From Rhizobium sp. CF080 (GTDB lineage Bacteria > Pseudomonadota > Alphaproteobacteria > Rhizobiales > Rhizobiaceae): 64,000 nucleotides of DNA. The notes beneath the pieces are model-generated. The model made no database searches and was not told where the DNA came from. It saw only the letters and a program-made list of their open reading frames with translations. The position numbers and the translations under genes were made by a program. The DNA lies in assembly GCF_000282095.2 (NCBI RefSeq), contig NZ_AKKC02000004.1, forward strand, positions 1,674,001-1,738,000, in the 5' to 3' direction. Positions 1-64,000 of the stretch are shown piece after piece. Each line of letters starts with the position of its first letter. The stretch's first letter is position 1.

Positions 1-1
1 G

Positions 2-301
2 CGCCCCCGGCTGCTGCCGACGATCATCAAGGAGGCACGCGCCGCAGGAGCGATAACGGTGCTGATTACCGATCTCAGCGCGGCGGCGAGCGCCAAGGCC
101 GCCAACCATGTGCTGCGATGCCGGTGCCAATCGCCCTCCCCCTTCAATTCCTTCGTCGCCGCCGTCACCATCATCAATTATCTCGCCTGGAGCGTATCGA
201 CGGCGATGGGCGAGGCAAGCCTTGCCCGGTTCGAAAAGATCGACCGGTTGGTGAAGCTGCTCGACGACGTATCGACCCCCCAGACCAGTATCGGCCGGTA
301 G
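2..301 (+). CDS. RpiR-family transcriptional regulator, C-terminal end (partial)
   Basis: This reading frame is already open at the left edge and ends at a TAG. The visible 99 residues look like the last part of a SIS (sugar isomerase) domain, the effector-binding domain of RpiR-type regulators: an alternating strand/helix segment with VLITDLSAAASAKAANHVL, then a helix-rich tail. The N-terminal HTH lies outside the window. RpiR proteins usually control neighbouring sugar or amino-compound catabolic operons, so this one may regulate the convergent operon that ends at 323, although that is inference. Other SIS-domain proteins cannot be excluded from so short a piece. Confidence 0.6.
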   Translation, partial: RPRLLPTIIKEARAAGAITVLITDLSAAASAKAANHVLRCRCQSPSPFNSFVAAVTIINYLAWSVSTAMGEASLARFEKIDRLVKLLDDVSTPQTSIGR

Positions 302-322
302 GCCGGCAAAGGCGGGCTTCGG

Positions 323-1039
323 TCAGGAAAATTTTTCGAGCACGTGCAGACGCGTCGGCGCCGCCCAGACGCCGGACTTGGACGTGGTCAGCTCGCACCT
401 GACGAGCGTCTCGGCAAGACCGACAGCCGCCGATACGCCATCGACTACCGGAATGCCGTGCGTGCGCTGCAGGTCGAGCGCAAATTCCGCCATGCCGGCA
501 CAGCCGAGCGAAACGCCCTCGGCACCCATGGCCAGCCCCTGGCGAATGAAGTCCGAAATCCGCTCGAACGCGCCGCTTTGCGGATTTTCCAGCTCAAGCA
601 CCGGAATGTCGGTCGCAAAGACCCGGCGGCAGCGGTGGCCGAAACCATAGCGGTGGATATTGTCCTCGATGACCGGCGCCGAGCGGGAAAGCGTCGTCAC
701 TACGCAGAAGCTGTGCGCCACGAGGCTGACGGCATGGAACGAAGCCTCGCCGATGCCGATCACCGGTCTGGCTGCAATCGCCCTCGCCGCATCCAGCCCG
801 GTATCGTCGAAACATGCGATGATATGGGCATCAGCACCATCGCGTTCGGCGGCAACGATTTCTTTCAGCAGGCCTGGCACCGAAAGCGCCCCGTCAAAGG
901 GGCCTTCGATCGCTTCCGGCCCGCTTCCCGGCTGCCGGCCGATGATTTCCGTGTCACGGCCGGCAACGGCGCGCGCCGCGGCCGTGATGCGCTGCGTCAT
1001 CGACGCAGTCGTATTGGGATTGATGAAGGCAATGCGCAT
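323..1039 (-). CDS. Asp/Glu/hydantoin racemase family protein
   Basis: This 238-residue protein opens with the family-typical MRIAFINPNTT. It has the two cysteine regions expected of the cofactor-independent racemase fold: ACFDDTG at about residue 75 and GCAGMAEF at about residue 179. Family members racemise hydantoins, aspartate or glutamate, or act as isomerases, by two-cysteine acid/base chemistry in the cytoplasm. It is the last gene of the minus-strand operon that begins at 7686 and lies 30 bp after the NMT1-like binding protein gene. That context suggests processing of an imported hydantoin or amino-acid derivative. The exact substrate cannot be told from the sequence. Confidence 0.8.
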   Translation of the reverse strand: MRIAFINPNTTASMTQRITAAARAVAGRDTEIIGRQPGSGPEAIEGPFDGALSVPGLLKEIVAAERDGADAHIIACFDDTGLDAARAIAARPVIGIGEASFHAVSLVAHSFCVVTTLSRSAPVIEDNIHRYGFGHRCRRVFATDIPVLELENPQSGAFERISDFIRQGLAMGAEGVSLGCAGMAEFALDLQRTHGIPVVDGVSAAVGLAETLVRCELTTSKSGVWAAPTRLHVLEKFS

Positions 1040-1069
1040 CGTTTCGGATACTCCAGAGACCAGGTTGGG

Positions 1070-1975
1070 TCAGGCGGCCACGAAGGCTGCCGTCGGGCGC
1101 GTGTCGATGAGATCGCCGTAGGCGATCGGCGCCTCTGTGAGCTGACCGTCGGCAATACCCTGCTGCCAGCGAGCATAGGCGTCGGGATCGATCCGCGGCG
1201 TTGTCCACATGCCGTTGGCCCGATAGATGTCGGCAAGCCTGACGAGCAGGTCCGGCGAGAATTTCGGGAATGTCTTTGCCAGAAAGTCGCGGTACCCCTC
1301 GGCTTCATTGGCCAGAATCCATGCCATGCCCCGTCCGAGCGCCCTTGAGAACCGGGTCTGGGTGTCCAGCCGCGCATCGTCGCTCTCGCCTTCGGCATAA
1401 TAGACGCTCCACGGCACGTTGCCGCCGGTGATGGGGAGCTCGGCGACGACATGGACGCCGGTCTTCGATGCAAGCGTGACGGCGGACGGATAGTCGATCA
1501 CCAGATAGTCGCCCATGCCCCCCGCGAAGAGATCGGACAGCATCTTGCCGTCGAGATCCTGGACGAAATTGACCGTCAGCGGATCGACGCCGTTTTCGCG
1601 CAGCAAAAGCTTGGTGAATAGGCCGACGCTTGCGCCATTGCTGCCCTTCATCGAGATCGTCTTGCCGGGCACGGCTCGCCAGTCGAAATCCCCGGGCTGT
1701 TCGCGGCCGAGGATGGCCAGGGGCGCGCGGGCGGCAACCTGTGCAAACGGCGTATAACGTTTGCTGCGGCCATGGAACATCGACGGGACCCAGATGCCGC
1801 CAAGCGCAGCATCGGCCTTGGCCGAGCCGATGTCGCTGAGCACCAGATCCCAGGGAGATGGAACGCTTGCCGTGACGCCCAGCCCCTCTTCTTCAAAGAA
1901 GCCTTGCCAGACCGCGACATATTCGGGCAGGTAGTTGAGGCTGTGCCCGGTCGCCGAGACGTGGAAATTCTGCAT
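1070..1975 (-). CDS. NMT1/THI5-like ABC substrate-binding protein without signal peptide
   Basis: This 301-residue protein has the two-lobed NMT1/THI5-like (TauA/SsuA-type) binding-protein layout: an N-terminal SLNYLPEYVAVWQGFFEEEG stretch, where these proteins usually begin the mature domain, and a later DYLVIDYPSAV hinge region. The ATG at 1975 follows an AGGAG that overlaps the stop of the ATPase gene. The start gives no signal peptide, so either it is cytoplasmic or its export is lost. It sits inside an operon that already has its own sugar-type binding protein. It could be a THI5-like enzyme or a sensor rather than a transporter part; I cannot decide. Confidence 0.65.
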   Translation of the reverse strand: MQNFHVSATGHSLNYLPEYVAVWQGFFEEEGLGVTASVPSPWDLVLSDIGSAKADAALGGIWVPSMFHGRSKRYTPFAQVAARAPLAILGREQPGDFDWRAVPGKTISMKGSNGASVGLFTKLLLRENGVDPLTVNFVQDLDGKMLSDLFAGGMGDYLVIDYPSAVTLASKTGVHVVAELPITGGNVPWSVYYAEGESDDARLDTQTRFSRALGRGMAWILANEAEGYRDFLAKTFPKFSPDLLVRLADIYRANGMWTTPRIDPDAYARWQQGIADGQLTEAPIAYGDLIDTRPTAAFVAA

Positions 1976-1984
1976 GATGTTCGT

Positions 1985-3145
1985 TCACTCCTGGTCCAGG
2001 AAAATGCGATCGCCGTTGTCGATATCGAACCACAGGACATCGTTCGCCTGGTAATCCAGCGAACACAGTTCGCCGATCTTGACCTTCGGGTTTCCAGAGA
2101 CCCGGACGAAGACGAGATCGTGTTCAAGCAACCGCTGGTCATTGTGTTCCTCGCCGGTCATCAGCCGGCAACCGATCACCGTCTCCGCGCCGAGGCGCTC
2201 GACGACCGCCACCTGTGCCGGCAGGCGCCCTTCCCCGGCCGGGTGAAGGGAAAGCTTTTCGGGTCTCACCCCGAATGTCATATGCCGTCTTGAGGGGAAC
2301 GGCGCTGCATGGTCGACAGCGAGCTTGCCCGAAAGCTGAAGCGCGTCGTTGTTGACCGAAGCCGGAATGAGGTTCATCGGGGGCGACCCCACGAAACGCG
2401 CGACGAAGGTATTGGCGGGATGGTCATAGATCTCGTCCGGCGTATCGACCTGCTGGACGATGCCCTTGTTCATCACGATGATGCGCGTCGCCATGGTCAT
2501 GGCCTCGACCTGGTCGTGCGTCACGTAGACGAAGGTCTTGCCGACCTTGTGATGCAGAGCGGAGATTTCCGAACGCATCTGCGTGCGCAGCTTGGCATCC
2601 AGGTTGGAAAGCGGCTCGTCGAGCAAATAGAGGTCCGGATTGCGCACCAGCGCGCGGGCAAGCGCGACGCGCTGGCGCTGCCCGCCCGACAGGCTTGCAG
2701 GGCGTCTGTCGAGCAGGGGCTCAAGCTCCAGCTGGCGGGCGATGCTGAGCGTCCGCTCGGCGATATCCGCCCGCTTCATCAGCCGATGGCGGGCGACGAT
2801 GTTGACGATCGGCAGATGGTACCACTTGCGAAACGCGTCCATGACCAGCGGAAACGCGATATTCTCGCGGACCGTCATATGCGGGTAGAGCGCATAAGTC
2901 TGGAAGACGAAGGCGACGCCGCGCTTTTTCGGCTCCCAATCGTTGGCAACGGATCCGTCGAACAGCAGGTCCCCGGAGGTAATGTCGCTGAGCCCGGCGA
3001 TCATGCGCAGCAGCGTCGACTTTCCGCAGCCGGAGGGGCCGAGCAGGACCAGGAACTCGCCGTCATGGATATCGGCGTTGAAGGCGTTGATCACGCTGTG
3101 ATCGCCAAAGGTCTTGGAGACTTTATTGAACGTCAAGGCGGGCAT
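1985..3145 (-). CDS. ABC transporter ATPase, UgpC/MalK type
   Basis: This is a 386-residue ATP-binding subunit with Walker A GPSGCGKS at residues 36-43, Q-loop Gln82, signature LSGGQ at 152-156, Walker B LYLLDEP at 172-178 and a C-terminal TOBE/MalK-like regulatory region. It would energise the permease pair encoded immediately upstream at 3149-4887. An unusual insertion of about 17 residues (KWYHLPIVNIVARHRLM) lies at about 107-123 between the Q-loop and the signature, where MalK homologues usually have a short linker. Adjacent genes are spaced by only a few bases, so it is co-transcribed. Confidence 0.9.
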   Translation of the reverse strand: MPALTFNKVSKTFGDHSVINAFNADIHDGEFLVLLGPSGCGKSTLLRMIAGLSDITSGDLLFDGSVANDWEPKKRGVAFVFQTYALYPHMTVRENIAFPLVMDAFRKWYHLPIVNIVARHRLMKRADIAERTLSIARQLELEPLLDRRPASLSGGQRQRVALARALVRNPDLYLLDEPLSNLDAKLRTQMRSEISALHHKVGKTFVYVTHDQVEAMTMATRIIVMNKGIVQQVDTPDEIYDHPANTFVARFVGSPPMNLIPASVNNDALQLSGKLAVDHAAPFPSRRHMTFGVRPEKLSLHPAGEGRLPAQVAVVERLGAETVIGCRLMTGEEHNDQRLLEHDLVFVRVSGNPKVKIGELCSLDYQANDVLWFDIDNGDRIFLDQE

Positions 3146-3148
3146 GGA

Positions 3149-3985
3149 TTATCCCTTTACGGCGCCAGCCGTCAGACCGGCCACGATCTTGCGCTGGATA
3201 AGAAGGAAAAAGACGATGGCGGGAAGGCTGAAGACCAGGGCCGCGCCAAGTACGGCGGACATCGGTGTTTCATATTGCCCGACGAAGGAGGCGAGACCGA
3301 CACTTGCCGGCCAAAGGGCCCGATCCATGAGGAAGGTCGAGGCAAACAGAAACTCGTTCCAGCCTGCAAAGAAGGACACCACCGCCGCCGCCGCGATGCT
3401 CGGCATGATCAGCGGCAGAATGATCATGGTCAGCACGCTGAACCGCGGACAATTGTCGATGATCGCGGACTCCTCTATCTCGTAGGGCACGGCATCCATT
3501 GCCCCCTTGAGCACGAAACACGCCACTGGCAGCGAGAACCCCACATTCGCCAGGATTAGCCCCCAAAGACTGTTCAGGAGGCCGAAGGTGATGAACATCG
3601 CATAAAGCGGCACCAGGATCAGCGCTTCGGGAACGACCTGGGTCATGAACAGCAGAAACCCGACCAGGCCGCGTCCATGGAACTTGAAACGGCTCAGGGC
3701 GTAACCCGCGAGCGCGCCGAGTGTCAGGCTCAAAATGGTGCCGCCCGAGGCGATCAGCAGCGTGTTGAACAGCCAGCGGCCGATCGGAACATTGCCGAGC
3801 TCGGTTACCAGATCCGGCAAATGCTGCAGCTGCGGCCAGGCGACCTGGCCGGTTCCGTAAAGCTGGGAATTGACGTTGAGCGCAGTGGCCGCCATCCAGT
3901 AGACCGGGAAGCCGGCAAGCACGACCAGAGTTCCGATCAGCGTATATCGCAGCGCCTTCATGGCGAGTCTTCGGGGTGTCATCAT
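3149..3985 (-). CDS. Carbohydrate-type ABC permease, MalG/UgpE-like
   Basis: This 278-residue membrane protein has about six hydrophobic segments, a cytoplasmic EAA-like loop near the second half (EIEESAIIDNC...LPLIMPS) and the C-terminal VAGLTAGAVKG signature typical of MalG-type permeases. It should be the second inner-membrane subunit of the importer, paired with the upstream MalF-like gene, which it overlaps by 4 bp (ATGA). It is followed 3 bp later by the ATPase gene. The substrate is unknown; the family moves sugars, glycerol phosphates and also some amide compounds. Confidence 0.88.
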   Translation of the reverse strand: MMTPRRLAMKALRYTLIGTLVVLAGFPVYWMAATALNVNSQLYGTGQVAWPQLQHLPDLVTELGNVPIGRWLFNTLLIASGGTILSLTLGALAGYALSRFKFHGRGLVGFLLFMTQVVPEALILVPLYAMFITFGLLNSLWGLILANVGFSLPVACFVLKGAMDAVPYEIEESAIIDNCPRFSVLTMIILPLIMPSIAAAAVVSFFAGWNEFLFASTFLMDRALWPASVGLASFVGQYETPMSAVLGAALVFSLPAIVFFLLIQRKIVAGLTAGAVKG

Positions 3986-4887
3986 CGAGACATCCTCTTC
4001 ATGCGGCGTTGTTCGACAGTGTAGTGGATGGCCGCCACCATCAGCGCCAGTGCGAGGCCGACCGCGCCGTAAGCGCTGGCCATTCCCAGTTCATGGCCTT
4101 CGAATGCCGTCTGGCGGAGCTTGACGACAAGGGTGCTGGTCGAACCGAGCGGACCGCCCCCGGTCAAAAGGTAGATGATATCGAAGCGGCGGATGGACCA
4201 GACGGCGACCAGAAGGGCGGCGAGCTGGATCGAGGGACGGATATGCGGCAGTGTCACGGCACGGAAGGTGCTAATCCCATCGGCGCCATCGATCCTGGCG
4301 GCTTCGCGCACTTCCTGCGGCACGGATTGGAGGGCTGCCAGCACGACCAGCATCACAAATGGAGCGACCTGCCAGACCGTGACGGCAAGAACCGAGCCGA
4401 GCGCATAATCGGTGCTGGTCAGCCACGAGAAGCGACCGATGCCGAGCAGTTCGGTGATGCGATTGAAGACGCCGGACCGCTCGTTGTACATCCACAACCA
4501 GATCAGCGACGCAGCCACGCCCGGCACGGCCCAGCCGAACAGCAGGATGGCCCGCACGACCGCCCGCCCCTTGAACGGACGATCGATGGCAAGTGCGGCC
4601 ACGACACCGAGCGCGACGCCGATCACGACGGTCAGAACGGTGTAAGTCAGGGTTGCCTTCAGGGAGAGATAGAAGGCCGGATCTTCGATCAGCCGTTCGT
4701 AGTTGCCGAGGCCGATGAACCGGCCTCGGTTGGGATTGACGATCCGGGTGTTGGTCAGGCTCATGTACATCTGCCGCGACAACGGCCAGAACATGAAGAC
4801 CATCAGGTAGATCATGGGCGGAAGAATGAAGGCATAGGGCAGCAATCTGGCCATGCCGCTCCTGTTTTTCAGGCCACTCACGCTCAC
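3982..4887 (-). CDS. Carbohydrate-type ABC permease, MalF/UgpA-like
   Basis: This 301-residue integral membrane protein has an EAA loop (EVREAARIDGADG...LPHIRPSI) and six predicted hydrophobic spans. I use the GTG at 4887, which follows GAAGGGAG. A longer frame to 4980 would run into the coding end of the binding-protein gene and lacks a ribosome binding site. It forms the importer with the next two genes and the binding protein encoded upstream. The 4-bp overlap with the next permease shows translational coupling. Confidence 0.87.
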   Translation of the reverse strand: MSVSGLKNRSGMARLLPYAFILPPMIYLMVFMFWPLSRQMYMSLTNTRIVNPNRGRFIGLGNYERLIEDPAFYLSLKATLTYTVLTVVIGVALGVVAALAIDRPFKGRAVVRAILLFGWAVPGVAASLIWLWMYNERSGVFNRITELLGIGRFSWLTSTDYALGSVLAVTVWQVAPFVMLVVLAALQSVPQEVREAARIDGADGISTFRAVTLPHIRPSIQLAALLVAVWSIRRFDIIYLLTGGGPLGSTSTLVVKLRQTAFEGHELGMASAYGAVGLALALMVAAIHYTVEQRRMKRMSR

Positions 4888-4915
4888 ATCAGTCTCCCTT
4901 CTTGATGCGACGTTC

Positions 4916-6175
4916 TCAGAATTGCTTGTCGATGGCTGACTGAGCTTCGGCGAGCGCCGTCTTCGGATCGGCATTCGCAAGGATGACCTTTTCGACGGCT
5001 TGCATCACGAAACGCATGATTTGTGCCGTTTCGACTTCATATCCCTTGATCAGCGTGCTGCGGGAGGTTTCGGCGAGCTTGACGAAGGTCGGTGCCCAAG
5101 GGTTGGCCTTGGAGTAGACGTCGCTGACGGGCACGTCGGTTGCAAGCGCATCCGGGCCTGATGCGTCACGCAGAGCCTGCTGACCGACGGGACCGACCAA
5201 CCACTTGACGAAGGCGATCGCTTCCTTGTGATGTTTGCCGTGGGAGCTCACGCCGACGAAGATCTGCTGATGCGCGCCGGGGTTCTTGAACGGCATCGGA
5301 GCGGCATAAAGATCTCCGGACTGAAGGGCACCGCCGGAGGCGATATTGAGAGTGCCGCCGGAATTGTCGATCGAGAAGGCCGCATGCTTTTCCTTGAAGC
5401 GCGTGCGCTGCGTCGGAAAACTGTCGCCGATGGGCATGATGCCGGCGTCGTAAGTCTTCTTGAAAGCCGTGATGGCGGCGACGGCTTCCGGGGTATTGAT
5501 CGTCAGCTTGCCGTTTGCATCGACCCAGTTGACGCCGTAGCCATAGGCCCAGCTCTGGAAATCCATGAACCAGCCCGAAAAATCGTTGATCTGGTGGCGG
5601 GCTGTAAAGCCGATCACGCCCGGAGTTGCGGCAGATGCAGCCTTGGCGGAGGAAATGAGCTCATCCACCGTCGTCGGCACCTTGGCATTGGCGGCATCGA
5701 TCAGCGGCTTGTTATAGATCAGGGCATAAACCGCCCGCTGCCAGGCGACGCCGAGACGCTTGCCGTCGACCACGCCGTTTTCATTGGTCTTGTTCAGCTT
5801 GGTGCCGTCGGCTGCGGCCGAAAGGTCGACAAGGAAGCCTGCATCCGCAATGGCGTAGAACAGGCCTTCCTGCATCATCGCCACATCCGGCCCCTGGCCT
5901 GCGCCCATTTCGGTCGTCAGCTTGTCAGCGAATTCCGCTGACGGAATGGCTTCCTGCTCGAGCGTGATGTTCGGATTGGCTTCCTGGTACTTGGCGACTG
6001 CTGCCCAGAGGTTCTTGCCGCGCAAGGCGTCAAGCCATTGGGAATTGGCCAGTTTCAGCGTGACCTTCTCGCTCGATTGGGCACGAGTTTCGCTTGCACC
6101 GAGCCCGACGGTAAATGCGAGCGCTGCAACGGCTGCCGTAGCCAGCAGCTTCCGGCGACGAATCCTATCAAACAT
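4916..6175 (-). CDS. Extracellular substrate-binding protein, family 1
   Basis: This 419-residue periplasmic binding protein starts at the ATG at 6175 (GGAGAA upstream) with MFDRIRRRKLLATAAVAALAF and a probable cleavage after ETRAQ. The arginine-rich n-region could direct Tat or Sec export. The mature part resembles family-1 (sugar/glycerol-phosphate type) receptors, including a GQGPDVAMMQEG segment. It is the dedicated receptor of the MalFGK-like importer encoded just downstream. A longer upstream frame exists but reads through intergenic sequence. The ligand is not predictable from sequence; the M24-fold hydrolase encoded upstream suggests an N-containing compound. Confidence 0.87.
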   Translation of the reverse strand: MFDRIRRRKLLATAAVAALAFTVGLGASETRAQSSEKVTLKLANSQWLDALRGKNLWAAVAKYQEANPNITLEQEAIPSAEFADKLTTEMGAGQGPDVAMMQEGLFYAIADAGFLVDLSAAADGTKLNKTNENGVVDGKRLGVAWQRAVYALIYNKPLIDAANAKVPTTVDELISSAKAASAATPGVIGFTARHQINDFSGWFMDFQSWAYGYGVNWVDANGKLTINTPEAVAAITAFKKTYDAGIMPIGDSFPTQRTRFKEKHAAFSIDNSGGTLNIASGGALQSGDLYAAPMPFKNPGAHQQIFVGVSSHGKHHKEAIAFVKWLVGPVGQQALRDASGPDALATDVPVSDVYSKANPWAPTFVKLAETSRSTLIKGYEVETAQIMRFVMQAVEKVILANADPKTALAEAQSAIDKQF

Positions 6176-6249
6176 ATCTGTTCTCCATCTGGTTTTTTTA
6201 TTTGGCGGTTTCTTATCGGCATTTTGGCATTCACGGATCAGGCAGCGCG

Positions 6250-7686
6250 TCAGGAACCCGCTTTCACACGATGCACTGCAAGCGGAGTATGGTGGCTGAG
6301 ATTTTCGCTCCCCGTATCGGTGACGAGGTAGCAGTCGCCGACATTGCATCCGGCGACCTCGGGCTCGAGCCATTGAGAGTGGAGGACGAAGGTCATGCCT
6401 TCTTCAAGCTTGTCGTGGTTGTTCGACTGGATGTTGTAGTTGTTGAACTTCACCATCGAGACGGAATGTCCGACATTGGGATTGTGAGGCCCGAGCGTCG
6501 CCGGATAGACATGCATCAGCTTGCGGCCCTGGCGCTCCCAATCCGGATCGACGACATGCTTTCGCGGGATCAGGCGCGGCTTGCCGTCATCGTCGGACAC
6601 CCAGTTATAGGGCATCGTACGGCTGTCGTGGGACGAAAGGTAGCCGCGAGCGATGTAGGGTTCAAAGGAGGCGTTGGCGAGGTCGGAAATGATCGCGCCC
6701 GGCTTGATCAGCGCGGCCGCCTTCTCGACACCCTCGGCGCACATCTGCAGCACCTCTTCCTGCTTGTCGGTAATGTCGCCGACCGCGATCATACGGGCGA
6801 TCTGGGCCGTATAGCCCTGATAGATCACCGCCGAAATATAGAGATTGATGATGTCGCCGGTGCGCACCACGTGGCCGTAAGGCTTGCCGCAATGGGTGCC
6901 GTATTGGTTGATGCCGATCTGGTAGCCGTCGCCGCTCTCCCCGCCTCGCGCCATCTGGGCATAGGTGAACGCGGCGTAGATTTCATGATCGGTCACGCCG
7001 GGTTTGGTGACATGGTAAGCCGCCTCTATGCCGATGCTGGCCAGCTGGGCCGCCGCCCGTACCACCGCCTGCTCGCGCTTCGAACGCACCTTCTGCATGC
7101 GGTCGATGATCGAGCTTGCCTGCACGAACGAACTCTTCGGCAGACGTTTGCCGAGACCATTCCAGTAACCGGCGGAAGTCGCATCCCCGATCAGGCCGAT
7201 CTGCGCGGACGAAAAGCCTTCGCGTTCCAGGAAGAAACCAACGGCCTCGACCACCTTGTCGACTGTCTTGCCGGGGCGATTATAGGTCTCGCGGCCCCAG
7301 GTGCCCACCTGCCAGATGTCCTCGACCAGCACAGCCTCGCCGGCCGGCGGCAGCAGGACGGAACTGCTGAAGATGGAAAACAGCGTCAGCGGCTTGTCTT
7401 CGTCGGTCGGGACCACCAGCACGCCTTCGCGTGCCCAGTCGCACATATAGCGGAGGTATGAGTTGGAAACGCGGTAGGAACCGATGGAATCCGCATGGAC
7501 AAGCATGACGTCATGCCCTGCGACGGTCGCCTCGCGCCGAATGCGGCGCAGCCTGTCGACGAACTCGCTTTCCGGGAGCGGACCGACCGGCTCGAACTCG
7601 AAACTCGGGCTGAAACCGTCCAGCAGGCGCTCGAAGCGCATATCACCATGCTGAAAGGGGTGGCTTGGACGAGCTTGGGCGGTCAT
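6250..7686 (-). CDS. M24 (pita-bread fold) hydrolase, creatinase/Xaa-Pro-peptidase-like
   Basis: This 478-residue protein has an N-terminal creatinase-like domain and a C-terminal M24 domain (from about residue 190) with landmarks such as VRSKREQAVVRAAAQL, KPGVTDHEIYAAF and HNPNVGHSVSM. The ATG at 7686 follows GAGAAG; an ATG at 7698 lacks a ribosome site. The usual metal ligands look substituted: the two Asp positions read NLYISAV and YTAQIAR, and the EPG glutamate is His in FVLHSQW. This points away from a metallo-aminopeptidase and towards a creatinase-like metal-free enzyme or an inactive homologue. It is the first gene of the operon running to 323. Confidence 0.8.
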   Translation of the reverse strand: MTAQARPSHPFQHGDMRFERLLDGFSPSFEFEPVGPLPESEFVDRLRRIRREATVAGHDVMLVHADSIGSYRVSNSYLRYMCDWAREGVLVVPTDEDKPLTLFSIFSSSVLLPPAGEAVLVEDIWQVGTWGRETYNRPGKTVDKVVEAVGFFLEREGFSSAQIGLIGDATSAGYWNGLGKRLPKSSFVQASSIIDRMQKVRSKREQAVVRAAAQLASIGIEAAYHVTKPGVTDHEIYAAFTYAQMARGGESGDGYQIGINQYGTHCGKPYGHVVRTGDIINLYISAVIYQGYTAQIARMIAVGDITDKQEEVLQMCAEGVEKAAALIKPGAIISDLANASFEPYIARGYLSSHDSRTMPYNWVSDDDGKPRLIPRKHVVDPDWERQGRKLMHVYPATLGPHNPNVGHSVSMVKFNNYNIQSNNHDKLEEGMTFVLHSQWLEPEVAGCNVGDCYLVTDTGSENLSHHTPLAVHRVKAGS

Positions 7687-8138
7687 TGGGCTTCTCATTT
7701 AGCAGATACCGATGAACCTAGATTATATCTGAAAATTAATTTGCATAGTCCATCGAACGATCATTTGACGACCAAACTGCCCCCAAAACGGGCATTTGAA
7801 AAAACGAGGCAGAATCACGCTCGAAAGGACTCAAGGACGAGCATTGGGTGGGGATCATTTCTCTCGGCTGATCAATGACATCCCTGGATTTCCAGGGTCA
7901 GACAAAGGCAAAAAAAGTAACTTCACCTGTGAAAAATCGACACCGACAGCGCAAAGGCAAGCTCATCGTTTAGTCACAGCAGAGGACTGCCGCGATAACT
8001 CGGCAACGCCGATATATGAAAAAAAAATTCCATACCTTGCTTGGTCAGCACGGCCGGGGACGGTTTGAGCAGAACGGCGGTTTGTCGGCCTGCGTCAGGA
8101 CGCCAGTTATGCTCGGTAAAGCAGAACGTTTCGCGTAG
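7687..8138. other. AT-richer intergenic region with a short hairpin
   Basis: This stretch of about 450 bp between the M24 operon and a kinase remnant has no convincing gene. Its right part is rich in A runs. CCCTGG (7882-7887), a 4-base loop and CCAGGG (7892-7897) form a perfect small hairpin that may be a terminator or debris. The short open frames here show no recognisable protein. Confidence 0.45.
7722..7727 (-). promoter_or_regulatory. Possible -10 element for the M24/ABC operon
   Basis: On the minus strand the sequence reads TATAAT about 35 bp before the M24 start codon, inside an AT-rich stretch that contrasts with the GC-rich genes. No good -35 hexamer is seen 17 bp upstream, so this is only a weak promoter candidate. 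Confidence 0.3.
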
Positions 8139-8654
8139 GTCTACGGTTTCGTGCGGCAATCGGGGGGTCGGATCGAAATAGAATCGGAACCGGGCAAGGG
8201 AACGACCGTCTTCCTGTACTTTCCACGGCTGGCTCCAACGGAAATACCTGCTGAGACTTTCGCGACCAGGGTGTTGGATCGTGGCAATGAGCACATTCTT
8301 GTTGTCGAGGATGATACGATGGTTCGCGAATTCGCTGAAGGCACACTCATTTCTCTCGGGTACTCCGTAACATGTGCGGCCGACGCAACCGAAGCGTTGC
8401 GGGTACAAGAAACAGACGGCCCATTCGATTTGGTTTTCTCAGACATGGTTATGCCCGGGGCGATTGATGGCCGCGCTCTGGCCACAGAAGTTATGAAGCA
8501 ATATCCGATGCTCCCCTTCGTCCTGACGACCGGTTATGCGGATGTCGAAAGCATCGGCGCTGAATCGAGATTCCGGCCATTGGTCAAGCCCTATTCGCGG
8601 TGGCAGCTTGCGGAGGCGCTTCGGGAGGCGATTGACGCTTCGGGTGATCACTAA
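8139..8654 (+). pseudogene. 3' remnant of a hybrid histidine kinase (ATPase G2 box plus receiver)
   Basis: Directly after an in-frame TAG the frame reads VYGFVRQSGGRIEIESEPGKG, the G2-box end of a histidine-kinase ATPase domain. It continues into a receiver domain with ILVVEDD, a phosphoacceptor in LVFSDMVMPG, the Thr region VLTTGY and the conserved Lys in LVKPYS. The sensory, dimerisation and main ATPase parts are absent upstream, so the gene is truncated at its 5' side. A receiver-like peptide could still be made from the GTG at 8151, but there is no ribosome binding site to support it. It marks the edge of a decayed region. Confidence 0.7.
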
Positions 8655-9231
8655 CGCGACAGCGACCTCCCGCAGCCAAAGGCTCGAAGCGGGGCTTCCC
8701 GGCCAAAGATTCCGACGAGATGCCGCCGCAATCGCCGCGCGCTTCAAACAGGCAAAGGTGCGTCCGGCCGTCACTGCCGTACTCACTTCACTTTATCGTA
8801 TGGGCCTCATCTCTACCACTGATGGAAGAACCTTTGTGTGGCGTCGCGCCGCGAGGGCTGTAACGTATTCGTTCGAAGCATCTGATCGCAGACTCGGTCG
8901 TTGGTCTTGAACCCATGCGAACCTTCGACTGCTGCACCACTGATCCAGGGATCTGAAATAGCTGGGGCTTTCCGGCCGCCGGCCAATCATTCGAAGGCTC
9001 GTCTAACCCGGAGCTTGATTTGTCCACCAGCGTAAATTCCGCTGCCTCCCGAAGCTGCATGGATTCCCTTTCCGTCATATATACGACCACATTCCGCTTG
9101 GCGCCGTTCGCGATAAGATCATCTACCAAAGACGGTGGCCGCAGCTTCACCTCTTTCAAAATGTTCAGGTTGTCTGCCGACCTCTCCTCCCATCACATAA
9201 AGTTCGCTTGGCCAGGGCGCCTCCTAACGCC
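8655..9231. other. Unassigned region with weak coding traces
   Basis: No gene can be supported over these roughly 580 bp. On the plus strand a frame through about 8700-8880 gives AAAIAARFKQAKVRPAV and LTSLYRMGLIST, which looks like a winged-helix-type tail of a larger lost protein. On the minus strand a 123-residue frame (8788-9159) starts MKEVKLRPPSLVDDLI but has no recognised family. Both may be debris. Confidence 0.3.
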
Positions 9232-9657
9232 TTAGCCGAAACGGCTTCTGGCAGTCGCGTTTTCCGCCAACACCAGACTTGCTGGCGGGGACCCGCTATC
9301 ATCGCCCTTGACGATCGCTGACACGTAGGCGAGTGCGTTCTTCATTCCGTTCATCGTGTAGGGCTTTTCTATAGCGCCGATAGCGCCGGCAAAATCGCCC
9401 GGGATCTTTTTGATATTGCCGCTGACGAAGACATAAGGAATGCCGGCGGCGGCCAATTCCCGGCCGACCTCTATCCCGGTCGGTCCATCCATGAGATGGA
9501 TGTCGACAAATGCGAAATCCGGCTTCGAAGTACTGATCTGCTCGCGCGCCTGGCTGCTGCTCATGGCAAGCCCTGTCACCTGGTGTCCTGCCATTTCCAC
9601 TTCGCTCTCCAGCTCCATGGCAAGTAGCATTTCGTCCTCGACAATCATGACTTTCAA
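9232..9657 (-). CDS. Single-domain response regulator
   Basis: This 141-residue protein is essentially one receiver domain: acidic pocket VEDE at residues 7-10, phosphoacceptor Asp52 in [11 protein letters not shown], a Ser/Thr switch in YVFVSGN and Lys in IEKPY. There is no DNA-binding output domain, so it acts by protein contact or as a phosphate relay. Its ATG overlaps the stop of the LOV kinase gene (ATGA), so it is almost certainly the cognate partner. Single-domain regulators of this kind accompany HWE/HisKA_2 kinases in alphaproteobacteria, often linked to general stress or light responses. Confidence 0.88.
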
Positions 9658-10781
9658 TTGGCATTCTCCTGATGATCGCCAACGAGCAAAACGACCTCGA
9701 CGATCGCTTTTTGGCCTTCCCGCTTTCGCTCGATCTCTGCCCCGAGCTGCAAAGCGGACGCCTCAAGCAGCATCCGGCCGAGTTCGGCATTTTCAATATC
9801 AGGCTCTACTGGTTCGGATGTATCTTCAATCCTGATCAAGAAATGTCCGTTCAGTCGCCGGACGACGACGTGGATGTCGCCTCCCCCATCGCTCAGGCCC
9901 CGGCGAACTGCATCACCCACCAGCTCGTTTACGATCAGGGAAAGCGGCGTGGCCTTGACGGCTGGTACCAGCAATGGCGAAAGATCGAGCGAGAGCCGTA
10001 TATCTTTCCGGCCAGTTGTATCGACGAGGTCCGTCACGAGCTCACGCGTAAATTCGGACACGTCGAACTTCGACACGTCGTCTAGCGTGAACAGTTTTCG
10101 CTGGACCGTGCTGAGAGCCTCGATCCGGTTTAGCACTGACATCAAAGTTTTGCGCCGGCCATCGTCCCTGGTGACGCGCGCCTGCATCTTCACGATTGAT
10201 GCCATCGTCAACAGGTTGTTTTTCACGCGATGGTCGACTTCATGAACAAGCAACGTGCGTGCATCGAGCGCCGAACGAAGATTGGCCGTGTGTTTGGCAA
10301 CCTCAGCTTCCGCCTTATGCCGCGCGGCGGCCAGATCGGCCTCGCGGCTTTTGACATTGGTGAAGTCGAGCTGCGAGGCAAAGAAGTAGATGATCTTCCC
10401 AGCCTCGTCGCGGACAGGACTAATAAACACTGCATTCCAGAACGTGCTGCCGTCTTTCCGATAGTTGAGAATATCAATAGCGACGTCCTGACCCGCGACA
10501 ATCGCTTCCCGGATCTTTGAAACTGTCTCTCGATCCGTGTCCGGTCCCTGCAGAAAACGGCAGTTACGACCGATGATTTCATCATCGCTATACCCGGTCA
10601 TCTTTCGAAAAGCTTCGTTACAGAAGATGATCGTATTGTCTGACTGATTAGGATCGGTGACGATCATCGGCATGCGGGTTGCTTTGAAGGCCGCCGCGAA
10701 CGGATCCTCGCTAACATGCCCTGCGACAAGGCGATTACCCGCATTTCGGGCATCGGTTCGGTGCTGATCCTTTTCCTGCAT
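9654..10781 (-). CDS. Blue-light LOV-domain histidine kinase (HisKA_2/HWE type)
   Basis: This 375-residue protein uses the ATG at 10781; an upstream TTG at 10811 would add 10 residues. Residues about 25-145 form a PAS/LOV domain with the flavin-adduct motif GRNCRFLQ (reactive Cys74) and the conserved Gln in [10 protein letters not shown] coiled coil follows, then a HisKA_2-type box [10 protein letters not shown] with the likely phosphorylated His184. The ATPase region is odd: the N-box reads NELVGDAV, and the glycine-rich G1 and G2 boxes are poorly preserved ([21 protein letters not shown]). Light sensing looks intact, whereas catalytic autophosphorylation is uncertain. It is co-translated with the receiver gene. 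Confidence 0.85.
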
Positions 10782-10959
10782 GAAGATCCCGGCGATGTTG
10801 TCCCGCGACAAAAGTCGCGGCGGTGAAATTGGTTCCTTGCAGCATGATCAAATTGGGGAATTGAGCTGCGCCTATATCTCGCATGTCACGCCTTCAGGAT
10901 CGTAGATGATCGTAGAGCGCCCGTTCATCTCAGGGGCCAACAAACGCTCGATAAGACGG

Positions 10960-11275
10960 GAAGCGCCGGTAACATCGAACAGGTCGCCGTTGTCTCGATC
11001 GATATCAGCGAACGAAAGAAGGGCCAGGAAGTCGAACGTCAGCTGGCGTCCATCATCGCCTCATCCAAGATGCTATCCTCGGCATTGACCTGGCGATGAC
11101 GATCGCCTCCTGGAATGCCGCGGCTGAACGGCTTTACGGTTACATGGCTGAGGAAATCGTCGGACGGTCGGTCCTGACCCTGGTTCCCGACGATCGGCTC
11201 GATGAGGAGCCGGCGCTGTTAGCCCAACTTAGGGCTGTGCTTCGGGTCGAACCCTACGAGACAAGACCATCCGCG
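10960..11275 (+). pseudogene. Frameshifted PAS-sensor remnant
   Basis: One frame reads VVSIDISERKKGQEVERQLA, the PAC-to-PAS linker of rhizobial sensor kinases. After a frameshift near 11060 another frame reads DAILGIDL, then SWNAAAERLYGYMAEEIVGR and LVPDDRLDEEPALLAQLR, a classic PAS core. The reading then loses similarity after YETR. No start, kinase domain or intact frame remains. It is therefore a relic of a multi-PAS sensor, probably related to the kinase tail at 8139. Confidence 0.65.
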
Positions 11276-11403
11276 TCACGCGTCATCTCCGAGAGGAGTG
11301 CCCCAGTTCGATGGACAATGTCGATAAGATCACGGAGCGGATGGGTGCGAGGTTCGCCATCAACAACCAGAAAAAGCTGGGCAGAAGTAGTGTGGGCAGC
11401 TGA

Positions 11404-11550
11404 CTTACCGCCAGAGGCGGCGCTTCGTCACGGCAGCGGTGAAGCGCAAAAGGGTACTGGTATTTCGACATTTCAAACGAACCTGGAGGCAAAAAGCGCC
11501 GCTATGTCGGCCCTGTTGACGACCCTGAGATCTCCCGGCTGGCTGCCGTG
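11404..11550 (+). pseudogene. Remnant of a GSU2403-like nucleotidyltransferase-fold protein
   Basis: The frame beginning at 11452 reads GYWYFDISNEPGGKKRRYVG and then PVDDPEISRLAAV. This resembles the internal segment of GSU2403-family nucleotidyltransferase-fold proteins, where a reduplicated Tyr/Trp motif precedes RYVGP. A neighbouring frame upstream gives RQRRRFVTAAVKRK, the preceding part, so at least one frameshift and large deletions separate the pieces. The family call rests on memory of the motif. Confidence 0.4.
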
Positions 11551-11595
11551 ATCATGACTGCCGGTTCCCGTTTCCTGATTGTCGTAAAAGGGACA

Positions 11596-11622
11596 GCGAG
11601 CGCGCCGGCCGGTGTCGCTCGC
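11596..11622 (-). terminator. Possible terminator of the nic operon
   Basis: GCGAGCG (11596-11602) and CGCTCGC (11616-11622) form a perfect 7-bp GC stem 30 bp beyond the nicX stop. On the minus strand it is followed by a short T run (CCCTTTT). The run is short, so efficiency is uncertain. Confidence 0.4.
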
Positions 11623-11651
11623 CTCGGTGTCATTACATGGATCGTAGTTCG

Positions 11652-12683
11652 TCAGGCGCGTTTTGCCGGCTGCATTTCCTTGATGGTGATTTCGCCGTTC
11701 ATCACGATCGGCTTGTCATCAAGGAAAAGGCTGCAATTGCGCATCGGGATATCGAGATGGCATGCGGTGTCGTTGGGGCCACCGAGCTCGTTGTTCGGGC
11801 CGGTAGAGAACATCACATTGCCGTAGAAGGAACGCAGCTCCATTCCCATGCCACCCGGGAACTGGGTCAGGCCATGCCACTTGGCGCGCCCGTCAAGACC
11901 CCAGCCGACATGCGACATGCCGAAGCCGCGCGGATCGTTGAAGCCGGCCATGTAGGATTTCACTAGCTCCGCATCGAGACCGCCGCGAATGTCGCGGATG
12001 ATGCCCTTCTCGATCGTGTAGGTGATGGGATCGCGCGCGTAGGTGTTAAACGGCAGCAGCACGTCGCCCGGCGCCACTACGATCTGGCCGTCGACGCCGT
12101 CATCAGCGCCGCCGGTGAAAACGAAACCGGCTGGCCAATGGTCCCAGCGGCCCGGCTCGTCGGAATAGCCGTATTCGCTCATGGTCGGATACATGCCGAT
12201 CTTGTAGGTGACATCCGTGCCGTGCTCGTTTGTGATGCGCATCACCTTGGCCTTGGAAAGGAGCTCCGCGCCCACTTCGACCCGTTCGCGTAGTTCCTTG
12301 GTCGGAATAAGCCGGGCCAGGAGATCGGCGGGCTCCACGGCCGTGACGATACGCGTGCCGGCGGCCTGGATCGCCATCTGCTCGTCGCTGAACAGCAGGA
12401 AGATCAGATCGACGACCATGTCGGCCTGTTTCAACGCTTCGACTGCGTCCGGATTTCCTGCCAGGCCGGTTTCACCGACGGCCCAGGCGCCATTGCCGGG
12501 CATCGGTGCGGGCAGGCGCATATGGTACATGCGCGCGCCGAGCATCTGGCCGGCGGCGAGGAATGCGTCCGCATAATCGAGGCGGTCGCTGCCCTGCGAA
12601 AGCACGATGACCTTTTCACCCTCATGTACGCCGCTGAGTTCGAGTTGGATTTTGCATATGGCCGTTAAAGTGCTGATATCCAT
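11652..12683 (-). CDS. nicX: 2,5-dihydroxypyridine 5,6-dioxygenase NicX
   Basis: This 343-residue protein of the M29 aminopeptidase-like fold opens the ring of 2,5-dihydroxypyridine to N-formylmaleamate with Fe(II) and O2. Candidate metal ligands His258 (MSHVGWG) and the HxD pair His309/Asp311 (ACHLDIP) reproduce the two-His/one-Asp spacing known for Pseudomonas NicX. The start at 12683 (MDISTLTAICK) fits the family length. It is the last gene of the nicC-F-E-D-X run, all on the minus strand, and the flanking genes encode the preceding and following steps. The assignment rests on both motif and context. Confidence 0.9.
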   Translation of the reverse strand: MDISTLTAICKIQLELSGVHEGEKVIVLSQGSDRLDYADAFLAAGQMLGARMYHMRLPAPMPGNGAWAVGETGLAGNPDAVEALKQADMVVDLIFLLFSDEQMAIQAAGTRIVTAVEPADLLARLIPTKELRERVEVGAELLSKAKVMRITNEHGTDVTYKIGMYPTMSEYGYSDEPGRWDHWPAGFVFTGGADDGVDGQIVVAPGDVLLPFNTYARDPITYTIEKGIIRDIRGGLDAELVKSYMAGFNDPRGFGMSHVGWGLDGRAKWHGLTQFPGGMGMELRSFYGNVMFSTGPNNELGGPNDTACHLDIPMRNCSLFLDDKPIVMNGEITIKEMQPAKRA

Positions 12684-12713
12684 GATTGTCGTTCCCTTTC
12701 TACTCGTTTGTGG

Positions 12714-13538
12714 TCAGTGCTTGCGCCCGCCGGTAAGCACCGGCGTGAGGACTTCGAAGAAGCCGCGGAAATTGTCCCAGGGGACCATGTGCCCTGCCCC
12801 CGGAATGGCGATGATCGGGATCGTCGGATTGGCCGCAGCCAGATCAGCGGCAGCAGACGGCGTCACGACCGGGCTTTCTGCACCGCGCAGCAGGATCGCC
12901 GGCCGCGTCAGCTTCTTCCAGAACGGGAAGAAGTCTTCCGCCTGAAAATTTGCATGGGTTTCCAGCACGGCCGTCTCGTCGCAGCTCGGTAGGACTTCCA
13001 GACGCAGCCTAAGCTCGCGCTCCGGCCATTTCGGATAGAAGCGCCGGACTTCCTCCAGCGAACTGCCGCGTTTTGCCTCATTCATCTGGGACAGGAACGA
13101 TTCCTGCGTCGTCGGATACGGACCGCGATCGGGTCCGGATGTCGGCGGATCGACAAGGATCAGGTTGCGCAGGCCATCGGGCGCATGCAGTACCGCATAG
13201 GCAGCCGCGATGCGGGCGCCGAGCGAGTGGCCGATGACGATCTGGTCGGTGATGCCGAGGGCGCCGACGATGCCCGTCACATCCGCCGCATAGTCCTCGA
13301 TCCGATAGCTTCCGGCCGGCGCGATATCGGTCTGGCCACGGCCGCGCAGATCCGGCACCACGACACGGAAACCGAATTCCGAAATGGGCACCGCAAGGAA
13401 ATCTGCGGTCGCCGCCGGACTGGTAATCCCCGGCAGCATGATGACCGTGCCTTTTTCAGCTTCCCCATAAACGAGCAGGTGGTGGCGCAGGCCATTGGCT
13501 TCGACGAACTGGGATTTTCCGGAAATCTCGATCACCAT
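12714..13538 (-). CDS. nicD: N-formylmaleamate deformylase NicD (alpha/beta hydrolase)
   Basis: This 274-residue alpha/beta hydrolase has a visible triad: Ser105 in IGHSLGA, Asp130 in LILVDPP and His250 in GAGHMVPW, close to the spacing in Pseudomonas NicD. It removes formate from N-formylmaleamate to give maleamate. The ATG at 13538 is one base downstream of the nicE stop (TGAGATG). A longer frame upstream would overlap nicE and lacks family similarity. Without the neighbours it would be a generic hydrolase; the flanking nicX, nicE and nicF genes make the function likely. Confidence 0.87.
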   Translation of the reverse strand: MVIEISGKSQFVEANGLRHHLLVYGEAEKGTVIMLPGITSPAATADFLAVPISEFGFRVVVPDLRGRGQTDIAPAGSYRIEDYAADVTGIVGALGITDQIVIGHSLGARIAAAYAVLHAPDGLRNLILVDPPTSGPDRGPYPTTQESFLSQMNEAKRGSSLEEVRRFYPKWPERELRLRLEVLPSCDETAVLETHANFQAEDFFPFWKKLTRPAILLRGAESPVVTPSAAADLAAANPTIPIIAIPGAGHMVPWDNFRGFFEVLTPVLTGGRKH

Positions 13539-13539
13539 C

Positions 13540-14301
13540 TCAGGCAGCCTTCCTGAGGGGGATATTGCCGAGTGCGGCGCCGGCACCGGGGACAGAAGGT
13601 TCAAGACCAAGCGACAGCAGGATCTCGCGGACGGTCGATGTCGCAGCCGTCAGCACCGGCAGGCCGGTCTGGTCCTGGACGAGCTGCACCGACGGGAAGG
13701 ACGGCATCTGCACGCAGGCGCTCAGCACGATGCCATCGGCCTTTGAAAGATCAAGCCGCGAGACATATCCGGGCAGTGCTGCCGGATCGAGACGTCCGAC
13801 CATCAGATTGTCCGATACGGAAAGGCTGATGCTATCGACAACGGTAATGCCTTCGGCCTCGATATAATCGATGACCATTTTGGTGAGCGGCGGCATATAG
13901 GGTGCGACCAGCGCGATCTTGCGCAGGCCGAGATCGTTGATCGTGCGGACCAGTGCGCCCGCGCTGCTGACGATAGGCACGTTGCGGCCGGTTTCCTGTT
14001 TGATGACGCCGTTGAGTTTTGCCTCGATACCGTGATGGGCGCCGGCGCCGCGAGACATGAGAGCGACGAGGCAGGCATAGGCCGCGACATCGATGCTTGC
14101 GTCACCGACTTCGGCTGCGCAGCGCTCGCCGTCGTTGACCATGCAGGACAGTGATTCCACATCCACCGTTTTCAGCCGGGCGCGGCTGGCGTGGAACGTG
14201 AACTGCGAACCGTGCTGCTTCGCATGCGCGGCCAGCATGAGCGGGATTTCCGTCTCCATCGTGGTGTTGGAGCTTGGAACGATCAGTCCTATACGATGCA
14301 T
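13540..14301 (-). CDS. nicE: Maleate cis-trans isomerase NicE
   Basis: This 253-residue Asp/Glu racemase-superfamily enzyme has the two catalytic cysteines of maleate isomerases: Cys77 in AYACLVALMSRG and Cys196 in VLSACVQMPS. The N-terminus IGLIVPSSNTTMETE carries the carboxylate-binding Ser/Asn/Thr cluster. It converts maleate to fumarate without a cofactor, delivering carbon to the citric acid cycle. It lies between nicF and nicD. The ribosome site GGAAAGGAGG precedes the ATG at 14301. It is only distantly similar to the racemase at 323-1039, so the two are unlikely to be redundant. Confidence 0.9.
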   Translation of the reverse strand: MHRIGLIVPSSNTTMETEIPLMLAAHAKQHGSQFTFHASRARLKTVDVESLSCMVNDGERCAAEVGDASIDVAAYACLVALMSRGAGAHHGIEAKLNGVIKQETGRNVPIVSSAGALVRTINDLGLRKIALVAPYMPPLTKMVIDYIEAEGITVVDSISLSVSDNLMVGRLDPAALPGYVSRLDLSKADGIVLSACVQMPSFPSVQLVQDQTGLPVLTAATSTVREILLSLGLEPSVPGAGAALGNIPLRKAA

Positions 14302-14365
14302 AAGTTCCTCCTTTCCCGATCCTTACGGAACGAAAGCTTGCGGGTATTGGGTTGTGGTTCGGGCG

Positions 14366-15010
14366 TCAGGCCTGGCGGATGGCCACACCGGCGAGATAGT
14401 CCAGCGCGTCATCCAGACCGATGACGTCGCCATATTTCTGGTCGATATCGAAAAGGTTGGCGTCGTGGGGAACCGATGCCCGGTCGGCGACGCATTCGCG
14501 CGGCACGAGAACATCGAAGCCGCTCTGCACCGCATCGACAGCACTGGCGCGCACACATCCGCTGGTGGTTGCGCCGGTGATCACGACCGTATCGACATGC
14601 AGAGCGGCGAGATGCGACGCGAGGTCCGTGCCGAAGAAGGCGGATGCTCCGTGCTTGACGACGAGCACTTCGTCCTCACGACGGCCAAGGCGCCCATCGA
14701 TCTCGACTAGACGCGTGCCGAGGAGAAGCGATGCCATTCCCGTTGCCTTGCGCAGCCACGCCAACGTTTTGACGTGTCCCTTTTCATAGGCGATGGTGGT
14801 GAAGATCACCGGCAGGTTGCGGCTGCGCGCCATATCGAGGAGCGTTCGGGTCGCTTCCACCTGGCTCGTCATGTCGGACGCGGTCGGATAAACCGGATCC
14901 GTGAAACCATAGGTGAAATCGACGACGACGATGGCGAGACGCTTGCCGCGTTCGAGACGCGCTCCGAACCCTGCCGTCGTATAAACCTGGCGGACTTGTG
15001 CAGAGGACAT
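14366..15010 (-). CDS. nicF: Maleamate amidohydrolase NicF (isochorismatase-like)
   Basis: This 214-residue cysteine hydrolase of the isochorismatase/N-carbamoylsarcosine amidase family has the triad Asp31 (VVDFTYGF), Lys119 (VKHGASAFFGT) and Cys152 (TTSGCVRAS). It hydrolyses maleamate to maleate and ammonia. The ATG at 15010 sits 4 bases beyond the nicC stop; a longer open frame to 15244 is an artefact that overlaps nicC. The order after nicC and before nicE matches the pathway, although gene order in Pseudomonas differs. Confidence 0.9.
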   Translation of the reverse strand: MSSAQVRQVYTTAGFGARLERGKRLAIVVVDFTYGFTDPVYPTASDMTSQVEATRTLLDMARSRNLPVIFTTIAYEKGHVKTLAWLRKATGMASLLLGTRLVEIDGRLGRREDEVLVVKHGASAFFGTDLASHLAALHVDTVVITGATTSGCVRASAVDAVQSGFDVLVPRECVADRASVPHDANLFDIDQKYGDVIGLDDALDYLAGVAIRQA

Positions 15011-15014
15011 CGCT

Positions 15015-16235
15015 TTACTCCGCTGCCTGACTGAGGGGGCGCGTGTCGCGCAACTGGGCGGCCGCGTCGTATTCGTAGACCCAGTTTGCTCCCAGCCCGC
15101 TCGATTGCGGATTGATGAAGCTTTTCCAACGGTAACCGAGGTCGCGCTTAATCTGCGCGAACCTGGAACTGAGGTGATAGGTGCGGCCACGCTCACGCGA
15201 TTCCAGCTGGACGCGGCTCGTGCGCGGACGTCGCAGGCTCTCATACCGCTTCAGTGCTTCGGGTACATCGGCCGTGTCGGACAAGGCGCCGGACAGTACG
15301 AAACCATCCTCGATCGCCATGGCCGCCCCCTGCGACAGGAAAGGTAGCATCGGATGCGCGGCATCGCCGAGCAGGGTCATACGGCCCTTGGTCCAGGTCG
15401 GCATCGGATCGCGGTCGAAGAGGCCCCATTTGAAGACATTATCGGCGCGCGAGAAGAGTTTCTGCAAGTTCTCGTGCCAGCCCTTGTAACCGGCCAGCAG
15501 TTCGTCACGGCTGGAGCGGACGTTCCAGGATTCCTGGACCCAGTCTTTGGTTTCCAGAACCGCGACGATGTTCACCGCAGCACCGCCCGACACGTAATAG
15601 GTGACGACATGGCCGTTCGGCCCCAGCCAGAACGAGCTGTCGGGCGTCACATAATCGAAGGGTGGCTTATCGAAGGGCACGACCGCGCGCCAGCACATGT
15701 TGCCGGTGAAGAGCGACGGCTCATCGCCGAACAGCGACTTACGGACCGTCGAATGGATACCGTCCGCGCCGATGATCACGTCGGCCTCGAATTCCTTCCC
15801 ATCCGCGAAGGTCGCAAACGCGGTGTTTCCCTTCTGGCCGACCTCCATGCAAGCCGTTCCGAGCGTCGTCGCCTCGAGATCGATACGCTCGAGCAGGATA
15901 CGATGCAGGTCGGCGCGATGGACGTGGAAGAAGGGCGCTCCGTAAAGCCGCGGGCAATCCTCGGCAAGCGGCGTGCGCCACATCTCGCGCGCCGTCTTCC
16001 AGTTCCGGCCGATGATGTTCTGCGGTAGGAAACTGATCTTTTGCAGGGGCTCGAATACATCCAGCGCCCGCATGATCTTGACGGCGTTGGGCGTCATCTG
16101 GATGCCCGCACCGACTTCGCCGAACGCGGGTGCACGCTCGAAGATATGCGAGTCGATTCCGCGTCTTTTCAGCGAAGCGGCCAGCGCGACGCCGCCTATG
16201 CCCCCACCAATTATACCTACCTTCAGCTTACGCAT
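15015..16235 (-). CDS. nicC: 6-hydroxynicotinate 3-monooxygenase NicC
   Basis: This 406-residue group A flavoprotein monooxygenase has the FAD GxGxxG motif at residues 9-14 (IGGGIGG), a DG motif in IIGADGIHSTVR and a GD motif in LLGDAAHPMLPFLSQGAA. NicC decarboxylates and hydroxylates 6-hydroxynicotinate to 2,5-dihydroxypyridine using NADH. By sequence alone it could be a salicylate hydroxylase-like enzyme; the downstream nicF-E-D-X genes make NicC the best call. The start at 16235 (MRKLKVGIIG) is standard. It is separated by about 130 bp, including a candidate operator, from the permease gene upstream, so it may head its own transcript. Confidence 0.85.
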   Translation of the reverse strand: MRKLKVGIIGGGIGGVALAASLKRRGIDSHIFERAPAFGEVGAGIQMTPNAVKIMRALDVFEPLQKISFLPQNIIGRNWKTAREMWRTPLAEDCPRLYGAPFFHVHRADLHRILLERIDLEATTLGTACMEVGQKGNTAFATFADGKEFEADVIIGADGIHSTVRKSLFGDEPSLFTGNMCWRAVVPFDKPPFDYVTPDSSFWLGPNGHVVTYYVSGGAAVNIVAVLETKDWVQESWNVRSSRDELLAGYKGWHENLQKLFSRADNVFKWGLFDRDPMPTWTKGRMTLLGDAAHPMLPFLSQGAAMAIEDGFVLSGALSDTADVPEALKRYESLRRPRTSRVQLESRERGRTYHLSSRFAQIKRDLGYRWKSFINPQSSGLGANWVYEYDAAAQLRDTRPLSQAAE

Positions 16236-16298
16236 TCTCGTGTCCGTCCTGCATTTTCTTTGTTTGCCGGCCCGATAGGGAGCCGATATATTGCACGC

Positions 16299-16311
16299 GT
16301 AATATTGCATA
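16299..16311 (-). promoter_or_regulatory. Degenerate TATAC-type operator before nicC
   Basis: The minus strand reads TATGCAATATTAC, a variant of the TATAC-RW-TATAC motif found before the four other units of this region, with one substitution and one inserted base. It lies about 65 bp upstream of nicC. It is weaker than the other copies. Confidence 0.4.
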
Positions 16312-16368
16312 CGATTTTAGCGCGACGACTTCACGTCATCCGGGGTCGCCGAATTCAGTGAAATCCGC

Positions 16369-17253
16369 CTACCGCCCTGCCCTCAGCCTCGGATTGAGCA
16401 CATCGGTCAGGTGGTCCCCGAAGACATTGAGTGCCGCGACCACGACAAGGATGCCAAGCCCCGGAAACACCGCCATCCACCAGGCGCGGGTCAGGAACTG
16501 CTGCGCCTCGTTGAGCATCAGGCCCCAGCTTGGGTTGGCCGAGTCGCCAAGACCGAGGAAGCTCAGGCCCGCTTCGAGCAGGATCGCCGAGGACACCTGC
16601 ATGGTCATCGCAACGATCAGCGGCGGCATGGCGTTCGGCAAGATTTCCGAAAAGATGATGACCTGCCCTTTCTGTCCGCCGGCGCGCGCCGCGAGCACGT
16701 ATTCGCGCTCGCGCAGGCTGAGGAATTCGCCGCGGGTGATACGCGCCACTTCCGGCCAGCCCAGGAGGCCGATCGTCAGGATAATGAAGAGAATATTGCT
16801 GCCGAACAGCGCGATGATCAGCAGCGCCAGGAAGAAGCGCGGAATGACCTGGAACAGTTCGGCGATGCGCATTAGGACAATATCGACGAAACCCCGACAA
16901 TAACCCGATACGGCGCCGAGCGTCACGCCGATGATGCAGGCGGTGATGGCGGCAAGCACGCCGACCATCAGCGATGTCCGGGCGCCGTATGCGAACCGGC
17001 TGAACACGTCGCGGCCAAGATCGTCCGTACCCATGAAATGCGCAAGGCTTGGTGGATCGAAGGAATTGTTGCCCATCGTGTTGACGTCGCCGAGGAACGG
17101 CGGGACGAGGATGGCGAAGACTGCCATGACGCAAAGCGTGATAAAGGCGACCGTCGCCGATCCCTCGAGCCGCAAGGCCCGGATCGGATCGAAAAGCCCG
17201 GAGATGCGTCCGCGGATACCGGGGGCGGCGATGTGATGATCTGGAATGGTCAT
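16369..17253 (-). CDS. Oligopeptide-type ABC permease, DppC-like
   Basis: This 294-residue membrane protein has the cytoplasmic N-terminal extension and OppC/DppC hallmarks: a long periplasmic loop with FMGTDDLGRDVFSR, and an EAA loop (EYVLAARAGGQKGQ...ILPNAMPP). It pairs with the DppB-like protein, whose stop overlaps this start by one base (TAATG). The importer also needs the binding protein (20097) and fused ATPase (23849) encoded on the other strand. This suggests uptake of a pyridine or amide compound rather than peptides, but the substrate is inferred only from the adjacent nic genes. Confidence 0.88.
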   Translation of the reverse strand: MTIPDHHIAAPGIRGRISGLFDPIRALRLEGSATVAFITLCVMAVFAILVPPFLGDVNTMGNNSFDPPSLAHFMGTDDLGRDVFSRFAYGARTSLMVGVLAAITACIIGVTLGAVSGYCRGFVDIVLMRIAELFQVIPRFFLALLIIALFGSNILFIILTIGLLGWPEVARITRGEFLSLREREYVLAARAGGQKGQVIIFSEILPNAMPPLIVAMTMQVSSAILLEAGLSFLGLGDSANPSWGLMLNEAQQFLTRAWWMAVFPGLGILVVVAALNVFGDHLTDVLNPRLRAGR

Positions 17254-18272
17254 TAAGCTTGCCCCACGCGCGGGTCGAAGATGCTGTAGATGATGTCGAT
17301 CACCAGATTGGTGATGATGATGCCGATCGAGACGAAGACGAACATGCCCATCAGCAAGGGATAATCGCGGGCATACATGGCGTCGTACATCAGGCGCCCA
17401 AGGCCCGGCCAGCCGAAGACGATCTCGGTCAACACCGCACCGGCCAGGATGTCCGTGACATTCAACCCGAACACCGTGATGACGGGCAATATGCCATTGC
17501 GGAAGGCGTGGAAAAGAATGCGGCCCTCGCTTAAGCCCTTGGCCTTTGCGGTGGTGATGTAGTCCTGCGACAGCGCGTCGCGCATGGAAGCGCGCGCGTA
17601 GCGAAAATTGATGGCGAGATAGCGCATTCCCAGGACGAAAGCGGGAAGAACGAGGTGGAGGGCGACGTCCCAGACATAGCCGAACCCGTGATAGACATGC
17701 CGGCTGTTGGTCATGCCGCTTGTCGGAAACCAGCGAAGGTTCAGCGCGAAATACAAAAGGGCGAGCTGCGCCAGCCAGAAGGCCGGGACGGAATAACCGA
17801 TAACGGCGAGAAACGAGCCAATGCGGTCAAAGGCCGAACGCGGCTTGCGCGCAACCGCCACAGCCAGGACGACCCCGATCACCGTGAAGATGATCAGCGA
17901 TGTCAGCATCAGCAGCAGGGTCGGCGGAACGCGCCCAGCGATCAGCGTCAGAACGTCGGATTGCAGAACGTAGGAGTAACCAAGATCGCCGGTCATCACC
18001 GATTTCAGGTATTCCCAGTACTGGACGTAAAGCGGCTGATCCAGGCCGAGCTTGGCGTAAAGCGCGGCCAGCTGCGCCTCCGTCGGTTCGCTTTCACCAA
18101 CCAGAATACTGACCGGATCGCCTGGCGCTAGATGCACGAGGATGAAATTCACTGTAATCACACCGATCAGCATGGGGACAGCGCTCAGGATCTTCAACGA
18201 GATGAATTGCAGCGTTTTCAGGTTTTCCTTCACACTGCGTTTCCTCTCAGGCGAAGAGATTGCTGGGTTCAT
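17253..18272 (-). CDS. Oligopeptide-type ABC permease, DppB-like
   Basis: This 339-residue permease has the OppB/DppB pattern: an N-terminal membrane anchor, LVHLAPGDPV after it, and an EAA loop (DYITTAKAKGLSEG...AFRNGILP). I place the start at the ATG at 18272. A frame to 18350 lacks a ribosome site, while a TTG 15 bases upstream of 18272 has AGAGGA before it and is an alternative. It is the first gene of the minus-strand unit facing the LLM monooxygenase. A TATAC-type motif lies about 80 bp upstream, so it is probably regulated with the monooxygenase. Confidence 0.85.
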   Translation of the reverse strand: MNPAISSPERKRSVKENLKTLQFISLKILSAVPMLIGVITVNFILVHLAPGDPVSILVGESEPTEAQLAALYAKLGLDQPLYVQYWEYLKSVMTGDLGYSYVLQSDVLTLIAGRVPPTLLLMLTSLIIFTVIGVVLAVAVARKPRSAFDRIGSFLAVIGYSVPAFWLAQLALLYFALNLRWFPTSGMTNSRHVYHGFGYVWDVALHLVLPAFVLGMRYLAINFRYARASMRDALSQDYITTAKAKGLSEGRILFHAFRNGILPVITVFGLNVTDILAGAVLTEIVFGWPGLGRLMYDAMYARDYPLLMGMFVFVSIGIIITNLVIDIIYSIFDPRVGQA

Positions 18273-18353
18273 AAGATCCGTAGCCAAAGTCTTTCCTCTT
18301 GTGATTTGTCCCCGCCGCAGGCCTTTAGGTGGCTTCTTGGTCCGCAACATATT

Positions 18354-18365
18354 GTATAATGTATA
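18354..18365 (+). promoter_or_regulatory. TATAC-type operator, copy 1
   Basis: It reads GTATAATGTATA on the plus strand (TATACATTATAC on the minus), about 80 bp before the DppB-like start. It differs by one base from the GntR-gene copy at 21826. A FadR/VanR-like GntR protein encoded at 21910 is the likely binder. Confidence 0.55.
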
Positions 18366-18546
18366 TCATAGCATCATAACTCTTGGTGGTTTGCAAGCGT
18401 TAATTTTCTGTCGAAGACTTTCCGGAAGACAGCCTATATATTTGATTTGTATACGTTTTGCTCACCGCAATTATGATGAAGCATCAGGCAAAAGTTTGTT
18501 TTTTCACTATTGACAACCGCAAATAACGGGATTTAGATCGCCGTCG

Positions 18547-18558
18547 TGCACAATATAC
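18547..18558 (-). promoter_or_regulatory. TATAC-type operator, copy 2, within a dyad
   Basis: The plus strand reads TGCACAATATAC here, about 100 bp before the LLM gene. The copy lies inside a larger dyad whose arms GTGCA (18546-18550) and TGCAC (18563-18567) flank an AT-rich centre. Confidence 0.5.
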
Positions 18559-18654
18559 GATATGCACGTGATGGCCGCCGGTGTGGTAACAAACTCGCAG
18601 ATACGCGAAGGCGTGGCTGGTCCGGGAGCATTCCTTCTAGAGGGACAAGGGAAA

Positions 18655-20001
18655 ATGAGCGAGCGACAGTTGAAGATAGGCCTCAGCCTGGTATCGAACG
18701 GCACCCATCCGGCAGGCTGGCGGCTGCCGGAGGCACGTGCGGATGCGGCGCTCGACTTTTCGCTCTGGAAGGAAATGGCGCAGGCCGCCGAGCAGGCCAA
18801 GATCCATTTCATCTTCCTGGCCGATGGCATTGCGGTACGCACCGCCGCCAGCGACGATGACGCGCTAAGCTATAGCGGCCGCATCGACCAGTTCGAGCCC
18901 CTCACCCTGATTGCCGGGCTTGCGGCATCCACGGAAAAGATCGGTTACATCGCCACCGCCTCCACCACCTATAACGAGCCCTTCCATATCGCTCGCAAGT
19001 TCGCCTCGCTGGATTTCATCAGCGGCGGTCGCGTCGGCTGGAACGTGGTGACATCCTGGAGCGAGGCCGAGGCCAAAAATTTCAGCCGAGACAAGCATCT
19101 CGAGCACTCCGTCCGCTACGGCCGGGCGGAGGAGTTTGTCGATGTCGTGCGCGGCCTCTGGGACAGCTGGGAGGACGACGCTTTCCTGCGCGACAAGGAA
19201 GGCGGCCGGTATTTCGACCCGGCCAAGATGCATGTCCTCAATCATGTCGGTGAGGATTTCTCGGTGCGCGGACCGCTGAATATCGCCCGCCCGCCGCAGG
19301 GCTACCCGGTCATCGCCCAGGCCGGATCGTCCGAGCCCGGTCAGGAACTGGCGGCACGCACGGCGGATCTCATCTACACCGCCAAGCAGAAGCGTGACGA
19401 TGCGCGCGGCTTCTACGAGAGCGTTAAGGGCCGCTTCGGCAAATACGGCCGCTCGACGGATCAGGCGCTTGTGATGCCGGGTATCATGCCGGTGGTCGGC
19501 AAGACGATGGAAGAGGCGCAGGCCAAATACCAGCGTATCCAGGAATTCATACATCCCAAGGTGGGCCTTGCCATGCTCGCCCGGACCTTCGGTGACCTTT
19601 CCGGCTACAATCTCGACGGCCCGCTGCCGGACAATCTCCCGACGCTCGACGGCGTCAAGAGCCACCGGGAGCCGCTTCTCAAGATGGCGCGCGACAACAA
19701 CCTTACGATCCGCCAGCTCTACATGAGAGTCACGGGTGCTGCCGGCCATTTGCAGCTTTGCGGCACCCCGGAAAGCATCGCCGACACGATGGAGGACTGG
19801 TTCAATGCGGGCGCATGCGACGGTTTTAACATCATGGCGCCGTATTTCCCCGACGGGCTTTACGAATTCCTCAACCTGGTCGTGCCGGTGCTTCAGAAGC
19901 GCGGGCTTTTCCGCACCGATTACGAGGGCAGGACTCTTCGTGACAACCTCGGCCTTGCCCGGCCGGCCCATCCGGCGACGCGGATGAAGCGCTCGGCCTG
20001 A
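18655..20001 (+). CDS. LLM-class flavin-dependent monooxygenase, NtaA/SnaA/DszA type
   Basis: This 448-residue bacterial luciferase-like protein has the long NtaA/DszA-type architecture: an N-terminal strand LKIGLSLVSNG, the flavin-site segment FISGGRVGWNVVTSW, and AQAGSSEPGQELAAR in the central part. These enzymes use FMNH2 from a separate reductase to oxygenate C-N or C-S bonds and aromatic N-heterocycles. The ATG at 18655 follows an AGGGA-rich site; an in-frame ATG at 18562 is too far upstream. Reductases are encoded at 22799 and 25518. The nic context suggests oxidation of a pyridine or amide precursor, though the substrate is unknown. Confidence 0.85.
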   Translation: MSERQLKIGLSLVSNGTHPAGWRLPEARADAALDFSLWKEMAQAAEQAKIHFIFLADGIAVRTAASDDDALSYSGRIDQFEPLTLIAGLAASTEKIGYIATASTTYNEPFHIARKFASLDFISGGRVGWNVVTSWSEAEAKNFSRDKHLEHSVRYGRAEEFVDVVRGLWDSWEDDAFLRDKEGGRYFDPAKMHVLNHVGEDFSVRGPLNIARPPQGYPVIAQAGSSEPGQELAARTADLIYTAKQKRDDARGFYESVKGRFGKYGRSTDQALVMPGIMPVVGKTMEEAQAKYQRIQEFIHPKVGLAMLARTFGDLSGYNLDGPLPDNLPTLDGVKSHREPLLKMARDNNLTIRQLYMRVTGAAGHLQLCGTPESIADTMEDWFNAGACDGFNIMAPYFPDGLYEFLNLVVPVLQKRGLFRTDYEGRTLRDNLGLARPAHPATRMKRSA

Positions 20002-20096
20002 TATTCCAGATGCTCGCGGGCGGGAAACCGGCGGGCATTCATGACAACAGAGCGCGATCAGAAGAACAGACAACGGGAATGGACTGGGAGAATTTC

Positions 20097-21746
20097 ATGA
20101 CAAAACGCAAAACCGAAACTGCAGGCAGTGTCAGCGTCAACCGGCGCGCCGTCCTACAGGGGTTGGCCGCCGCTGCCGCTCTTCCGTATGTGGCCATGCC
20201 GGGTTTTGCCCGCGCCGCGGATATGCCGCTTTATGGTGGCACGTTCGTTGTCGGCAGCGGCACCGAACCGCGCCACCTCAACCAGAACATCACGACGGAT
20301 TCCGCCACCAAGCTGATCTCCAACCCGATCTTCAGTAAGCTGGTCGGCCTGAAGAGCGACTTCACGCCTTCAGCGGATCTCGCCAGATCGTGGACCGTGT
20401 CGGACGACGGCCTGATCTATACGTTCAAGCTTGAGGAAGGCGTCACCTGGCACGATGGCAAGCCGTTCTCGTCCGACGACGTCAAGTTCACCTTCGAGAA
20501 GGTGCTTTTCGAATACCACAATATCGGAAAGTCGCTCGGCGCCTTCGTCGCCTCGGTAACGACGCCTGACGCCAATACCGTCGTCTTCACGCTGAAATCG
20601 CCGAACGACGTGTTCATGACCTTCGTCGCGGGACAGAGCTATATCCAGCCGAAGCACATTTATGACGGCACGGATATCATGAACAATCCGGCCAATCTCA
20701 AGCCGATCGGCACGGGACCTTTCAAGTTCTCGCAGTGGGCACGCGGCCGGGAACTGACCCTTCTGCGCAACGACGCCTATTTCAAGAAAAACCAGCCTTA
20801 TGTCGAGCGGATCGTCACCCGCTTCATTCCGGAGGCATCGGCGCGGGTGCGCGCGCTGGAAGCCGGCGAGATCGACTACGTCGCCTATTTCGATCTGCCG
20901 CCGTCCATGGTCGCCGACCTCCAAAAGAACGCCGACCTCACTGTCGTCAGTAAGGGCCACGAAGCCTGGGGGTCGATCGTCGAACTGATGATGAACCTCG
21001 ACAAGGCACCCTACAACGATGTGCGTGTGCGCCGCGCCATTACCCATGCGATCGATCGCGACTTCATCATCGCCAAGGCAAATTATGGCCTCAGCAAGAT
21101 CGCCACAGGCCCGATATCCAGCGAAATCGCCTGGGCCTACAATCCCGACACCAAACAATATCCCTTCAACATCGCCGAGGCCAACCGGCTTCTGGACGAG
21201 GCGGGCGTGGCGAAAGACGGCAACGGCATCCGCTTCAAGGCCGGCATCGTGGTGACGCGCACGATCGAGGCCAACCTCAAGGCGGCGCAAATCATTGCGG
21301 AACAACTCAAGAAAGTCGGCATCGCCGCCGAAGTACTCAGCATGGACGCCGCGACGACCACCGAGGCCGTCTATACCAAGCGCGAATACGACATGTTCAT
21401 CCAGAGCCTGACCACGGGTCCAGATCCGGCCATGGGCATGCAGCGCCAGTATATCTCGTCCAACATCCGGCCGATTCCGTTCACGAACGGCATCGGCTAC
21501 CGCAATCCGAAGGTCGATGACCTGCTCGCAAAAGCCGCCGGAGACCCTGATCGCCAGAAGCGCGCGGTGCTTTACAAGGAAGCGTCTGCGGTGCTCTGCG
21601 AGGATGCAGCGCTTGTCTGGCTGTACGAGAATGCGGCCTACTCGGCTTTCAATTCCGCCTTCGGAAATCTCCACAGCTGGGCGGCGGAATCGATCTACAG
21701 CTATGGGGATGTCTTCTGGAAGGAAGGCGAATCCAAACGCTCGTAA
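20097..21746 (+). CDS. Oligopeptide-type ABC substrate-binding protein (family 5), Tat signal
   Basis: This 549-residue periplasmic receptor starts at the ATG at 20097 with GGGAG upstream. Its leader contains the twin-arginine sequence VNRRAVLQGLAAAAALPYVA, ending near GFARA, so Tat export is likely. The mature protein has family-5 features: GTFVVGSGTEPRHLNQN near the start, YTFKLEEGVTWHDGKPFSSDD and GTGPFKFSQW. It supplies the DppBC-like permeases on the opposite strand and the fused ATPase at 23849. Tat export of this receptor may mean it folds before export. The ligand is unproven. Confidence 0.88.
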   Translation: MTKRKTETAGSVSVNRRAVLQGLAAAAALPYVAMPGFARAADMPLYGGTFVVGSGTEPRHLNQNITTDSATKLISNPIFSKLVGLKSDFTPSADLARSWTVSDDGLIYTFKLEEGVTWHDGKPFSSDDVKFTFEKVLFEYHNIGKSLGAFVASVTTPDANTVVFTLKSPNDVFMTFVAGQSYIQPKHIYDGTDIMNNPANLKPIGTGPFKFSQWARGRELTLLRNDAYFKKNQPYVERIVTRFIPEASARVRALEAGEIDYVAYFDLPPSMVADLQKNADLTVVSKGHEAWGSIVELMMNLDKAPYNDVRVRRAITHAIDRDFIIAKANYGLSKIATGPISSEIAWAYNPDTKQYPFNIAEANRLLDEAGVAKDGNGIRFKAGIVVTRTIEANLKAAQIIAEQLKKVGIAAEVLSMDAATTTEAVYTKREYDMFIQSLTTGPDPAMGMQRQYISSNIRPIPFTNGIGYRNPKVDDLLAKAAGDPDRQKRAVLYKEASAVLCEDAALVWLYENAAYSAFNSAFGNLHSWAAESIYSYGDVFWKEGESKRS

Positions 21747-21825
21747 GAGCCTGCCCATGCGAATTGAGGTGGCCCTAAGACGTTTTCAGGGGATTTCGGC
21801 CACCCCTACCATTGATTGAAAGCCC

Positions 21826-21837
21826 TATACAATATAC
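21826..21837 (+). promoter_or_regulatory. TATAC-type operator, copy 3 (GntR gene)
   Basis: The sequence is TATACAATATAC, about 75 bp upstream of the GntR-family regulator gene, followed by an AAATTT dyad. This position would permit autoregulation. Confidence 0.55.
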
Positions 21838-21909
21838 GAAATTTCGTAGCGTTTTCTGCGATTTTTCGAGAGGCTCAACAAATGAGCCCTTTTATTTGGA
21901 GGAATACTT

Positions 21910-22674
21910 TTGGTTAGCAAAGCAAGGACGCCGGACAAGGCGATCGGTTCCAGACGCAAGGGTGATGCCGGCAGCAGGATGCGGGTCGTCTCCAAGGAGC
22001 CGATCCACGAGCAGATCCTTCCGCATATCCGGCGCGACATCGTGCTGAACCGCTGGGCGCCCGACGAACGCCTGCCGGAAATGGAGCTTTGCGAAGAATT
22101 CGGCGTATCGCGCACCCCGCTGCGTGACGTGCTGAAAATCCTTGAAGTCGAGGGCCTTGTAACGCTGCTTCCGCATGTGGGAGCGATCGTCACGCCGCTC
22201 GATCCGCCCGATCTCGCCGAAAAGCTGGAGGTCATGAGCGGGCTTGAGCAGATGTCGGCGATGAAGGTGGCGGAACTGCAGCCTTCCGCAGCCATCCGCG
22301 AGATCGAGCGGCTGCACAAGGCGATGGCGGTTGCGGCCAAGAACGGCCAGATCAGCAAGTATTACGCACTGAACGACGAATTCCATCGCGCCATCGTGCT
22401 GGGCTGCAACAACAATACTCTTGCAAAGATGCATGAGACGGTGATGTGGCATGTCAGCCGCGCCCGCAACTATGCGAACGAACGGGAGACGCTGACGAAA
22501 AGCGCCGCTGAACATCACGACGCGATTGTCGACCGCATCATTGCCGGAGACGCCGACGGGTCCGCTCGCGCCATGCGCGAACATCTCAAGGAAGTTATCA
22601 ATACGGTTTTGGCCCGCCTGTCCCGGGAACCGGGTTCGCATGCCGTTTCGACGATGAAGAACTCGGCTGCCTGA
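21910..22674 (+). CDS. GntR-family transcriptional regulator (FadR/FCD type)
   Basis: This 254-residue regulator has an N-terminal winged helix at about residues 30-95 (EPIHEQILPHIRRDIVLNRW, ELCEEFGVSRTPLRDVLKIL, VTLLPHVGAIVT) and an all-helical FCD effector domain with the metal-site pattern of Asp/His residues (NDEFHRAIV, EHHDAIVDRI). The start is a TTG at 21910 behind a strong GGAGGAA. It lies within the nic/LLM region and has a TATAC-type motif before it, so it is the probable local repressor. The ligand is likely a pyridine acid or a pathway intermediate, which is inference. Confidence 0.9.
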   Translation: MVSKARTPDKAIGSRRKGDAGSRMRVVSKEPIHEQILPHIRRDIVLNRWAPDERLPEMELCEEFGVSRTPLRDVLKILEVEGLVTLLPHVGAIVTPLDPPDLAEKLEVMSGLEQMSAMKVAELQPSAAIREIERLHKAMAVAAKNGQISKYYALNDEFHRAIVLGCNNNTLAKMHETVMWHVSRARNYANERETLTKSAAEHHDAIVDRIIAGDADGSARAMREHLKEVINTVLARLSREPGSHAVSTMKNSAA

Positions 22675-22737
22675 GGGCAGCCGACCGGTCATGAGCTTCG
22701 ATCCTGGTCAGGTTGACGGGCAATGCGATTGAAGTAT

Positions 22738-22749
22738 TATACGATATAC
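22738..22749 (+). promoter_or_regulatory. TATAC-type operator, copy 4 (reductase operon)
   Basis: The sequence is TATACGATATAC, about 50 bp before the flavin reductase gene and differing by one base from copy 3. It would place the reductase, ATPase and ribB-like genes under the same regulator. Confidence 0.55.
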
Positions 22750-22798
22750 AAAATTTGATGAATTTGGACGCAGATCCAAATCATAAGGGAACAGAAAG

Positions 22799-23794
22799 AT
22801 GCAGGATATCGACAACTCCATCTCGATCGAAGCGGGAGAGCCTTCCGAGGACCCCAAGGCTTTCCGTCGGACGCTGGGTCAGTTCGCGACCGGCGTCACC
22901 GTCATCGCGACGGAACAGGATGGCCGGCCAGTCGGCGTCACGGCAAACTCCTTCAGTTCCCTGTCACTCGATCCGCCCTTGATCCTCTGGTCGATCGCCC
23001 GCACCTCCCGAAGTTTCGCCACCTTCAGCACTGCGTCGCATTTCTGTGTCAGCATTCTGGGGGAACACCAGATCGACGTATCGCAGAAGCTTTCCAGCTC
23101 CAAGGAAGACAAGTTCAGCGACGTTTCCTGGCAGCCGGGGATCGGAGGATCGCCGATGATCACGGGCGCGATTGCCACGCTGGAATGCAGCACGTTTGCG
23201 GTCCAGGACGGCGGAGATCATATCATCCTGATCGGCAGGGTTCTGCGCCACAAGCGCCATGTCGGAAAAGCGCTGCTCTACGCGCAGGGCCAGTATGGCG
23301 TCGTCGACGAGCATCCGGCCTTCAAGGCGCAGGCCAGCGATGCAACGGCACCCCAGACGGTCCGTTCCCTGCGCGAACTGCCGCTGACAACGCTTCTCTA
23401 TCTGGCGCATCACAATTCGTCGGCCGCTTTCGAGCGTCATCGCCGCGAGGAGAACATTTCCCTTGTTCAAAGCCGCATCCTGTCTGCGTTGACCCGCCAG
23501 TCGCCGATGTCGCGACAGGCCATCATTCGCCAGGTTTACATGACGCCCCAGACCGTCGAGGACGCGCTGGGCGAGCTTCTGCAGCGCGGCGGCCTCACGC
23601 AGACGGAGGGCGGCCAGTTCAGCCTTTCGGAAGCCGGCCATAAACTGGCCAGATCGATCCGGATGCGGCTTCAGGAATACGAACGGGAACAATTGGCGGG
23701 CATTCCGCCTGAGAGGCTGGAAGTGACGCGCGATGTGCTGGCGCGCTTCATCGATGGCCTGGCAGAAAAGACGGTCGTTGACGGCGCCGCGTGA
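22799..23794 (+). CDS. Flavin reductase with C-terminal winged-helix (MarR-like) domain
   Basis: Residues about 20-170 of this 331-residue protein form a flavin reductase-like split barrel (FRRTLGQFATGVTVIAT, GVTANSFSSLSLDPPLILWS). From about residue 190 a helical winged-helix-like domain follows (SRILSALTRQSPMSRQAIIRQ, TVEDALGELLQRGGL). This layout recalls the reductase C1 of the Acinetobacter 4-hydroxyphenylacetate hydroxylase, whose MarR-like tail inhibits until effector binds. It probably supplies FMNH2 to the LLM enzyme at 18655. It heads an operon with the ATPase and riboflavin-related genes. Confidence 0.85.
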   Translation: MQDIDNSISIEAGEPSEDPKAFRRTLGQFATGVTVIATEQDGRPVGVTANSFSSLSLDPPLILWSIARTSRSFATFSTASHFCVSILGEHQIDVSQKLSSSKEDKFSDVSWQPGIGGSPMITGAIATLECSTFAVQDGGDHIILIGRVLRHKRHVGKALLYAQGQYGVVDEHPAFKAQASDATAPQTVRSLRELPLTTLLYLAHHNSSAAFERHRREENISLVQSRILSALTRQSPMSRQAIIRQVYMTPQTVEDALGELLQRGGLTQTEGGQFSLSEAGHKLARSIRMRLQEYEREQLAGIPPERLEVTRDVLARFIDGLAEKTVVDGAA

Positions 23795-23848
23795 AGACGG
23801 TCGCGATCAGCAGCGAAGATATGACTTGAGAATAAAAGGGGACTAAAG

Positions 23849-25489
23849 GTGACCGAACAGAACCCAGCCGATGGTGCAGCCATCTCGCCTATTCTATCCG
23901 TCAAGGGACTGACGGTGGACCTTCCTCGCACCATGGAACGGCGCCACGCGGTCAACAACATTTCCTTCGATCTGATGCCGGGAGAAATCCTATGCATCAT
24001 CGGTGAATCCGGCTCTGGCAAGTCGGTGACGGCCAATGCCATCATGGGCCTTCTCCCGCCGGCAATCCGGGTTTCGGCTGGCAGCATCACCTTAAATGGC
24101 GTGGACATGCTGAATGCCGATCCACAGAAGCTTCGCAGTCTTCGTGGCCGCGCGGCCTCTATGGTGTTCCAGGATCCCCTCTCCTCCCTCAACCCGGTCA
24201 TGACGATCGGTGACCAAATCGTTGAGGTGATGACTGCCCATAAGGTTGGTACACCGCAGAGCCGCTCGGAAAAGGTCATCGACCTCCTCCACGAAGTCGG
24301 CTTGCCCGAACCCGAAGTAATGGTGCGCCAATATCCTTTCCGCCTTTCGGGCGGGCAGCGCCAGCGTGTGATGATCGCCATGGCGCTCGCTCTCGACCCT
24401 GACGTTCTAATCGCCGACGAGCCGACCACGGCACTGGACGTAACGACGCAAGCGCAGATTCTCGAGTTGATCCGCAGGATTCAGCGCCGCAAGAATATGA
24501 GCGTGATGTTCATCACCCATGATTTTGGCGTCGTGGCGGAGATCGCCGACCGTGTCATCGTCATGGAAAAGGGCCATCTGGTCGAACAGGGTCCCGCCTC
24601 GAAGGTGCTGACCACGCCCGGGCATTCTTATACGCAACGGCTGATCGCCGCGGTCCCGCGCATGAGTGAAGGCGACCGAGCCAAGCCGGACGAACCCCCG
24701 ATCGTGCTGGAAACCCGCGGCCTCATGAAGACCTTCCGGATCGGCGGACTGTTGAGACCGAGCCGAACCGTACATGCCGTCAACGATGTGAATATCTCGG
24801 TCCGCAAGGGTCAGACGCTGGGGATCGTCGGCGAGAGCGGCTCTGGCAAGTCTTCGCTCGGCCGATTGCTGGTCAAGCTGATGAACAGCGATGAGGGCCA
24901 GATCATCTTCAACGGACAGGACATCGCGCGCCTTAGGGAAGACGAATTCCGCACGATGCGCCCATTCATTCAGATGGTGTTCCAGGATCCGTTTGCCTCG
25001 CTCAATCCTCGCCATACGATCGGCCGTATTCTGACCTCCGGTCCGATGGCCCATGATATTCCGCTTTTCGAAGCCCGGGCGAAGGCCTTGCGCTTTCTCG
25101 AGCTGGTAGGCTTGGACCATGGCGCCTATGACCGCTACCCGCACGAATTCTCCGGAGGCCAGCGCCAACGCGTGGGGATCGCCCGCGCACTGATGTTCGA
25201 TCCGCTGGTGCTTATCGCAGACGAAGCGGTATCGGCGCTTGATGTCTCTATCCAGGCGCAGGTTCTACAGCTCCTGGGGAAGATCCAGAAAGAGTTGAAC
25301 GTCGCCATCGTCTTTATCACCCACGACCTGCGGATTGCCAGCCAGATCTGCGACGATGTTGCGGTGATGCACCGTGGGAGGGTGGTGGAATACGGCCCGC
25401 CCTCCCAGATATTTCGCGCTCCGACCCATGATTACACGCGCCAGCTGATATCGGCCATTCCCGGCAAGGAATGGGAACCCGCGGCGTAA
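23849..25489 (+). CDS. Fused dipeptide-type ABC ATPase (DppD-DppF)
   Basis: This 546-residue protein has two complete nucleotide-binding domains. Both halves show Walker A GESGSGKS (one in each half), [16 protein letters not shown] signatures and Walker B segments ([18 protein letters not shown]). It energises the DppBC-like permeases at 16369-18272 and serves the receptor at 20097. A GTG at 23849 is used, about 7 bp after AAAAGGGGA. Splitting of one importer across both strands of a regulated region is notable but its parts match. The substrate is unproven. Confidence 0.9.
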   Translation: MTEQNPADGAAISPILSVKGLTVDLPRTMERRHAVNNISFDLMPGEILCIIGESGSGKSVTANAIMGLLPPAIRVSAGSITLNGVDMLNADPQKLRSLRGRAASMVFQDPLSSLNPVMTIGDQIVEVMTAHKVGTPQSRSEKVIDLLHEVGLPEPEVMVRQYPFRLSGGQRQRVMIAMALALDPDVLIADEPTTALDVTTQAQILELIRRIQRRKNMSVMFITHDFGVVAEIADRVIVMEKGHLVEQGPASKVLTTPGHSYTQRLIAAVPRMSEGDRAKPDEPPIVLETRGLMKTFRIGGLLRPSRTVHAVNDVNISVRKGQTLGIVGESGSGKSSLGRLLVKLMNSDEGQIIFNGQDIARLREDEFRTMRPFIQMVFQDPFASLNPRHTIGRILTSGPMAHDIPLFEARAKALRFLELVGLDHGAYDRYPHEFSGGQRQRVGIARALMFDPLVLIADEAVSALDVSIQAQVLQLLGKIQKELNVAIVFITHDLRIASQICDDVAVMHRGRVVEYGPPSQIFRAPTHDYTRQLISAIPGKEWEPAA

Positions 25490-25517
25490 TTCGAAAGATA
25501 CAGGGGCGAAAACTACC

Positions 25518-26033
25518 ATGACTTCATCTTCCGAACGGGATATTGGCCCGGGAGAATTCTGGAAAGCAGTCGGGACGCGGGCATGCGGCGCCTCCATCGT
25601 CACGGCACGGGATGCGGCCGGGCCGGCCGGCTTCTTGGGGCTTTCCCCCACGCACCTTTCGGCCTCGCCACCGATGCTGATGGTCTCGGTGGGCAACACG
25701 ACGTCGGCGCTGGGGACGATTCGCAATGCCGGGCACTTCGCAATCAATTACCTCACTCTCGACGACAGGGACCTAATCGACATCTTTGGTGGCAAGACCG
25801 CTGCGAAGGGTGCCGACCGGTTCGAGGCAAATCGATGGTCGACGCTCTCTTCCGGTGCACCGGCTCTGTCGAAAGCGCTCGGCGTCCTCGATTGCCGCCT
25901 GGAGGAACTGATTGAGCGGCATGGCGCGACTATCGCTATTGGCCGGCTCGTCGATTTCCGGCTAGGCTCCGGCGAGCCGGCATTGATGTATCAGGGAAGC
26001 GTTTCGACGCTCCAGCCAGGCGTGCCGAAATAG
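25518..26033 (+). CDS. Flavin reductase domain protein
   Basis: This 171-residue protein has the flavin reductase-like (HpaC/RutF) split barrel, with GASIVTARDAAGPAGFLGLS and SPPMLMVSVGNTTSALGTI near the N-terminus. It is probably a second small reductase that passes reduced FMN to a monooxygenase. It lies 28 bp after the fused ATPase and 8 bp before the ribB-like gene. The presence of two reductases near one LLM gene may mean that one also serves another monooxygenase or that they differ in pyridine-nucleotide use. Confidence 0.82.
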   Translation: MTSSSERDIGPGEFWKAVGTRACGASIVTARDAAGPAGFLGLSPTHLSASPPMLMVSVGNTTSALGTIRNAGHFAINYLTLDDRDLIDIFGGKTAAKGADRFEANRWSTLSSGAPALSKALGVLDCRLEELIERHGATIAIGRLVDFRLGSGEPALMYQGSVSTLQPGVPK

Positions 26034-26041
26034 GCTCAGAC

Positions 26042-26485
26042 ATGACCATAGCGAACATCGAGGACGGAATCGCGGCAATCGCCCGCGGCGAGATGATCAT
26101 CGTGGTCGACGACCCCGGCCGGGAGAACGAGGGTGACATCGTCGTCGCGACGGAGGCCGTAACGGCGCAATCAATCGCTTTTATGATGCGGTATGCGCGC
26201 GGGCTTGTGTGTATCGCAATCGAGGGCGAAGACCTCGACAGGTTGGCGATCCCTCTCATGGTGCCCCAAAACACGGAATCCCAGCAGACGGCATTCACCG
26301 TATCAGTCGACTATATCCGCGAAACGACGACCGGCATATCCGCCGCCGACCGTGCAGCGACCGCCCGGGCGCTGATCGACGGGAAAAGCACTTCTGCCGA
26401 TTTTGCTCGACCAGGCCACGGCCTGCTGATTGTCAGTATAGCGGAGATCGCGGCGTATCTGAAACGGCCGCGGGTTGCCGCGTAA
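26042..26485 (+). pseudogene. ribB: ribB-like gene with large internal deletion
   Basis: The first 125 residues match 3,4-dihydroxy-2-butanone 4-phosphate synthase: DDPGRENEGDIV at about 23-34, the RYARGLVCIAI region, TVSVDY, and GISAADRAATARAL. ADFARPGH is then joined directly to GLLIVSIAEIAAYLKRP, the normal C-terminus. About 60 residues are missing, including the RAGHTEA segment that contributes catalytic residues. The frame is intact at 147 residues against about 200-215 normally. It is in an operon with flavin reductases, which makes flavin supply the original role, but the product is probably inactive. Confidence 0.75.
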
Positions 26486-27171
26486 GAGCCGAGTTCGGTA
26501 ATCTGTCGCGTGTTGCCGAGAAGGGAGGTTTTCCGGGTTCGAGCCGAGTCGATTCTTGAGGAAATTGCGAGAATTCCGGAAGAAATCATGCACACCGCCA
26601 GTACGCCTTGAGGTCCACTCGCTTGCGGTGCTCCACCTTAATGGGACGTGTGCTTACCGGTGAACCGGTGGCGAATTTCCTGAGGAGTTATCCGCATGCC
26701 CGCCTTATGTCCGGGACGGGCTATCTATCTGTGCTCCGGCGGACCCTCGGTCTCCTTCCCGGAGATCCTCTTCGTCTTTCGAGGGCTTGAAATTCTTCAT
26801 GAGCCGCAGCGTGAGAAAGGTGACAATCGCAAGAACAATCGCTGTGTCGTAAGCGCCGAGCCCTACTGCCGTGCCGATCGCTCCTGTAGCCCATAGGCTT
26901 GCCGCCGTCGCCGTTCCCCGAATGCTGTTCTTGACGATAAGGACTGCCCCGTATGGCGCAGGGTTCAGGTTGCCTCGACAATGGTATGGGTTTCATCGGC
27001 GGCGTTCAGCAGTTTTCCCTGCCGCTCGTTTTGCCCTCTTCACATCCGCCGGTCCCATCGAAATTCAATAACGGCGACATACTTCGTTCTATCCCGCCCC
27101 ACAAATCCTTATGCTCCCTCCGTGCCCCTTCGACGGAACGTCCCTGCGACCCGTATGAGAGCAGAACTCGC
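26486..27171. other. Decayed region without an intact gene
   Basis: These roughly 690 bp hold no intact gene. The right half carries, on the minus strand, the tail of an MgtC-like membrane protein. Further right a minus-strand frame (27006-27191) starts WILRGERVLLSYGS and has KDLWGGIER, reminiscent of a Nudix hydrolase beginning but lacking a Nudix box. The left part (26486-26700) shows nothing recognisable. Confidence 0.45.
26705..26955 (-). pseudogene. 3' remnant of an MgtC/SapB-family membrane protein
   Basis: On the minus strand a frame reads GAVLIVKNSIRG, then TATAASLWATGAIGTAVGLG, AYDTAIVLAIVTFLTLRLMK and a charged tail to a TAA at 26705. That matches the last two membrane helices of MgtC/SapB proteins. 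The first three helices are missing, so it is a relic. Its neighbours give no functional link. Confidence 0.55.
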
Positions 27172-27966
27172 TCACCGCGCAGGATCCACACGCTGACGGT
27201 CGCCGATTTCAGTTGACCGGTTTTGGGGATTGGGTCGCGCGGGCGCGCCGACCTGCTGTTTCCAAAGGTTCCAGGCGCGGTCGAGCTGGCTGTCGATCGT
27301 CGCGTTGGCGTTATCTGTTTCCGCTTGGCTGAGATAAACCACGTCCGGGCTCAGCGCCATCGCCTGCATCTGGATCTTCGCATTCAGTTCCGCATAGATT
27401 GACCGGAACACCGCTTGGCGCACGTTTGCGCCTGCTACCGTGATGCCGTGTCCGCGCATCAGCACCAGCGGCTCCTCGCCGAGACTTTTAGCGAGCGCCG
27501 CACCGAGCCTGCTGTCGCTGATCAACAGGTTCGAGCCATCGCCGACGCATTCGCGGATCTCGAAAAGCGGTGCTTCCTTGCGCAAAAAACCACACATATG
27601 GCAGACGGGACGAAGAGAAACGCCCTTTGCCACCGTGAAGGGGATAACCGATGGCGAGTGATTGTGGACTACGCCATGCACATCCCGCCTCGCCCGATAG
27701 ATCTCCGCATGAATGTACCGCTCCAGATAGGATGTCCTATCGTCATCGACCGCGTTTCCATCCAGGTCGAAACACATCAGGTCTTCCGCAGTGACCATTC
27801 CAGGCGCCAGATTGCGCGAGATCCAGAAACGGTCCTTGTGATCCGGGTCGCGCGCGCTCACATGCCCGAACCCGTCGACGATGCCGCGGTCGAATAGAAT
27901 GTGGTTGGCGTCGACAAGATCCCCGGCCAAAGCAGCAGTCAACATCAGTCTCTCCCTTCCTGTCAT
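27172..27966 (-). CDS. Class II aldolase/adducin family protein
   Basis: This 264-residue zinc-dependent aldolase-fold protein has FDRGIVDGFGHVSARD near the N-terminus, the zinc ligands in VHNHSPSV (HxH) and MRGHGITV, and a C-terminal region consistent with fuculose-phosphate aldolase relatives. Members cleave or decarboxylate hydroxy-acid phosphates or related compounds. It is 21 bp downstream of the SDR gene, so the two are co-transcribed. Together they could process the ketone or aldehyde left after ring opening by the divergent LLM gene. The substrate is not known. Confidence 0.82.
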   Translation of the reverse strand: MTGRERLMLTAALAGDLVDANHILFDRGIVDGFGHVSARDPDHKDRFWISRNLAPGMVTAEDLMCFDLDGNAVDDDRTSYLERYIHAEIYRARRDVHGVVHNHSPSVIPFTVAKGVSLRPVCHMCGFLRKEAPLFEIRECVGDGSNLLISDSRLGAALAKSLGEEPLVLMRGHGITVAGANVRQAVFRSIYAELNAKIQMQAMALSPDVVYLSQAETDNANATIDSQLDRAWNLWKQQVGAPARPNPQNRSTEIGDRQRVDPAR

Positions 27967-27987
27967 CGAAAAATCCCTCCCGGACGC

Positions 27988-28785
27988 TCAGCGATAGCCG
28001 CCACCGGCAACGAGCAGCGTTTCGCCACTGATATAGCCGCTTGCTTCAGACGCGAGGAAGCAGACGGCGTTGGCGATATCCTCTCCCGTCGCCAGCCGGC
28101 CGGCCGGGATGTGCGAATACATCCTCGCCCGCTCCTCCGGTGGCAGCGAGCGAAACCTCTGGGTGATCTTGGCGTCTTCTCCCGGCAGCGTCAGACCCGG
28201 GCTGACTGCGTTAACCGATATACCGGACGGGCCGAGATCGTTGGAAAGCTGCTTGGTGAGCCCGATCAGGCCCATTTTCGCGGCAATATAAGGTAAGCGT
28301 CCACGCACGGTTCCGACTGGACCGAAGACGCCCTCCTTCAACGAGGACGAAATATTGATGATCCGGCCATAGGAGCGCGACCGCATGCCGCCGACCAACG
28401 CGCGGCAGAAGCGCATCGTGCTGCCGAGACTGAGCGACAGCACGAAATCCCATTCCTCGTCGGTCAAAGTTTCGATGTCGTTCAACTGGTCGGACCCGCC
28501 GCCCCCGACATTGTTGACGAGGATCCCGGTCGGCCCGAGATCGGCATCGATTGCTCTGCAGGTGGAGACGATCTCGTCCGAACTGGTGGCATCGCAAAGA
28601 TAGTTTTGAAAGATTTGTCCCGGCGCGACGGCACCGCCAGTGATCTTCAACTCGTCCACCGGTTTGATATCGATCGCGGCAAGGCTGGCGCCTCCTTCCC
28701 ACAATGCCTTGCTGATCGCGGCACCGATGCCGTCCGCGGCACCCGTCACTACCGCCAGCCGTCCGTCGAATTTGAATTGGGTCAT
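27988..28785 (-). CDS. Short-chain dehydrogenase/reductase
   Basis: This 265-residue Rossmann enzyme has the cofactor motif TGAADGIG at residues 15-22, the NNVGGGG turn after strand 4, a catalytic Ser in INISSSLKE and YIAAK as the catalytic YxxxK. Asp at the end of strand 2 (AAIDIKP) favours NAD over NADP. The ATG at 28785 has a strong GGAGGTG; a longer frame to 28944 does not. It diverges from the LLM monooxygenase gene and precedes the aldolase gene. Confidence 0.88.
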   Translation of the reverse strand: MTQFKFDGRLAVVTGAADGIGAAISKALWEGGASLAAIDIKPVDELKITGGAVAPGQIFQNYLCDATSSDEIVSTCRAIDADLGPTGILVNNVGGGGSDQLNDIETLTDEEWDFVLSLSLGSTMRFCRALVGGMRSRSYGRIINISSSLKEGVFGPVGTVRGRLPYIAAKMGLIGLTKQLSNDLGPSGISVNAVSPGLTLPGEDAKITQRFRSLPPEERARMYSHIPAGRLATGEDIANAVCFLASEASGYISGETLLVAGGGYR

Positions 28786-29020
28786 CCTTGGCACCTCCGT
28801 GATGCATGCATATCTGGCTCCAGCGCCGACTGCCGACCTCGTGCCTAGCCCACCCCCAGCGGCCTCAAAAGCGCGGGGTCGCATGAGCGAAAGGATCAGG
28901 GCACTCAGGCGAAAGTGCCCGGATGGATATCGATCTGCGTGCAATTTAAGTCTGGGTCATGGGAGAAGACTGCCGTCCTTCGGGACCGGAACGACTCTTC
29001 GTCAAGCGTAGGAGACACAC

Positions 29021-30175
29021 ATGCCTGAGACAGAAGACCGGCCGAACAACCCTCTGTTCGGCCCGAACCGGCTGAAGATCGGCATATTCGGAACGAATGG
29101 AAAAGGCTCGGCGCAGACGCTGGTGCCGGAGATATTTAAGCCGACCTGGAAGAATGTCATAGATACCGCGCGGATCGCCGACGAGGCCGGCTACGAGGCG
29201 ATCGTCGCTTATGCGCGCTGGAAAGGATATATCCAGGGGCGGGTCGATCATCCCGCCGGCATCATCCTCGACCCCTTCACCTATGCCGCGGGTGTCGCCC
29301 AAGCGACGTCGCATGCGGCAATCTTCGCGACCAGCCATGCGCCAACCATCCATCCGATCGCCGCCGCCAAGCAATGCGCGACGATCGACATCATTTCCAA
29401 CGGTCGCCTGGTCCTCAACGTAGTCGCCGGCTGGAACAAGCCGGAACTGGAGATGTTCGGTGCGCCGCTGAAGGAACATTCCGAGCGCTATGAGCATCTT
29501 GCGGAATGGCTCGGCATCATCAAGCGCCTGTGGACTGAGAGCGAGGAACTCGATCACGAGGGCAATTTCTTCAAGATCATCAGGGGTATGTCGATGCCGA
29601 AGCCGATCCAGCGCCCCTATCCGCCGATCATGAGTGCCGGCGGTTCGCAGACCGGTAGGCGCTTTGCCTGCGAAAATGCCGATATCTGCTTCCTGCTGCT
29701 GCATTCCGAGGATCCGGCGGAGTGGAGAAAGCAGATCGATGCCTACAAACGTTTTGGGCGCGAGGAATTCGGCCGCGAGGTGCAGGTATGGACTTATGCG
29801 CCAATGGTCCAGCGCGACACGTTGGCGGAAGCCGACGCCTATCTCGACTATTACGCGGTCCAGAACGAGGACAGGGACAGTATCGACGGCTGGATCGCCG
29901 GCAATGCCGCGACGGCACAGGGCATGTCGCCGGAAACGCTGCAGAAGCTGCGGCTCAGCTTCGCGGCTGGTGGCGGCGGCACAAGACTGGTTGGCACCGC
30001 GGAATCCATCGCCGAACGGTTGCACCAGCTTTCGGATGCAGGCCTCGACGGCATCCTCTTCACCTGGGTGGATTTCCGCGACGGGCTCGCGCGCTTCAAC
30101 CGCGACGTGATGCCGATCCTCGAGCAGCGCGGCCTGCGACAGCCGTTCCGATCCAACCAAAGACAATTTGCATAA
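29021..30175 (+). CDS. LLM-class flavin-dependent monooxygenase, RutA-like (first copy)
   Basis: This 384-residue luciferase-like protein resembles RutA and other enzymes that open or oxygenate N-heterocycles: KIGIFGTNGKG at the start, EAIVAYARWKGYIQGRVDH, ISNGRLVLNVVAGWNKPELEM at the flavin site and PYPPIMSAGGSQTGRRFACE. It requires reduced flavin from a partner. It is followed 11 bp later by an alpha/beta hydrolase gene, a pairing like RutA-RutD. A second, related LLM is encoded at 34327. The ribosome site GGAGA precedes the ATG. Confidence 0.85.
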   Translation: MPETEDRPNNPLFGPNRLKIGIFGTNGKGSAQTLVPEIFKPTWKNVIDTARIADEAGYEAIVAYARWKGYIQGRVDHPAGIILDPFTYAAGVAQATSHAAIFATSHAPTIHPIAAAKQCATIDIISNGRLVLNVVAGWNKPELEMFGAPLKEHSERYEHLAEWLGIIKRLWTESEELDHEGNFFKIIRGMSMPKPIQRPYPPIMSAGGSQTGRRFACENADICFLLLHSEDPAEWRKQIDAYKRFGREEFGREVQVWTYAPMVQRDTLAEADAYLDYYAVQNEDRDSIDGWIAGNAATAQGMSPETLQKLRLSFAAGGGGTRLVGTAESIAERLHQLSDAGLDGILFTWVDFRDGLARFNRDVMPILEQRGLRQPFRSNQRQFA

Positions 30176-30186
30176 GGAGAGAACCC

Positions 30187-31122
30187 GTGAACCTCAACGC
30201 AGCCGCGACTGATGCGGCAAGCCAGGCCAATGCCTTCCCGCCGAAATCGTTCATCGACGTCAAGGGCGTGCGCACCGCCTATCACGACCTGGGCAACGGA
30301 CCGGAAACCATTGTTTTCATCTATGGCGGCAATTTCGGCGGGGCCGACGCCTCGTCCAGCGCCTCGGTCTGGAGCATCAACGCCGTGCCGCTTTCCGAGC
30401 ATTTTCGCGTCGTCGTTCCCGACAAGCTCGGCCAGGGTTATACAGACGTGCCGTTGCGCGACGAGGATTATACGATGACGGCGGTGGTCGCCCATATCGC
30501 CGATTTCATCCGGGAAATGAAACTGCCGCCGGTGCATATCGTCGGCCATTCCCGCGGCGGGTTCGCCTCGGCGCGGGTCGCCATGCAGTTCCCGGAACTG
30601 GTGCGCTCGCTGACCATCGTTTCCAGCGGCACGCTCAGCCCGGGCGTCGGCACGAACGAGGTGACGCTCGCCAACCCGCCGTTCCAGCCCGGCACCCGCG
30701 AATGCGCCCGCTGGGTCTACGAGAACTATTGCTACAAGCCGCATGTTGTGACCGAGGACTGGATCGACGTCGTGATGGACGTTCTTTCCCAGGAGGGCTA
30801 CCGCCGGGGCGTCCGGAAGATGGTCGACGAGAAGCTCGGCACGCGGCTCTTCCTACCGGACCTCGCCCGCTACAAACGGGAAACGCTCGCCTGGATCAAC
30901 GAGGGACGGCTGCAGCGGCCAACCCAGATCGTCTGGGGTTTCAACGACCGCACCGTGGTGGCGGAACGCGGCGTTGAAATGTTCAACATGGTTTCGGCCC
31001 ACGAGCGGCGGACCAGCCTCAACATCATCAACGAGGCAGGCCACTTCGTTTATCGCGAGCATCCCGAGCGCTTCAACGCGCTGCTTGCCAATTTCGTCAA
31101 TCTTTACAGCGCACGAGGATGA
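30187..31122 (+). CDS. Alpha/beta hydrolase with intact triad
   Basis: This 311-residue hydrolase starts at a GTG behind AAGGAGAG. The catalytic triad is visible: Ser122 in VGHSRGGF, Asp254 in GFNDRTVV and His286 in NEAGHFVYR. It probably hydrolyses a peroxy-acid, amide or ester made by the preceding LLM monooxygenase, in analogy with RutD. Its stop overlaps the next start (ATGA), and the next gene is a paralogue. I cannot name the substrate. Confidence 0.85.
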   Translation: MNLNAAATDAASQANAFPPKSFIDVKGVRTAYHDLGNGPETIVFIYGGNFGGADASSSASVWSINAVPLSEHFRVVVPDKLGQGYTDVPLRDEDYTMTAVVAHIADFIREMKLPPVHIVGHSRGGFASARVAMQFPELVRSLTIVSSGTLSPGVGTNEVTLANPPFQPGTRECARWVYENYCYKPHVVTEDWIDVVMDVLSQEGYRRGVRKMVDEKLGTRLFLPDLARYKRETLAWINEGRLQRPTQIVWGFNDRTVVAERGVEMFNMVSAHERRTSLNIINEAGHFVYREHPERFNALLANFVNLYSARG

Positions 31123-32018
31123 TGGCGATGACCCGTCTCAAGAATAACCACGCCTCGATCGCCGGCACGCAGACGCATTTCCTGACCGGCGGCAAGGGAG
31201 ACGGCCCTGCCCTCGTCCTCCTGCACGGCGGTTCCCCGGGGCTCTCGCCCTTCTGCGGCGGCACACATCTCTGGGGCGGCATCCTCAGCGAGCTTGCCAA
31301 GAGCCGCAGGCTGATCGTGCCTGACCTGCTCGGCAGCGGCGAGACCGGGCCGGCGCCGGAAGCGCTGACCATCGACGCGATGGCGGCCCACGTCATCGCG
31401 CTGATCGAGGCGGAAGGCGGCGGACGCGTCCATCTTCTCGGGCATGATCTTGGCGGGCTCGTCGCGCTGTGGATTGCGATCACCGCGCCACAATTGCTGG
31501 CATCGTTGACGATCGTCGCCAGCAATGCCGCCTCGCCAACCGGCGACGGCGTCGAGAACCTGTCGCTCATCAGCCCGCCCGCTCCGCTCTGGTCGGCGGA
31601 TTCGCAAGCCTGGGCTTACGATCGCCTATCCTACAGCCATCACCATATCGATGCTGCGCTGATCGAGGCATCCGTGGCCGCTGCGGCCAGGGACGGGCAC
31701 AGCGCCTATGCGAAACCGGATGCGGCGCCTTCCGACAGTGACGTGTTCACCTCGATCATGCGGACGAAATCGCGCTTCTTCCGGATCGCCCGCGAAGAGG
31801 GCGTGCAGGTTCCGACGCAGATCATCTGGGCGAAAAATGATCCGCTGGTCTCGGTCGATCATGGCGTCTGGCTCTACCGGATCATCGCGGCGAAGCAGCG
31901 GGCGGCGCATTTCCACCTGATCAACCGTAGCGGCAGCTTTCCCTTCCGCGAACAGCCGGATGAGTTCCTGCGCATGCTGCTTGCCTTCCAGGACGGGCTG
32001 AAGGCGGAAGCCGCCTGA
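31119..32018 (+). CDS. Alpha/beta hydrolase homologue lacking the catalytic His
   Basis: This 299-residue protein is a paralogue of the preceding hydrolase. The nucleophile elbow is LGHDLGG, so Asp110 replaces Ser as in haloalkane dehalogenases and epoxide hydrolases. The acid region is WAKNDPLV. Where the catalytic His should stand (AGHF in the neighbour) the sequence is RSGSFPFREQP, so Ser273 replaces His. Ordinary two-step hydrolysis looks impossible; it may catalyse a different reaction, act as a non-enzymatic partner or be decaying. The ATG at 31119 overlaps the upstream stop; the ATG at 31128 is an alternative. Confidence 0.8.
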   Translation: MMAMTRLKNNHASIAGTQTHFLTGGKGDGPALVLLHGGSPGLSPFCGGTHLWGGILSELAKSRRLIVPDLLGSGETGPAPEALTIDAMAAHVIALIEAEGGGRVHLLGHDLGGLVALWIAITAPQLLASLTIVASNAASPTGDGVENLSLISPPAPLWSADSQAWAYDRLSYSHHHIDAALIEASVAAAARDGHSAYAKPDAAPSDSDVFTSIMRTKSRFFRIAREEGVQVPTQIIWAKNDPLVSVDHGVWLYRIIAAKQRAAHFHLINRSGSFPFREQPDEFLRMLLAFQDGLKAEAA

Positions 32019-32039
32019 ACATCTGGCGGTAGATAGGTT

Positions 32040-32068
32040 GGGCGGGTCTCTTCGGCCCGCCCTTTTTT
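32040..32068 (+). terminator. Rho-independent terminator
   Basis: GGGCGGG (32040-32046) and CCCGCCC (32056-32062) form a 7-bp GC stem with a 9-base loop, followed by six T. It ends the plus-strand LLM/hydrolase unit just before the convergent deacetylase gene. Confidence 0.85.
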
Positions 32069-32142
32069 GTTCGGGGGCTAAACGAAAGGCCGGCGCGCGA
32101 TCTGCGGCCGGCCCTGATGTCAGATATCGATGGTCCGCCCCA

Positions 32143-32994
32143 TCAGGCGCCTTCGCGGGCCAGCGTCCATTCGGCAATATCGCGCTTGCGGGTGAAATAG
32201 ACACCCTCGTGGCTTGCCGCGTAGGAGAGCATCTTCTCGATCACCGGAATCAAGGTCGGGCGGCCCGCCATATGGGCGTGGAGGGTGATGTCGATCCAGC
32301 GCGGCCAGCCATCCTGCGCTTCGGCATAGATGGCGTCGAACGTATCCTTGAAACCTTCCCACATGACGTTCGGCGAATTGCGCGAAAAAACCCAGTGGGT
32401 GATGTCGTTTGTGGCGATGCTCTGGCGCGGCATCATCACAAACGGTCCGCCATCCGTGCTGACGATGAACGGCAGGTCGTCGCTGAGGTCATCGCCGTTC
32501 CAGATATAGCCGCCTTCCTTCAAGAGGCGGATCGTGTGTTCCGAACCGGAACTCCCGGGGCTCGTCCAACCGACGGGTGCGATGCCGCCAGTCGCTTCGG
32601 TGAGGACGCGGGTGCAGCGGCGGATCTCTTCGCGCTCGATCTCCTCGCCGGCATCCTTGACGTAGATGTCGTTGACCCAGCCGTGGCCCATGATCTCATG
32701 ACCCTCGTCGGCGCAGAGACGCACGATATCCGGGTGCAGTTCGGCGGCGCGGCCGTTGGTGGCCATTGACGCCTTGGCGCCATGCTTGTCGAGCAAATGC
32801 AGGAGGCGCCAGATGCCGGATTTCCAGCCGTAGTCCGCATAGGATAGCGACAATGCATCCCGTTTTCCGGGCGTCGCGACGAAATTGAACTGGCTCTGGT
32901 TCTCGAAGGCCTCGAAGGGAACACCGATGGTGAAGGCCACTTTCTTGCCGTCCGGCCAAGCCCATTGCCGTGGAAAACGCTGTCTTGTTGTCAT
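32143..32994 (-). CDS. Polysaccharide deacetylase-fold amidohydrolase, PuuE-like (first copy)
   Basis: This 283-residue NodB-fold protein belongs to the allantoinase PuuE-like branch: FTIGVPFEAFEN at the first active-site strand, HEIMGHGWVND, GWTSPGSSGSEHTIRLL and LHAHMAGRP as the last His motif. The branch hydrolyses cyclic amides such as allantoin or formamide-like compounds, often without metal. It lies convergent to the LLM/hydrolase genes and divergent from the AraC regulator. A second copy at 35562 has the same domain and motif layout. The substrate is unknown. Confidence 0.82.
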   Translation of the reverse strand: MTTRQRFPRQWAWPDGKKVAFTIGVPFEAFENQSQFNFVATPGKRDALSLSYADYGWKSGIWRLLHLLDKHGAKASMATNGRAAELHPDIVRLCADEGHEIMGHGWVNDIYVKDAGEEIEREEIRRCTRVLTEATGGIAPVGWTSPGSSGSEHTIRLLKEGGYIWNGDDLSDDLPFIVSTDGGPFVMMPRQSIATNDITHWVFSRNSPNVMWEGFKDTFDAIYAEAQDGWPRWIDITLHAHMAGRPTLIPVIEKMLSYAASHEGVYFTRKRDIAEWTLAREGA

Positions 32995-33370
32995 CTTCGA
33001 ATCCGTCCTCAGATCATCGTGGATAGCCCGAAGCTAAAGATCGCCCTCGTGCCGGCAACGGTTATCCAGCGCGCTTATGTGTCCGGGCGCATCATCGTTT
33101 TCGTCCGAAGGCACAGGGGACCAGGGCATGCTCCGAATGTCCATAAAATCGCCGAACGCCCGGTCGGCGCTCGTCGGCGTCGTTGATTTCCATCAAAAAA
33201 TGAAATTGACCGCACTCATATAGTATGTATACTTACTATAAATAATAACAAATTGAACCGACGGGAACCGGTTCACAAGGCCCGACCAACCGCCGCTCCG
33301 GGCGGACGGCTTGCCTGTACCCAAAGCTCCCATCGCTTATCCTGATGCAACTTCGAAAAGGCGCAAGGCG
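32995..33370. other. Control region between deacetylase and AraC genes
   Basis: This stretch of about 375 bp between two divergent genes has no gene. It contains an imperfect 22-bp palindrome with 20 matching positions at 33219-33240, a likely site for the AraC protein or another regulator, in an AT-rich setting. Confidence 0.5.
33219..33240. promoter_or_regulatory. 22-bp near-perfect palindrome upstream of AraC gene
   Basis: Half-sites TATAGTATGTA and TACTTACTATA meet at a central TATA; only one symmetric pair mismatches (T against T). It lies about 130 bp before the AraC start and about 225 bp before the deacetylase start. The AraC-type, or another, regulator could bind. Confidence 0.5.
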
Positions 33371-34252
33371 ATGCAACGATTAGCAATACAGAGACGCCCC
33401 TTAAGAACACCGTTCGCGCCCGCGATGATCTCGCTTGGTGATGTCGAGTTGATATCCATATCAAGCGACAAACCAGCAACGATCGCCGAGCTTTCCGAAC
33501 TCTGCCTCGAACGCCCGGGCAAATACCTGCTGCTGCTCGTCGAGCGCGGGCAGATATCGATTGCACAGGCCGGGCGGCTTTCCAGCCTGCGCGAGGGCCA
33601 ATACATGCTGCTGGACAGCGGCGCCAAAATCCGGTTTTCGGCGAATGGCGATGTCGGGCTGCTCGGTGTCTTCGTTCCCGCCTTCCAGCTCCAGGCGCGG
33701 CTGCGCAACATGGCTCGGATGAGCGCCCAGCCGCTTCCCTGCACCGAACTGCCTTGGCGGATCGCCAAGGGTCTGCTGCGCATGCTGATCAACGAGATCA
33801 AGTATGTGCCGCCGCAGCTTTCCTACAGCTATGCCAACCAAGTGGTCGACGTGGTGACCGTCGCGGTGGAGGCCGACAGCCAGTCGATGTTCGGTTCCTC
33901 GGGGCGGAACGCATTGTTCAAACGCTGCTCGGCCTATGTGCGAAGCCATATTTCCGACTACGGTCTCGATCCCAACAAGATCTCCGAGGCGATGGGCATA
34001 TCTGTCCGTTATCTTCACAAGGTGTTCCAGGAATCCGGCGAATCCGTCTGCGCCTACATGCGCACGACACGGCTCGAGACAGCCAAGACGGAGCTTGCCG
34101 ATCCGCAGAAATCCTCGCTGCAGGTGCGCGAGATCGCCCATCGCGTCGGTTTTCGCAGCGAGGCCCATTTCGCCGCCGCATTCAAAAACCGCTACGGCTT
34201 TTCCGCCACGCAATGGCGGAAGTCCTCGCAATTGACCGCTGAGCCGAGCTGA
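33371..34252 (+). CDS. AraC-family transcriptional regulator
   Basis: This 293-residue regulator has a C-terminal double HTH typical of AraC proteins: first helix pair around LDPNKISEAMGISVRYLHKV and second at LQVREIAHRVGFRSEAHFAA, ending KNRYGFSATQWRK. The N-terminal part (about 1-170) resembles the AraC-binding-like cupin region of aromatic/amine-catabolism regulators. The ATG at 33371 is used; an upstream TTG near 33311 would add 20 residues. It sits between two copies of the LLM/deacetylase module, so it may control either. Confidence 0.86.
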   Translation: MQRLAIQRRPLRTPFAPAMISLGDVELISISSDKPATIAELSELCLERPGKYLLLLVERGQISIAQAGRLSSLREGQYMLLDSGAKIRFSANGDVGLLGVFVPAFQLQARLRNMARMSAQPLPCTELPWRIAKGLLRMLINEIKYVPPQLSYSYANQVVDVVTVAVEADSQSMFGSSGRNALFKRCSAYVRSHISDYGLDPNKISEAMGISVRYLHKVFQESGESVCAYMRTTRLETAKTELADPQKSSLQVREIAHRVGFRSEAHFAAAFKNRYGFSATQWRKSSQLTAEPS

Positions 34253-34285
34253 GGGCCTTCTGCTTCGTTGCAGGCAAAACAAAAC

Positions 34286-34307
34286 GGCCGCGCTTGCAAG
34301 CGCGGCC
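34286..34307. terminator. Bidirectional terminator
   Basis: A perfect 22-base palindrome with arms GGCCGCGCTTG and CAAGCGCGGCC lies between the convergent AraC and LLM genes. An A-rich run precedes it and a short T-rich run follows. It could stop transcription in both directions. Confidence 0.75.
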
Positions 34308-34326
34308 CATTTCATTGAGCACCGCC

Positions 34327-35430
34327 TTATCCGCGCAGGCCGGCCTTCTTTAAGAGCGGTACGACTTTTTCGACAAAAACCGGGACGTCGGTCAGGTAGT
34401 TCAGGAAGCCGATGCCGGCGCCAGCAAAACCTGCCTGTTGCAGCTCGATCAGTTGGTCGGCGATGTCCTGCGGCGTGCCGATCAACGGGAAATTGGTATT
34501 GCCACCGGCAATGCGGGAGCGCAGCTTGTAGAGCGCCTCCGGCAGCATCGCCTTGGTCTGACGTCCCTGCAGCCAGTAATCAACGCCGACATTGTCGGCA
34601 TTTTCTTCCGCATAGTAACGATGGAATGCCTCGGCCTCGGCGCGTGTCTCTCGGCAGACGACGTAGCAGACGGCAATCGGCTTCAAGGGTTCTGTCCGGC
34701 CGGTCGCTTCTGCCTGACTGGCGAGCGCTGCAAGTTCTTTGCGGCCAGCTTCGACATCTTCCATGACGGTCAGGAGGTAATCGGACGTCTCGATTGCGAA
34801 GTTGCGGCCGGCGGGCGAATAGGCGGCAGAGATGACCAGCGGCCAGGGACGCTGGATGCTACCTGGCTGCGAAAAGGCGTGCTTGATTCCGTGGAAATGC
34901 TTGCCTTCGTAATCGAACGGCGCGTCGGTGCCAGAGGTCAGCCGCGACCAGATCTCGAACCATTCGCGGCCATGCGCATAACGCTCGTCGTGCGGAAGCT
35001 GTTCGATGCCGAACATGTCGAAATCGTCCTGGTTCCAGCCGCAGACGATATTGAGGCCCGCCCGGCCCTGCGAAGCCTGGTCGACCGTCATGATCATCTT
35101 GGCAGCGATCGCCGGATGGATGATGGAAGTATGGACGGTCGCGAAAACTCCGATACGTTTTGTGAGGCCCGTCAACGCCGCCGCGTGGGTGATCGTCTCG
35201 AAGGAATGCGTTCGCTGCGGGATCTCGCCCGGCATTCCCTTCCAGCGGGCATAAGGCAGCAGGAAGTCGAGGCCCGCCTCATCCGCATAGGTCGCCATGG
35301 CTGCAATGTCGTTCCAGCGACCGGGCCAGCGCTCGGCCACCTTTGTCATCGTCACGCCGCCGTCGTGAAGGTACCCAAACAGGCCAAGCTTGAAGGCTGG
35401 GCCATCGTCCATGAAGATTGTCTTCTGCAT
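34327..35430 (-). CDS. LLM-class flavin-dependent monooxygenase, RutA-like (second copy)
   Basis: This 367-residue luciferase-like protein resembles RutA: KLGLFGYLHDGGVTMTK, LDFLLPYARWKGMPGE, ASQGRAGLNIVCGWNQDDFD at the flavin site and WPLVISAAYSPAGRNFAIE. It shares the segment YARWKG and the flavin-site pattern with the first RutA-like protein, so the two are paralogues of different substrate. It follows a deacetylase gene by about 130 bp, which contain a perfect 10-bp inverted repeat. Reduced flavin could come from the reductases at 44393 or elsewhere. Confidence 0.85.
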   Translation of the reverse strand: MQKTIFMDDGPAFKLGLFGYLHDGGVTMTKVAERWPGRWNDIAAMATYADEAGLDFLLPYARWKGMPGEIPQRTHSFETITHAAALTGLTKRIGVFATVHTSIIHPAIAAKMIMTVDQASQGRAGLNIVCGWNQDDFDMFGIEQLPHDERYAHGREWFEIWSRLTSGTDAPFDYEGKHFHGIKHAFSQPGSIQRPWPLVISAAYSPAGRNFAIETSDYLLTVMEDVEAGRKELAALASQAEATGRTEPLKPIAVCYVVCRETRAEAEAFHRYYAEENADNVGVDYWLQGRQTKAMLPEALYKLRSRIAGGNTNFPLIGTPQDIADQLIELQQAGFAGAGIGFLNYLTDVPVFVEKVVPLLKKAGLRG

Positions 35431-35450
35431 GCCAACTCCGGTTCAGATAA

Positions 35451-35487
35451 AGTGGTTTCCCGATTAAGCCATTGTAAGGAAACCACT
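35451..35487. promoter_or_regulatory. Perfect 10-bp inverted repeat before the second LLM gene
   Basis: AGTGGTTTCC (35451-35460) is repeated in reverse as GGAAACCACT (35478-35487) with a 17-base gap, ending about 20 bp before the LLM start. It could be an operator, an attenuating hairpin or both. No T-run supports a terminator. Confidence 0.5.
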
Positions 35488-35561
35488 ATTCATTGAAACG
35501 GCGAACCGACCGCGACTTTCCGATCAGCGAACGACTTGTTGATCGGCCGCGAACTGAAAGT

Positions 35562-36410
35562 TTAGAGCGACAGGCCTTCGAGCTGGCCGGCCCAGCGGGC
35601 AAGATCGCCCTTGCGAACGAAGGCGACGCTCTCGTGCTGGCGCGCATAGGCGATGCACCGGCGGATGGTCGGGATGAGCGTCGGCCGGCCGCCCATATGG
35701 GCATGCAGCACGATCTCGACCCATTTTGGGGAGCCCTTGATACCTTCCTGGTAGAGTTCGTCGAACGTATCCTTGAAACTTTCGAGGATGACGCTCGGCG
35801 GATTGTGGGATTTCGCCCACATGATAAGGTCGTTCTGCGGCATGTTCACCCGCGGCAGGATCATCATCGGGCCATGCTTGGTTGTGGTGCTGTAGGGCAG
35901 GTCGTCATTGGCCTGGTCGCCGTTCCAGATGTAGCCTTCGCCGGCCAGCAGATCGAGCGTGTTCTCCGATCCGGCCGAACCTGGACTCGTCCAGCCATAG
36001 GGTCGGGTGCCCGCCGCCTCGGTAATCGCCGCCGTCACTCGGCGGATCTCATCGAGTTCCTTGGCGGGATCACCGTCCTCGTTGAGGATGTCGTTTTCCC
36101 AGCCATGCGCCACGACCTCGTGGCCGGCATCGGCTGTCGCCCTGACCGCTTGCGGATAGAGTTCGGCGGCCTTGCCGTTGATCGACATGGAAGCCTTGAG
36201 GTCGAGTTCATCCAATAGGTCGAGGATGCGCCAGACGCCGGCGCGTGCTCCGTATTCCGCATAGGAGAGCGAAAAATGATCGACCTTGCCGAGCCGGGAT
36301 TCCAGCGTCAATTGGCTTTTGTTGCGGAAGGCTTCGAGCGCCAGGTTCACTGAAACCGCGATCCGGGCGTTGTCGGGCAGATGCCAGTTCTTTCTGTCGG
36401 GACCACGCAT
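35562..36410 (-). CDS. Polysaccharide deacetylase-fold amidohydrolase, PuuE-like (second copy)
   Basis: This 282-residue protein has the same PuuE-type NodB-fold as the protein at 32143: VSVNLALEAFRNKSQ, HEVVAHGWENDI, GWTSPGSAGSENTL and VLHAHMGGRPTLI. The two are clear paralogues but differ in the first active-site strand (VNLALEAF against TIGVPFEAF). It would hydrolyse an amide, imide or formyl group. It lies between the M20 hydrolase and LLM genes on the minus strand. Confidence 0.83.
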   Translation of the reverse strand: MRGPDRKNWHLPDNARIAVSVNLALEAFRNKSQLTLESRLGKVDHFSLSYAEYGARAGVWRILDLLDELDLKASMSINGKAAELYPQAVRATADAGHEVVAHGWENDILNEDGDPAKELDEIRRVTAAITEAAGTRPYGWTSPGSAGSENTLDLLAGEGYIWNGDQANDDLPYSTTTKHGPMMILPRVNMPQNDLIMWAKSHNPPSVILESFKDTFDELYQEGIKGSPKWVEIVLHAHMGGRPTLIPTIRRCIAYARQHESVAFVRKGDLARWAGQLEGLSL

Positions 36411-36437
36411 GGCCTTGTCTCCCGTCGTTATTGAATA

Positions 36438-37901
36438 TCAGGTGAAAACCGGCAATTGCGCCGGGTAGAAGGCTTCCATGGCCGGCCGGTAACGGTCCAT
36501 CAGCTCGGCATTGAGCGAGCGCGGCGGCGGCTGGTCGAGTGGAATCAGCGGGCGATAGACCGTGTCACCGATCTCGGCCCGGAAAGACGTTTGCGCTTCT
36601 TCGACCAATGTCGGATCGGTCAGGTAGTCGATCACTGTGCCGGCCAGGACCTTGGCGCCCGCGATGCCACCTTTATGGGCGATCGAGGTCGTGAGTGCCG
36701 CTCCCGCGGACCAGTGGTGGAACGGGATATGCGGGATATTGGCCGGAAACCAGAGCCGGCCCATCGGTACTTTCCAGGAGACGTCGCCGCAATCGTTCGA
36801 AGCGGAAATTTGCCGGGCCGGGCCGGCAAAAGGAGTGATGGCGGGACGCAGGCCGATCTGTGATTTCTCGGCCGCCTTCTGCAGGCGACGGGCGAAATCC
36901 TGTTCGTCGGCCGTCCATTCCGGCATGCCGACCGCCTCGATATTGCGCTGGATGACTTCCGCGACCTTGGGCGTCAGCAGGACAGGCCAGACGGCGGCGC
37001 GGATCGCGGTCTCGACCCTGCAGCCCGTCATCATCGCCGCGCCCTCGGCGATTTCCTTCGCCCGCTGGAACAGCAGATCGACGCTCTCAGTCGTCGGGCC
37101 GCGAAAATACCACCAGACGGAAGCACGGGCCGGGATGATGTTCGGCTGCTCGCCGCCATGGGTCATGACCCGGTGCATGGTGAGCCCCGGCATCATGTGC
37201 TCGCGAAGCTGGGCCATGCCGTTGTCCATCAGGATCACCGCGTCGAGCGCATCCCGCCCATCCCAGGGTGCTACCGCCGCATGGGCGGCGCGGCCTGAAA
37301 AGACGAAGTCGACGGAAATGGCAGCCGCCTGAATGAGGCCGAAATCGGAACGGAATTCGTCGAGGATATGAGGATGCAGCGCCACGTCGACATCGTCGAA
37401 TAGACCGTCGCGGACGTAATAGGGCCGGCTGATCAACTGCTCCTCGGCCGGCGCGCCGACGATGCGGATTTCACCCGGCAGGCGATATTCATCCATCGCG
37501 TGCCTGATCGCGAGAGCGGCGGTGATCATGCAGGCGGCGTTGACATTGTGGCCCTCGCAATGGCCCGGCGCGCCCGCGACGATTTCGCGCTGCTCGTCGA
37601 TGCCGGGCTGCTGCGAGTTTGTGGGGTTGGCGTCGTATTCGGTATGGATGGCGATCAACGGCCTGCCGCTGCCATAGCGGGCGACGAAGCCAGTCTCGAA
37701 ACCGGAAGGGTTTCGGTCGACCGAAAAACCTTCCTTTTCGAGAAGGTCACACATCAGGGCCGCCGAGCGGTGTTCCTGCATTCCAAGCTCGCCGAAATAG
37801 AACAGGGCGTCGTTCAGCCGCGCAAACGCCTCGTCATTGCGATCGATGAAGTTATGGGTATGGCGCTTTGCCGGGGCCGTCTTCTTGGCGGGCGGTGTCA
37901 T
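36438..37901 (-). CDS. M20-family amidohydrolase (AbgB-like)
   Basis: This 487-residue M20 hydrolase has metal-site landmarks: IHTEYDANP (His and Asp), GHCEGHNVN where relatives have GHACGHN, the PAEE acid pair at about residue 170, and LHPHIL. A large lid domain follows. AbgB-type members hydrolyse N-acyl or p-aminobenzoyl-amino acid amide bonds. The cysteine usual in GHACGHN is replaced by Glu here, which might change metal binding. It lies in the transporter operon between the PanE-like and deacetylase genes. The substrate is unknown. Confidence 0.85.
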   Translation of the reverse strand: MTPPAKKTAPAKRHTHNFIDRNDEAFARLNDALFYFGELGMQEHRSAALMCDLLEKEGFSVDRNPSGFETGFVARYGSGRPLIAIHTEYDANPTNSQQPGIDEQREIVAGAPGHCEGHNVNAACMITAALAIRHAMDEYRLPGEIRIVGAPAEEQLISRPYYVRDGLFDDVDVALHPHILDEFRSDFGLIQAAAISVDFVFSGRAAHAAVAPWDGRDALDAVILMDNGMAQLREHMMPGLTMHRVMTHGGEQPNIIPARASVWWYFRGPTTESVDLLFQRAKEIAEGAAMMTGCRVETAIRAAVWPVLLTPKVAEVIQRNIEAVGMPEWTADEQDFARRLQKAAEKSQIGLRPAITPFAGPARQISASNDCGDVSWKVPMGRLWFPANIPHIPFHHWSAGAALTTSIAHKGGIAGAKVLAGTVIDYLTDPTLVEEAQTSFRAEIGDTVYRPLIPLDQPPPRSLNAELMDRYRPAMEAFYPAQLPVFT

Positions 37902-37914
37902 GGCTTTCCTCGCA

Positions 37915-38976
37915 TCACAAAGCCGCTCCCGAACTTGCTCCCGGAGCCGGCGCGCGCTCCGGCCAGCCTTCGAGAAGCTCGGGGATCAGCGCGTCGGACT
38001 GGGCGATCTGGTGGGTTTCGACGCTCCTGATCATCGCCAGAAGCCGCGTCAGCGCCGGCACGCGGATGCGGTTGCGGGCGGCGATCTGCAGAACCGGGCC
38101 GATCTGCGTTTCGACCTCGGTCTGGCGCTTGTGGATCGCCATGTCCCGCCAGATGCCGGAATGGGTCTTGGGGCTGTCGACCAGCAGCGCCGCCATCGCC
38201 TGCATGCTGCGCCGCGCGGCCTCCCGGGAGGCACCAGCCGCAAAGGCGGCCGGTTCGAGCCCATCAAAGGCACGCGGCGTCGCACCTTCTGAGACGGCGA
38301 CCGCCACCATTTCGCCGGCGAGTTCGCGCCACACCGGTTGCAGAGGTTCGGAGGCGAAGAGTTCCGTAAGCTTCGACGTACCCAAGGCGGTTCCATAGAG
38401 CAGCGCAATGAAGGTGAGTTTCCCCCAGAGGTAACCCCAGATATCGTCGGTGACCTCGACATTCGGCTCGAAATCCTTCAGCAGCCGTCCGAGTGCGGTG
38501 GCGCGATCGCTGATGCGGCCGTCCAGTTCGCCGACGCAAAACTTGGCGCGCTGGCCGAACCGCACCACTCCCGGCCCGAGCTGGTCGCCCATGAAGCCAA
38601 CAAGCGCGCCCATGGTCCGCGAGCGACCGACCAAGCCTTCGATCACCACTTCGCAGAGGCCGTTCTGCAGCGAGAGGACGTAACCGTCCGGTGCCAGCCG
38701 GGGCATCAGTTGCCGGCAGGCGGCGTCGGTATGTTGCGCCTTCACCGCAAGCGCGACGATCGGCCATTCGCCTTCGACCGCATCCGGTAGGAAGGCCGGC
38801 GCGCGGGTGGTGAACTGCGAGACGGGGCCTTCGATGCGAAGGCCATCCCTTTTGATCGCCTCTACATGGACCGGCGAACTGTCGACGAAAGCGACCTCGT
38901 GTCCGGCGCGCGACAGGTAAGCGCCGACCGTCCCGCCGATCGCACCGGCGCCCCAGACCAGGATTTTTTGAGACAT
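37915..38976 (-). CDS. Ketopantoate reductase (PanE/ApbA) family protein
   Basis: This 353-residue protein has an N-terminal nucleotide-binding motif WGAGAIGGTVG, the SLQNGL loop and a C-terminal domain with WGKLTFIALL and HKRQTEVETQIG, where the catalytic Lys and Glu of the family are found. It reduces or oxidises a 2-keto or 2-hydroxy acid with NADP(H). The presence in a catabolic operon, rather than with coenzyme A genes, argues for a non-pantothenate substrate. It starts 3 bp beyond the permease stop on the upstream side. Confidence 0.82.
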   Translation of the reverse strand: MSQKILVWGAGAIGGTVGAYLSRAGHEVAFVDSSPVHVEAIKRDGLRIEGPVSQFTTRAPAFLPDAVEGEWPIVALAVKAQHTDAACRQLMPRLAPDGYVLSLQNGLCEVVIEGLVGRSRTMGALVGFMGDQLGPGVVRFGQRAKFCVGELDGRISDRATALGRLLKDFEPNVEVTDDIWGYLWGKLTFIALLYGTALGTSKLTELFASEPLQPVWRELAGEMVAVAVSEGATPRAFDGLEPAAFAAGASREAARRSMQAMAALLVDSPKTHSGIWRDMAIHKRQTEVETQIGPVLQIAARNRIRVPALTRLLAMIRSVETHQIAQSDALIPELLEGWPERAPAPGASSGAAL

Positions 38977-38979
38977 GAC

Positions 38980-39801
38980 CTATCCCTTCGACAGAAAGCT
39001 GAGGCGCCGCATCGGCGGCCTTGGCTTGCTGCCGGTTCGATCCACCAAGTTCGCGATGCGATCGATGATCAGGCGCTCGCCGATCATCACGAAAACGACG
39101 ATCCAAATGCAGAGTGCCAGAATGCGGTCGACCGCGCCGATATCCTGAGAGAGCTGCATCATATAGCCAATGCCTGATTGCGCCCCAAAAAGCTCGGCGA
39201 CCAGGCTGATCTTCCAGCAGACGCCATAGGCGATTCGCACCGAGGCGATGATGAAGGGGCAGATGAGCGGCAGCTCGACCCGCCAGAATACGGTCCACCG
39301 GTTACGGGTGAACGACCGCGCCATCTCCACCTCTTCGGTGCCGATCGCCTTGGCGCCTTCCGCGACGTTGACGAGCGCAAACGGCAGAATGATCAGCACC
39401 TGCACGAACAGCACGGCCTGCGACGTGACCCCGAACCAGATGGTGCCGAGGATCGCCCAGGCAATGCCCGGAAATGAACTGAAGAAGGGCACGAGGATGT
39501 TGTCGACAATACCCCCCGTCCAGCGGATATAGCGTGGCAGGATGCCGAGCAGAGTTCCAACAAAGGTCGCGATGCACACCGCGCCAATGATGCGCATGGC
39601 GGTCGTGCCGGCATTGACCCAGAACTCGCTGCTCGCGCCCAAGCCGAAGAATGCCTGGGCGATGCGGCCGATCCCGGGGAACACGTCCTGCGGCATGGAG
39701 CGGGCGGTCAGCCACCAGACGATGACCACCGCGACGACTAGGAAATCGGCAACCGCGCGTTCGCTGGAATAGAAGCCCTTCGATGACCGTTGCTCAGACA
39801 T
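38980..39801 (-). CDS. Nitrate/taurine-type ABC permease (SsuC-like, second)
   Basis: This 273-residue permease has about six membrane spans and an EAA-type loop (EEVEMARSFTRN...LPLICPF). The ATG at 39801 overlaps the end of the upstream permease by 8 bp (ATGTCTGA); a start at 39816 would lie deeper in that gene. It forms a heteromeric channel with the upstream permease, the binding protein at 40706 and the ATPase at 41746. Confidence 0.86.
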   Translation of the reverse strand: MSEQRSSKGFYSSERAVADFLVVAVVIVWWLTARSMPQDVFPGIGRIAQAFFGLGASSEFWVNAGTTAMRIIGAVCIATFVGTLLGILPRYIRWTGGIVDNILVPFFSSFPGIAWAILGTIWFGVTSQAVLFVQVLIILPFALVNVAEGAKAIGTEEVEMARSFTRNRWTVFWRVELPLICPFIIASVRIAYGVCWKISLVAELFGAQSGIGYMMQLSQDIGAVDRILALCIWIVVFVMIGERLIIDRIANLVDRTGSKPRPPMRRLSFLSKG

Positions 39802-40630
39802 TGTAGACCTTTCCAATACGGGATTGCAGCCGCGCGAAGATCAGGCGATCAGTGACGAAGACGGCAATCAGGATCAGCACCACGACGGAGAAAATCATAT
39901 CCGTCCAGTAACGCTGGCGGGCGACGCTGACCACGGCGCCGAGACCCGGCGCACCGCTCAGGAGCTCCACGACAAGCACGATCTGCCACGAGACGCCGAA
40001 GCAGAGCCTCAGCGTCGCGAACATATAGGGAAACATCAGCGGCAGCATGACCCACCAGATGCGCCGGCGCCGATTGCGGCTGAAGCTCAGCGCCATCTCC
40101 AGCGCCTCGCTGTTCATTTCCTTGAGGCCGGCGCCGAGATTGATGATGGCGAGCGGCAAAAGCGCGGCCGACGAAGCGAAGATCACCGCGGGCGAATTGA
40201 TACCGAGCCAGATCAGCGCCAGAAACGCCCAGCCGACGCCTGGAAATGCATTGAGGAACGGCGCCAGCCGCAGATAGACCGCGTTCCTGAACAGCGGCAC
40301 GAACTGCACGGTCAGTGCGACGAGGAGGCCGAGCATGAAGGCGATCGCCACCGAACATGCCACGTGAATGACCGTCATGCCTGCATAGGACAGAAAACCC
40401 GGCGTCGACCACATTGTGATGAACCGCGTCACCACCCGCTCGGGCGACGGGATCAGCACCGGCGGCATGAAGCCCGAGGTCACCTTCCAGATCGCCAGAA
40501 GCGTGGCCAGAAATAGGACGGCCGGCAGCGCGTCCATCAGGCTCTCACGGAAACGGAACCCCCGTCGACGCCTGACGTGTTCAGCGGCAATGATGTCCTT
40601 GCTGCCCGCTTCTTCTTCCATGATCGCCAT
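39794..40630 (-). CDS. Nitrate/taurine-type ABC permease (SsuC-like, first)
   Basis: This 278-residue permease of the SsuC/TauC type has an EAA-type loop (EALEMALSFSRN...LPLMFPY) and five or six membrane spans. It starts 76 bp after the binding-protein stop and overlaps the second permease by 8 bp. Two non-identical SsuC-like subunits in one importer is less common than a homodimer and is typical of a subset of pyrimidine/thiamine-precursor-type uptake systems. Confidence 0.86.
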   Translation of the reverse strand: MAIMEEEAGSKDIIAAEHVRRRRGFRFRESLMDALPAVLFLATLLAIWKVTSGFMPPVLIPSPERVVTRFITMWSTPGFLSYAGMTVIHVACSVAIAFMLGLLVALTVQFVPLFRNAVYLRLAPFLNAFPGVGWAFLALIWLGINSPAVIFASSAALLPLAIINLGAGLKEMNSEALEMALSFSRNRRRRIWWVMLPLMFPYMFATLRLCFGVSWQIVLVVELLSGAPGLGAVVSVARQRYWTDMIFSVVVLILIAVFVTDRLIFARLQSRIGKVYNV

Positions 40631-40705
40631 TGTACTTCCTGCGTTGTGTCGTCAAAAGGCAAAGTGCATGCGCCGGCCTCGGTGATGGACCGGCGCAGGG
40701 GCACC

Positions 40706-41698
40706 TCATTCCTTGATCGCATGCTCCCACATGAACGGCTTGACATCCGTCGGGGCCTTCTGGAGGACGCCGAGCGCCTCGCCGGACTTCCAGGCCTTGA
40801 CGAAAATCGCCTCGTCGGTGGGTCCAAGCGCATAGGGCATGGTCGCGTAGGAAGTGAACCAGCCCTTCAATTGATCCGGCGTCATGTCGTATTTCGGCGC
40901 GACGTCGGCGAACACTTCGTCCTGATGGGTCAGCATGTATTGAGCGGACTGGCGCAGCAGCTTGGCGGCGGCGAGATAGGCCTGCGGCCTCGCGGCCATC
41001 TTTTCCTTGTAGCCTATTTCGAGCACGGTCGGCATGGGGCCGCCATACATGTCGATCAGCTCCTTCGAGCCTTGCAGCACCGAGCGGTACTTGCCGGATT
41101 TGTCGACCTTGTAGGCAAGCACGTTGGAGAAGGCGACAGCATCGACACGGCCACCTTCAAGTGCTGCCTCGAACTGCGCGGCCGGGATTTCCACCCAGGT
41201 GAAATCGCCGCCGATCGCCGAGGCGTTCATGCCGTATTTCTCCGAAATGACCGCTCGGCGCGAGACGACGTCCTGGGCTTCGAGCGATGTGACGGCGATC
41301 TTCTTGCCCTTCAGGTCCTTGACGCTCTTGATCGGGCTGTCGTTCTTCACCCAGAGGTCAGTCGTGTGGTTGTCCGGACCCGGGATGTGGCGGATCATCG
41401 TGCCGATCACCAGGGGATCGATGCCGGCCTCGGCCATCTGCGGAATGGCGAGAACGCCGTTCGGGATGATGTCGTATTGCTTGGTCATCGAGGCTTGGAT
41501 CATCGCCGGGATCGGCATCAGGTTGACAGTGATTTCGACCGCCGGATCCTTGACCTTGCCGTTCATCACGGCCCAAAGAGCAGAGGCGTAACCCGGGTCG
41601 GAGATTGCCCCCACGGTAATCTTCTCGGCGGCAAAGGCGCCGGCTGTCGTATTCAATACTATCGCAGCACAAAGTGCCGCCCTCCTGAAAATCTGCAT
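40706..41698 (-). CDS. Periplasmic NMT1/TauA-like binding protein
   Basis: This 330-residue receptor has a Sec signal (RRAALCAAIVLNTTAGAFAAE, cleaved near AFA-A). The mature domain shows NMT1/TauA family features: GAISDPGYASALWAVMNGKV at the start and VTSLEAQDVVSRRAV at the hinge. The ligand is likely a small nitrogen- or sulphur-containing organic molecule. It lies 47 bp after the ATPase stop, in one transcript with the permeases. Confidence 0.87.
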   Translation of the reverse strand: MQIFRRAALCAAIVLNTTAGAFAAEKITVGAISDPGYASALWAVMNGKVKDPAVEITVNLMPIPAMIQASMTKQYDIIPNGVLAIPQMAEAGIDPLVIGTMIRHIPGPDNHTTDLWVKNDSPIKSVKDLKGKKIAVTSLEAQDVVSRRAVISEKYGMNASAIGGDFTWVEIPAAQFEAALEGGRVDAVAFSNVLAYKVDKSGKYRSVLQGSKELIDMYGGPMPTVLEIGYKEKMAARPQAYLAAAKLLRQSAQYMLTHQDEVFADVAPKYDMTPDQLKGWFTSYATMPYALGPTDEAIFVKAWKSGEALGVLQKAPTDVKPFMWEHAIKE

Positions 41699-41745
41699 TG
41701 GCTTCTCCTGTTCTGTTCCCGTTTATGTGGTTGGATCCACCCCAA

Positions 41746-42492
41746 TCAGTGGGCGTTCAAAAGAATCTGTAGCTCCGCGCGCACCGCCTTCAACTTGGAG
41801 GATCCGAGGTCGCGTGGACGGGCTGCGTCGAGCTCGATCACCGACTTGACGGTGGTCGGCTTGCTCGAAAGCACGACGATGCGGTCGGCAAGCTCAATCG
41901 CCTCCTCGATCTCGTGGGTGACGAAAACGATGGTCTTGCCGGTCTTTTTCCAGATCTCGACGAGTTCGGCGCGCATGTGGTGGCGCGTCTTGACGTCGAG
42001 TGCCGAGAAAGGCTCGTCCATGAGGATGATTTTCGGATCGACGGCGAGAGCGCGCGCGATCGACACACGCTGCCTTTCGCCGCCGGAGAGCATGCCGGGC
42101 ATCTTGTGCCCATCGCCGCCGAGGCCGACCAGCGCCAGGAGTTCACGCGCCTTACGATGCATGCTCGCGCGATCCACTGCGGAACCGAAGCGGAGCTGCT
42201 GGCCGAGGACGACGTTATCTTTCGCACTTCTCCAGGCGAGCAACCGCGGGCTCTGAAACACGAAGGCAATGTCCTGCCAGGCTTCGCTCGCCGGGCGGCC
42301 GCCAATGGCGACCTCGCCGGAGTCGACGGTAAGCAGGTCGGCGATCACCCGAAGCAACGTGGACTTGCCGCAGCCGCTGCGCCCGACGATGCAGAGAAAC
42401 TCGCCGTCCTTGATATCGAAGGAAAGCCGGTCGTAGATCGTCTCGCCACCAAAGGCGACACTGATTTCGTTGAGCCTGACAATAGCGTTCAA
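41746..42492 (-). CDS. ABC ATPase, SsuB/TauB type
   Basis: This 248-residue ATPase has Walker A GRSGCGKST, signature LSGGERQR, Walker B IILMDEPFSALD and the H-loop VTHEIEEA. It is of standard length with no regulatory extension. It is the first gene of the minus-strand importer operon that runs to 38980 and possibly to 34327. The promoter should lie in the 345-bp gap next to the MarR gene. Confidence 0.9.
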   Translation of the reverse strand: MNAIVRLNEISVAFGGETIYDRLSFDIKDGEFLCIVGRSGCGKSTLLRVIADLLTVDSGEVAIGGRPASEAWQDIAFVFQSPRLLAWRSAKDNVVLGQQLRFGSAVDRASMHRKARELLALVGLGGDGHKMPGMLSGGERQRVSIARALAVDPKIILMDEPFSALDVKTRHHMRAELVEIWKKTGKTIVFVTHEIEEAIELADRIVVLSSKPTTVKSVIELDAARPRDLGSSKLKAVRAELQILLNAH

Positions 42493-42837
42493 AACATGAC
42501 CTTTCCGAGTAAGGTTCGTCGCTCAAGCCGCCGCTGCGCTTGACGATCGTCTTGTGAGGAACGCTAAGTTTCACACGAAACGGTGTCATCCCCGAAAGAC
42601 ACCGCAAGCAATATTTTGTGCGCTTGGACGAAAGCCGCCCGGAACCATCCCAGCGGCTAAAACTTTGCTTGTCCGGCGCGGCATGACTTGTTGCTTGGAA
42701 GCGCAACGGGGCTGGCCTTTACCGCCGATTCTCGGGTTAGACTGCATTTTTCATGCGGGCGACTTGAGGCTTGACGACAATAAAGTTAGGGGCTGTATGA
42801 CTTTGATTGAGATCATCCCTCCCCGGAGAAGATTTTG
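42493..42837. other. Divergent control region between ABC ATPase and MarR genes
   Basis: These 345 bp hold no supported gene; open frames are shadows. This gap should contain promoters for the importer operon and the MarR gene. I see no strong inverted repeat that I can assign as a MarR operator. Confidence 0.5.
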
Positions 42838-43347
42838 ATGCACGACGAAAAGAATGATGACGAGAACGGCGCAAAAAGCCCAGCCGGCTCTCGAAAGGGA
42901 GGAAGCTCTTTGCACTCGACGCCGAACTATCTTTTCTGGTGCTTGCACAAGACTTCGATGTCGATCGTGACAGAAGAACTGGAAAGAGCCGGCACCGACC
43001 TGACACCGCTGCAATTTGCGGCGCTGACCACCATCCAGATCAACCCTGGAATCGACCAAGCGACGCTCGCCCACGAGATCGGCTACGATCGCGCCACAAT
43101 CGGCGGTGTGCTCGACCGTCTCGAAAAGAAGGGTCTGATGTCGCGGCAGGTGCATCCGCAGGACCGCCGGGCGCGTGCGCTGTTCATCGAAGAAGCCGGC
43201 GTGCGTCTCGTCGCTGAGCTGGAGGGCAAGGTGGCGCTCGCCCAAAAGAAGATCCTTTCGCCGCTCCCAGAGAAGGATCACGCGCAGTTCCTGACGATGG
43301 TCGCCCGCCTGATCCGCGACGACCTCCCACATGCCGGCGAATTCTGA
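42838..43347 (+). CDS. MarR-family transcriptional regulator
   Basis: This 169-residue winged-helix protein has LTPLQFAALTTIQINPGI, a recognition helix in YDRATIGGVLDRLEKKGL and a wing with SRQVHPQDRRARALFIEEAG. It probably represses the divergent importer operon, with a small aromatic or heterocyclic ligand as inducer. It begins at the ATG at 42838 after CGGAGA; the plus-strand unit continues about 135 bp later with an SDR gene. Confidence 0.9.
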   Translation: MHDEKNDDENGAKSPAGSRKGGSSLHSTPNYLFWCLHKTSMSIVTEELERAGTDLTPLQFAALTTIQINPGIDQATLAHEIGYDRATIGGVLDRLEKKGLMSRQVHPQDRRARALFIEEAGVRLVAELEGKVALAQKKILSPLPEKDHAQFLTMVARLIRDDLPHAGEF

Positions 43348-43483
43348 CCGCCAAGCTACTCAGTTTTCAACCGGGGTCTCAATAGTTTTCTGAGCGCGCT
43401 TTACGGCCTGTTCACTCTTGATCAGGCGCCATCCTGGTTTCATCTGGCGCCTGTTTTCAACGCAGGGCTCGGAAAGGTCATCG

Positions 43484-44263
43484 ATGTCGTCAACACATTC
43501 AGGGAATGCGATCATCACCGGAGGCGCCCGCGGCATAGGTTTGGAGACGGTCCGGCTGCTTGCGCGGCAAGGCCTGCGCGTTGGCTGCCTCGATATCGAC
43601 GAGAAAGCCGCGGAGGAGGTAGCAGCGCAGCTAAGGCACGAAGGGCTCGACGTCGAACCGATTGCCGTCGATGTCACCGATCGCGAGCGCGTGCAGCAGG
43701 CCTTCGATGCCTTCCTGGCCGGACAGCCACTCTCCGCATTAGTCAACAATGCGGTGTTCGTTCGCTTCCAGCCGTTTTCGGAATTGACCGAGGACAGCCT
43801 CGACAAGACGTTCGACGTTGGGCTGAAAGGCGCGATCTGGTGCATCCAGGCTGCCCTGCCGGCCCTGAGGCAGGCGGCGGCCTCCTTCTCGGACGCAGCG
43901 ATCATCAATGTCTCGTCCGGCGCTGCCTTCCAAGGCTCCATCGGCTTTTCCGCCTATTCGAGCCTCAAGGCCGGTCTGACCGGTCTAACGCGGCAGCTTG
44001 CGGTCGAACTCGGCCGCGACGGCATCCGCAGCAATTCGGTTGCTCCCGGCCCGATCCCGACCGAGAGTGCGCTCGCCGATCCCGGCAAGCCGAGTGACTG
44101 GACGAGCGGCGCCCTCAAACGCACCCCGCTCGGCCGCATGGGAACATCGGCTGAAGTCGCCGAGGTCATCATGTTCCTGGCGACGAAGTCCAGCAGCTGG
44201 GTCAACGGCCAGGTCATCGCCGTCGATGGCGGCAAGTCGATCACCTCCCACGACCTGCGGTGA
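43484..44263 (+). CDS. Short-chain dehydrogenase/reductase
   Basis: This 259-residue enzyme has TGGARGIG at residues 13-20, Asp ending strand 2 (CLDIDE, favouring NAD), NNAVFV, a catalytic Ser in INVSSGAA and YSSLK as YxxxK. The ATG at 43484 is preceded by GGAAAGG; the upstream frame is noncoding. It lies between the MarR and flavin reductase genes, so it likely oxidises a catabolic alcohol. The N-termini and cofactor motifs differ from the SDR at 27988, so the two are separate enzymes. Confidence 0.88.
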   Translation: MSSTHSGNAIITGGARGIGLETVRLLARQGLRVGCLDIDEKAAEEVAAQLRHEGLDVEPIAVDVTDRERVQQAFDAFLAGQPLSALVNNAVFVRFQPFSELTEDSLDKTFDVGLKGAIWCIQAALPALRQAAASFSDAAIINVSSGAAFQGSIGFSAYSSLKAGLTGLTRQLAVELGRDGIRSNSVAPGPIPTESALADPGKPSDWTSGALKRTPLGRMGTSAEVAEVIMFLATKSSSWVNGQVIAVDGGKSITSHDLR

Positions 44264-44392
44264 CGACACGCCAAGCCCGCTTAACCGGCCGGGCACTTTG
44301 AGTTTGGCAACAGCGCAGGTTCAGGCCTTCACCATTGCAGCCCGCTCGGAGCGCATTATCGTCAATGCCGCAAACTCCTTAGGAACAAAGAC

Positions 44393-44899
44393 ATGACGAA
44401 TGGAAACCCCAAGATCCCGGTCGATCGGGACACATTTTGCCAAGCCCTGCGTACTGTCGCATCAAGCGTTGCGGTCATCACCACATGCCATGAAGGACAC
44501 CTGCACGGTATGACTGCCACCGCATTTTCCAGTGTTAGCGCCGATCCGCCGACGATCCTGATCGTCGTGAACCGGTCGACGCGCAGCTACCCACTGATTT
44601 CGGGCAGCCGCGCCTTCGTTGTGAACTTCTTGTCGCAGGAACAACGCCACGTAAGCGACCTCTTTGCGGGAAAAGCCACGAACCAGTTCGCATCGGTGGC
44701 CTACACCACGGGCCGCAACGACGCTCCGATCATCGATGGCGCTGCCGCGCATCTAGACTGCGAAACGCTTTCGGAGACGGCGTGCGAAACCCACACTGTT
44801 TTTCTTGCCCGGGTAGTTGCCGCTTCAGCTAGGCAGAGTGCTCCGCTTTTATACCACAACGGCAACTATCGACGGATCGATCACGAAGTGCAGCTTTGA
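44393..44899 (+). CDS. Flavin reductase domain protein (RutF/HpaC-like)
   Basis: This 168-residue protein has the flavin reductase-like barrel: FCQALRTVASSVAVITTCHE, GMTATAFSSVSADPPTILI and HNGNYRRI at the end. It should supply reduced FMN to LLM monooxygenases; with those at 22799 and 25518 there are three in the window against three LLM enzymes. It follows the SDR gene by about 130 bp and faces the MmgE/PrpD gene. Confidence 0.86.
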   Translation: MTNGNPKIPVDRDTFCQALRTVASSVAVITTCHEGHLHGMTATAFSSVSADPPTILIVVNRSTRSYPLISGSRAFVVNFLSQEQRHVSDLFAGKATNQFASVAYTTGRNDAPIIDGAAAHLDCETLSETACETHTVFLARVVAASARQSAPLLYHNGNYRRIDHEVQL

Positions 44900-44928
44900 G
44901 AAATAATTGTGTTGAGAATTAAGCAGCT

Positions 44929-46299
44929 TCAACCGGATACGAGGCTCGTCATCAGAGCCGACATATCGCCGGCCCGAGCCGTGCTTATCCCTTTCAGGAC
45001 ATCCTCCTGTCGGGGGGTGCTCAAAACCATCCGGGTCGCAGCGCGGAATTTGGCTTCCAGCTCGTCCGATGACAGTGGATTGCTTGCCTCCCCTTTTGGC
45101 GTGGTGACCTCGGACACGAAACGTCGGCCATCTGCAATAATCGAGACGCGCGCCAGGGTCTCGGCCGGAAACCTTGCGTCGAAATCCATGTTGAGCGACA
45201 GGTTCACCTTCTCCGACAGCTTCATCACGTTCTCCTGCCCCAGCGCATCGGGCATCAGCGGCAACAGGACATGCGGCCCGGAAAGGGCTGCGAGCGCCAT
45301 GCAGTACGGAACACTGTATTGGACGTCTATGATATTCGCGGGCCTTGTCCGGTTCGATATACGCAATGCTCCGCTCGTGGTCTCCACCTCCATTAGGTCA
45401 ATGGTGTCTGCATCGATCGCGTTCTGTTCGATCACCTGAAGCATCGCATCGAGTGGCGCATGAATATGACGGCAGCAGGCATAGAGCTTGAAATAGGCCT
45501 TGCAGATATGCGGGTCCGCGCCGAGACGAAGGTCCTCGGCAAACCGGTAGTGACGGGCACTGTCCAGAATGTTGCGTGGCCCTGTATGCCCCGCTTCAGC
45601 AAGGTTCAACGCGACCAGGCCTGTGACGACCGACCACGGTATGCCTTCCTTGACATCGCTGCCCTCGGGAGCCGGGACCCGCGGTGCTGGCGCACTCGCG
45701 AACAATTGGTTGGGTGCGCTTTCTCCGGCAATTGCCAAGGCATGCGCCAATATGTCGGAAGGAGTAAGGAGCAAGGCTGCTGCCGTCGCAACGATGGCAT
45801 AGGCGGACCAGGTTCCGGTATTGCCGTAAGATGTGCGTGCGGCCCCGATCGCAACGCCGACTTCATAACCGATGACGATCGCGTTGATGATCTCGTCGAG
45901 CGACGCCCCGGTTTCGCCGGCCACGGCAAAGGCCGCCGGTATGACGGCAGCACCCGGATGACCGCGGGCCAACCTGTGGCCGTCATCGAGGTCGAGGGCA
46001 GAAGCCGAGGCACTGTTTGCCCACGCGGCGCCGATGATCGTGCTGGAAGCACCGGAAAACCAGATGGGCACGCCGCCGGTCCCCATGGTTGCCAGAGCCG
46101 TGCTCCGGACGGCCCGCACACCCGGCTGGTTTACGCCGGCCGCCGCGGAACCCAGGAGATCGATGATGCATCTGAAGGCTGCGTCGCGGGCGCGGGCGCT
46201 GACCGGCGTCCGTCGCGCCGCCTCAATATAGGACACGACGCGACCCAGCATTCCGTTTTCATTCAAGCCTTCTGTCCCATCGGTGGATCGGTCGCTCAC
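44929..46299 (-). CDS. MmgE/PrpD family protein (first copy)
   Basis: This 456-residue protein belongs to the MmgE/PrpD family, which includes 2-methylcitrate dehydratase and other lyases of multi-carboxyl substrates: ASASALDLDDGHRLARGHPGAA at about 75-97 (family HPG motif), EVGVAIGAART and LYACCRHIHAPLDAML. It is the last gene of the opine-like operon and overlaps the preceding stop by 4 bp (ATGA). A dehydration or decarboxylation step for a substrate that is not methylcitrate is likely. A second copy is at 58161. Confidence 0.85.
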   Translation of the reverse strand: MSDRSTDGTEGLNENGMLGRVVSYIEAARRTPVSARARDAAFRCIIDLLGSAAAGVNQPGVRAVRSTALATMGTGGVPIWFSGASSTIIGAAWANSASASALDLDDGHRLARGHPGAAVIPAAFAVAGETGASLDEIINAIVIGYEVGVAIGAARTSYGNTGTWSAYAIVATAAALLLTPSDILAHALAIAGESAPNQLFASAPAPRVPAPEGSDVKEGIPWSVVTGLVALNLAEAGHTGPRNILDSARHYRFAEDLRLGADPHICKAYFKLYACCRHIHAPLDAMLQVIEQNAIDADTIDLMEVETTSGALRISNRTRPANIIDVQYSVPYCMALAALSGPHVLLPLMPDALGQENVMKLSEKVNLSLNMDFDARFPAETLARVSIIADGRRFVSEVTTPKGEASNPLSSDELEAKFRAATRMVLSTPRQEDVLKGISTARAGDMSALMTSLVSG

Positions 46300-47405
46300 G
46301 TCGCCACCGCCTTGTTCTTGATTTCGCTGGGTGGAGCGTTGACCGGATATCCTTCCCTGACAAGTCTCATCAACACGTCTCTATCCAACGGTCCAAGTTC
46401 GCGAAGAATGTCGTTGTCGGTCCCGAAATCCCTGCCGTAGCAGGCGCCCAGAAGTTCGATGCCGCTCTCGTGCAATATCGCCTTCACCCCGCACATCCGT
46501 GCAAGCTGCAGGGTAGGCACAAGTCCGAAGGGCACGTCTTCGAGAACGTAGCGGGTGTTGATATCCTTGGGACCCGCCAGATCTTTTCCGTTCTCGGCAA
46601 GGTTCGCGTAAATCTCCGCCACGGAATTTCCGGATATGCCGTACGACAGGGCCGCATGGTCGAAAATGGTGCGGACCGTCTTGCCGAAGGCGCAGGCGAT
46701 CGCCAGCCTTTCCCGATCCAGGCGCTCCAAGAGCCTCGCCACCGCCGCCGTGATATTCGAATTCTGCCCCCACGTTTCCCCACGCTCCATGCGTGTCAGG
46801 TTGCACAAAGCAATTGCCATATGGCTTTGCGGGTTGAGATTGCTGAGCGCAATCGTCAGCAGGTCGTCCTTGATCAGGAACCGGTCGCCGAAAAGCGCGA
46901 CACAGGTCTCTTGGACACTTTGCGCGAGCCGTGCAGGCAGCACCGCCATATCAACTTTCGACCGGATCGCGCCGATCCTGACATTCAGCGGCAACGACGC
47001 CTTGGCCGTCAGGATCGTGGTATTCCACACCGCGATCGGAATCTGGAGGCCACGTTCACTCAGTTTCCTGGCCAGATAAAGGGCCGCGAACGAAAGGTGG
47101 GCGCTTATGATGACGGTATGGCGCGCGTCCAGATGCGCTATCAGGCTGTCCAGGACCATTCTGTAGCCATAGGCCGGCAAAGCCACGACGATGATGTCGC
47201 AGGTCGCAAGCTCCTCCGCGCTGCTGCATGTCGGCGGGTGAAAATCCCCCTCAATCGCCCCCGCCACAGTCAGAGCCCTGCCCTCGGCAAGCCCTACGGT
47301 GCTTTTTCCCGAAGGAGACCAGAGCCGCGCATCATGGCCGTTGTTCAACAGAAACGCCGCATACCCCATGGCGATCGCGCCGGCTCCGGCGATGCCCACC
47401 CGCAT
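46296..47405 (-). CDS. Octopine/nopaline dehydrogenase family protein
   Basis: This 369-residue protein has an N-terminal nucleotide motif (GIAGAGAIAMGYA) and the C-terminal octopine/nopaline dehydrogenase domain, shown by LSNLNPQSHMAIALCN (the catalytic His region) and RYVLEDVPFGLVPTLQLA. Opine dehydrogenases join an amino acid and a 2-keto acid with NAD(P)H, or act in reverse. I use the ATG at 47405; ATGs at 47408 and 47411 are very near. It lies 84 bp after the ATPase gene in the same transcript as opine-oxidase-like genes, which is unusual. Confidence 0.85.
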   Translation of the reverse strand: MRVGIAGAGAIAMGYAAFLLNNGHDARLWSPSGKSTVGLAEGRALTVAGAIEGDFHPPTCSSAEELATCDIIVVALPAYGYRMVLDSLIAHLDARHTVIISAHLSFAALYLARKLSERGLQIPIAVWNTTILTAKASLPLNVRIGAIRSKVDMAVLPARLAQSVQETCVALFGDRFLIKDDLLTIALSNLNPQSHMAIALCNLTRMERGETWGQNSNITAAVARLLERLDRERLAIACAFGKTVRTIFDHAALSYGISGNSVAEIYANLAENGKDLAGPKDINTRYVLEDVPFGLVPTLQLARMCGVKAILHESGIELLGACYGRDFGTDNDILRELGPLDRDVLMRLVREGYPVNAPPSEIKNKAVAT

Positions 47406-47488
47406 CATCATTCTACCTTTCCGATTTGTGTTAAAGCCGCATTGCCTTGCGGAAAATCCAGCAAGGCAAAGCAGCGGCGCCGAGTGGA

Positions 47489-49360
47489 TCAATCCACCCG
47501 GAAGAGATGACCGGGGGAGGCCTCGTGATACTGACGCGCCGGCGGATTGAAGCCGACCGGACGGATCGGGCTCTTCAACTCGTCGACCACCATGTTGCGC
47601 TTGATGCTCCGCCGCGCCGGATCCGGAACCGGCACGGCCGCCATCAGCTTCCTCGTATATTCGTGCTGCGGGTTCTCGAACACCGCGGCCCGCGAGCCGA
47701 TCTCGACGATCTCACCGAGATACATCACTGCCACCCGGTGGCTCACCCGCTCCACCACCGCCATGTCGTGAGAAATGAACAGGAAGGCGACGTTGAGGCT
47801 CTGCTGAAGGTCGAGCAAAAGGTTGCAGACCTGCGCCTTGATCGACACGTCGAGCGCCGACACCGCCTCGTCGGCCACGATCACCTTCGGATCGAGCATC
47901 AGGGCACGGGCAATCGCGATACGCTGCCGCTGGCCGCCGGAGAATTCGTGCGGAAAGCGCGTCATCATGTCGGCGGAAAGCCCGACCTTTGCGAGCAGCA
48001 TCGCCGTCTTGTCGCGCGCCTGCGCCTTCGTGCCGATCGAATGCTGGATGAAAGGTTCCATGATGGCCGCGCCGATGCTCAAGCGGGGATTGAGCGAGGC
48101 ATAGGGATCCTGGAAGATCATCTGGATCGAACGACGCATCTTCCGAAGCGCCGACTGATTCAGTCCCATGACATCATGCCCATCGACCGTGACGCTGCCG
48201 CTGGTCGGCGTGATCAGCCGCGTCACCGAACGGCCGGTGGTCGACTTGCCACAGCCCGATTCCCCAACGATCGACAGTGTCTCGCCTTCGAACAACGCGA
48301 ACGAGACATTCTCGACGGCATGCACGGCGCCAGTCTTGCGACCGAACAGGCCGGACCGGATGTCGAAACGGGTGGTCAGATCCTTCACCTCAAGGACCGG
48401 TCGCTTCGTGCGCGCGACAGTGTCGGAAACCTCGGCCAGCGGGACCTGCTCTCCGGTCGTCATATCGACGGTTGGAAATCGGAGCGGAAGATCACGACCG
48501 CCCATCGAGCCCAATCTCGGCACGGCCGATAACAGGGCCCGCGTATAGGGATGCTTTCCGCGGTGGAAAATGTCACCCGTTTCGCCTGTCTCTACCGCAT
48601 CACCGCGATACATGACGATCGTGCGGTCTGCCACCTCGGCGACGACACCCATGTCATGCGTAATGAACAGGACCGACATCCCCTCCTCATCCTGAAGGGT
48701 CTTGATGAGATCGAGGATCTGGCCCTGGATCGTCACGTCGAGCGCGGTGGTCGGTTCATCGGCGATCAACAGCTTCGGTCGCGATGCAAGCGCCATGGCG
48801 ATCATCACACGCTGGCGCATGCCACCGGAAAACTGGTGCGGATATTCGTCGAACCGGTTCCGCGCATTGGGTATCCTAACCTTTTCGAGGAGACGGATGG
48901 CTTCTGCCTTGGCGGCGGATTCGCTGATGTCGGTGTGAACGGTCAACGCCTCGGCGATCTGTTTGCCGATCTGGAAGATCGGATTGAGCGAGGTCATCGG
49001 TTCCTGGAAGATCATCGCAATATCGTTGCCGCGCACGCGACGCATGTCCTCCTCCGGCAGCGCAAGAAGATCGCGGCCGCGGAGCACCACCTGGCCTTCG
49101 ATCCTGCTGGACGCTGGTGGCAAAAGCCGCATGATCGATAGGGACGTGACGCTCTTGCCGGAACCCGACTCGCCGACAATGGCGACGGTTTCCCGCGGAG
49201 CGACATCGAATGAGATGTCGCGGATCACGGTCTTCCAGCCGCCATTGACCCGGAACGAGGTCGTCAGGTTGCGAACCGCAAGCACCGGCGCAGCAGAACG
49301 GGAAACGGGCGCTTTTTCTGTTGCGAGATACAATGCCGGTTTGTCTCCGATCAGGTTCAT
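47489..49360 (-). CDS. Fused dipeptide-type ABC ATPase (DppD-DppF)
   Basis: This 623-residue protein has two ABC domains with Walker A GESGSGKS and GESGCGKST, signatures FSGGMRQR and FSGGQRQR, and Walker B segments LLIADEPTT and [11 protein letters not shown]-terminal oligopeptide-type extension ends each domain. It starts at 49360 with an ATGA overlap of the permease stop. It serves the permeases at 49357-51173 and, very likely, the receptor at 56123. Confidence 0.92.
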
Positions 49361-50235
49361 GCCTGGTTCCTCGTCTTGGGGTCGATCGCATCGCGCAGCG
49401 CATCACCGAGAATGTTCAGCGCCAGGACGGTGAGCAGGATTGCAAGAGACGGGAAGACGACCAGCCACCAGGCGCTGAGGATATTGTCGAAACCCTCGCG
49501 GATCATGCCGCCCCATGTTGCAGTCGGGGGCAGAACGCCGAGACCGATGAAAGCGAGCGAGGCCTCGGTGCGGATCGCCGAAGCCATCCACAAGGACGCG
49601 ACGACAACGATGTCGGAAAGGATGTTGGGCAGGATATGCAGTCGCATGATCCTGAGAGGCGTAAAGCCCAGGGACCTGCCGGCCTCGACGAAATCACGGC
49701 GCTTCATGGCGATCGTCGGCGCTCGTGCAACGCGCGCGAAAGGCGCAGTCTCCGTGATGGCGATCGCGATGATGAGGTTTTCGAAACTCGCGCCCAACAT
49801 GGCGGCGATCATCAGCCCGAGTAGAAGGGTCGGAAACGAAAGCATGACATCGACGATCCCCATTACCACCTGATCGAAGACGCCGCCGATGTAGCCGGCC
49901 AGGATTCCGAGGGCCGATCCAACGACCATGGCAATCAGCACCGCCAGGAACCCTATGGAAAGCGAAATCCTCGCACCATAAAGCAGGCGTGAAAGGACAT
50001 CGCGGCCATAACTGTCAGTTCCGAACCAGAAGTCGGCCGCAGGCGGGGTCAGACGATGGAGAATGTTCTGCTTGATCGGATCGTAAGGCGCGATCATCGG
50101 AGCGAAGATCGCCAGTAGAACGATCAGGGCCAATAGCCCGATGCCGATCCAGGAGAAACGGTTTCGGCGCAGCGCCGCGAGCACCGGGTTCGATTGCCGT
50201 TCAGGCATGCTTGAAGAAATAGCGAAAACGGTCAT
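49357..50235 (-). CDS. Oligopeptide-type ABC permease, DppC-like
   Basis: This 292-residue permease has the DppC layout: an N-terminal anchor, a periplasmic loop with [17 protein letters not shown] and an EAA loop ([14 protein letters not shown]...LPNIL). It is coupled by ATGA overlaps to the DppB-like gene upstream and to the ATPase gene downstream. It is paralogous to the permease at 16369 but clearly different, so the two importers are independent. Confidence 0.9.
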
Positions 50236-51173
50236 GATGCGTAGCTCACTCTGGGGTCTACGAGGGCGTAGATGATATCGGTTGCGGTATTCACGAGGAT
50301 CACGAATGTCGCAAACACCACCATCAGGCCCTGCAGCAGGGTATAGTCGCGGGATTGCAGGGCGCCGAGAATGAGCTTACCGAGACCGGGCCGGGTGAAC
50401 ACGATTTCGGTCAGCACCGAATTGCCTATCAGCGTGCCGAAATACAGACCCACGACCGTCACGATCGGGATCAGTGCGTTGCCCAGCGCATGGCGCAGGA
50501 TCAGTTTCGTCGGCCGCACGCCCTTGGCCCGGGCGGTGCGGATATAGTCTTCGCCCATCACGTCCAGCATCGAGGATCGGGTGACGCGCGCGATGTAGGC
50601 GGTCATGATCAGCCCTAGATTGAGCGCCGGAAGCGCAAGGTTCCGGAGATGGCTGATCGGGTCCGTGGAGGCGCGGCTCATCACCGGCAGCCATTGCAGC
50701 CAGACCGCAAAGGCGAGAAGCATCAGGATGCCGGACACGAAACCCGGAAACGACAGGCCGATCAGCGACAGGACGCGGCTGACATAATCCGGCCAGCGAT
50801 TGCGCCGGACCGCCGCGACAACGCCAAGCGGAATGCCGAGGCAGGTTCCGATGAGCATGGCGGCGGCGGCGAGTTCCAGCGTGTATGGAAGCACCAGCGC
50901 CACCTCTTCCAGAACCGTCCGGCCGCTGGTCATAGAGCGGCCGAAATCGCCGCTGAGCATGTCGGTCAGAAATCGCACGTATTGGACGGCGATGGGCTGG
51001 TCGAGACCCAGCTGGGCCCGCAGGGTCTGCAGCGTTGCTGCACTCGCCCGATCTCCCAGCATGGCGACCGCAGCATCGCCTGGGACGAGCCGAACCAGGA
51101 CGAAGACCATAGTCAGCATCGCAAGTACGGTGGGGATCGCCAGGAGCAGTCTCCGGATCACATAACCGATCAT
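50232..51173 (-). CDS. Oligopeptide-type ABC permease, DppB-like
   Basis: This 313-residue permease has the DppB layout: MIGYVIRRLLLAIPTVL as the first span, LVRLVPGDAAVAM after it, and an EAA loop (DYIRTARAKGVRPTK...ALGNALIP). ATGA overlaps tie it to the flavoprotein gene before and the DppC-like gene after. Its operon position says that it imports the substrate of the opine-oxidase-like complex. Confidence 0.9.
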   Translation of the reverse strand: MIGYVIRRLLLAIPTVLAMLTMVFVLVRLVPGDAAVAMLGDRASAATLQTLRAQLGLDQPIAVQYVRFLTDMLSGDFGRSMTSGRTVLEEVALVLPYTLELAAAAMLIGTCLGIPLGVVAAVRRNRWPDYVSRVLSLIGLSFPGFVSGILMLLAFAVWLQWLPVMSRASTDPISHLRNLALPALNLGLIMTAYIARVTRSSMLDVMGEDYIRTARAKGVRPTKLILRHALGNALIPIVTVVGLYFGTLIGNSVLTEIVFTRPGLGKLILGALQSRDYTLLQGLMVVFATFVILVNTATDIIYALVDPRVSYAS

Positions 51174-52291
51174 GCAGCAGCCCTTTCCTTGGAGAGGCGC
51201 TCAACATCGAACGCACCGAGATCATGACGGGTTTGGCCCTTGCAAGCCAGATCGGCCACCACGCGGCCGACCGAGGGAACGAGCTGGAAGCCGTGGCCTG
51301 AGAACCCGAAAGCATGGATGAGGCCCGGCGCCCCGCGGGAAAAACCGATGACGGGAAGATGATCGCGGGTCATGGCTTCCATGCCGGCCCAGGTCCGCAC
51401 AATCCGCAGGCCCTTCGTCTTCGGAAACAGACGGACAGCAGCCCCGACCGATGCGGCAAGTGCCACGAAATCCACACTCGCGGACTGCCGGTCGGCCGCA
51501 AGCCTGCCCTGCGATCCGCCGCCGATCACCATGGTTCCTTGGGCGGTCTGCTTGAATGACAATTTCTTTCCAAGCGAACTGACGACGGGCTTGACCCGGG
51601 TCTGGGTACGCTCCGTCACAACCATCATGGAGGTGCGAATGGACTGCTGGACCGGTTCGCCCGCCAGCGCGGCGACCTGATCGGCCCAGGCCCCGCCGGC
51701 GTTGACGATTATGCTGGCCTCAAAGACGCCTCGCGACGTCTGGGCCTGCCACCGATCGTTGCGCCGCTGCAGCCCGGTGACCAGGCACTCCTCGTGGATC
51801 TCAACGCCGGCGCGCAGGGCGGCATCGCGAAACGCGCAGATCGTCCGGTGTGGGTCGGCGGAACCGTCGCCCGACACCCAGGCGCCGCCAAGACAGTGCG
51901 GGGAGAGGTCGGGCACCAGCTCTTGCATCTCTTCCAGGCCGATCATGGTCTCATGCATGAAACCCTTCGACTGGAGCGCCCTCACCCTTGCCTTGATCTT
52001 GCTCAACGCCGCCTCGTCCTCGGCGACCTGCAACTGCCCGCAGGCGGTAAACCCGCAATCGTCGCTGACAAGCTCGGCCATCTCGTGCCACATCCCCGCC
52101 GCCTCGAGGCTGAGCGGCAGTTCGGCGGGGTCCCGTCCCAGCGTGCGCACCCCGGCCGCCGTCGCACCGGAGGCGTGCCGACCGAGAAAATGCCGTTCGA
52201 CCAGGATGACCGACGCGCCGCGCCTTGCGGACTGGAGAGCTGCCGAGAGCCCGTGCAAACCGCCGCCGATGACCAGGATATCCGCGTTCAT
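51170..52291 (-). CDS. DAO-type FAD oxidoreductase, opine/glycine-oxidase-like (second)
   Basis: This 373-residue DAO-family flavoprotein has IGGGLHGLSAALQSARRG at residues 6-23 for FAD binding, GGAWADQVAALAG in the middle and AGMEAMTRDHLPVIGFS near the end. Family members oxidise secondary amines of amino acids (sarcosine, opines, hydroxyproline). Its ATG at 52291 overlaps the upstream stop by one base (TAATG). It may be a second catalytic subunit, or a distinct enzyme acting after the complex. The substrate is probably an N-substituted amino acid. Confidence 0.85.
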   Translation of the reverse strand: MNADILVIGGGLHGLSAALQSARRGASVILVERHFLGRHASGATAAGVRTLGRDPAELPLSLEAAGMWHEMAELVSDDCGFTACGQLQVAEDEAALSKIKARVRALQSKGFMHETMIGLEEMQELVPDLSPHCLGGAWVSGDGSADPHRTICAFRDAALRAGVEIHEECLVTGLQRRNDRWQAQTSRGVFEASIIVNAGGAWADQVAALAGEPVQQSIRTSMMVVTERTQTRVKPVVSSLGKKLSFKQTAQGTMVIGGGSQGRLAADRQSASVDFVALAASVGAAVRLFPKTKGLRIVRTWAGMEAMTRDHLPVIGFSRGAPGLIHAFGFSGHGFQLVPSVGRVVADLACKGQTRHDLGAFDVERLSKERAAA

Positions 52292-53664
52292 TATGCCTCC
52301 TCCAGATCGCCGAGAGCCGCAATTTCCCCAAGCGTCACGGGCTTCAGCGGCGGGCGGATGTTGAAGAAGCTGACATCGGCGAGCGGCAGGCCATGCACCT
52401 CGGCAACGAGCGCCTGCACCGTGTAACCGCATTGCCGTCCCTGGCATGGACCCATGCCGCAGCGCGTCGCGGCCTTCACGGCATTGGGATCGGGCGCGCT
52501 GACCTTCGCGACCGCACGGATCTGCCCAGCAGTGACCTCTTCGCACCGACAGACGACGACCTCGTCCGCGAGATGCTCCGCGGGCGGCGGATAAAGCGCA
52601 TCGAGAAACGGCCGTAGCGCACGGGCACGGGAAAGCCGTTCGTCCAGCCCCGCCTCGCGCCGCAGGCTGTCGGCGTCCGGAGACCCCCCCAGATATCTAG
52701 CTATTCCAAGCGCCGCGATCTCGCCCGACAGCGTCGCGGCAAGCCAGCCGCCGATCCCGCCGGCATCGCCGGCCACAAACAGCCCCGGCCGGCTGGTTTC
52801 GCCCCACTGGTCCAATCGCGCCGAGAAATAGTTCTGGTCGGAGTTCCAGTCGTGAACACAGCCGAGCGCCATCGTCTCGTGAATGCGCGGCACCACGCCT
52901 TCATGCACAAGCAATACATCCGCCCTGACCTTGCGCTGCTCGTTGCCGGCCCGCCACTGGAGATGCTGGAGACGTCCCTCACCTTCGGCATGCAGATCGC
53001 TGAAGCCGCGGACCATCCGGCCGCTGCGCTTGAGGTCCCAAAGCCAGCGAACCCCTTTGAGCAAGCCCGGAATATCGCGCCATGCGCCAGGAAGGCTGCT
53101 CAAGGCTGCCAGTCCGGGCCGCTTGGACGTGTCGAGGAAGCCGGCGATCCGGCCTTCAAGGCCAAGGACCTGGGTCGCGTAGAGCAGCGGAAGCGGTCCG
53201 GCACCGGCAATCCACACCTCGCCTTCCGGCAACATGCCGCCGGACTTGAGGAGGATTTGCGCTGCCCCGACCGTCATGACGCCCGGAAGTGTCCAGCCCG
53301 GAAACGGCACCGGCCTTTCCTGGGCACCGTTCGCAAGGAGCACCGCGCGCGCCTTGATGCGACGGGCCTTTCCCTCCGAAGTCAGGAACAGGTTCCATCC
53401 CTCTTCGATCTGCCAGACCTGTGTCGCCGGCAGATACTCGGCGCCACTGTCTCGGAAAGCTTCGACGAGCGTGGCGCCTTTCTGGTAATCGGCTCCCAGC
53501 GCCGCCGAAACCGGTCCGGCATTGCGCTCCACTCCGCGCCAGATCTGGCCTCCGGGCGCGGCCTGCTCGTCGACCGCCGCAACGGCAATACCCGCCTTGC
53601 GCAACTGGATTGCAGCCGACATTCCGGCCGGCCCGGCGCCGATTACCACGACATCGTAGGTCAT
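52291..53664 (-). CDS. FAD/[2Fe-2S] oxidoreductase, OoxA/HcnB-like subunit
   Basis: This 457-residue protein has an N-terminal FAD motif (IGAGPAGMSAAIQLRKAG), a second dinucleotide fold (IAGAGPLPLLYATQ) and a C-terminal BFD-like [2Fe-2S] region with VVCRCEEVTAGQI and CGMGPCQGRQCG. That is the architecture of octopine/nopaline oxidase subunit A, HcnB and hydroxyproline dehydrogenase subunits. It would pass electrons between the catalytic DAO subunit and an acceptor. Its ATG overlaps the 2Fe-2S subunit stop (ATGA). Confidence 0.88.
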   Translation of the reverse strand: MTYDVVVIGAGPAGMSAAIQLRKAGIAVAAVDEQAAPGGQIWRGVERNAGPVSAALGADYQKGATLVEAFRDSGAEYLPATQVWQIEEGWNLFLTSEGKARRIKARAVLLANGAQERPVPFPGWTLPGVMTVGAAQILLKSGGMLPEGEVWIAGAGPLPLLYATQVLGLEGRIAGFLDTSKRPGLAALSSLPGAWRDIPGLLKGVRWLWDLKRSGRMVRGFSDLHAEGEGRLQHLQWRAGNEQRKVRADVLLVHEGVVPRIHETMALGCVHDWNSDQNYFSARLDQWGETSRPGLFVAGDAGGIGGWLAATLSGEIAALGIARYLGGSPDADSLRREAGLDERLSRARALRPFLDALYPPPAEHLADEVVVCRCEEVTAGQIRAVAKVSAPDPNAVKAATRCGMGPCQGRQCGYTVQALVAEVHGLPLADVSFFNIRPPLKPVTLGEIAALGDLEEA

Positions 53665-53960
53665 TTGGAAATCTCCCGTGGGCCATGCTGGCTCTCGATC
53701 CGCATTCCCGGCGCCACGGGCACCAGACACCCCTGCGTCGAGGCCACTCCGTCGACGATCACCAGACATTCGAAACAGACACCCATCTGGCAATAGGGCA
53801 GACGCGGCTCGCCGCTGACGGTCGACCGCCGTTCGGCTCCCGGCGCGCGCAAAAGCACGCTGGCGACCGTTTCACCATTCCAGGCGGCGGTCTCCGCTCC
53901 ATTGACGAACACGGTCATGTCCGACGCCTTGCCCGGTTTGTCATGCACACTTTTGAACAT
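53661..53960 (-). CDS. Small [2Fe-2S] subunit, HcnA/opine-oxidase gamma-like
   Basis: This 99-residue protein has a single [2Fe-2S] cluster fold with cysteines in YCQMGVCFECLVIVDG and a fourth at STQGCLVPV. It is the same kind of subunit as HcnA and the small subunit of several opine or hydroxyproline oxidases. The start at 53960 overlaps the preceding gene by 20 bp and has GGAAGA before it; an ATG at 53918 is an alternative that would remove 14 residues. It bridges the two flavoprotein subunits. Confidence 0.85.
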   Translation of the reverse strand: MFKSVHDKPGKASDMTVFVNGAETAAWNGETVASVLLRAPGAERRSTVSGEPRLPYCQMGVCFECLVIVDGVASTQGCLVPVAPGMRIESQHGPREISK

Positions 53961-55050
53961 TGAATCTTCCGTTGGAAAAGGGCGCCAGGTCGTCAGGCAG
54001 ACGTCCGTTGGCGATAGCCGGCGCGATCACGTCGGTATGGGCCGCGGCAAGGGTCACGCCCGAGTGGCAAGCCACTGCGAAAAGACCGGGATGATCGCTC
54101 GACTCGGCATAGATCGGCGTCTTGTCGAGCGGCAGGACGCGCAATCCCGCCCATTGCCTGACCAGCCGGGCGGATCCGAGCGCCGGTATGATCCGGGTCG
54201 CCCTTTGCGCAAGCTTGGTCGCCGATGCCGCGGTCACGGCGGTGTCCGCTATCTTCTCGTTTGTCGCGCCGATCATCACCGTCCCGTCGGCACTCTGCCT
54301 GAGACCGCTTGCGGGAAACGGCAGGATGGGCGCCACGCGTTCCGTGACGAGAATTTGCCCGCGCTCCGACTTCAGAGGCATGGCAAGTCCAAGCGGCTCG
54401 GTCAGCCCCGGCGTGGCGAGCCCCGCCGCAACCACCACACGCGGCGCCTGCAGCGTCCCGTCGGAAACGGAAACGCGAAAACCACCGGAAACGGGCATGA
54501 TCCTGTCTATTGGGTTGCGGAACAGGATTTTTCCTCCCAGAGCCGCGATCGCGCGGTGCAGTGCCGCCAGAAGTTGCAGCGGGTTTACATGTCCATCGAG
54601 CCTGCAATAGCTTGCCCCAACGACATCCGGGCCGAGGGTCACCGCCGGAAGCATGCGCTCAAGCTGCACGCGCGAGACCATTTCCGTATCGGCCTGGGCT
54701 CCCTGATTGTGTGTGCGCTCGTTGACTGCATGGCGGTTGGCGTATTCCATCTCGCTCAGACAGTAGACGAGACCGCCCGGCCGCGCGTAATCGACGCGGC
54801 TGGTCGAGATATTCGAAAGCTCGTTCAGGAAACCGGGCCAGAGATCCGAGCTTTGCCGGGTCAGGGCACTGTAGGCGGGCGCATCGGACCCCTTGCCTTG
54901 CACCCAGATCAGGCCGAAATTCGCCCGTGCCGCGCGCAGGTCGCGATCGGCACCGTCCAGAACGACGACGCTTCGACCCTTTCGTGCAAGGCCATAGGCC
55001 AAAGCCGCACCGACCACGCCTGCCCCGATAACGATGACGTCACAATCCAC
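53941..55050 (-). CDS. DAO-type FAD oxidoreductase, OoxB/HcnC-like (first)
   Basis: This 369-residue DAO-fold protein begins with DCDVIVIGAGVVGAALAYGL (FAD motif) and ends with HSGVTLAAAHTDVIAPAI, as opine-oxidase beta subunits and HcnC do. I use the GTG at 55050 after GGGAGAA; a TTG at 55104 would add 18 residues overlapping the control region. It is the first gene of a nine-gene operon ending at 44929 and would be the catalytic subunit that oxidises an imported N-substituted amino acid. HCN synthesis is unlikely, given gene order and transport genes. Confidence 0.85.
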   Translation of the reverse strand: MDCDVIVIGAGVVGAALAYGLARKGRSVVVLDGADRDLRAARANFGLIWVQGKGSDAPAYSALTRQSSDLWPGFLNELSNISTSRVDYARPGGLVYCLSEMEYANRHAVNERTHNQGAQADTEMVSRVQLERMLPAVTLGPDVVGASYCRLDGHVNPLQLLAALHRAIAALGGKILFRNPIDRIMPVSGGFRVSVSDGTLQAPRVVVAAGLATPGLTEPLGLAMPLKSERGQILVTERVAPILPFPASGLRQSADGTVMIGATNEKIADTAVTAASATKLAQRATRIIPALGSARLVRQWAGLRVLPLDKTPIYAESSDHPGLFAVACHSGVTLAAAHTDVIAPAIANGRLPDDLAPFSNGRFNVQKCA

Positions 55051-55122
55051 CTGGGTTCTCCCTAACTCTCTTGTCACAATCTTGTCAGAAAGGTAGAAAG
55101 TCAAAGTCGATTATTTTGCCGC

Positions 55123-55143
55123 GGTATTCAGGGGGGTTATACC
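55123..55143. promoter_or_regulatory. LysR box, copy 1
   Basis: GGTAT (55123-55127) and ATACC (55139-55143) flank 11 bases, matching the T-N11-A LysR-type consensus exactly. It sits between the divergent flavoprotein and LysR genes, touching the LysR ribosome site. The surrounding 44 bp (55101-55144) match 33 positions of a sequence at 57731-57774. Confidence 0.7.
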
Positions 55144-55144
55144 A

Positions 55145-56047
55145 ATGAGAAATCCGAGTCTGAGGCAGCTCGAAGCGCTGATGGCCGTGGTCGAGGCGGG
55201 CACAGTCAGTCGGGCCTCCGAAATATTGCGTATTTCCCAACCTGCCGCGAGCAAGCTTATCCAGGATCTGGAGGCCGATACCGGGCTGCAATTATTCGAA
55301 CGCGACAGCGGACGGCTGGTGCCGACAGGCCGCGGAATGCGGCTCTACGAGGAAGTCGAGCGCATCTTCGGCGGGGTCAATCAATTAGCGCGTGCTGTCG
55401 AAGCCATCCGTCGTGAAGAGCATGGCCAACTGTTCATCGGCACCATGCCGGCCCTGTCGGGCCCGTTCATCACGCGGGTATTGAAGCTGTTCCGGGCCCG
55501 CCATCCGGACGTCTTCGTATCGGTGGAAGCCAGAAGCTCCCAATATCTCACCGAAGCGGTGCTGCTGCGGCGGCTCGACGTGGTTTTGGTCATTAGCGGG
55601 CTGGAGCACCCATCGGTCATCGCGGAAGCCGTGAAGAACCCTCCGGCAGTCGTCGTTCTGCCCAGGGGGCATCGTCTTTGCAAAAAGGAGGAACTGACGC
55701 CGCTCGAACTTGCGGAAGAACCGTTCATCGCTTTCGGGCCGACCAGCATGATGCGCCGGAAGGTCGATTCGGCTTTCGACGATTATGGACTTCGGCCCCG
55801 GATCGTCATCGAGGCGACAACGGCTCCGAACGTTGCCGAATTCGTCGCTGCCGGCCTGGGTGTCACCATCGGTGATCCTCTCTCCATGGAGATCGTCGCG
55901 GATCGCGTGGCCGTCCGCCGGTTCAGGCCGGAACTGGCTTTCGAATACGAGATCGTCCGGCCGGTCCGCGCCCGTAACAGCAGCCTGGTTGCGGATTTTG
56001 TCGAGGCCACCCATGCTGCGGCGCTGACGACGACGATATTGCCATAA
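55145..56047 (+). CDS. LysR-family transcriptional regulator
   Basis: This 300-residue regulator has an N-terminal HTH (residues about 5-60: LRQLEALMAVVEAGTVSRAS, LRISQPAASKLIQDLEADTG) and a C-terminal effector-binding domain with IGTMPALSGPFITRVLKLFR and VIEATTAPNVAEFVAAG. It is divergent from the nine-gene operon and next to the receptor gene. LysR boxes precede both, so it is the likely activator of uptake and oxidation. The box covers its own ribosome site, so autorepression is plausible. Confidence 0.92.
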   Translation: MRNPSLRQLEALMAVVEAGTVSRASEILRISQPAASKLIQDLEADTGLQLFERDSGRLVPTGRGMRLYEEVERIFGGVNQLARAVEAIRREEHGQLFIGTMPALSGPFITRVLKLFRARHPDVFVSVEARSSQYLTEAVLLRRLDVVLVISGLEHPSVIAEAVKNPPAVVVLPRGHRLCKKEELTPLELAEEPFIAFGPTSMMRRKVDSAFDDYGLRPRIVIEATTAPNVAEFVAAGLGVTIGDPLSMEIVADRVAVRRFRPELAFEYEIVRPVRARNSSLVADFVEATHAAALTTTILP

Positions 56048-56053
56048 CGAAAA

Positions 56054-56101
56054 TGCCTCGCCTGAGACGATCCGCCGTCAGGCGGCGCTCAGGTCGAGGC
56101 A
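56054..56101. terminator. Large hairpin terminator between convergent genes
   Basis: Three nested perfect arms stack: TGCCTCG with CGAGGCA, CTGAG with CTCAG, and CCGCC with GGCGG around a four-base loop. The structure spans 48 bp and lies between the LysR and binding-protein stops. It probably ends both transcripts. Confidence 0.75.
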
Positions 56102-56122
56102 AGGCTTGGGGGATTTGATCGT

Positions 56123-57682
56123 TCAGCGTTTCAACACGGTCTTTTCGGTGATCGGCGGAGCGAGATTGAGAGAGCCCTTCAGTTCATAGCCGTAATCCAG
56201 GGCCTTGCTGCGAACCCAGACCTGCATCAGGCTGAAAAGCGGAACCGCGCAGACCTGCTCGAAGATCTTCTTCTGTGCAGATGACCACAACCTCAGCCGC
56301 TCGGCGTCCGAGCTTGCCCGCCGCGCGGCGGTGATATCGGCATCCGCCGCATTGCAATGGGAGAAGTTTGTGACGGCTGTCGGCTTACCCATCGCGGCAT
56401 CCGAGTGGTAGAACTGACTCAGATAGCTGTCAGCGACAGGATAACGCGCGGCGCCGTAGAAAACGACATCGCCGAGATCCTTACGGATCTGTTCCTGGTA
56501 CGTCGGGTGATCTACGACTTTCATCTGCAGGTCGATCCCCGCCTCTCCGAGTTGCGCCTGGATGACCTCCATGATCGGAAGCTGCGACGAGTTAGACGAG
56601 ACGACCGCCGAGAGCTTCACGCCCTTGGCAAAACCCGCTTCCGCGAGCAGCTTCTTCGATGCGGCCGGGTTGAATTTGTAGGTCCAGCTACAGTCTTCCC
56701 CAAGGTAACCGGACGGAACGACAGAGCAGCCCTTCGGTCCGACGCCGGCTCCCACGAACTGCACGATCTGGTCGACATTGATGGCTTGCGCCACGGCCTC
56801 ACGGACTTTGACATTGTCCAGTGGCGGATGTGTCATGTTGAGAAAGACAGTGCGGTATTCGCCGGGCGCGAAGATATCCACGACGGCAGCGTCCCATGCC
56901 TTCGCCTGATCGACCCACCGCTGCTCCCGCTTGCCGTAGATGAGATCCAGTTCGCCCGAGCGGAATGCCAGTTCCCGGCTCGAGTCGGTCGGGATAAGGT
57001 CAAACCGGATGCCGTCCAGTTTCGGAGCACCGCGGAAATAGCCGGGAAAAGCTTTCAGGTTGACCGCCTGTTGGGTGACCGCGCTTTCGAACATGAACGG
57101 ACCAGTGCCGATCGGCCGGCTCTTGAAATCCGCCCCGAGCTTCTCGAAGGCTTTCTTGCTGATGATGTTGCCGCCATGATAATTGGCGATCAGCCCGAGG
57201 AAGCCCGGAACCGGTTCGTTCAAGGTAATCCTGACGGTTGTCGGATCCACGGCCTCGATCGCTTTCACACCGGAAAAATCGCTAGAGAAAGACGAGGTTT
57301 TCGGATCCTTGGCCCGCATCAGGGAGAAAACGACGTCATCCGAGCTCAGCGTCCCGTAGTCGCCATGGAATTTGACATTGGGCCGCAGTTTGAATGTCCA
57401 GACCAACCCATCCGGCGACGAAGTCCAGCTTTCGGCCAAATCAGGTTCGATCGACGCCGGATCCGCGCTTCCCGGGGGGAAACGCACAAGCCCGTTGAAC
57501 ATCCAGGACACAAGCGTAACATCCGCGGTTGCCGTTGCGCGCGCGGGATCGAGGGTCGATATATCGGGCGCGTTGATGCCGACTTTCAGCGTCTCCGCCA
57601 TGGCAAGCTGAGGCAGCGCAGCCATGGCGGCGAGCGAGATTGCAAATGCGGTTACGGCTCCGGTTTTATTCTTTTGGACCAT
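56123..57682 (-). CDS. Oligopeptide-type ABC substrate-binding protein (family 5)
   Basis: This 519-residue receptor starts at the ATG at 57682 after a near-ideal AAGGAGGTGA. A Sec signal (TGAVTAFAISLAAMAALPQL) ends near AMAE. The mature part has the family-5 signature: ISTLDPARATATADVTL, WTFKLRPNVKFHGD, DDVVFSL and TGPFMF. It is separated from its probable permease and ATPase genes by the LysR gene, but a matching LysR box lies upstream. It is the likely receptor for the opine-like or N-modified amino acid substrate. Confidence 0.88.
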   Translation of the reverse strand: MVQKNKTGAVTAFAISLAAMAALPQLAMAETLKVGINAPDISTLDPARATATADVTLVSWMFNGLVRFPPGSADPASIEPDLAESWTSSPDGLVWTFKLRPNVKFHGDYGTLSSDDVVFSLMRAKDPKTSSFSSDFSGVKAIEAVDPTTVRITLNEPVPGFLGLIANYHGGNIISKKAFEKLGADFKSRPIGTGPFMFESAVTQQAVNLKAFPGYFRGAPKLDGIRFDLIPTDSSRELAFRSGELDLIYGKREQRWVDQAKAWDAAVVDIFAPGEYRTVFLNMTHPPLDNVKVREAVAQAINVDQIVQFVGAGVGPKGCSVVPSGYLGEDCSWTYKFNPAASKKLLAEAGFAKGVKLSAVVSSNSSQLPIMEVIQAQLGEAGIDLQMKVVDHPTYQEQIRKDLGDVVFYGAARYPVADSYLSQFYHSDAAMGKPTAVTNFSHCNAADADITAARRASSDAERLRLWSSAQKKIFEQVCAVPLFSLMQVWVRSKALDYGYELKGSLNLAPPITEKTVLKR

Positions 57683-58160
57683 GTTCACCTCCTTATTATG
57701 CGCGAATACGGCCACGTTTACGTATAAGTGTCAAAGTCGCTATCTTTGCTCCGGTATTCAAATAGGTTATATCAAAGTCACAGTGGCTGAATCTGACGGG
57801 TGCCAATCGCGAATCTTTTCGTTTCACGCGGCGCCACTAGAACGGGGGTTTCGGCCACACGTCAGCGCCATATTGGGCAATTACGACCAAACTGTCCGGG
57901 TCACTATTGCCGAGTGCTGACAACTCGCAAGTTATGTTGCTGTTAGGTCCAAAAAAACGGGCGCCGTGGCGGATCTCTGCGTCCGTATTGACGTATTCCC
58001 GAATGGGCTAGCGCGCGCTACCAATACATCGTCGAACCCCGAGCAGGAGCGGAAGCAGTCATATCATGCTTAGCGGAAATGAGGTTGTCGATTTAGCGAG
58101 TTGCAATGCAACGATATCGGCCCCACGCGATTGCGCGTGATTTTGTAGGCAAGTCGGCCG
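57683..58160. other. Intergenic region upstream of the receptor gene
   Basis: This gap of about 480 bp carries the second LysR box (57753-57773) near the receptor gene. The remainder, up to the MmgE/PrpD stop at 58161, shows no coding similarity and no obvious RNA fold. Confidence 0.5.
57753..57773. promoter_or_regulatory. LysR box, copy 2
   Basis: GGTAT (57753-57757) and ATATC (57769-57773) flank 11 bases, repeating copy 1 with one mismatch in the dyad. It lies about 70 bp upstream of the receptor start and would tie this gene to the LysR regulon. Confidence 0.65.
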
Positions 58161-59474
58161 TCATTGAGAACTCAACAAACCCGAAACAGTAGATCGCAAA
58201 GTGTCGTAGAGGTCACCCGGAACGTGATTTCCCGCAATTTGGCGATCGCCGCCCAAAAAAAACTGGCCGGCATTCCGCAGGTCGTCGGCGGTAAGCTGCA
58301 TGAACTTGGCTACGACGCCGTCGCCATCGAGACCGCCTGAAGCCAGGTCAAATCCTTTGCTCACGGCGACCAGCGCGTTCTGCACCTTGCCTCTGACGGT
58401 CCGGATCGAAAGACCCGGTTGCTCTGCATGTTCGAAGCGGAAAGCGAATGTTTCGGAATTGTCGGCGATCTCGGTCTCCCATCGCGGTCCAGGCTCCACG
58501 TGGTCAATCAGCTTGGAGAACAAGGCCCGCAGGCTGAAAGCGATGTCTGCAGTGCCGGCAATGACGGGTGAGCAGAATTTCTCGACATCCTCGGGGCCGT
58601 AGACGATGATCTCCTCGATCCTATCCTCAGGTTCGACTGTTTCGAGGAGGTCGGAGAGCGCCTTCAGATATTGCTGGGTGTGCCAGCAACCCGGAAAGCG
58701 TTTGAACCCCACGCGAAGGACAGCCGGCTTCATGGCCAGGGGTTGCGGATCAGGCTGCCAGCGGTCGGAACCCGCCATCCGCCACATGCCGTTTTCTCCA
58801 TCGAGCACATTGGTCACGCCGGTCTGTCCCGCCTCCGCCAGATTGGCGGAGAGAACCGCACCCATGGCGATCCAGCCCATGTTGTTTTTCATGGCCGGCA
58901 CCGGCCGGTCATACCATTTGGCGGTGTATGGCAGGATCGTATGGGCTGCCGCCACTCCGATCACCCGTTCGATCGCCTCCGCGTCGGCGTTCCGGGCGAT
59001 CAGTATGCCGATCGCCGCTGCGACCGTGTCCCAGATGCCGACCGACCGGACATTCGCCGCGTGCTGGGGAGAGGGCAGCGCGGCCGAACAAAGGAAGGCA
59101 TGGGCTTCATATCCGCCGGCGATACCCCCCAAGATCCTGTCTTCGGGCAAGTTCTCTTCTGCGGCAATGGCCAGCACAGCGCCGACGATCGGCGCACCGG
59201 GATGCCCGATCAGGGTATCGTCGTAATCCAGCGCGTTGCTCGCCTGCCCATAGACATAGGCGGCGCCGGCCGCACTCGAGATATGCGAGAAGCTTTTCTG
59301 GAAGCCGATCAGAGACTGCTGAAAATGATGCAGGCCGAGACCGGCTGAAAAGCATGCAAGGCTGTCGAGCAGGCATAGTTTCGTTCGCGCCAATACTTGC
59401 GCGTCCCAGTCGCCGTCGCGATAACGACCGAGGTGAGATACCAGTGTCGATGGCGTGCTGCCTGGATGAGACAT
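58161..59474 (-). CDS. MmgE/PrpD family protein (second copy)
   Basis: This 437-residue MmgE/PrpD protein has SNALDYDDTLIGHPGAPI at the family HPG motif, GYEAHAFLCSAALPS and FPGCWHTQQYLKAL. It is different from the copy at 44929. The ATG at 59474 has GGAGCC upstream. It is the last gene of the polyamine-type importer operon. The family dehydrates or decarboxylates di- and tricarboxylates such as 2-methylcitrate, aconitate or itaconate, and a substituted malate or citrate derivative is a reasonable guess. Confidence 0.85.
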   Translation of the reverse strand: MSHPGSTPSTLVSHLGRYRDGDWDAQVLARTKLCLLDSLACFSAGLGLHHFQQSLIGFQKSFSHISSAAGAAYVYGQASNALDYDDTLIGHPGAPIVGAVLAIAAEENLPEDRILGGIAGGYEAHAFLCSAALPSPQHAANVRSVGIWDTVAAAIGILIARNADAEAIERVIGVAAAHTILPYTAKWYDRPVPAMKNNMGWIAMGAVLSANLAEAGQTGVTNVLDGENGMWRMAGSDRWQPDPQPLAMKPAVLRVGFKRFPGCWHTQQYLKALSDLLETVEPEDRIEEIIVYGPEDVEKFCSPVIAGTADIAFSLRALFSKLIDHVEPGPRWETEIADNSETFAFRFEHAEQPGLSIRTVRGKVQNALVAVSKGFDLASGGLDGDGVVAKFMQLTADDLRNAGQFFLGGDRQIAGNHVPGDLYDTLRSTVSGLLSSQ

Positions 59475-59484
59475 TAAACGGCTC

Positions 59485-60570
59485 CTACCGGTCCAGAAGA
59501 CGGATCGCTTTCGCACCGATCGAAACGGTGATCGGCTGCCCGGTCTTGAGCGTGCCGCTGCGGTTGGACCTGACCAGCGCCTTGATCGTCATGCCCGGAT
59601 CGACGGAGACCCAGAGATCGAGGTGGGCGCCCAGATTGACGATCTTCGCGATCGTGCCGTCAAAGACATTGTCATCCGGCAGCGGCTGGGCTCCATTGTC
59701 CACCACCCTGACATCCTCCGGCCGGATGCAGCAGAATTTCGCAGTCGCCAGCGTGGAGGCATCGCCCTCCACCCGAAGCGTCAGGGGAGTTCCACCGATG
59801 GAGATCTCCCGGCGATCGCCGGCTGCCTGCTTGACCGCCACCGGCAGGATGTTCGACTTGCCGATGAAATCCGCCACGAAGCTTGTGGCAGGGCTGTTGT
59901 AGATTGCCTCTGGCCTCCCCTGCTGCGCGATCACGCCGCCGGCCATGACGACGACCCGGTCCGACATCGCCATCGCCTCCTCCTGATCATGGGTGACGTA
60001 GACGAAGGTCATGCCGAGCTTTTCCTGGATTTCCTTCAGCTCGACGCGCATCGCCTCGCGAAGTTTCAGGTCGAGGTTGGAAAGGGGCTCGTCCAGCAGG
60101 AGTACGGAGGGCTTGGGAGCGATGGCCCGGGCAAGCGCGGTGCGCTGCTGCTGTCCGCCGGACAATTCCTTCGGATAACGGGCATCTAGTCCCTCAAGAT
60201 GGACGCTCTTCAGGGCAGCCTTGACCGCCTGATCGATTTCGGCGCGCGGCGCGCCTTTCATCCTGAGGCCGAAACCGACATTTTCGGCAACGGTCATATG
60301 CGGAAAGAGGGCGTAGTTCTGAAAAACGAGACCGATGTTCCGCTTTTCCGGTGGCGTTCTTGTCTGGCAGTTCCCGCGTATCCGGATTTCGCCCGAAGTC
60401 GGCTCCTGAAAGCCAGCGATCATGTTGAGCGTGGTGGTTTTTCCGCAACCCGAAGGGCCGAGCAGGCTGACGAACTCGCCCTTGGGAACCGAGAGGCTTA
60501 CGTCATTCACCGCACGAAAGTCCCCAAACGTCTTGCACACGGAAACGAGTTCGATGTCGATGTCGCTCAT
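59485..60570 (-). CDS. ABC ATPase, PotA/FbpC-like
   Basis: This 361-residue ATPase has Walker A GPSGCGKTT, signature LSGGQQQR, Walker B VLLLDEPLSNLD and a C-terminal TOBE domain (FCCIRPEDVRVVD). PotA-type domains power spermidine/putrescine, iron or thiamine importers. Its ATG overlaps the permease stop (ATGA), and it stops 10 bp before the MmgE/PrpD start. Confidence 0.9.
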   Translation of the reverse strand: MSDIDIELVSVCKTFGDFRAVNDVSLSVPKGEFVSLLGPSGCGKTTTLNMIAGFQEPTSGEIRIRGNCQTRTPPEKRNIGLVFQNYALFPHMTVAENVGFGLRMKGAPRAEIDQAVKAALKSVHLEGLDARYPKELSGGQQQRTALARAIAPKPSVLLLDEPLSNLDLKLREAMRVELKEIQEKLGMTFVYVTHDQEEAMAMSDRVVVMAGGVIAQQGRPEAIYNSPATSFVADFIGKSNILPVAVKQAAGDRREISIGGTPLTLRVEGDASTLATAKFCCIRPEDVRVVDNGAQPLPDDNVFDGTIAKIVNLGAHLDLWVSVDPGMTIKALVRSNRSGTLKTGQPITVSIGAKAIRLLDR

Positions 60571-61370
60571 TTACTGCCACCATGAATTTGCGCGGAAAAA
60601 CCGCCGAGTTTTTCGAACAGGAATATCGTCGCAAGAATGAAGATCAGCGACGCAACATTCACCGCCGCCAGGACGGGATCTAGGCTGTATTCCATGTAAT
60701 TGATGACCGTTATCGGCAGCGTCGTCTGGCCTGGCCGCACGAGGAAGACCGAAAGCGGGATGTTGTTGAAGGAAATGATGAACGCGAAGGTCATGCCGGA
60801 GAACACGCCCGGCTTCACCAAGGGAAGAAGAATGTGCCTGATCCTCTGCCACTTGCTGGCGCCGAGAATCTGCGCCGCGCGATCGAGATTCCGGTCGAAA
60901 TTGTAGATGGACGTGGCAATCATCCGGGCTGCGAACGGCAGTGTTAGGACGATATGCGCGGCGATCAATCCCGGCGTTCCGAGCAGCATGTAGAAACCAG
61001 CCGACGACAGAAAGAGGACGATCGCAACGCCTTTGACGATCTGAGGGACCGCCAGCGGCGACAGCAGGAAAGCCATGATCGCGGCGCTACCTGGGCACTT
61101 CTCGTAGGCGATCGCATAGGCCGCCAAGGCGCCGAGCACGCCGCTCAGGAAAGATACGACGAGAGCGATCTTCAGGCTCAAAAGGAACGGGTTCAGCCAT
61201 TTGTTCGCCCACAGGGCGCCATACCATTTAAAGGTCCATTCCGACGGCGCGAAGGTGACGGCCGAGGACGGGCTCAGCGATGCGGCAACGACGACAAGCA
61301 GCGGCAGCGTGATGAACAGGAGGATCAGGGTCAGCGAGAGCCAGTAGAGGCCGGATAGAGCTCGGTTCAT
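60567..61370 (-). CDS. ABC permease, PotC-like
   Basis: This 267-residue permease has SLTLILLFITLPLLVVVAAS as an early span and an EAA loop (DRAAQILGASKWQR...LPLVKPG). It is the second channel subunit, with its partner at 61381. Gene order (binding protein, PotB-like, PotC-like, PotA-like) is that of a compact polyamine-type importer. Confidence 0.88.
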   Translation of the reverse strand: MNRALSGLYWLSLTLILLFITLPLLVVVAASLSPSSAVTFAPSEWTFKWYGALWANKWLNPFLLSLKIALVVSFLSGVLGALAAYAIAYEKCPGSAAIMAFLLSPLAVPQIVKGVAIVLFLSSAGFYMLLGTPGLIAAHIVLTLPFAARMIATSIYNFDRNLDRAAQILGASKWQRIRHILLPLVKPGVFSGMTFAFIISFNNIPLSVFLVRPGQTTLPITVINYMEYSLDPVLAAVNVASLIFILATIFLFEKLGGFSAQIHGGSK

Positions 61371-61380
61371 TGTCCGCCTC

Positions 61381-62265
61381 CTAAACGTTCAGCTTCTTGT
61401 GGAGCCGCGTTTCGGCGCGCGTGCCGGCGAACGAGAAGGCCAGCATCAGAACCAGGAGAACAAGCGCCATCACCGCGGCCATCGGCCAATTGGTATAGAA
61501 CATGATCTGTTCGTAGATCATCGTCGCGAGCACCTTGAAGCGGGCTCCGCCAAGCAGCGCCGGGGTCGCGTAGGCGCTTGCCGCCATCGTGAACGAGATC
61601 AGCAGCGAGCTGACGATCCCCGGCACCGAAAGCGGGAATACGACATGCCTGAGAACGGACAAGCGCGACGCGCCAAGAATCTGGGCCGCTTTTTCGAGGT
61701 TCGGATCGATGCCCTGTATGCTCGTCATGATCGCAAGTATCCCGAATGGAAGAACGACATGCGTCAGGCCGACCACGACCCCGAAAAGGTTCTTCGCAAG
61801 CGGCAGCGGTGATAACACGATGCCCGACCAGATCAGCGCGTCATTGATGAAGCCACGATCCTCAAGGATGATCAGCCAACCGTAAGTCCGCAAAACCACG
61901 CCTGCGAGTTCCGGCGCGATTGCGAGGGCGAAGACGACAGCGCGCCAGCGCGAGGTCGACCGCGCCAGAAAATAGCCGACCGGATAGGCCATCACCGTGA
62001 CGCATATCGCGACCAACCCGGACATCACGAGCGTCCGCAAGAGACCGGCTATCATCAGGTTGTCGGTAAAGAACTTTTCGTAGCTGACGAGGCTCCAAGC
62101 AGCCGTCTTGGGATCCTGAAAGCTGATGCCGATCATCATGCCGATCGGTATGGCGAAAAAGATCAGAAGGACAGTAAGAGGCGGGACAAGCGGAACATAT
62201 CCGCCCAGTGACGACCTGCGGCCTTTTGGCGCCGCCGCAGGCATTTCCGTTACAACGGCCGACAT
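61381..62265 (-). CDS. ABC permease, PotB-like
   Basis: This 294-residue permease has a proline/alanine-rich N-terminus and an EAA loop (EKAAQILGASRLSV...FPLSVPG). I place the start at the ATG at 62265, just after the binding-protein stop; the longer frame to 62322 would overlap that gene. It is the first channel subunit of the importer. Confidence 0.86.
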   Translation of the reverse strand: MSAVVTEMPAAAPKGRRSSLGGYVPLVPPLTVLLIFFAIPIGMMIGISFQDPKTAAWSLVSYEKFFTDNLMIAGLLRTLVMSGLVAICVTVMAYPVGYFLARSTSRWRAVVFALAIAPELAGVVLRTYGWLIILEDRGFINDALIWSGIVLSPLPLAKNLFGVVVGLTHVVLPFGILAIMTSIQGIDPNLEKAAQILGASRLSVLRHVVFPLSVPGIVSSLLISFTMAASAYATPALLGGARFKVLATMIYEQIMFYTNWPMAAVMALVLLVLMLAFSFAGTRAETRLHKKLNV

Positions 62266-62276
62266 CGTGCGCGCTC

Positions 62277-63320
62277 TCAATTGGCTGCGTGAACGACATC
62301 CCGCTCCCAGCGGTCGCCCCACTCGGGCAGTTTAGTCGCGGTGATGGACAGGTCGGGCAACAGCAGCTTCTTCAGATCCTCTTCGGTAGTGATCTGCCTG
62401 GCGCGAACGCTGTCTGGAACCTCGATGTCCGGGCGGGCGCTGCCGACCTTGTATCCGGTAACCCAGGCTTCTTGGCTGGACTTCTCCAGGAAGAAATCGA
62501 CGAACTTCATGGCCGCCGCCTTGTTTTCTGCACCGGTCGGTACGTTCAAGGTGGCGATCAGCGGTATGGTTCCTTCCTTGGGACGGGTGTAGTCAACGGG
62601 AAGTCCGCTATCCATCAGGAGCTGAGCGCGGCCGTTCCAAAAGGGCATCGCCCATACCTGGCCGTCTTTTATGTAGGTTTCCATCACCGCCGACGATTGC
62701 TCGAAGCCGACCGTCTGCTTGGCCAGTTTCCCCATTGCCGTGAAGCCCGGAGCGACATTTTCGAGGAGATCGCCGCCGTTCATGACGGACAGGGCCTGAA
62801 CGAGATTGGCGGCCATGATGTTCTGGAACGTCGGCAGGATGACCTTGCCTTTGAGCTCCGGCTGGAACAGCAGCGACCACGAGGTCGGCGCGGATTTGAT
62901 CTTGTCCGTGCGCCACATCAGGGACATGTACTGAAGTTCGTGAACCGCGCCGCACTCACCGGCGATCCTATTGATCGCGGGGTTGAGCTTCACGAGGTTG
63001 GGCACCGTTTTCGCAGAGAATTTTTCCAGCAGACCTTCGCGGCAGCCGTCGAGCGACTGGGAGGCCGTCATGACCACGACGTCGAAACCGGGCCGGCCTC
63101 TGGTGGCCTTGATCTTCGCATAATCCTGCGAAGCCGAGCCGACTGAGTCATAAACGACGGAAATACCTGTCATTTTCTGAAACGGCTCGATAATGCGCTC
63201 CATGATGATCTGCTCGTATGGGCCGCCATAGCTGTTGACGACCAGCTGCTCGGCATGCGCGACGGATGCCGCTCCGGCGGTGAAAACAACGGATGCAAAA
63301 AGACGTTTTGTGATCGGCAT
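62277..63320 (-). CDS. Periplasmic substrate-binding protein, PotD/FbpA-like
   Basis: This 347-residue receptor has a Sec signal (ITKRLFASVVFTAGAASVAHA) and mature features of the PotD/SBP_bac_8 group: LVVNSYGGPYEQIIMERII, VVYDSVGSAS and WLDF-like tail helices with VDFFLEKSSQ. It delivers substrate to the PotB/C/A-like subunits downstream. It starts the operon that ends with the MmgE/PrpD gene. The ligand could be a polyamine, a carboxylate or a hydantoin-like compound. Confidence 0.85.
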   Translation of the reverse strand: MPITKRLFASVVFTAGAASVAHAEQLVVNSYGGPYEQIIMERIIEPFQKMTGISVVYDSVGSASQDYAKIKATRGRPGFDVVVMTASQSLDGCREGLLEKFSAKTVPNLVKLNPAINRIAGECGAVHELQYMSLMWRTDKIKSAPTSWSLLFQPELKGKVILPTFQNIMAANLVQALSVMNGGDLLENVAPGFTAMGKLAKQTVGFEQSSAVMETYIKDGQVWAMPFWNGRAQLLMDSGLPVDYTRPKEGTIPLIATLNVPTGAENKAAAMKFVDFFLEKSSQEAWVTGYKVGSARPDIEVPDSVRARQITTEEDLKKLLLPDLSITATKLPEWGDRWERDVVHAAN

Positions 63321-63875
63321 GATGTGCTCCCTTGATGTTTGTTCCCAATTTGAATGCTTGCTCGTTCACATGCCGTGCGTCCAATAGGAATTGAGTTCTA
63401 TTTATTATGGATGCAAATCAATTCGGCCGCATTCAAGTGCACCTTATGGTACTCTCTGCACCATATTGCCAAAATGACGGACCTTAGCAGCGGGCAAGCG
63501 GCGCGGTCCTCAATTACTGCCAGTGGCAGCTCTGTTCAGAGAATCTTTTCAGCTCATCCGTAGCCCGTGAGCGTTTCGCTGCGGCAGCGGAGTGGTGGCG
63601 TGCAGCCCCGACTTTGGCCAAAGCAGGTCGACGTCGCTCACGCTTCCCGAGCTCTCCCATTGATCCATTGTTGATCGGCTCTCCGCGACAGATTGATTGG
63701 AAACTGAAATCAATGCTCGCGAATCCTTACTTCTCTGCGTGAAGGCTCTCGCTGTACCGTCGCGTCGATGCGACTGCCGGACCTTGGACCAGGTTCGAAA
63801 CATCGCAACCAAGACGATGAACTCACATGCCTTGGGCATGTCCCCTAGTTTTCTAAACTGAAGAGAACGCGAAAT
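63321..63875. other. Divergent control region before the hydantoinase gene
   Basis: These roughly 555 bp between the receptor and hydantoinase genes carry no supported gene. A dyad ATGGT (63446-63450) and ACCAT (63460-63464) with a 9-base gap could be an operator. The left part next to the receptor gene is AT-rich and suits a promoter. Confidence 0.45.
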
Positions 63876-64000
63876 ATGCTTCGGATCGGCGTCGATATTG
63901 GCGGCACATTCACTGATTTTTGCGGCTGGCGCGAAGGCGAGCACGACGTCATCAGCCTCAAGGTGCCATCCACACCCCCCGCATTTGAGAACGGCTTCCG
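63876..64000 (+). CDS. Hydantoinase/oxoprolinase family protein, N-terminal part (partial)
   Basis: The last 41 codons begin MLRIGVDIGGTFTDFCGW, the N-terminal strand and phosphate-binding motif (DIGGTFTD) of HyuA/oxoprolinase ATP-dependent hydrolases. AAGAGAA lies before the ATG. It continues beyond the window. It opens a unit divergent from the polyamine-type importer, so this importer may carry a hydantoin-like compound. HyuA homologues also include acetone- and methylhydantoin-type carboxylases or hydrolases. Confidence 0.85.
   Translation, partial: MLRIGVDIGGTFTDFCGWREGEHDVISLKVPSTPPAFENGF

Follow-up and report, generated by a model that had tools for sequence, protein, structure and literature searches.

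The window, a stretch of 64,000 nucleotides from Rhizobium sp. CF080, contains an operon of nine minus-strand genes at 44929–55104 within a cluster that spans 44929–57715. Open reading frame and Pfam searches together with comparison to the Ti plasmid pTiEU6 confirmed all nine tightly spaced or overlapping genes and the families assigned to them in the original prediction. Neighbouring genes overlap by 1–20 bases; only the dehydrogenase gene is separated from its predecessor, by about 77 bases. The first four genes are predicted to encode subunits of flavin-containing opine dehydrogenase (OpnDH): a DAO-fold beta-1 subunit of the SacE/NoxB type (53941–55104; PF01266, 190 bits; start uncertain), a 2Fe-2S gamma subunit of the SacF/NoxC type (53661–53960; PF13510, Fer2_4), an alpha subunit of the SacG/NoxA type with FAD and BFD parts (52291–53664; PF07992 and PF04324) and a DAO-fold beta-2 subunit of the SacH/LecH type (51170–52291; PF01266, 242 bits). 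They are followed by the importer permeases SacB (DppB type, 50232–51173) and SacC (DppC type, 49357–50235), which were named by 88% and 90% identity to the annotated pTiEU6 permeases and not by Pfam, and by the GsiA-like fused double ATPase SacD (47489–49360; two ABC_tran stretches, 81% identical to pTiEU6 SacD). The last two genes encode Odh, a predicted catabolic NAD(P) opine dehydrogenase (46296–47411, start approximate; PF02317), and an MmgE/PrpD protein that is a candidate opine epimerase (44929–46299; PF03972 and PF19305).

Gene starts were read from the translations. The dehydrogenase begins with a methionine at 47411–47405, beta-1 either with TTG at 55104 or at an internal start, and beta-2 at 52291 rather than at 52546. 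The receptor and the LysR regulator predicted to adjoin the operon were both found: the SBP_bac_5 periplasmic binding protein SacA on the minus strand (56123–57715; PF00496, 75% identical to pTiEU6 SacA) and SacR on the plus strand (55145–56047; PF03466 and PF00126, 73% identical to pTiEU6 SacR).

The beta, gamma and alpha genes stand in tandem, as OpnDH requires. Beta-1 is 64% identical to SacE of pTiEU6 and 46% to NoxB, beta-2 70% to SacH and 51% to LecH with 1y56_B as nearest solved chain, and alpha, which has no second close copy in the genome, 73% to SacG. A scan for the motifs described for the enzyme (PMC4575208) detected GxGxxG in alpha and beta and R-x-W in beta. The gamma cysteines are spaced C-x4-C-x2-C-x12-C, which fits the printed C-x4-C-x2-C-x11-12-C. 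In the alpha motif C-x-C-xN-C-x4-C, N is 27, as in SacG, while 15–20 is printed (PMC4575208); the same scan gave 33 for NoxA of pTiC58 and 32 for LecG, so that the printed spacing misfits these references too. A dye-linked opine dehydrogenase activity is a further mark of OpnDH.

The locus runs on to the right end of the window, a continuation that had been overlooked before. The minus strand carries a second MmgE/PrpD gene (58161–59516), 53% identical to its counterpart mmgE (AgrTiEU6_38) of pTiEU6, and genes of a Pot-type importer: an ATPase (59485–60570; 62% identical to its pTiEU6 counterpart), two PF00528 permeases (60567–61370 and 61381–62322; 68% and 66%) and an SBP_bac_8 binding protein (62277–63320; 53%). 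A plus-strand hyuA (hydantoinase/oxoprolinase A) starts at 63852 and reaches the window end at 64000, with 68% identity over the 50 amino acids inside the window. In the segment past the window (L164), hyuA (62%), hyuB (55%) and a second LysR gene (58%) correspond to the remaining genes of the pTiEU6 region.

The closest known system is the sac region of pTiEU6 (PMC6733357; NZ_KX388535.1). It shares the order SBP-LysR-SacE-F-G-H-B-C-D-odh, with 61–90% identity for the nine proteins compared (gamma was not scored), and also has the Pot importer with the second mmgE, hyuA, hyuB and second LysR. Unlike pTiEU6, where the region lies on a 176-kb Ti plasmid, the locus described here sits on a 1.9-Mb contig and has neither an asparaginase nor a sus match; for an asparaginase gene beside the operon, tblastn at 1e-5 gave no match in the window or in L164. 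The leucinopine/L,L-succinamopine (lec) operon of pTiBo542 shares the binding protein, LysR, importer, odh, gamma, alpha and beta-2, but its order is BCD-odh-F-G-H, and the stretch fetched holds no beta-1 and no MmgE. The nopaline (noc) operon of pTiC58 shares beta-1, gamma, alpha and odh, the last placed between genes for arginase and ornithine cyclodeaminase; it differs by these two genes and, in the stretch fetched, by having no beta-2 and no MmgE. In arrangement, the two betas around one gamma-alpha pair resemble OdhB1-C-A-B2, the flavin-containing opine dehydrogenase of Bradyrhizobium for which octopine is a shown substrate (PMC4575208). A P. putida cluster for such an enzyme is flanked by a synthase-like gene (PMC4575208).

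Odh matches the Octopine_DH profile PF02317 with 111.3 bits against a cut-off of 30. It carries GxGxxA, and its His200 and Asp295 align with His202 and Asp297 of CENDH (1bg6), which we take to be catalytic. A genome-wide profile search found no other PF02317 gene, and on this ground the alternative of a housekeeping dehydrogenase unrelated to the operon was rejected. The original prediction considered a dehydrogenase of the opine-synthase family unusual in opine catabolic loci. This argument for novelty fails, since odh is already a member of the noc, sac and lec operons; the window protein is 61% identical to the pTiEU6 and 62% to the pTiC58 Odh. The PF02317 family takes in the T-DNA opine synthases, yet Odh has just 21–26% identity with nos, les and sus. 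It falls into another group of the dehydrogenase tree, in which plasmid sequences were chosen for lying in opine loci and the placement of two long branches that meet (L050 and L090) is unsure. An alpha gene was present in 9 of 54 loci holding odh relatives (all 14 of one search and the best 40 places of another, own locus left out). The role of the catabolic odh in Ti-plasmid opine operons has been termed unclarified (PMC6733357).

Judged by sequence comparison, the new element and odd one out is the MmgE/PrpD gene at 44929–46299, a point also missed at first. It is an addition relative to the pTiEU6 sac operon, and we rejected it as counterpart of the pTiEU6 mmgE, to which it is only 26% identical; that counterpart is the gene at 58161–59516. 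A plain 2-methylcitrate dehydratase PrpD was rejected as well, because NF042438, the only NCBIfam model matched, scored 33.6 bits against an equivalog cut-off of 950. Among solved sequences, the protein at 44929–46299 best matches iminodisuccinate (IDS) epimerase (2hp3/2hp0), an enzyme that acts on a man-made chelator. Identity is approx. 21%; the fold and His99 are matched in sequence alignment and structure model, whereas the loop with Tyr145, the second base, is shortened. In the phmmer alignment Tyr145 stands opposite a gap, with an invariant Tyr158 of the window protein nearby.

Linkage was followed in 39 MmgE loci: three brought in via the dehydrogenase (L002–L004), eleven plasmid loci (H51–H58, H60, H67 and H69, among 30 listed of 435 records), ten that are all non-own matches of one search, 14 that are all new matches of another, and G1029. 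An alpha gene lay within 10 kb in 14/14 loci of relatives with at least 48% identity (11/11 without L002–L004), versus 3/25 below 46%. The rule was derived from the earlier loci, before L141–L155 were fetched; in these, linkage was seen in 1/1 locus above the threshold and 0/14 below. A Dpp-type importer occurred in 10/25 loci of the 39-locus set. Furthermore, two metagenomic proteins, P0058 and P0072, fuse the MmgE subfamily to an opine-synthase-like dehydrogenase that resembles succinamopine synthase. No further fusions were detected. A search through 385 genomes from the class, which scored two candidates in each, yielded two matches (E 1e-80), and these covered only the MmgE part. Wide genome searches scored 2–6 candidates per genome, so matches may be missed.

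The operon very probably belongs to the sac type of opine catabolism. Of the earlier proposal that an unknown opine or N-carboxyalkyl amino acid is degraded, opine (iminodiacid) catabolism is supported by the correspondence of the operon to the succinamopine operon of pTiEU6; the supposedly unknown combination is this known operon. We propose, with a probability of roughly 0.7 for the whole, a sac-type island combining two flavin dehydrogenases, the NAD(P)-dependent Odh, an MmgE epimerase and HyuAB. It would catabolise N-(1,3-dicarboxypropyl) amino acid opines of the succinamopine/leucinopine type, and probably lactams too. The binding protein and the Dpp-type importer would bring the opine in, and beta-1/gamma/alpha and beta-2/gamma/alpha would act as two flavin opine dehydrogenases releasing 2-oxoglutarate and the amino acid. 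By a tentative stereo-rule, D,L opines may be handled by beta-1 and L,L opines by beta-2. Odh is predicted to add an NAD(P)-linked opine dehydrogenase to the flavin enzymes, presumably working in the catabolic direction, and HyuAB would open the lactam forms. Succinamopine-specific catabolism is not claimed, given the result for asparaginase in the window and L164.

We slightly favour an action of MmgE on the opine itself. The alpha-gene linkage, the fusions and the IDS epimerase match make an opine epimerase a possible, still speculative assignment: MmgE would epimerise the opine at its alpha-carbon and in this way make both diastereomers available to the dehydrogenases. By a similarly tentative extension, the subfamily might be a cofactor-free epimerase linking D,L and L,L iminodiacid opine diastereomers to stereospecific dehydrogenases, a possible origin of IDS epimerase and, in some bacteria, part of a dehydrogenase-fused bifunctional enzyme. 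Searches of the open-licence literature for opine epimerase, racemase or epimerization of opines, and for MmgE/PrpD with opine in Agrobacterium, found none; within that literature, the passage naming MmgE together with opines concerns the other mmgE. For that gene of pTiEU6, a downstream role on the released acid has been proposed (PMC6733357), and within the same opine island a corresponding role of the operon MmgE, as methylcitrate-type dehydratase or polycarboxylate isomerase/decarboxylase, is a rather less probable but serious alternative. Family members with solved structures include cis-aconitate decarboxylases as well as 2-methylcitrate dehydratases, the predicted fold is equally near to bsIRG1 and to IDS epimerase, and the other enzymes encoded around members of the subfamily vary from locus to locus (amidase, RidA, enolase superfamily).

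It is unlikely that the operon shares only ancestry with the sac operon and degrades another N-carboxyalkyl compound, such as an iminodiacid metallophore or an N-carboxymethyl or N-carboxyethyl amino acid. The missing asparaginase match would suit such a substrate, and conservation between nearest loci is lowest for odh and MmgE (67–74% versus 80–95%), as if the substrate end varied. Moreover, the fused ATPase passes the cut-offs of CntF and CntD, two models for staphylopine uptake. The importer, however, is 88–90% identical to SacBC and the binding protein 75% to SacA, the latter scoring 64.8 bits against the CntA cut-off of 800, and the set is accompanied by hyuAB and the Pot operon. An opine metallophore locus as such was rejected on the CntA score and on the Pfam matches of the dehydrogenase, which are without the staphylopine dehydrogenase family. 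That the dehydrogenase works reductively, the operon making or remodelling an opine rather than solely degrading it, is quite improbable: membership of T-DNA synthases in PF02317 and the synthase-like partner in P0058 and P0072 would fit, but the distance of Odh from nos, les and sus speaks against it, and the presence of an importer and of flavin dehydrogenases fits an operon that takes up and breaks down its substrate.

As for the proposed island, its eleven-gene order is kept beyond one strain. The same order is present in Neorhizobium galegae, in Rhizobium populisoli and in one Sinorhizobium MAG, in all of which the locus end cuts the binding-protein gene, and also in Rhizobium sp. SSA_523, and so is not due to chance. 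A phylum-wide search (3/398) added no genome to those already found by searching the order. This genome carries nearly the whole Ti-plasmid opine-eating gene set without a PF02317 opine synthase. The locus places succinamopine-type catabolism outside the crown-gall setting and offers a context for testing what the NAD(P) dehydrogenase encoded in Ti-plasmid opine operons does. If the MmgE protein is indeed an opine epimerase, this would account for how bacteria might utilise crown-gall opines in both epimeric forms. Besides rhizobia, a marine Thalassospira plasmid has the same gene set and other families have part of it, a distribution that suggests opines of an origin other than crown gall.

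The nine genes of the operon lie on the minus strand from 55104 down to 44929, with a divergently oriented LysR gene and the gene for a binding protein alongside, in agreement with the original prediction. Neighbouring genes overlap by 1-20 bases and are separated only once, by about 77 bases in front of the gene of the NAD(P) dehydrogenase (odh). A profile search of the 7.05-Mb genome, bearing on whether this dehydrogenase is a housekeeping member, identified it as the only PF02317 gene. No second close copy of the flavin alpha subunit was found in the genome, the next-best match scoring 35 bits compared with 1028. MmgE/PrpD proteins as such are common, as indicated by 12 genomic matches to PF03972. 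Another minus-strand stretch (34327-42492) encodes an NMT1-type binding protein, two permeases, an ATPase, a ketopantoate-reductase-like protein, an M20-like peptidase and a luciferase-like monooxygenase.

Comparison with the succinamopine region of the Ti plasmid pTiEU6, described in PMC6733357, revealed an identical order of binding protein, divergent LysR, SacE, F, G, H, SacB, C, D and odh. Identities were 75% for the binding protein, 73% for LysR, 64% for SacE, 73% for SacG, 70% for SacH, 88% for SacB, 90% for SacC, 81% for SacD and 61% for odh; the gamma subunit was left out because it was too short for the length limit applied. Furthermore, 58161-63320, which includes a second MmgE/PrpD gene, is the counterpart of the pTiEU6 Pot-type importer and mmgE (53-68% identity), and hyuA starts at 63852, from where hyuA, hyuB and a second LysR gene (62, 55 and 58%) continue into the adjoining stretch beyond the window (L164). 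The pTiEU6 asparaginase had no match within the window or L164. As the match spans the operon, 58161-63320 and the hyuA/hyuB/LysR genes, the locus is not an isolated operon but an opine island of the sac type, about 24 kb in length. The genes hyuA/hyuB, for which PMC6733357 suggests lactam opening, also adjoin noc- and sac-type opine genes elsewhere (L086 425-4420, L046, L050 and L114 3264-7368).

The opine system is already known in kind. The earlier argument for novelty, that a synthase-family dehydrogenase is atypical of opine catabolism, was wrong: the pTiEU6 sac order includes odh, and the P. putida cluster has a synthase-like gene at its flank (PMC4575208). New here is the operon's extra MmgE (44929-46299), a variant on the known sac-type system. 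The full run from binding protein to MmgE (SBP-LysR-beta1-gamma-alpha-beta2-DppB-DppC-DppDF-odh-MmgE) also occurs in N. galegae, R. populisoli, a Sinorhizobium MAG and R. sp. SSA_523, demonstrating conservation beyond one strain. Microvirga carries the same run without MmgE, and Thalassospira marina a rearranged, plasmid-borne version of the gene set. Compared with loci L002-L004, odh and MmgE (44929-47411) showed 67-74% identity, while the remaining operon genes were more conserved (80-95%).

NoxB/OoxB-like, 2Fe-2S and NoxA/OoxA-like proteins together form a flavin opine dehydrogenase, and in the Bradyrhizobium order B1-C-A-B2 one alpha and one gamma subunit are common to two beta subunits (PMC4575208). 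In the operon, DAO1 is SacE/NoxB-like (64% to SacE, 46% to NoxB) and DAO2 is SacH/LecH-like (70% to SacH, 51% to LecH), each being only 23-27% identical to the opposite type. According to PMC10410297, the leucinopine of pTi6.2 tumours is most likely D,L, Bo542 and Chry5, associated with L,L-leucinopine, failed to consume it, EU6 is associated with D,L-succinamopine, and the catabolic region of pTiL51/94 is highly conserved with that of pTi6.2. Since pTiL51/94 retains an intact SacE and matches SacH by fragments only, whereas pTiBo542 has LecH and no SacE within the stretch fetched, in line with the reported epimers, the beta-1 subunit is inferred to act on D,L opines and beta-2 on L,L opines. 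Counting against this rule, both beta subunits of Bradyrhizobium gave activity on octopine, B1 weakly (PMC4575208).

The dehydrogenase encoded by odh shares 56-63% identity with four catabolic odh proteins compared with 21-26% with nos, les and sus. His200 and Asp295 align with His202 and Asp297 of 1bg6 (positions counted by eye). In a 70-row tree, whose plasmid rows were chosen for opine context, all 19 proteins labelled as beside gamma/alpha genes fell within one 22-row group (95/98). The window protein grouped with its four nearest loci (100/100), adjoined by odh of pTiEU6, pTiL51/94, pTiCFBP4996 and pAtCFBP4996a (95/88), and six T-DNA-type synthases were placed elsewhere on very long branches. 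The enzyme may provide a second, NAD(P)-linked route of opine breakdown. Relatives of the dehydrogenase were compared at 54 loci (14 taken from one search, plus the 40 best non-own places of another), and 9 of these contain the alpha gene. In many of the others the relative is accompanied by a Pot-type importer together with a flavin monooxygenase, and in some by an aminotransferase, each neighbour cluster being named from one representative; the family is therefore wider than opine loci. A broad set of dehydrogenase relatives, mostly 46-51% identical and found in many Rhizobiaceae (L052-L085), is accompanied by varying combinations of Pot-type importer, Pyr_redox_3 flavin protein, carboxymuconolactone-decarboxylase-like protein, HTH-cupin regulator and aminotransferase, perhaps an uncharacterised pathway.

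Thirty-nine loci carrying this MmgE or a relative were scored for a flavin alpha gene within 10 kb. It was present at 14/14 loci with at least 48% MmgE identity, three of them recruited through the dehydrogenase, versus 3/25 below 46% (L107, L108 and L110; Fisher P 4.5e-8, optimistic because loci share ancestry). Fifteen loci fetched after the rule was noted (L141-L155) gave 1/1 above and 0/14 below. In contrast, odh lay within 10 kb in only 5 of the 14, and was absent from the MmgE loci of Agrobacterium pAt2788b and A. vaccinii, where MmgE accompanies beta-gamma-alpha, an amidase and RidA. The constant partner of MmgE is therefore the flavin opine dehydrogenase and not odh. In P. sprentiae, MmgE occurs with RidA and an enolase-superfamily protein.

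An opine epimerase would have to deprotonate the carbon that joins the carboxylate to the secondary amine, as iminodisuccinate epimerase does on an iminodiacid. As a candidate epimerase, MmgE would render both opine epimers usable by one dehydrogenase. Two fused database proteins, P0058 (796 aa) and P0072 (787 aa), carry PF02317 N-terminal to MmgE domains 60-61% identical to the window MmgE; searches for more such fusions found none. Among eight references, their dehydrogenase part is nearest to the Ti-plasmid synthases of the succinamopine and leucinopine type (29-31% identity, 143-160 bits), compared with 97-100 bits to nos and 22-27% (74-97 bits) to catabolic odh. That MmgE is joined here to opine dehydrogenases of a different branch suggests the opine itself as its substrate. 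However, both beta types are present in 10 of the 14 loci with at least 48% MmgE identity, so that an epimerase would seem in part superfluous there, a point against this hypothesis. MmgE might instead be a downstream dehydratase; PMC6733357 proposes that role for the pTiEU6 mmgE, which corresponds to the second MmgE/PrpD gene and not to the operon's MmgE. In 10 of the 25 loci below 46% (L108, L111, L122, L147-L151, L153 and L154), the more distant MmgE relative (35-43%) has a Dpp-type importer as neighbour, 54-61% identical to the window DppB; nine of these 10 loci have no flavin alpha gene.
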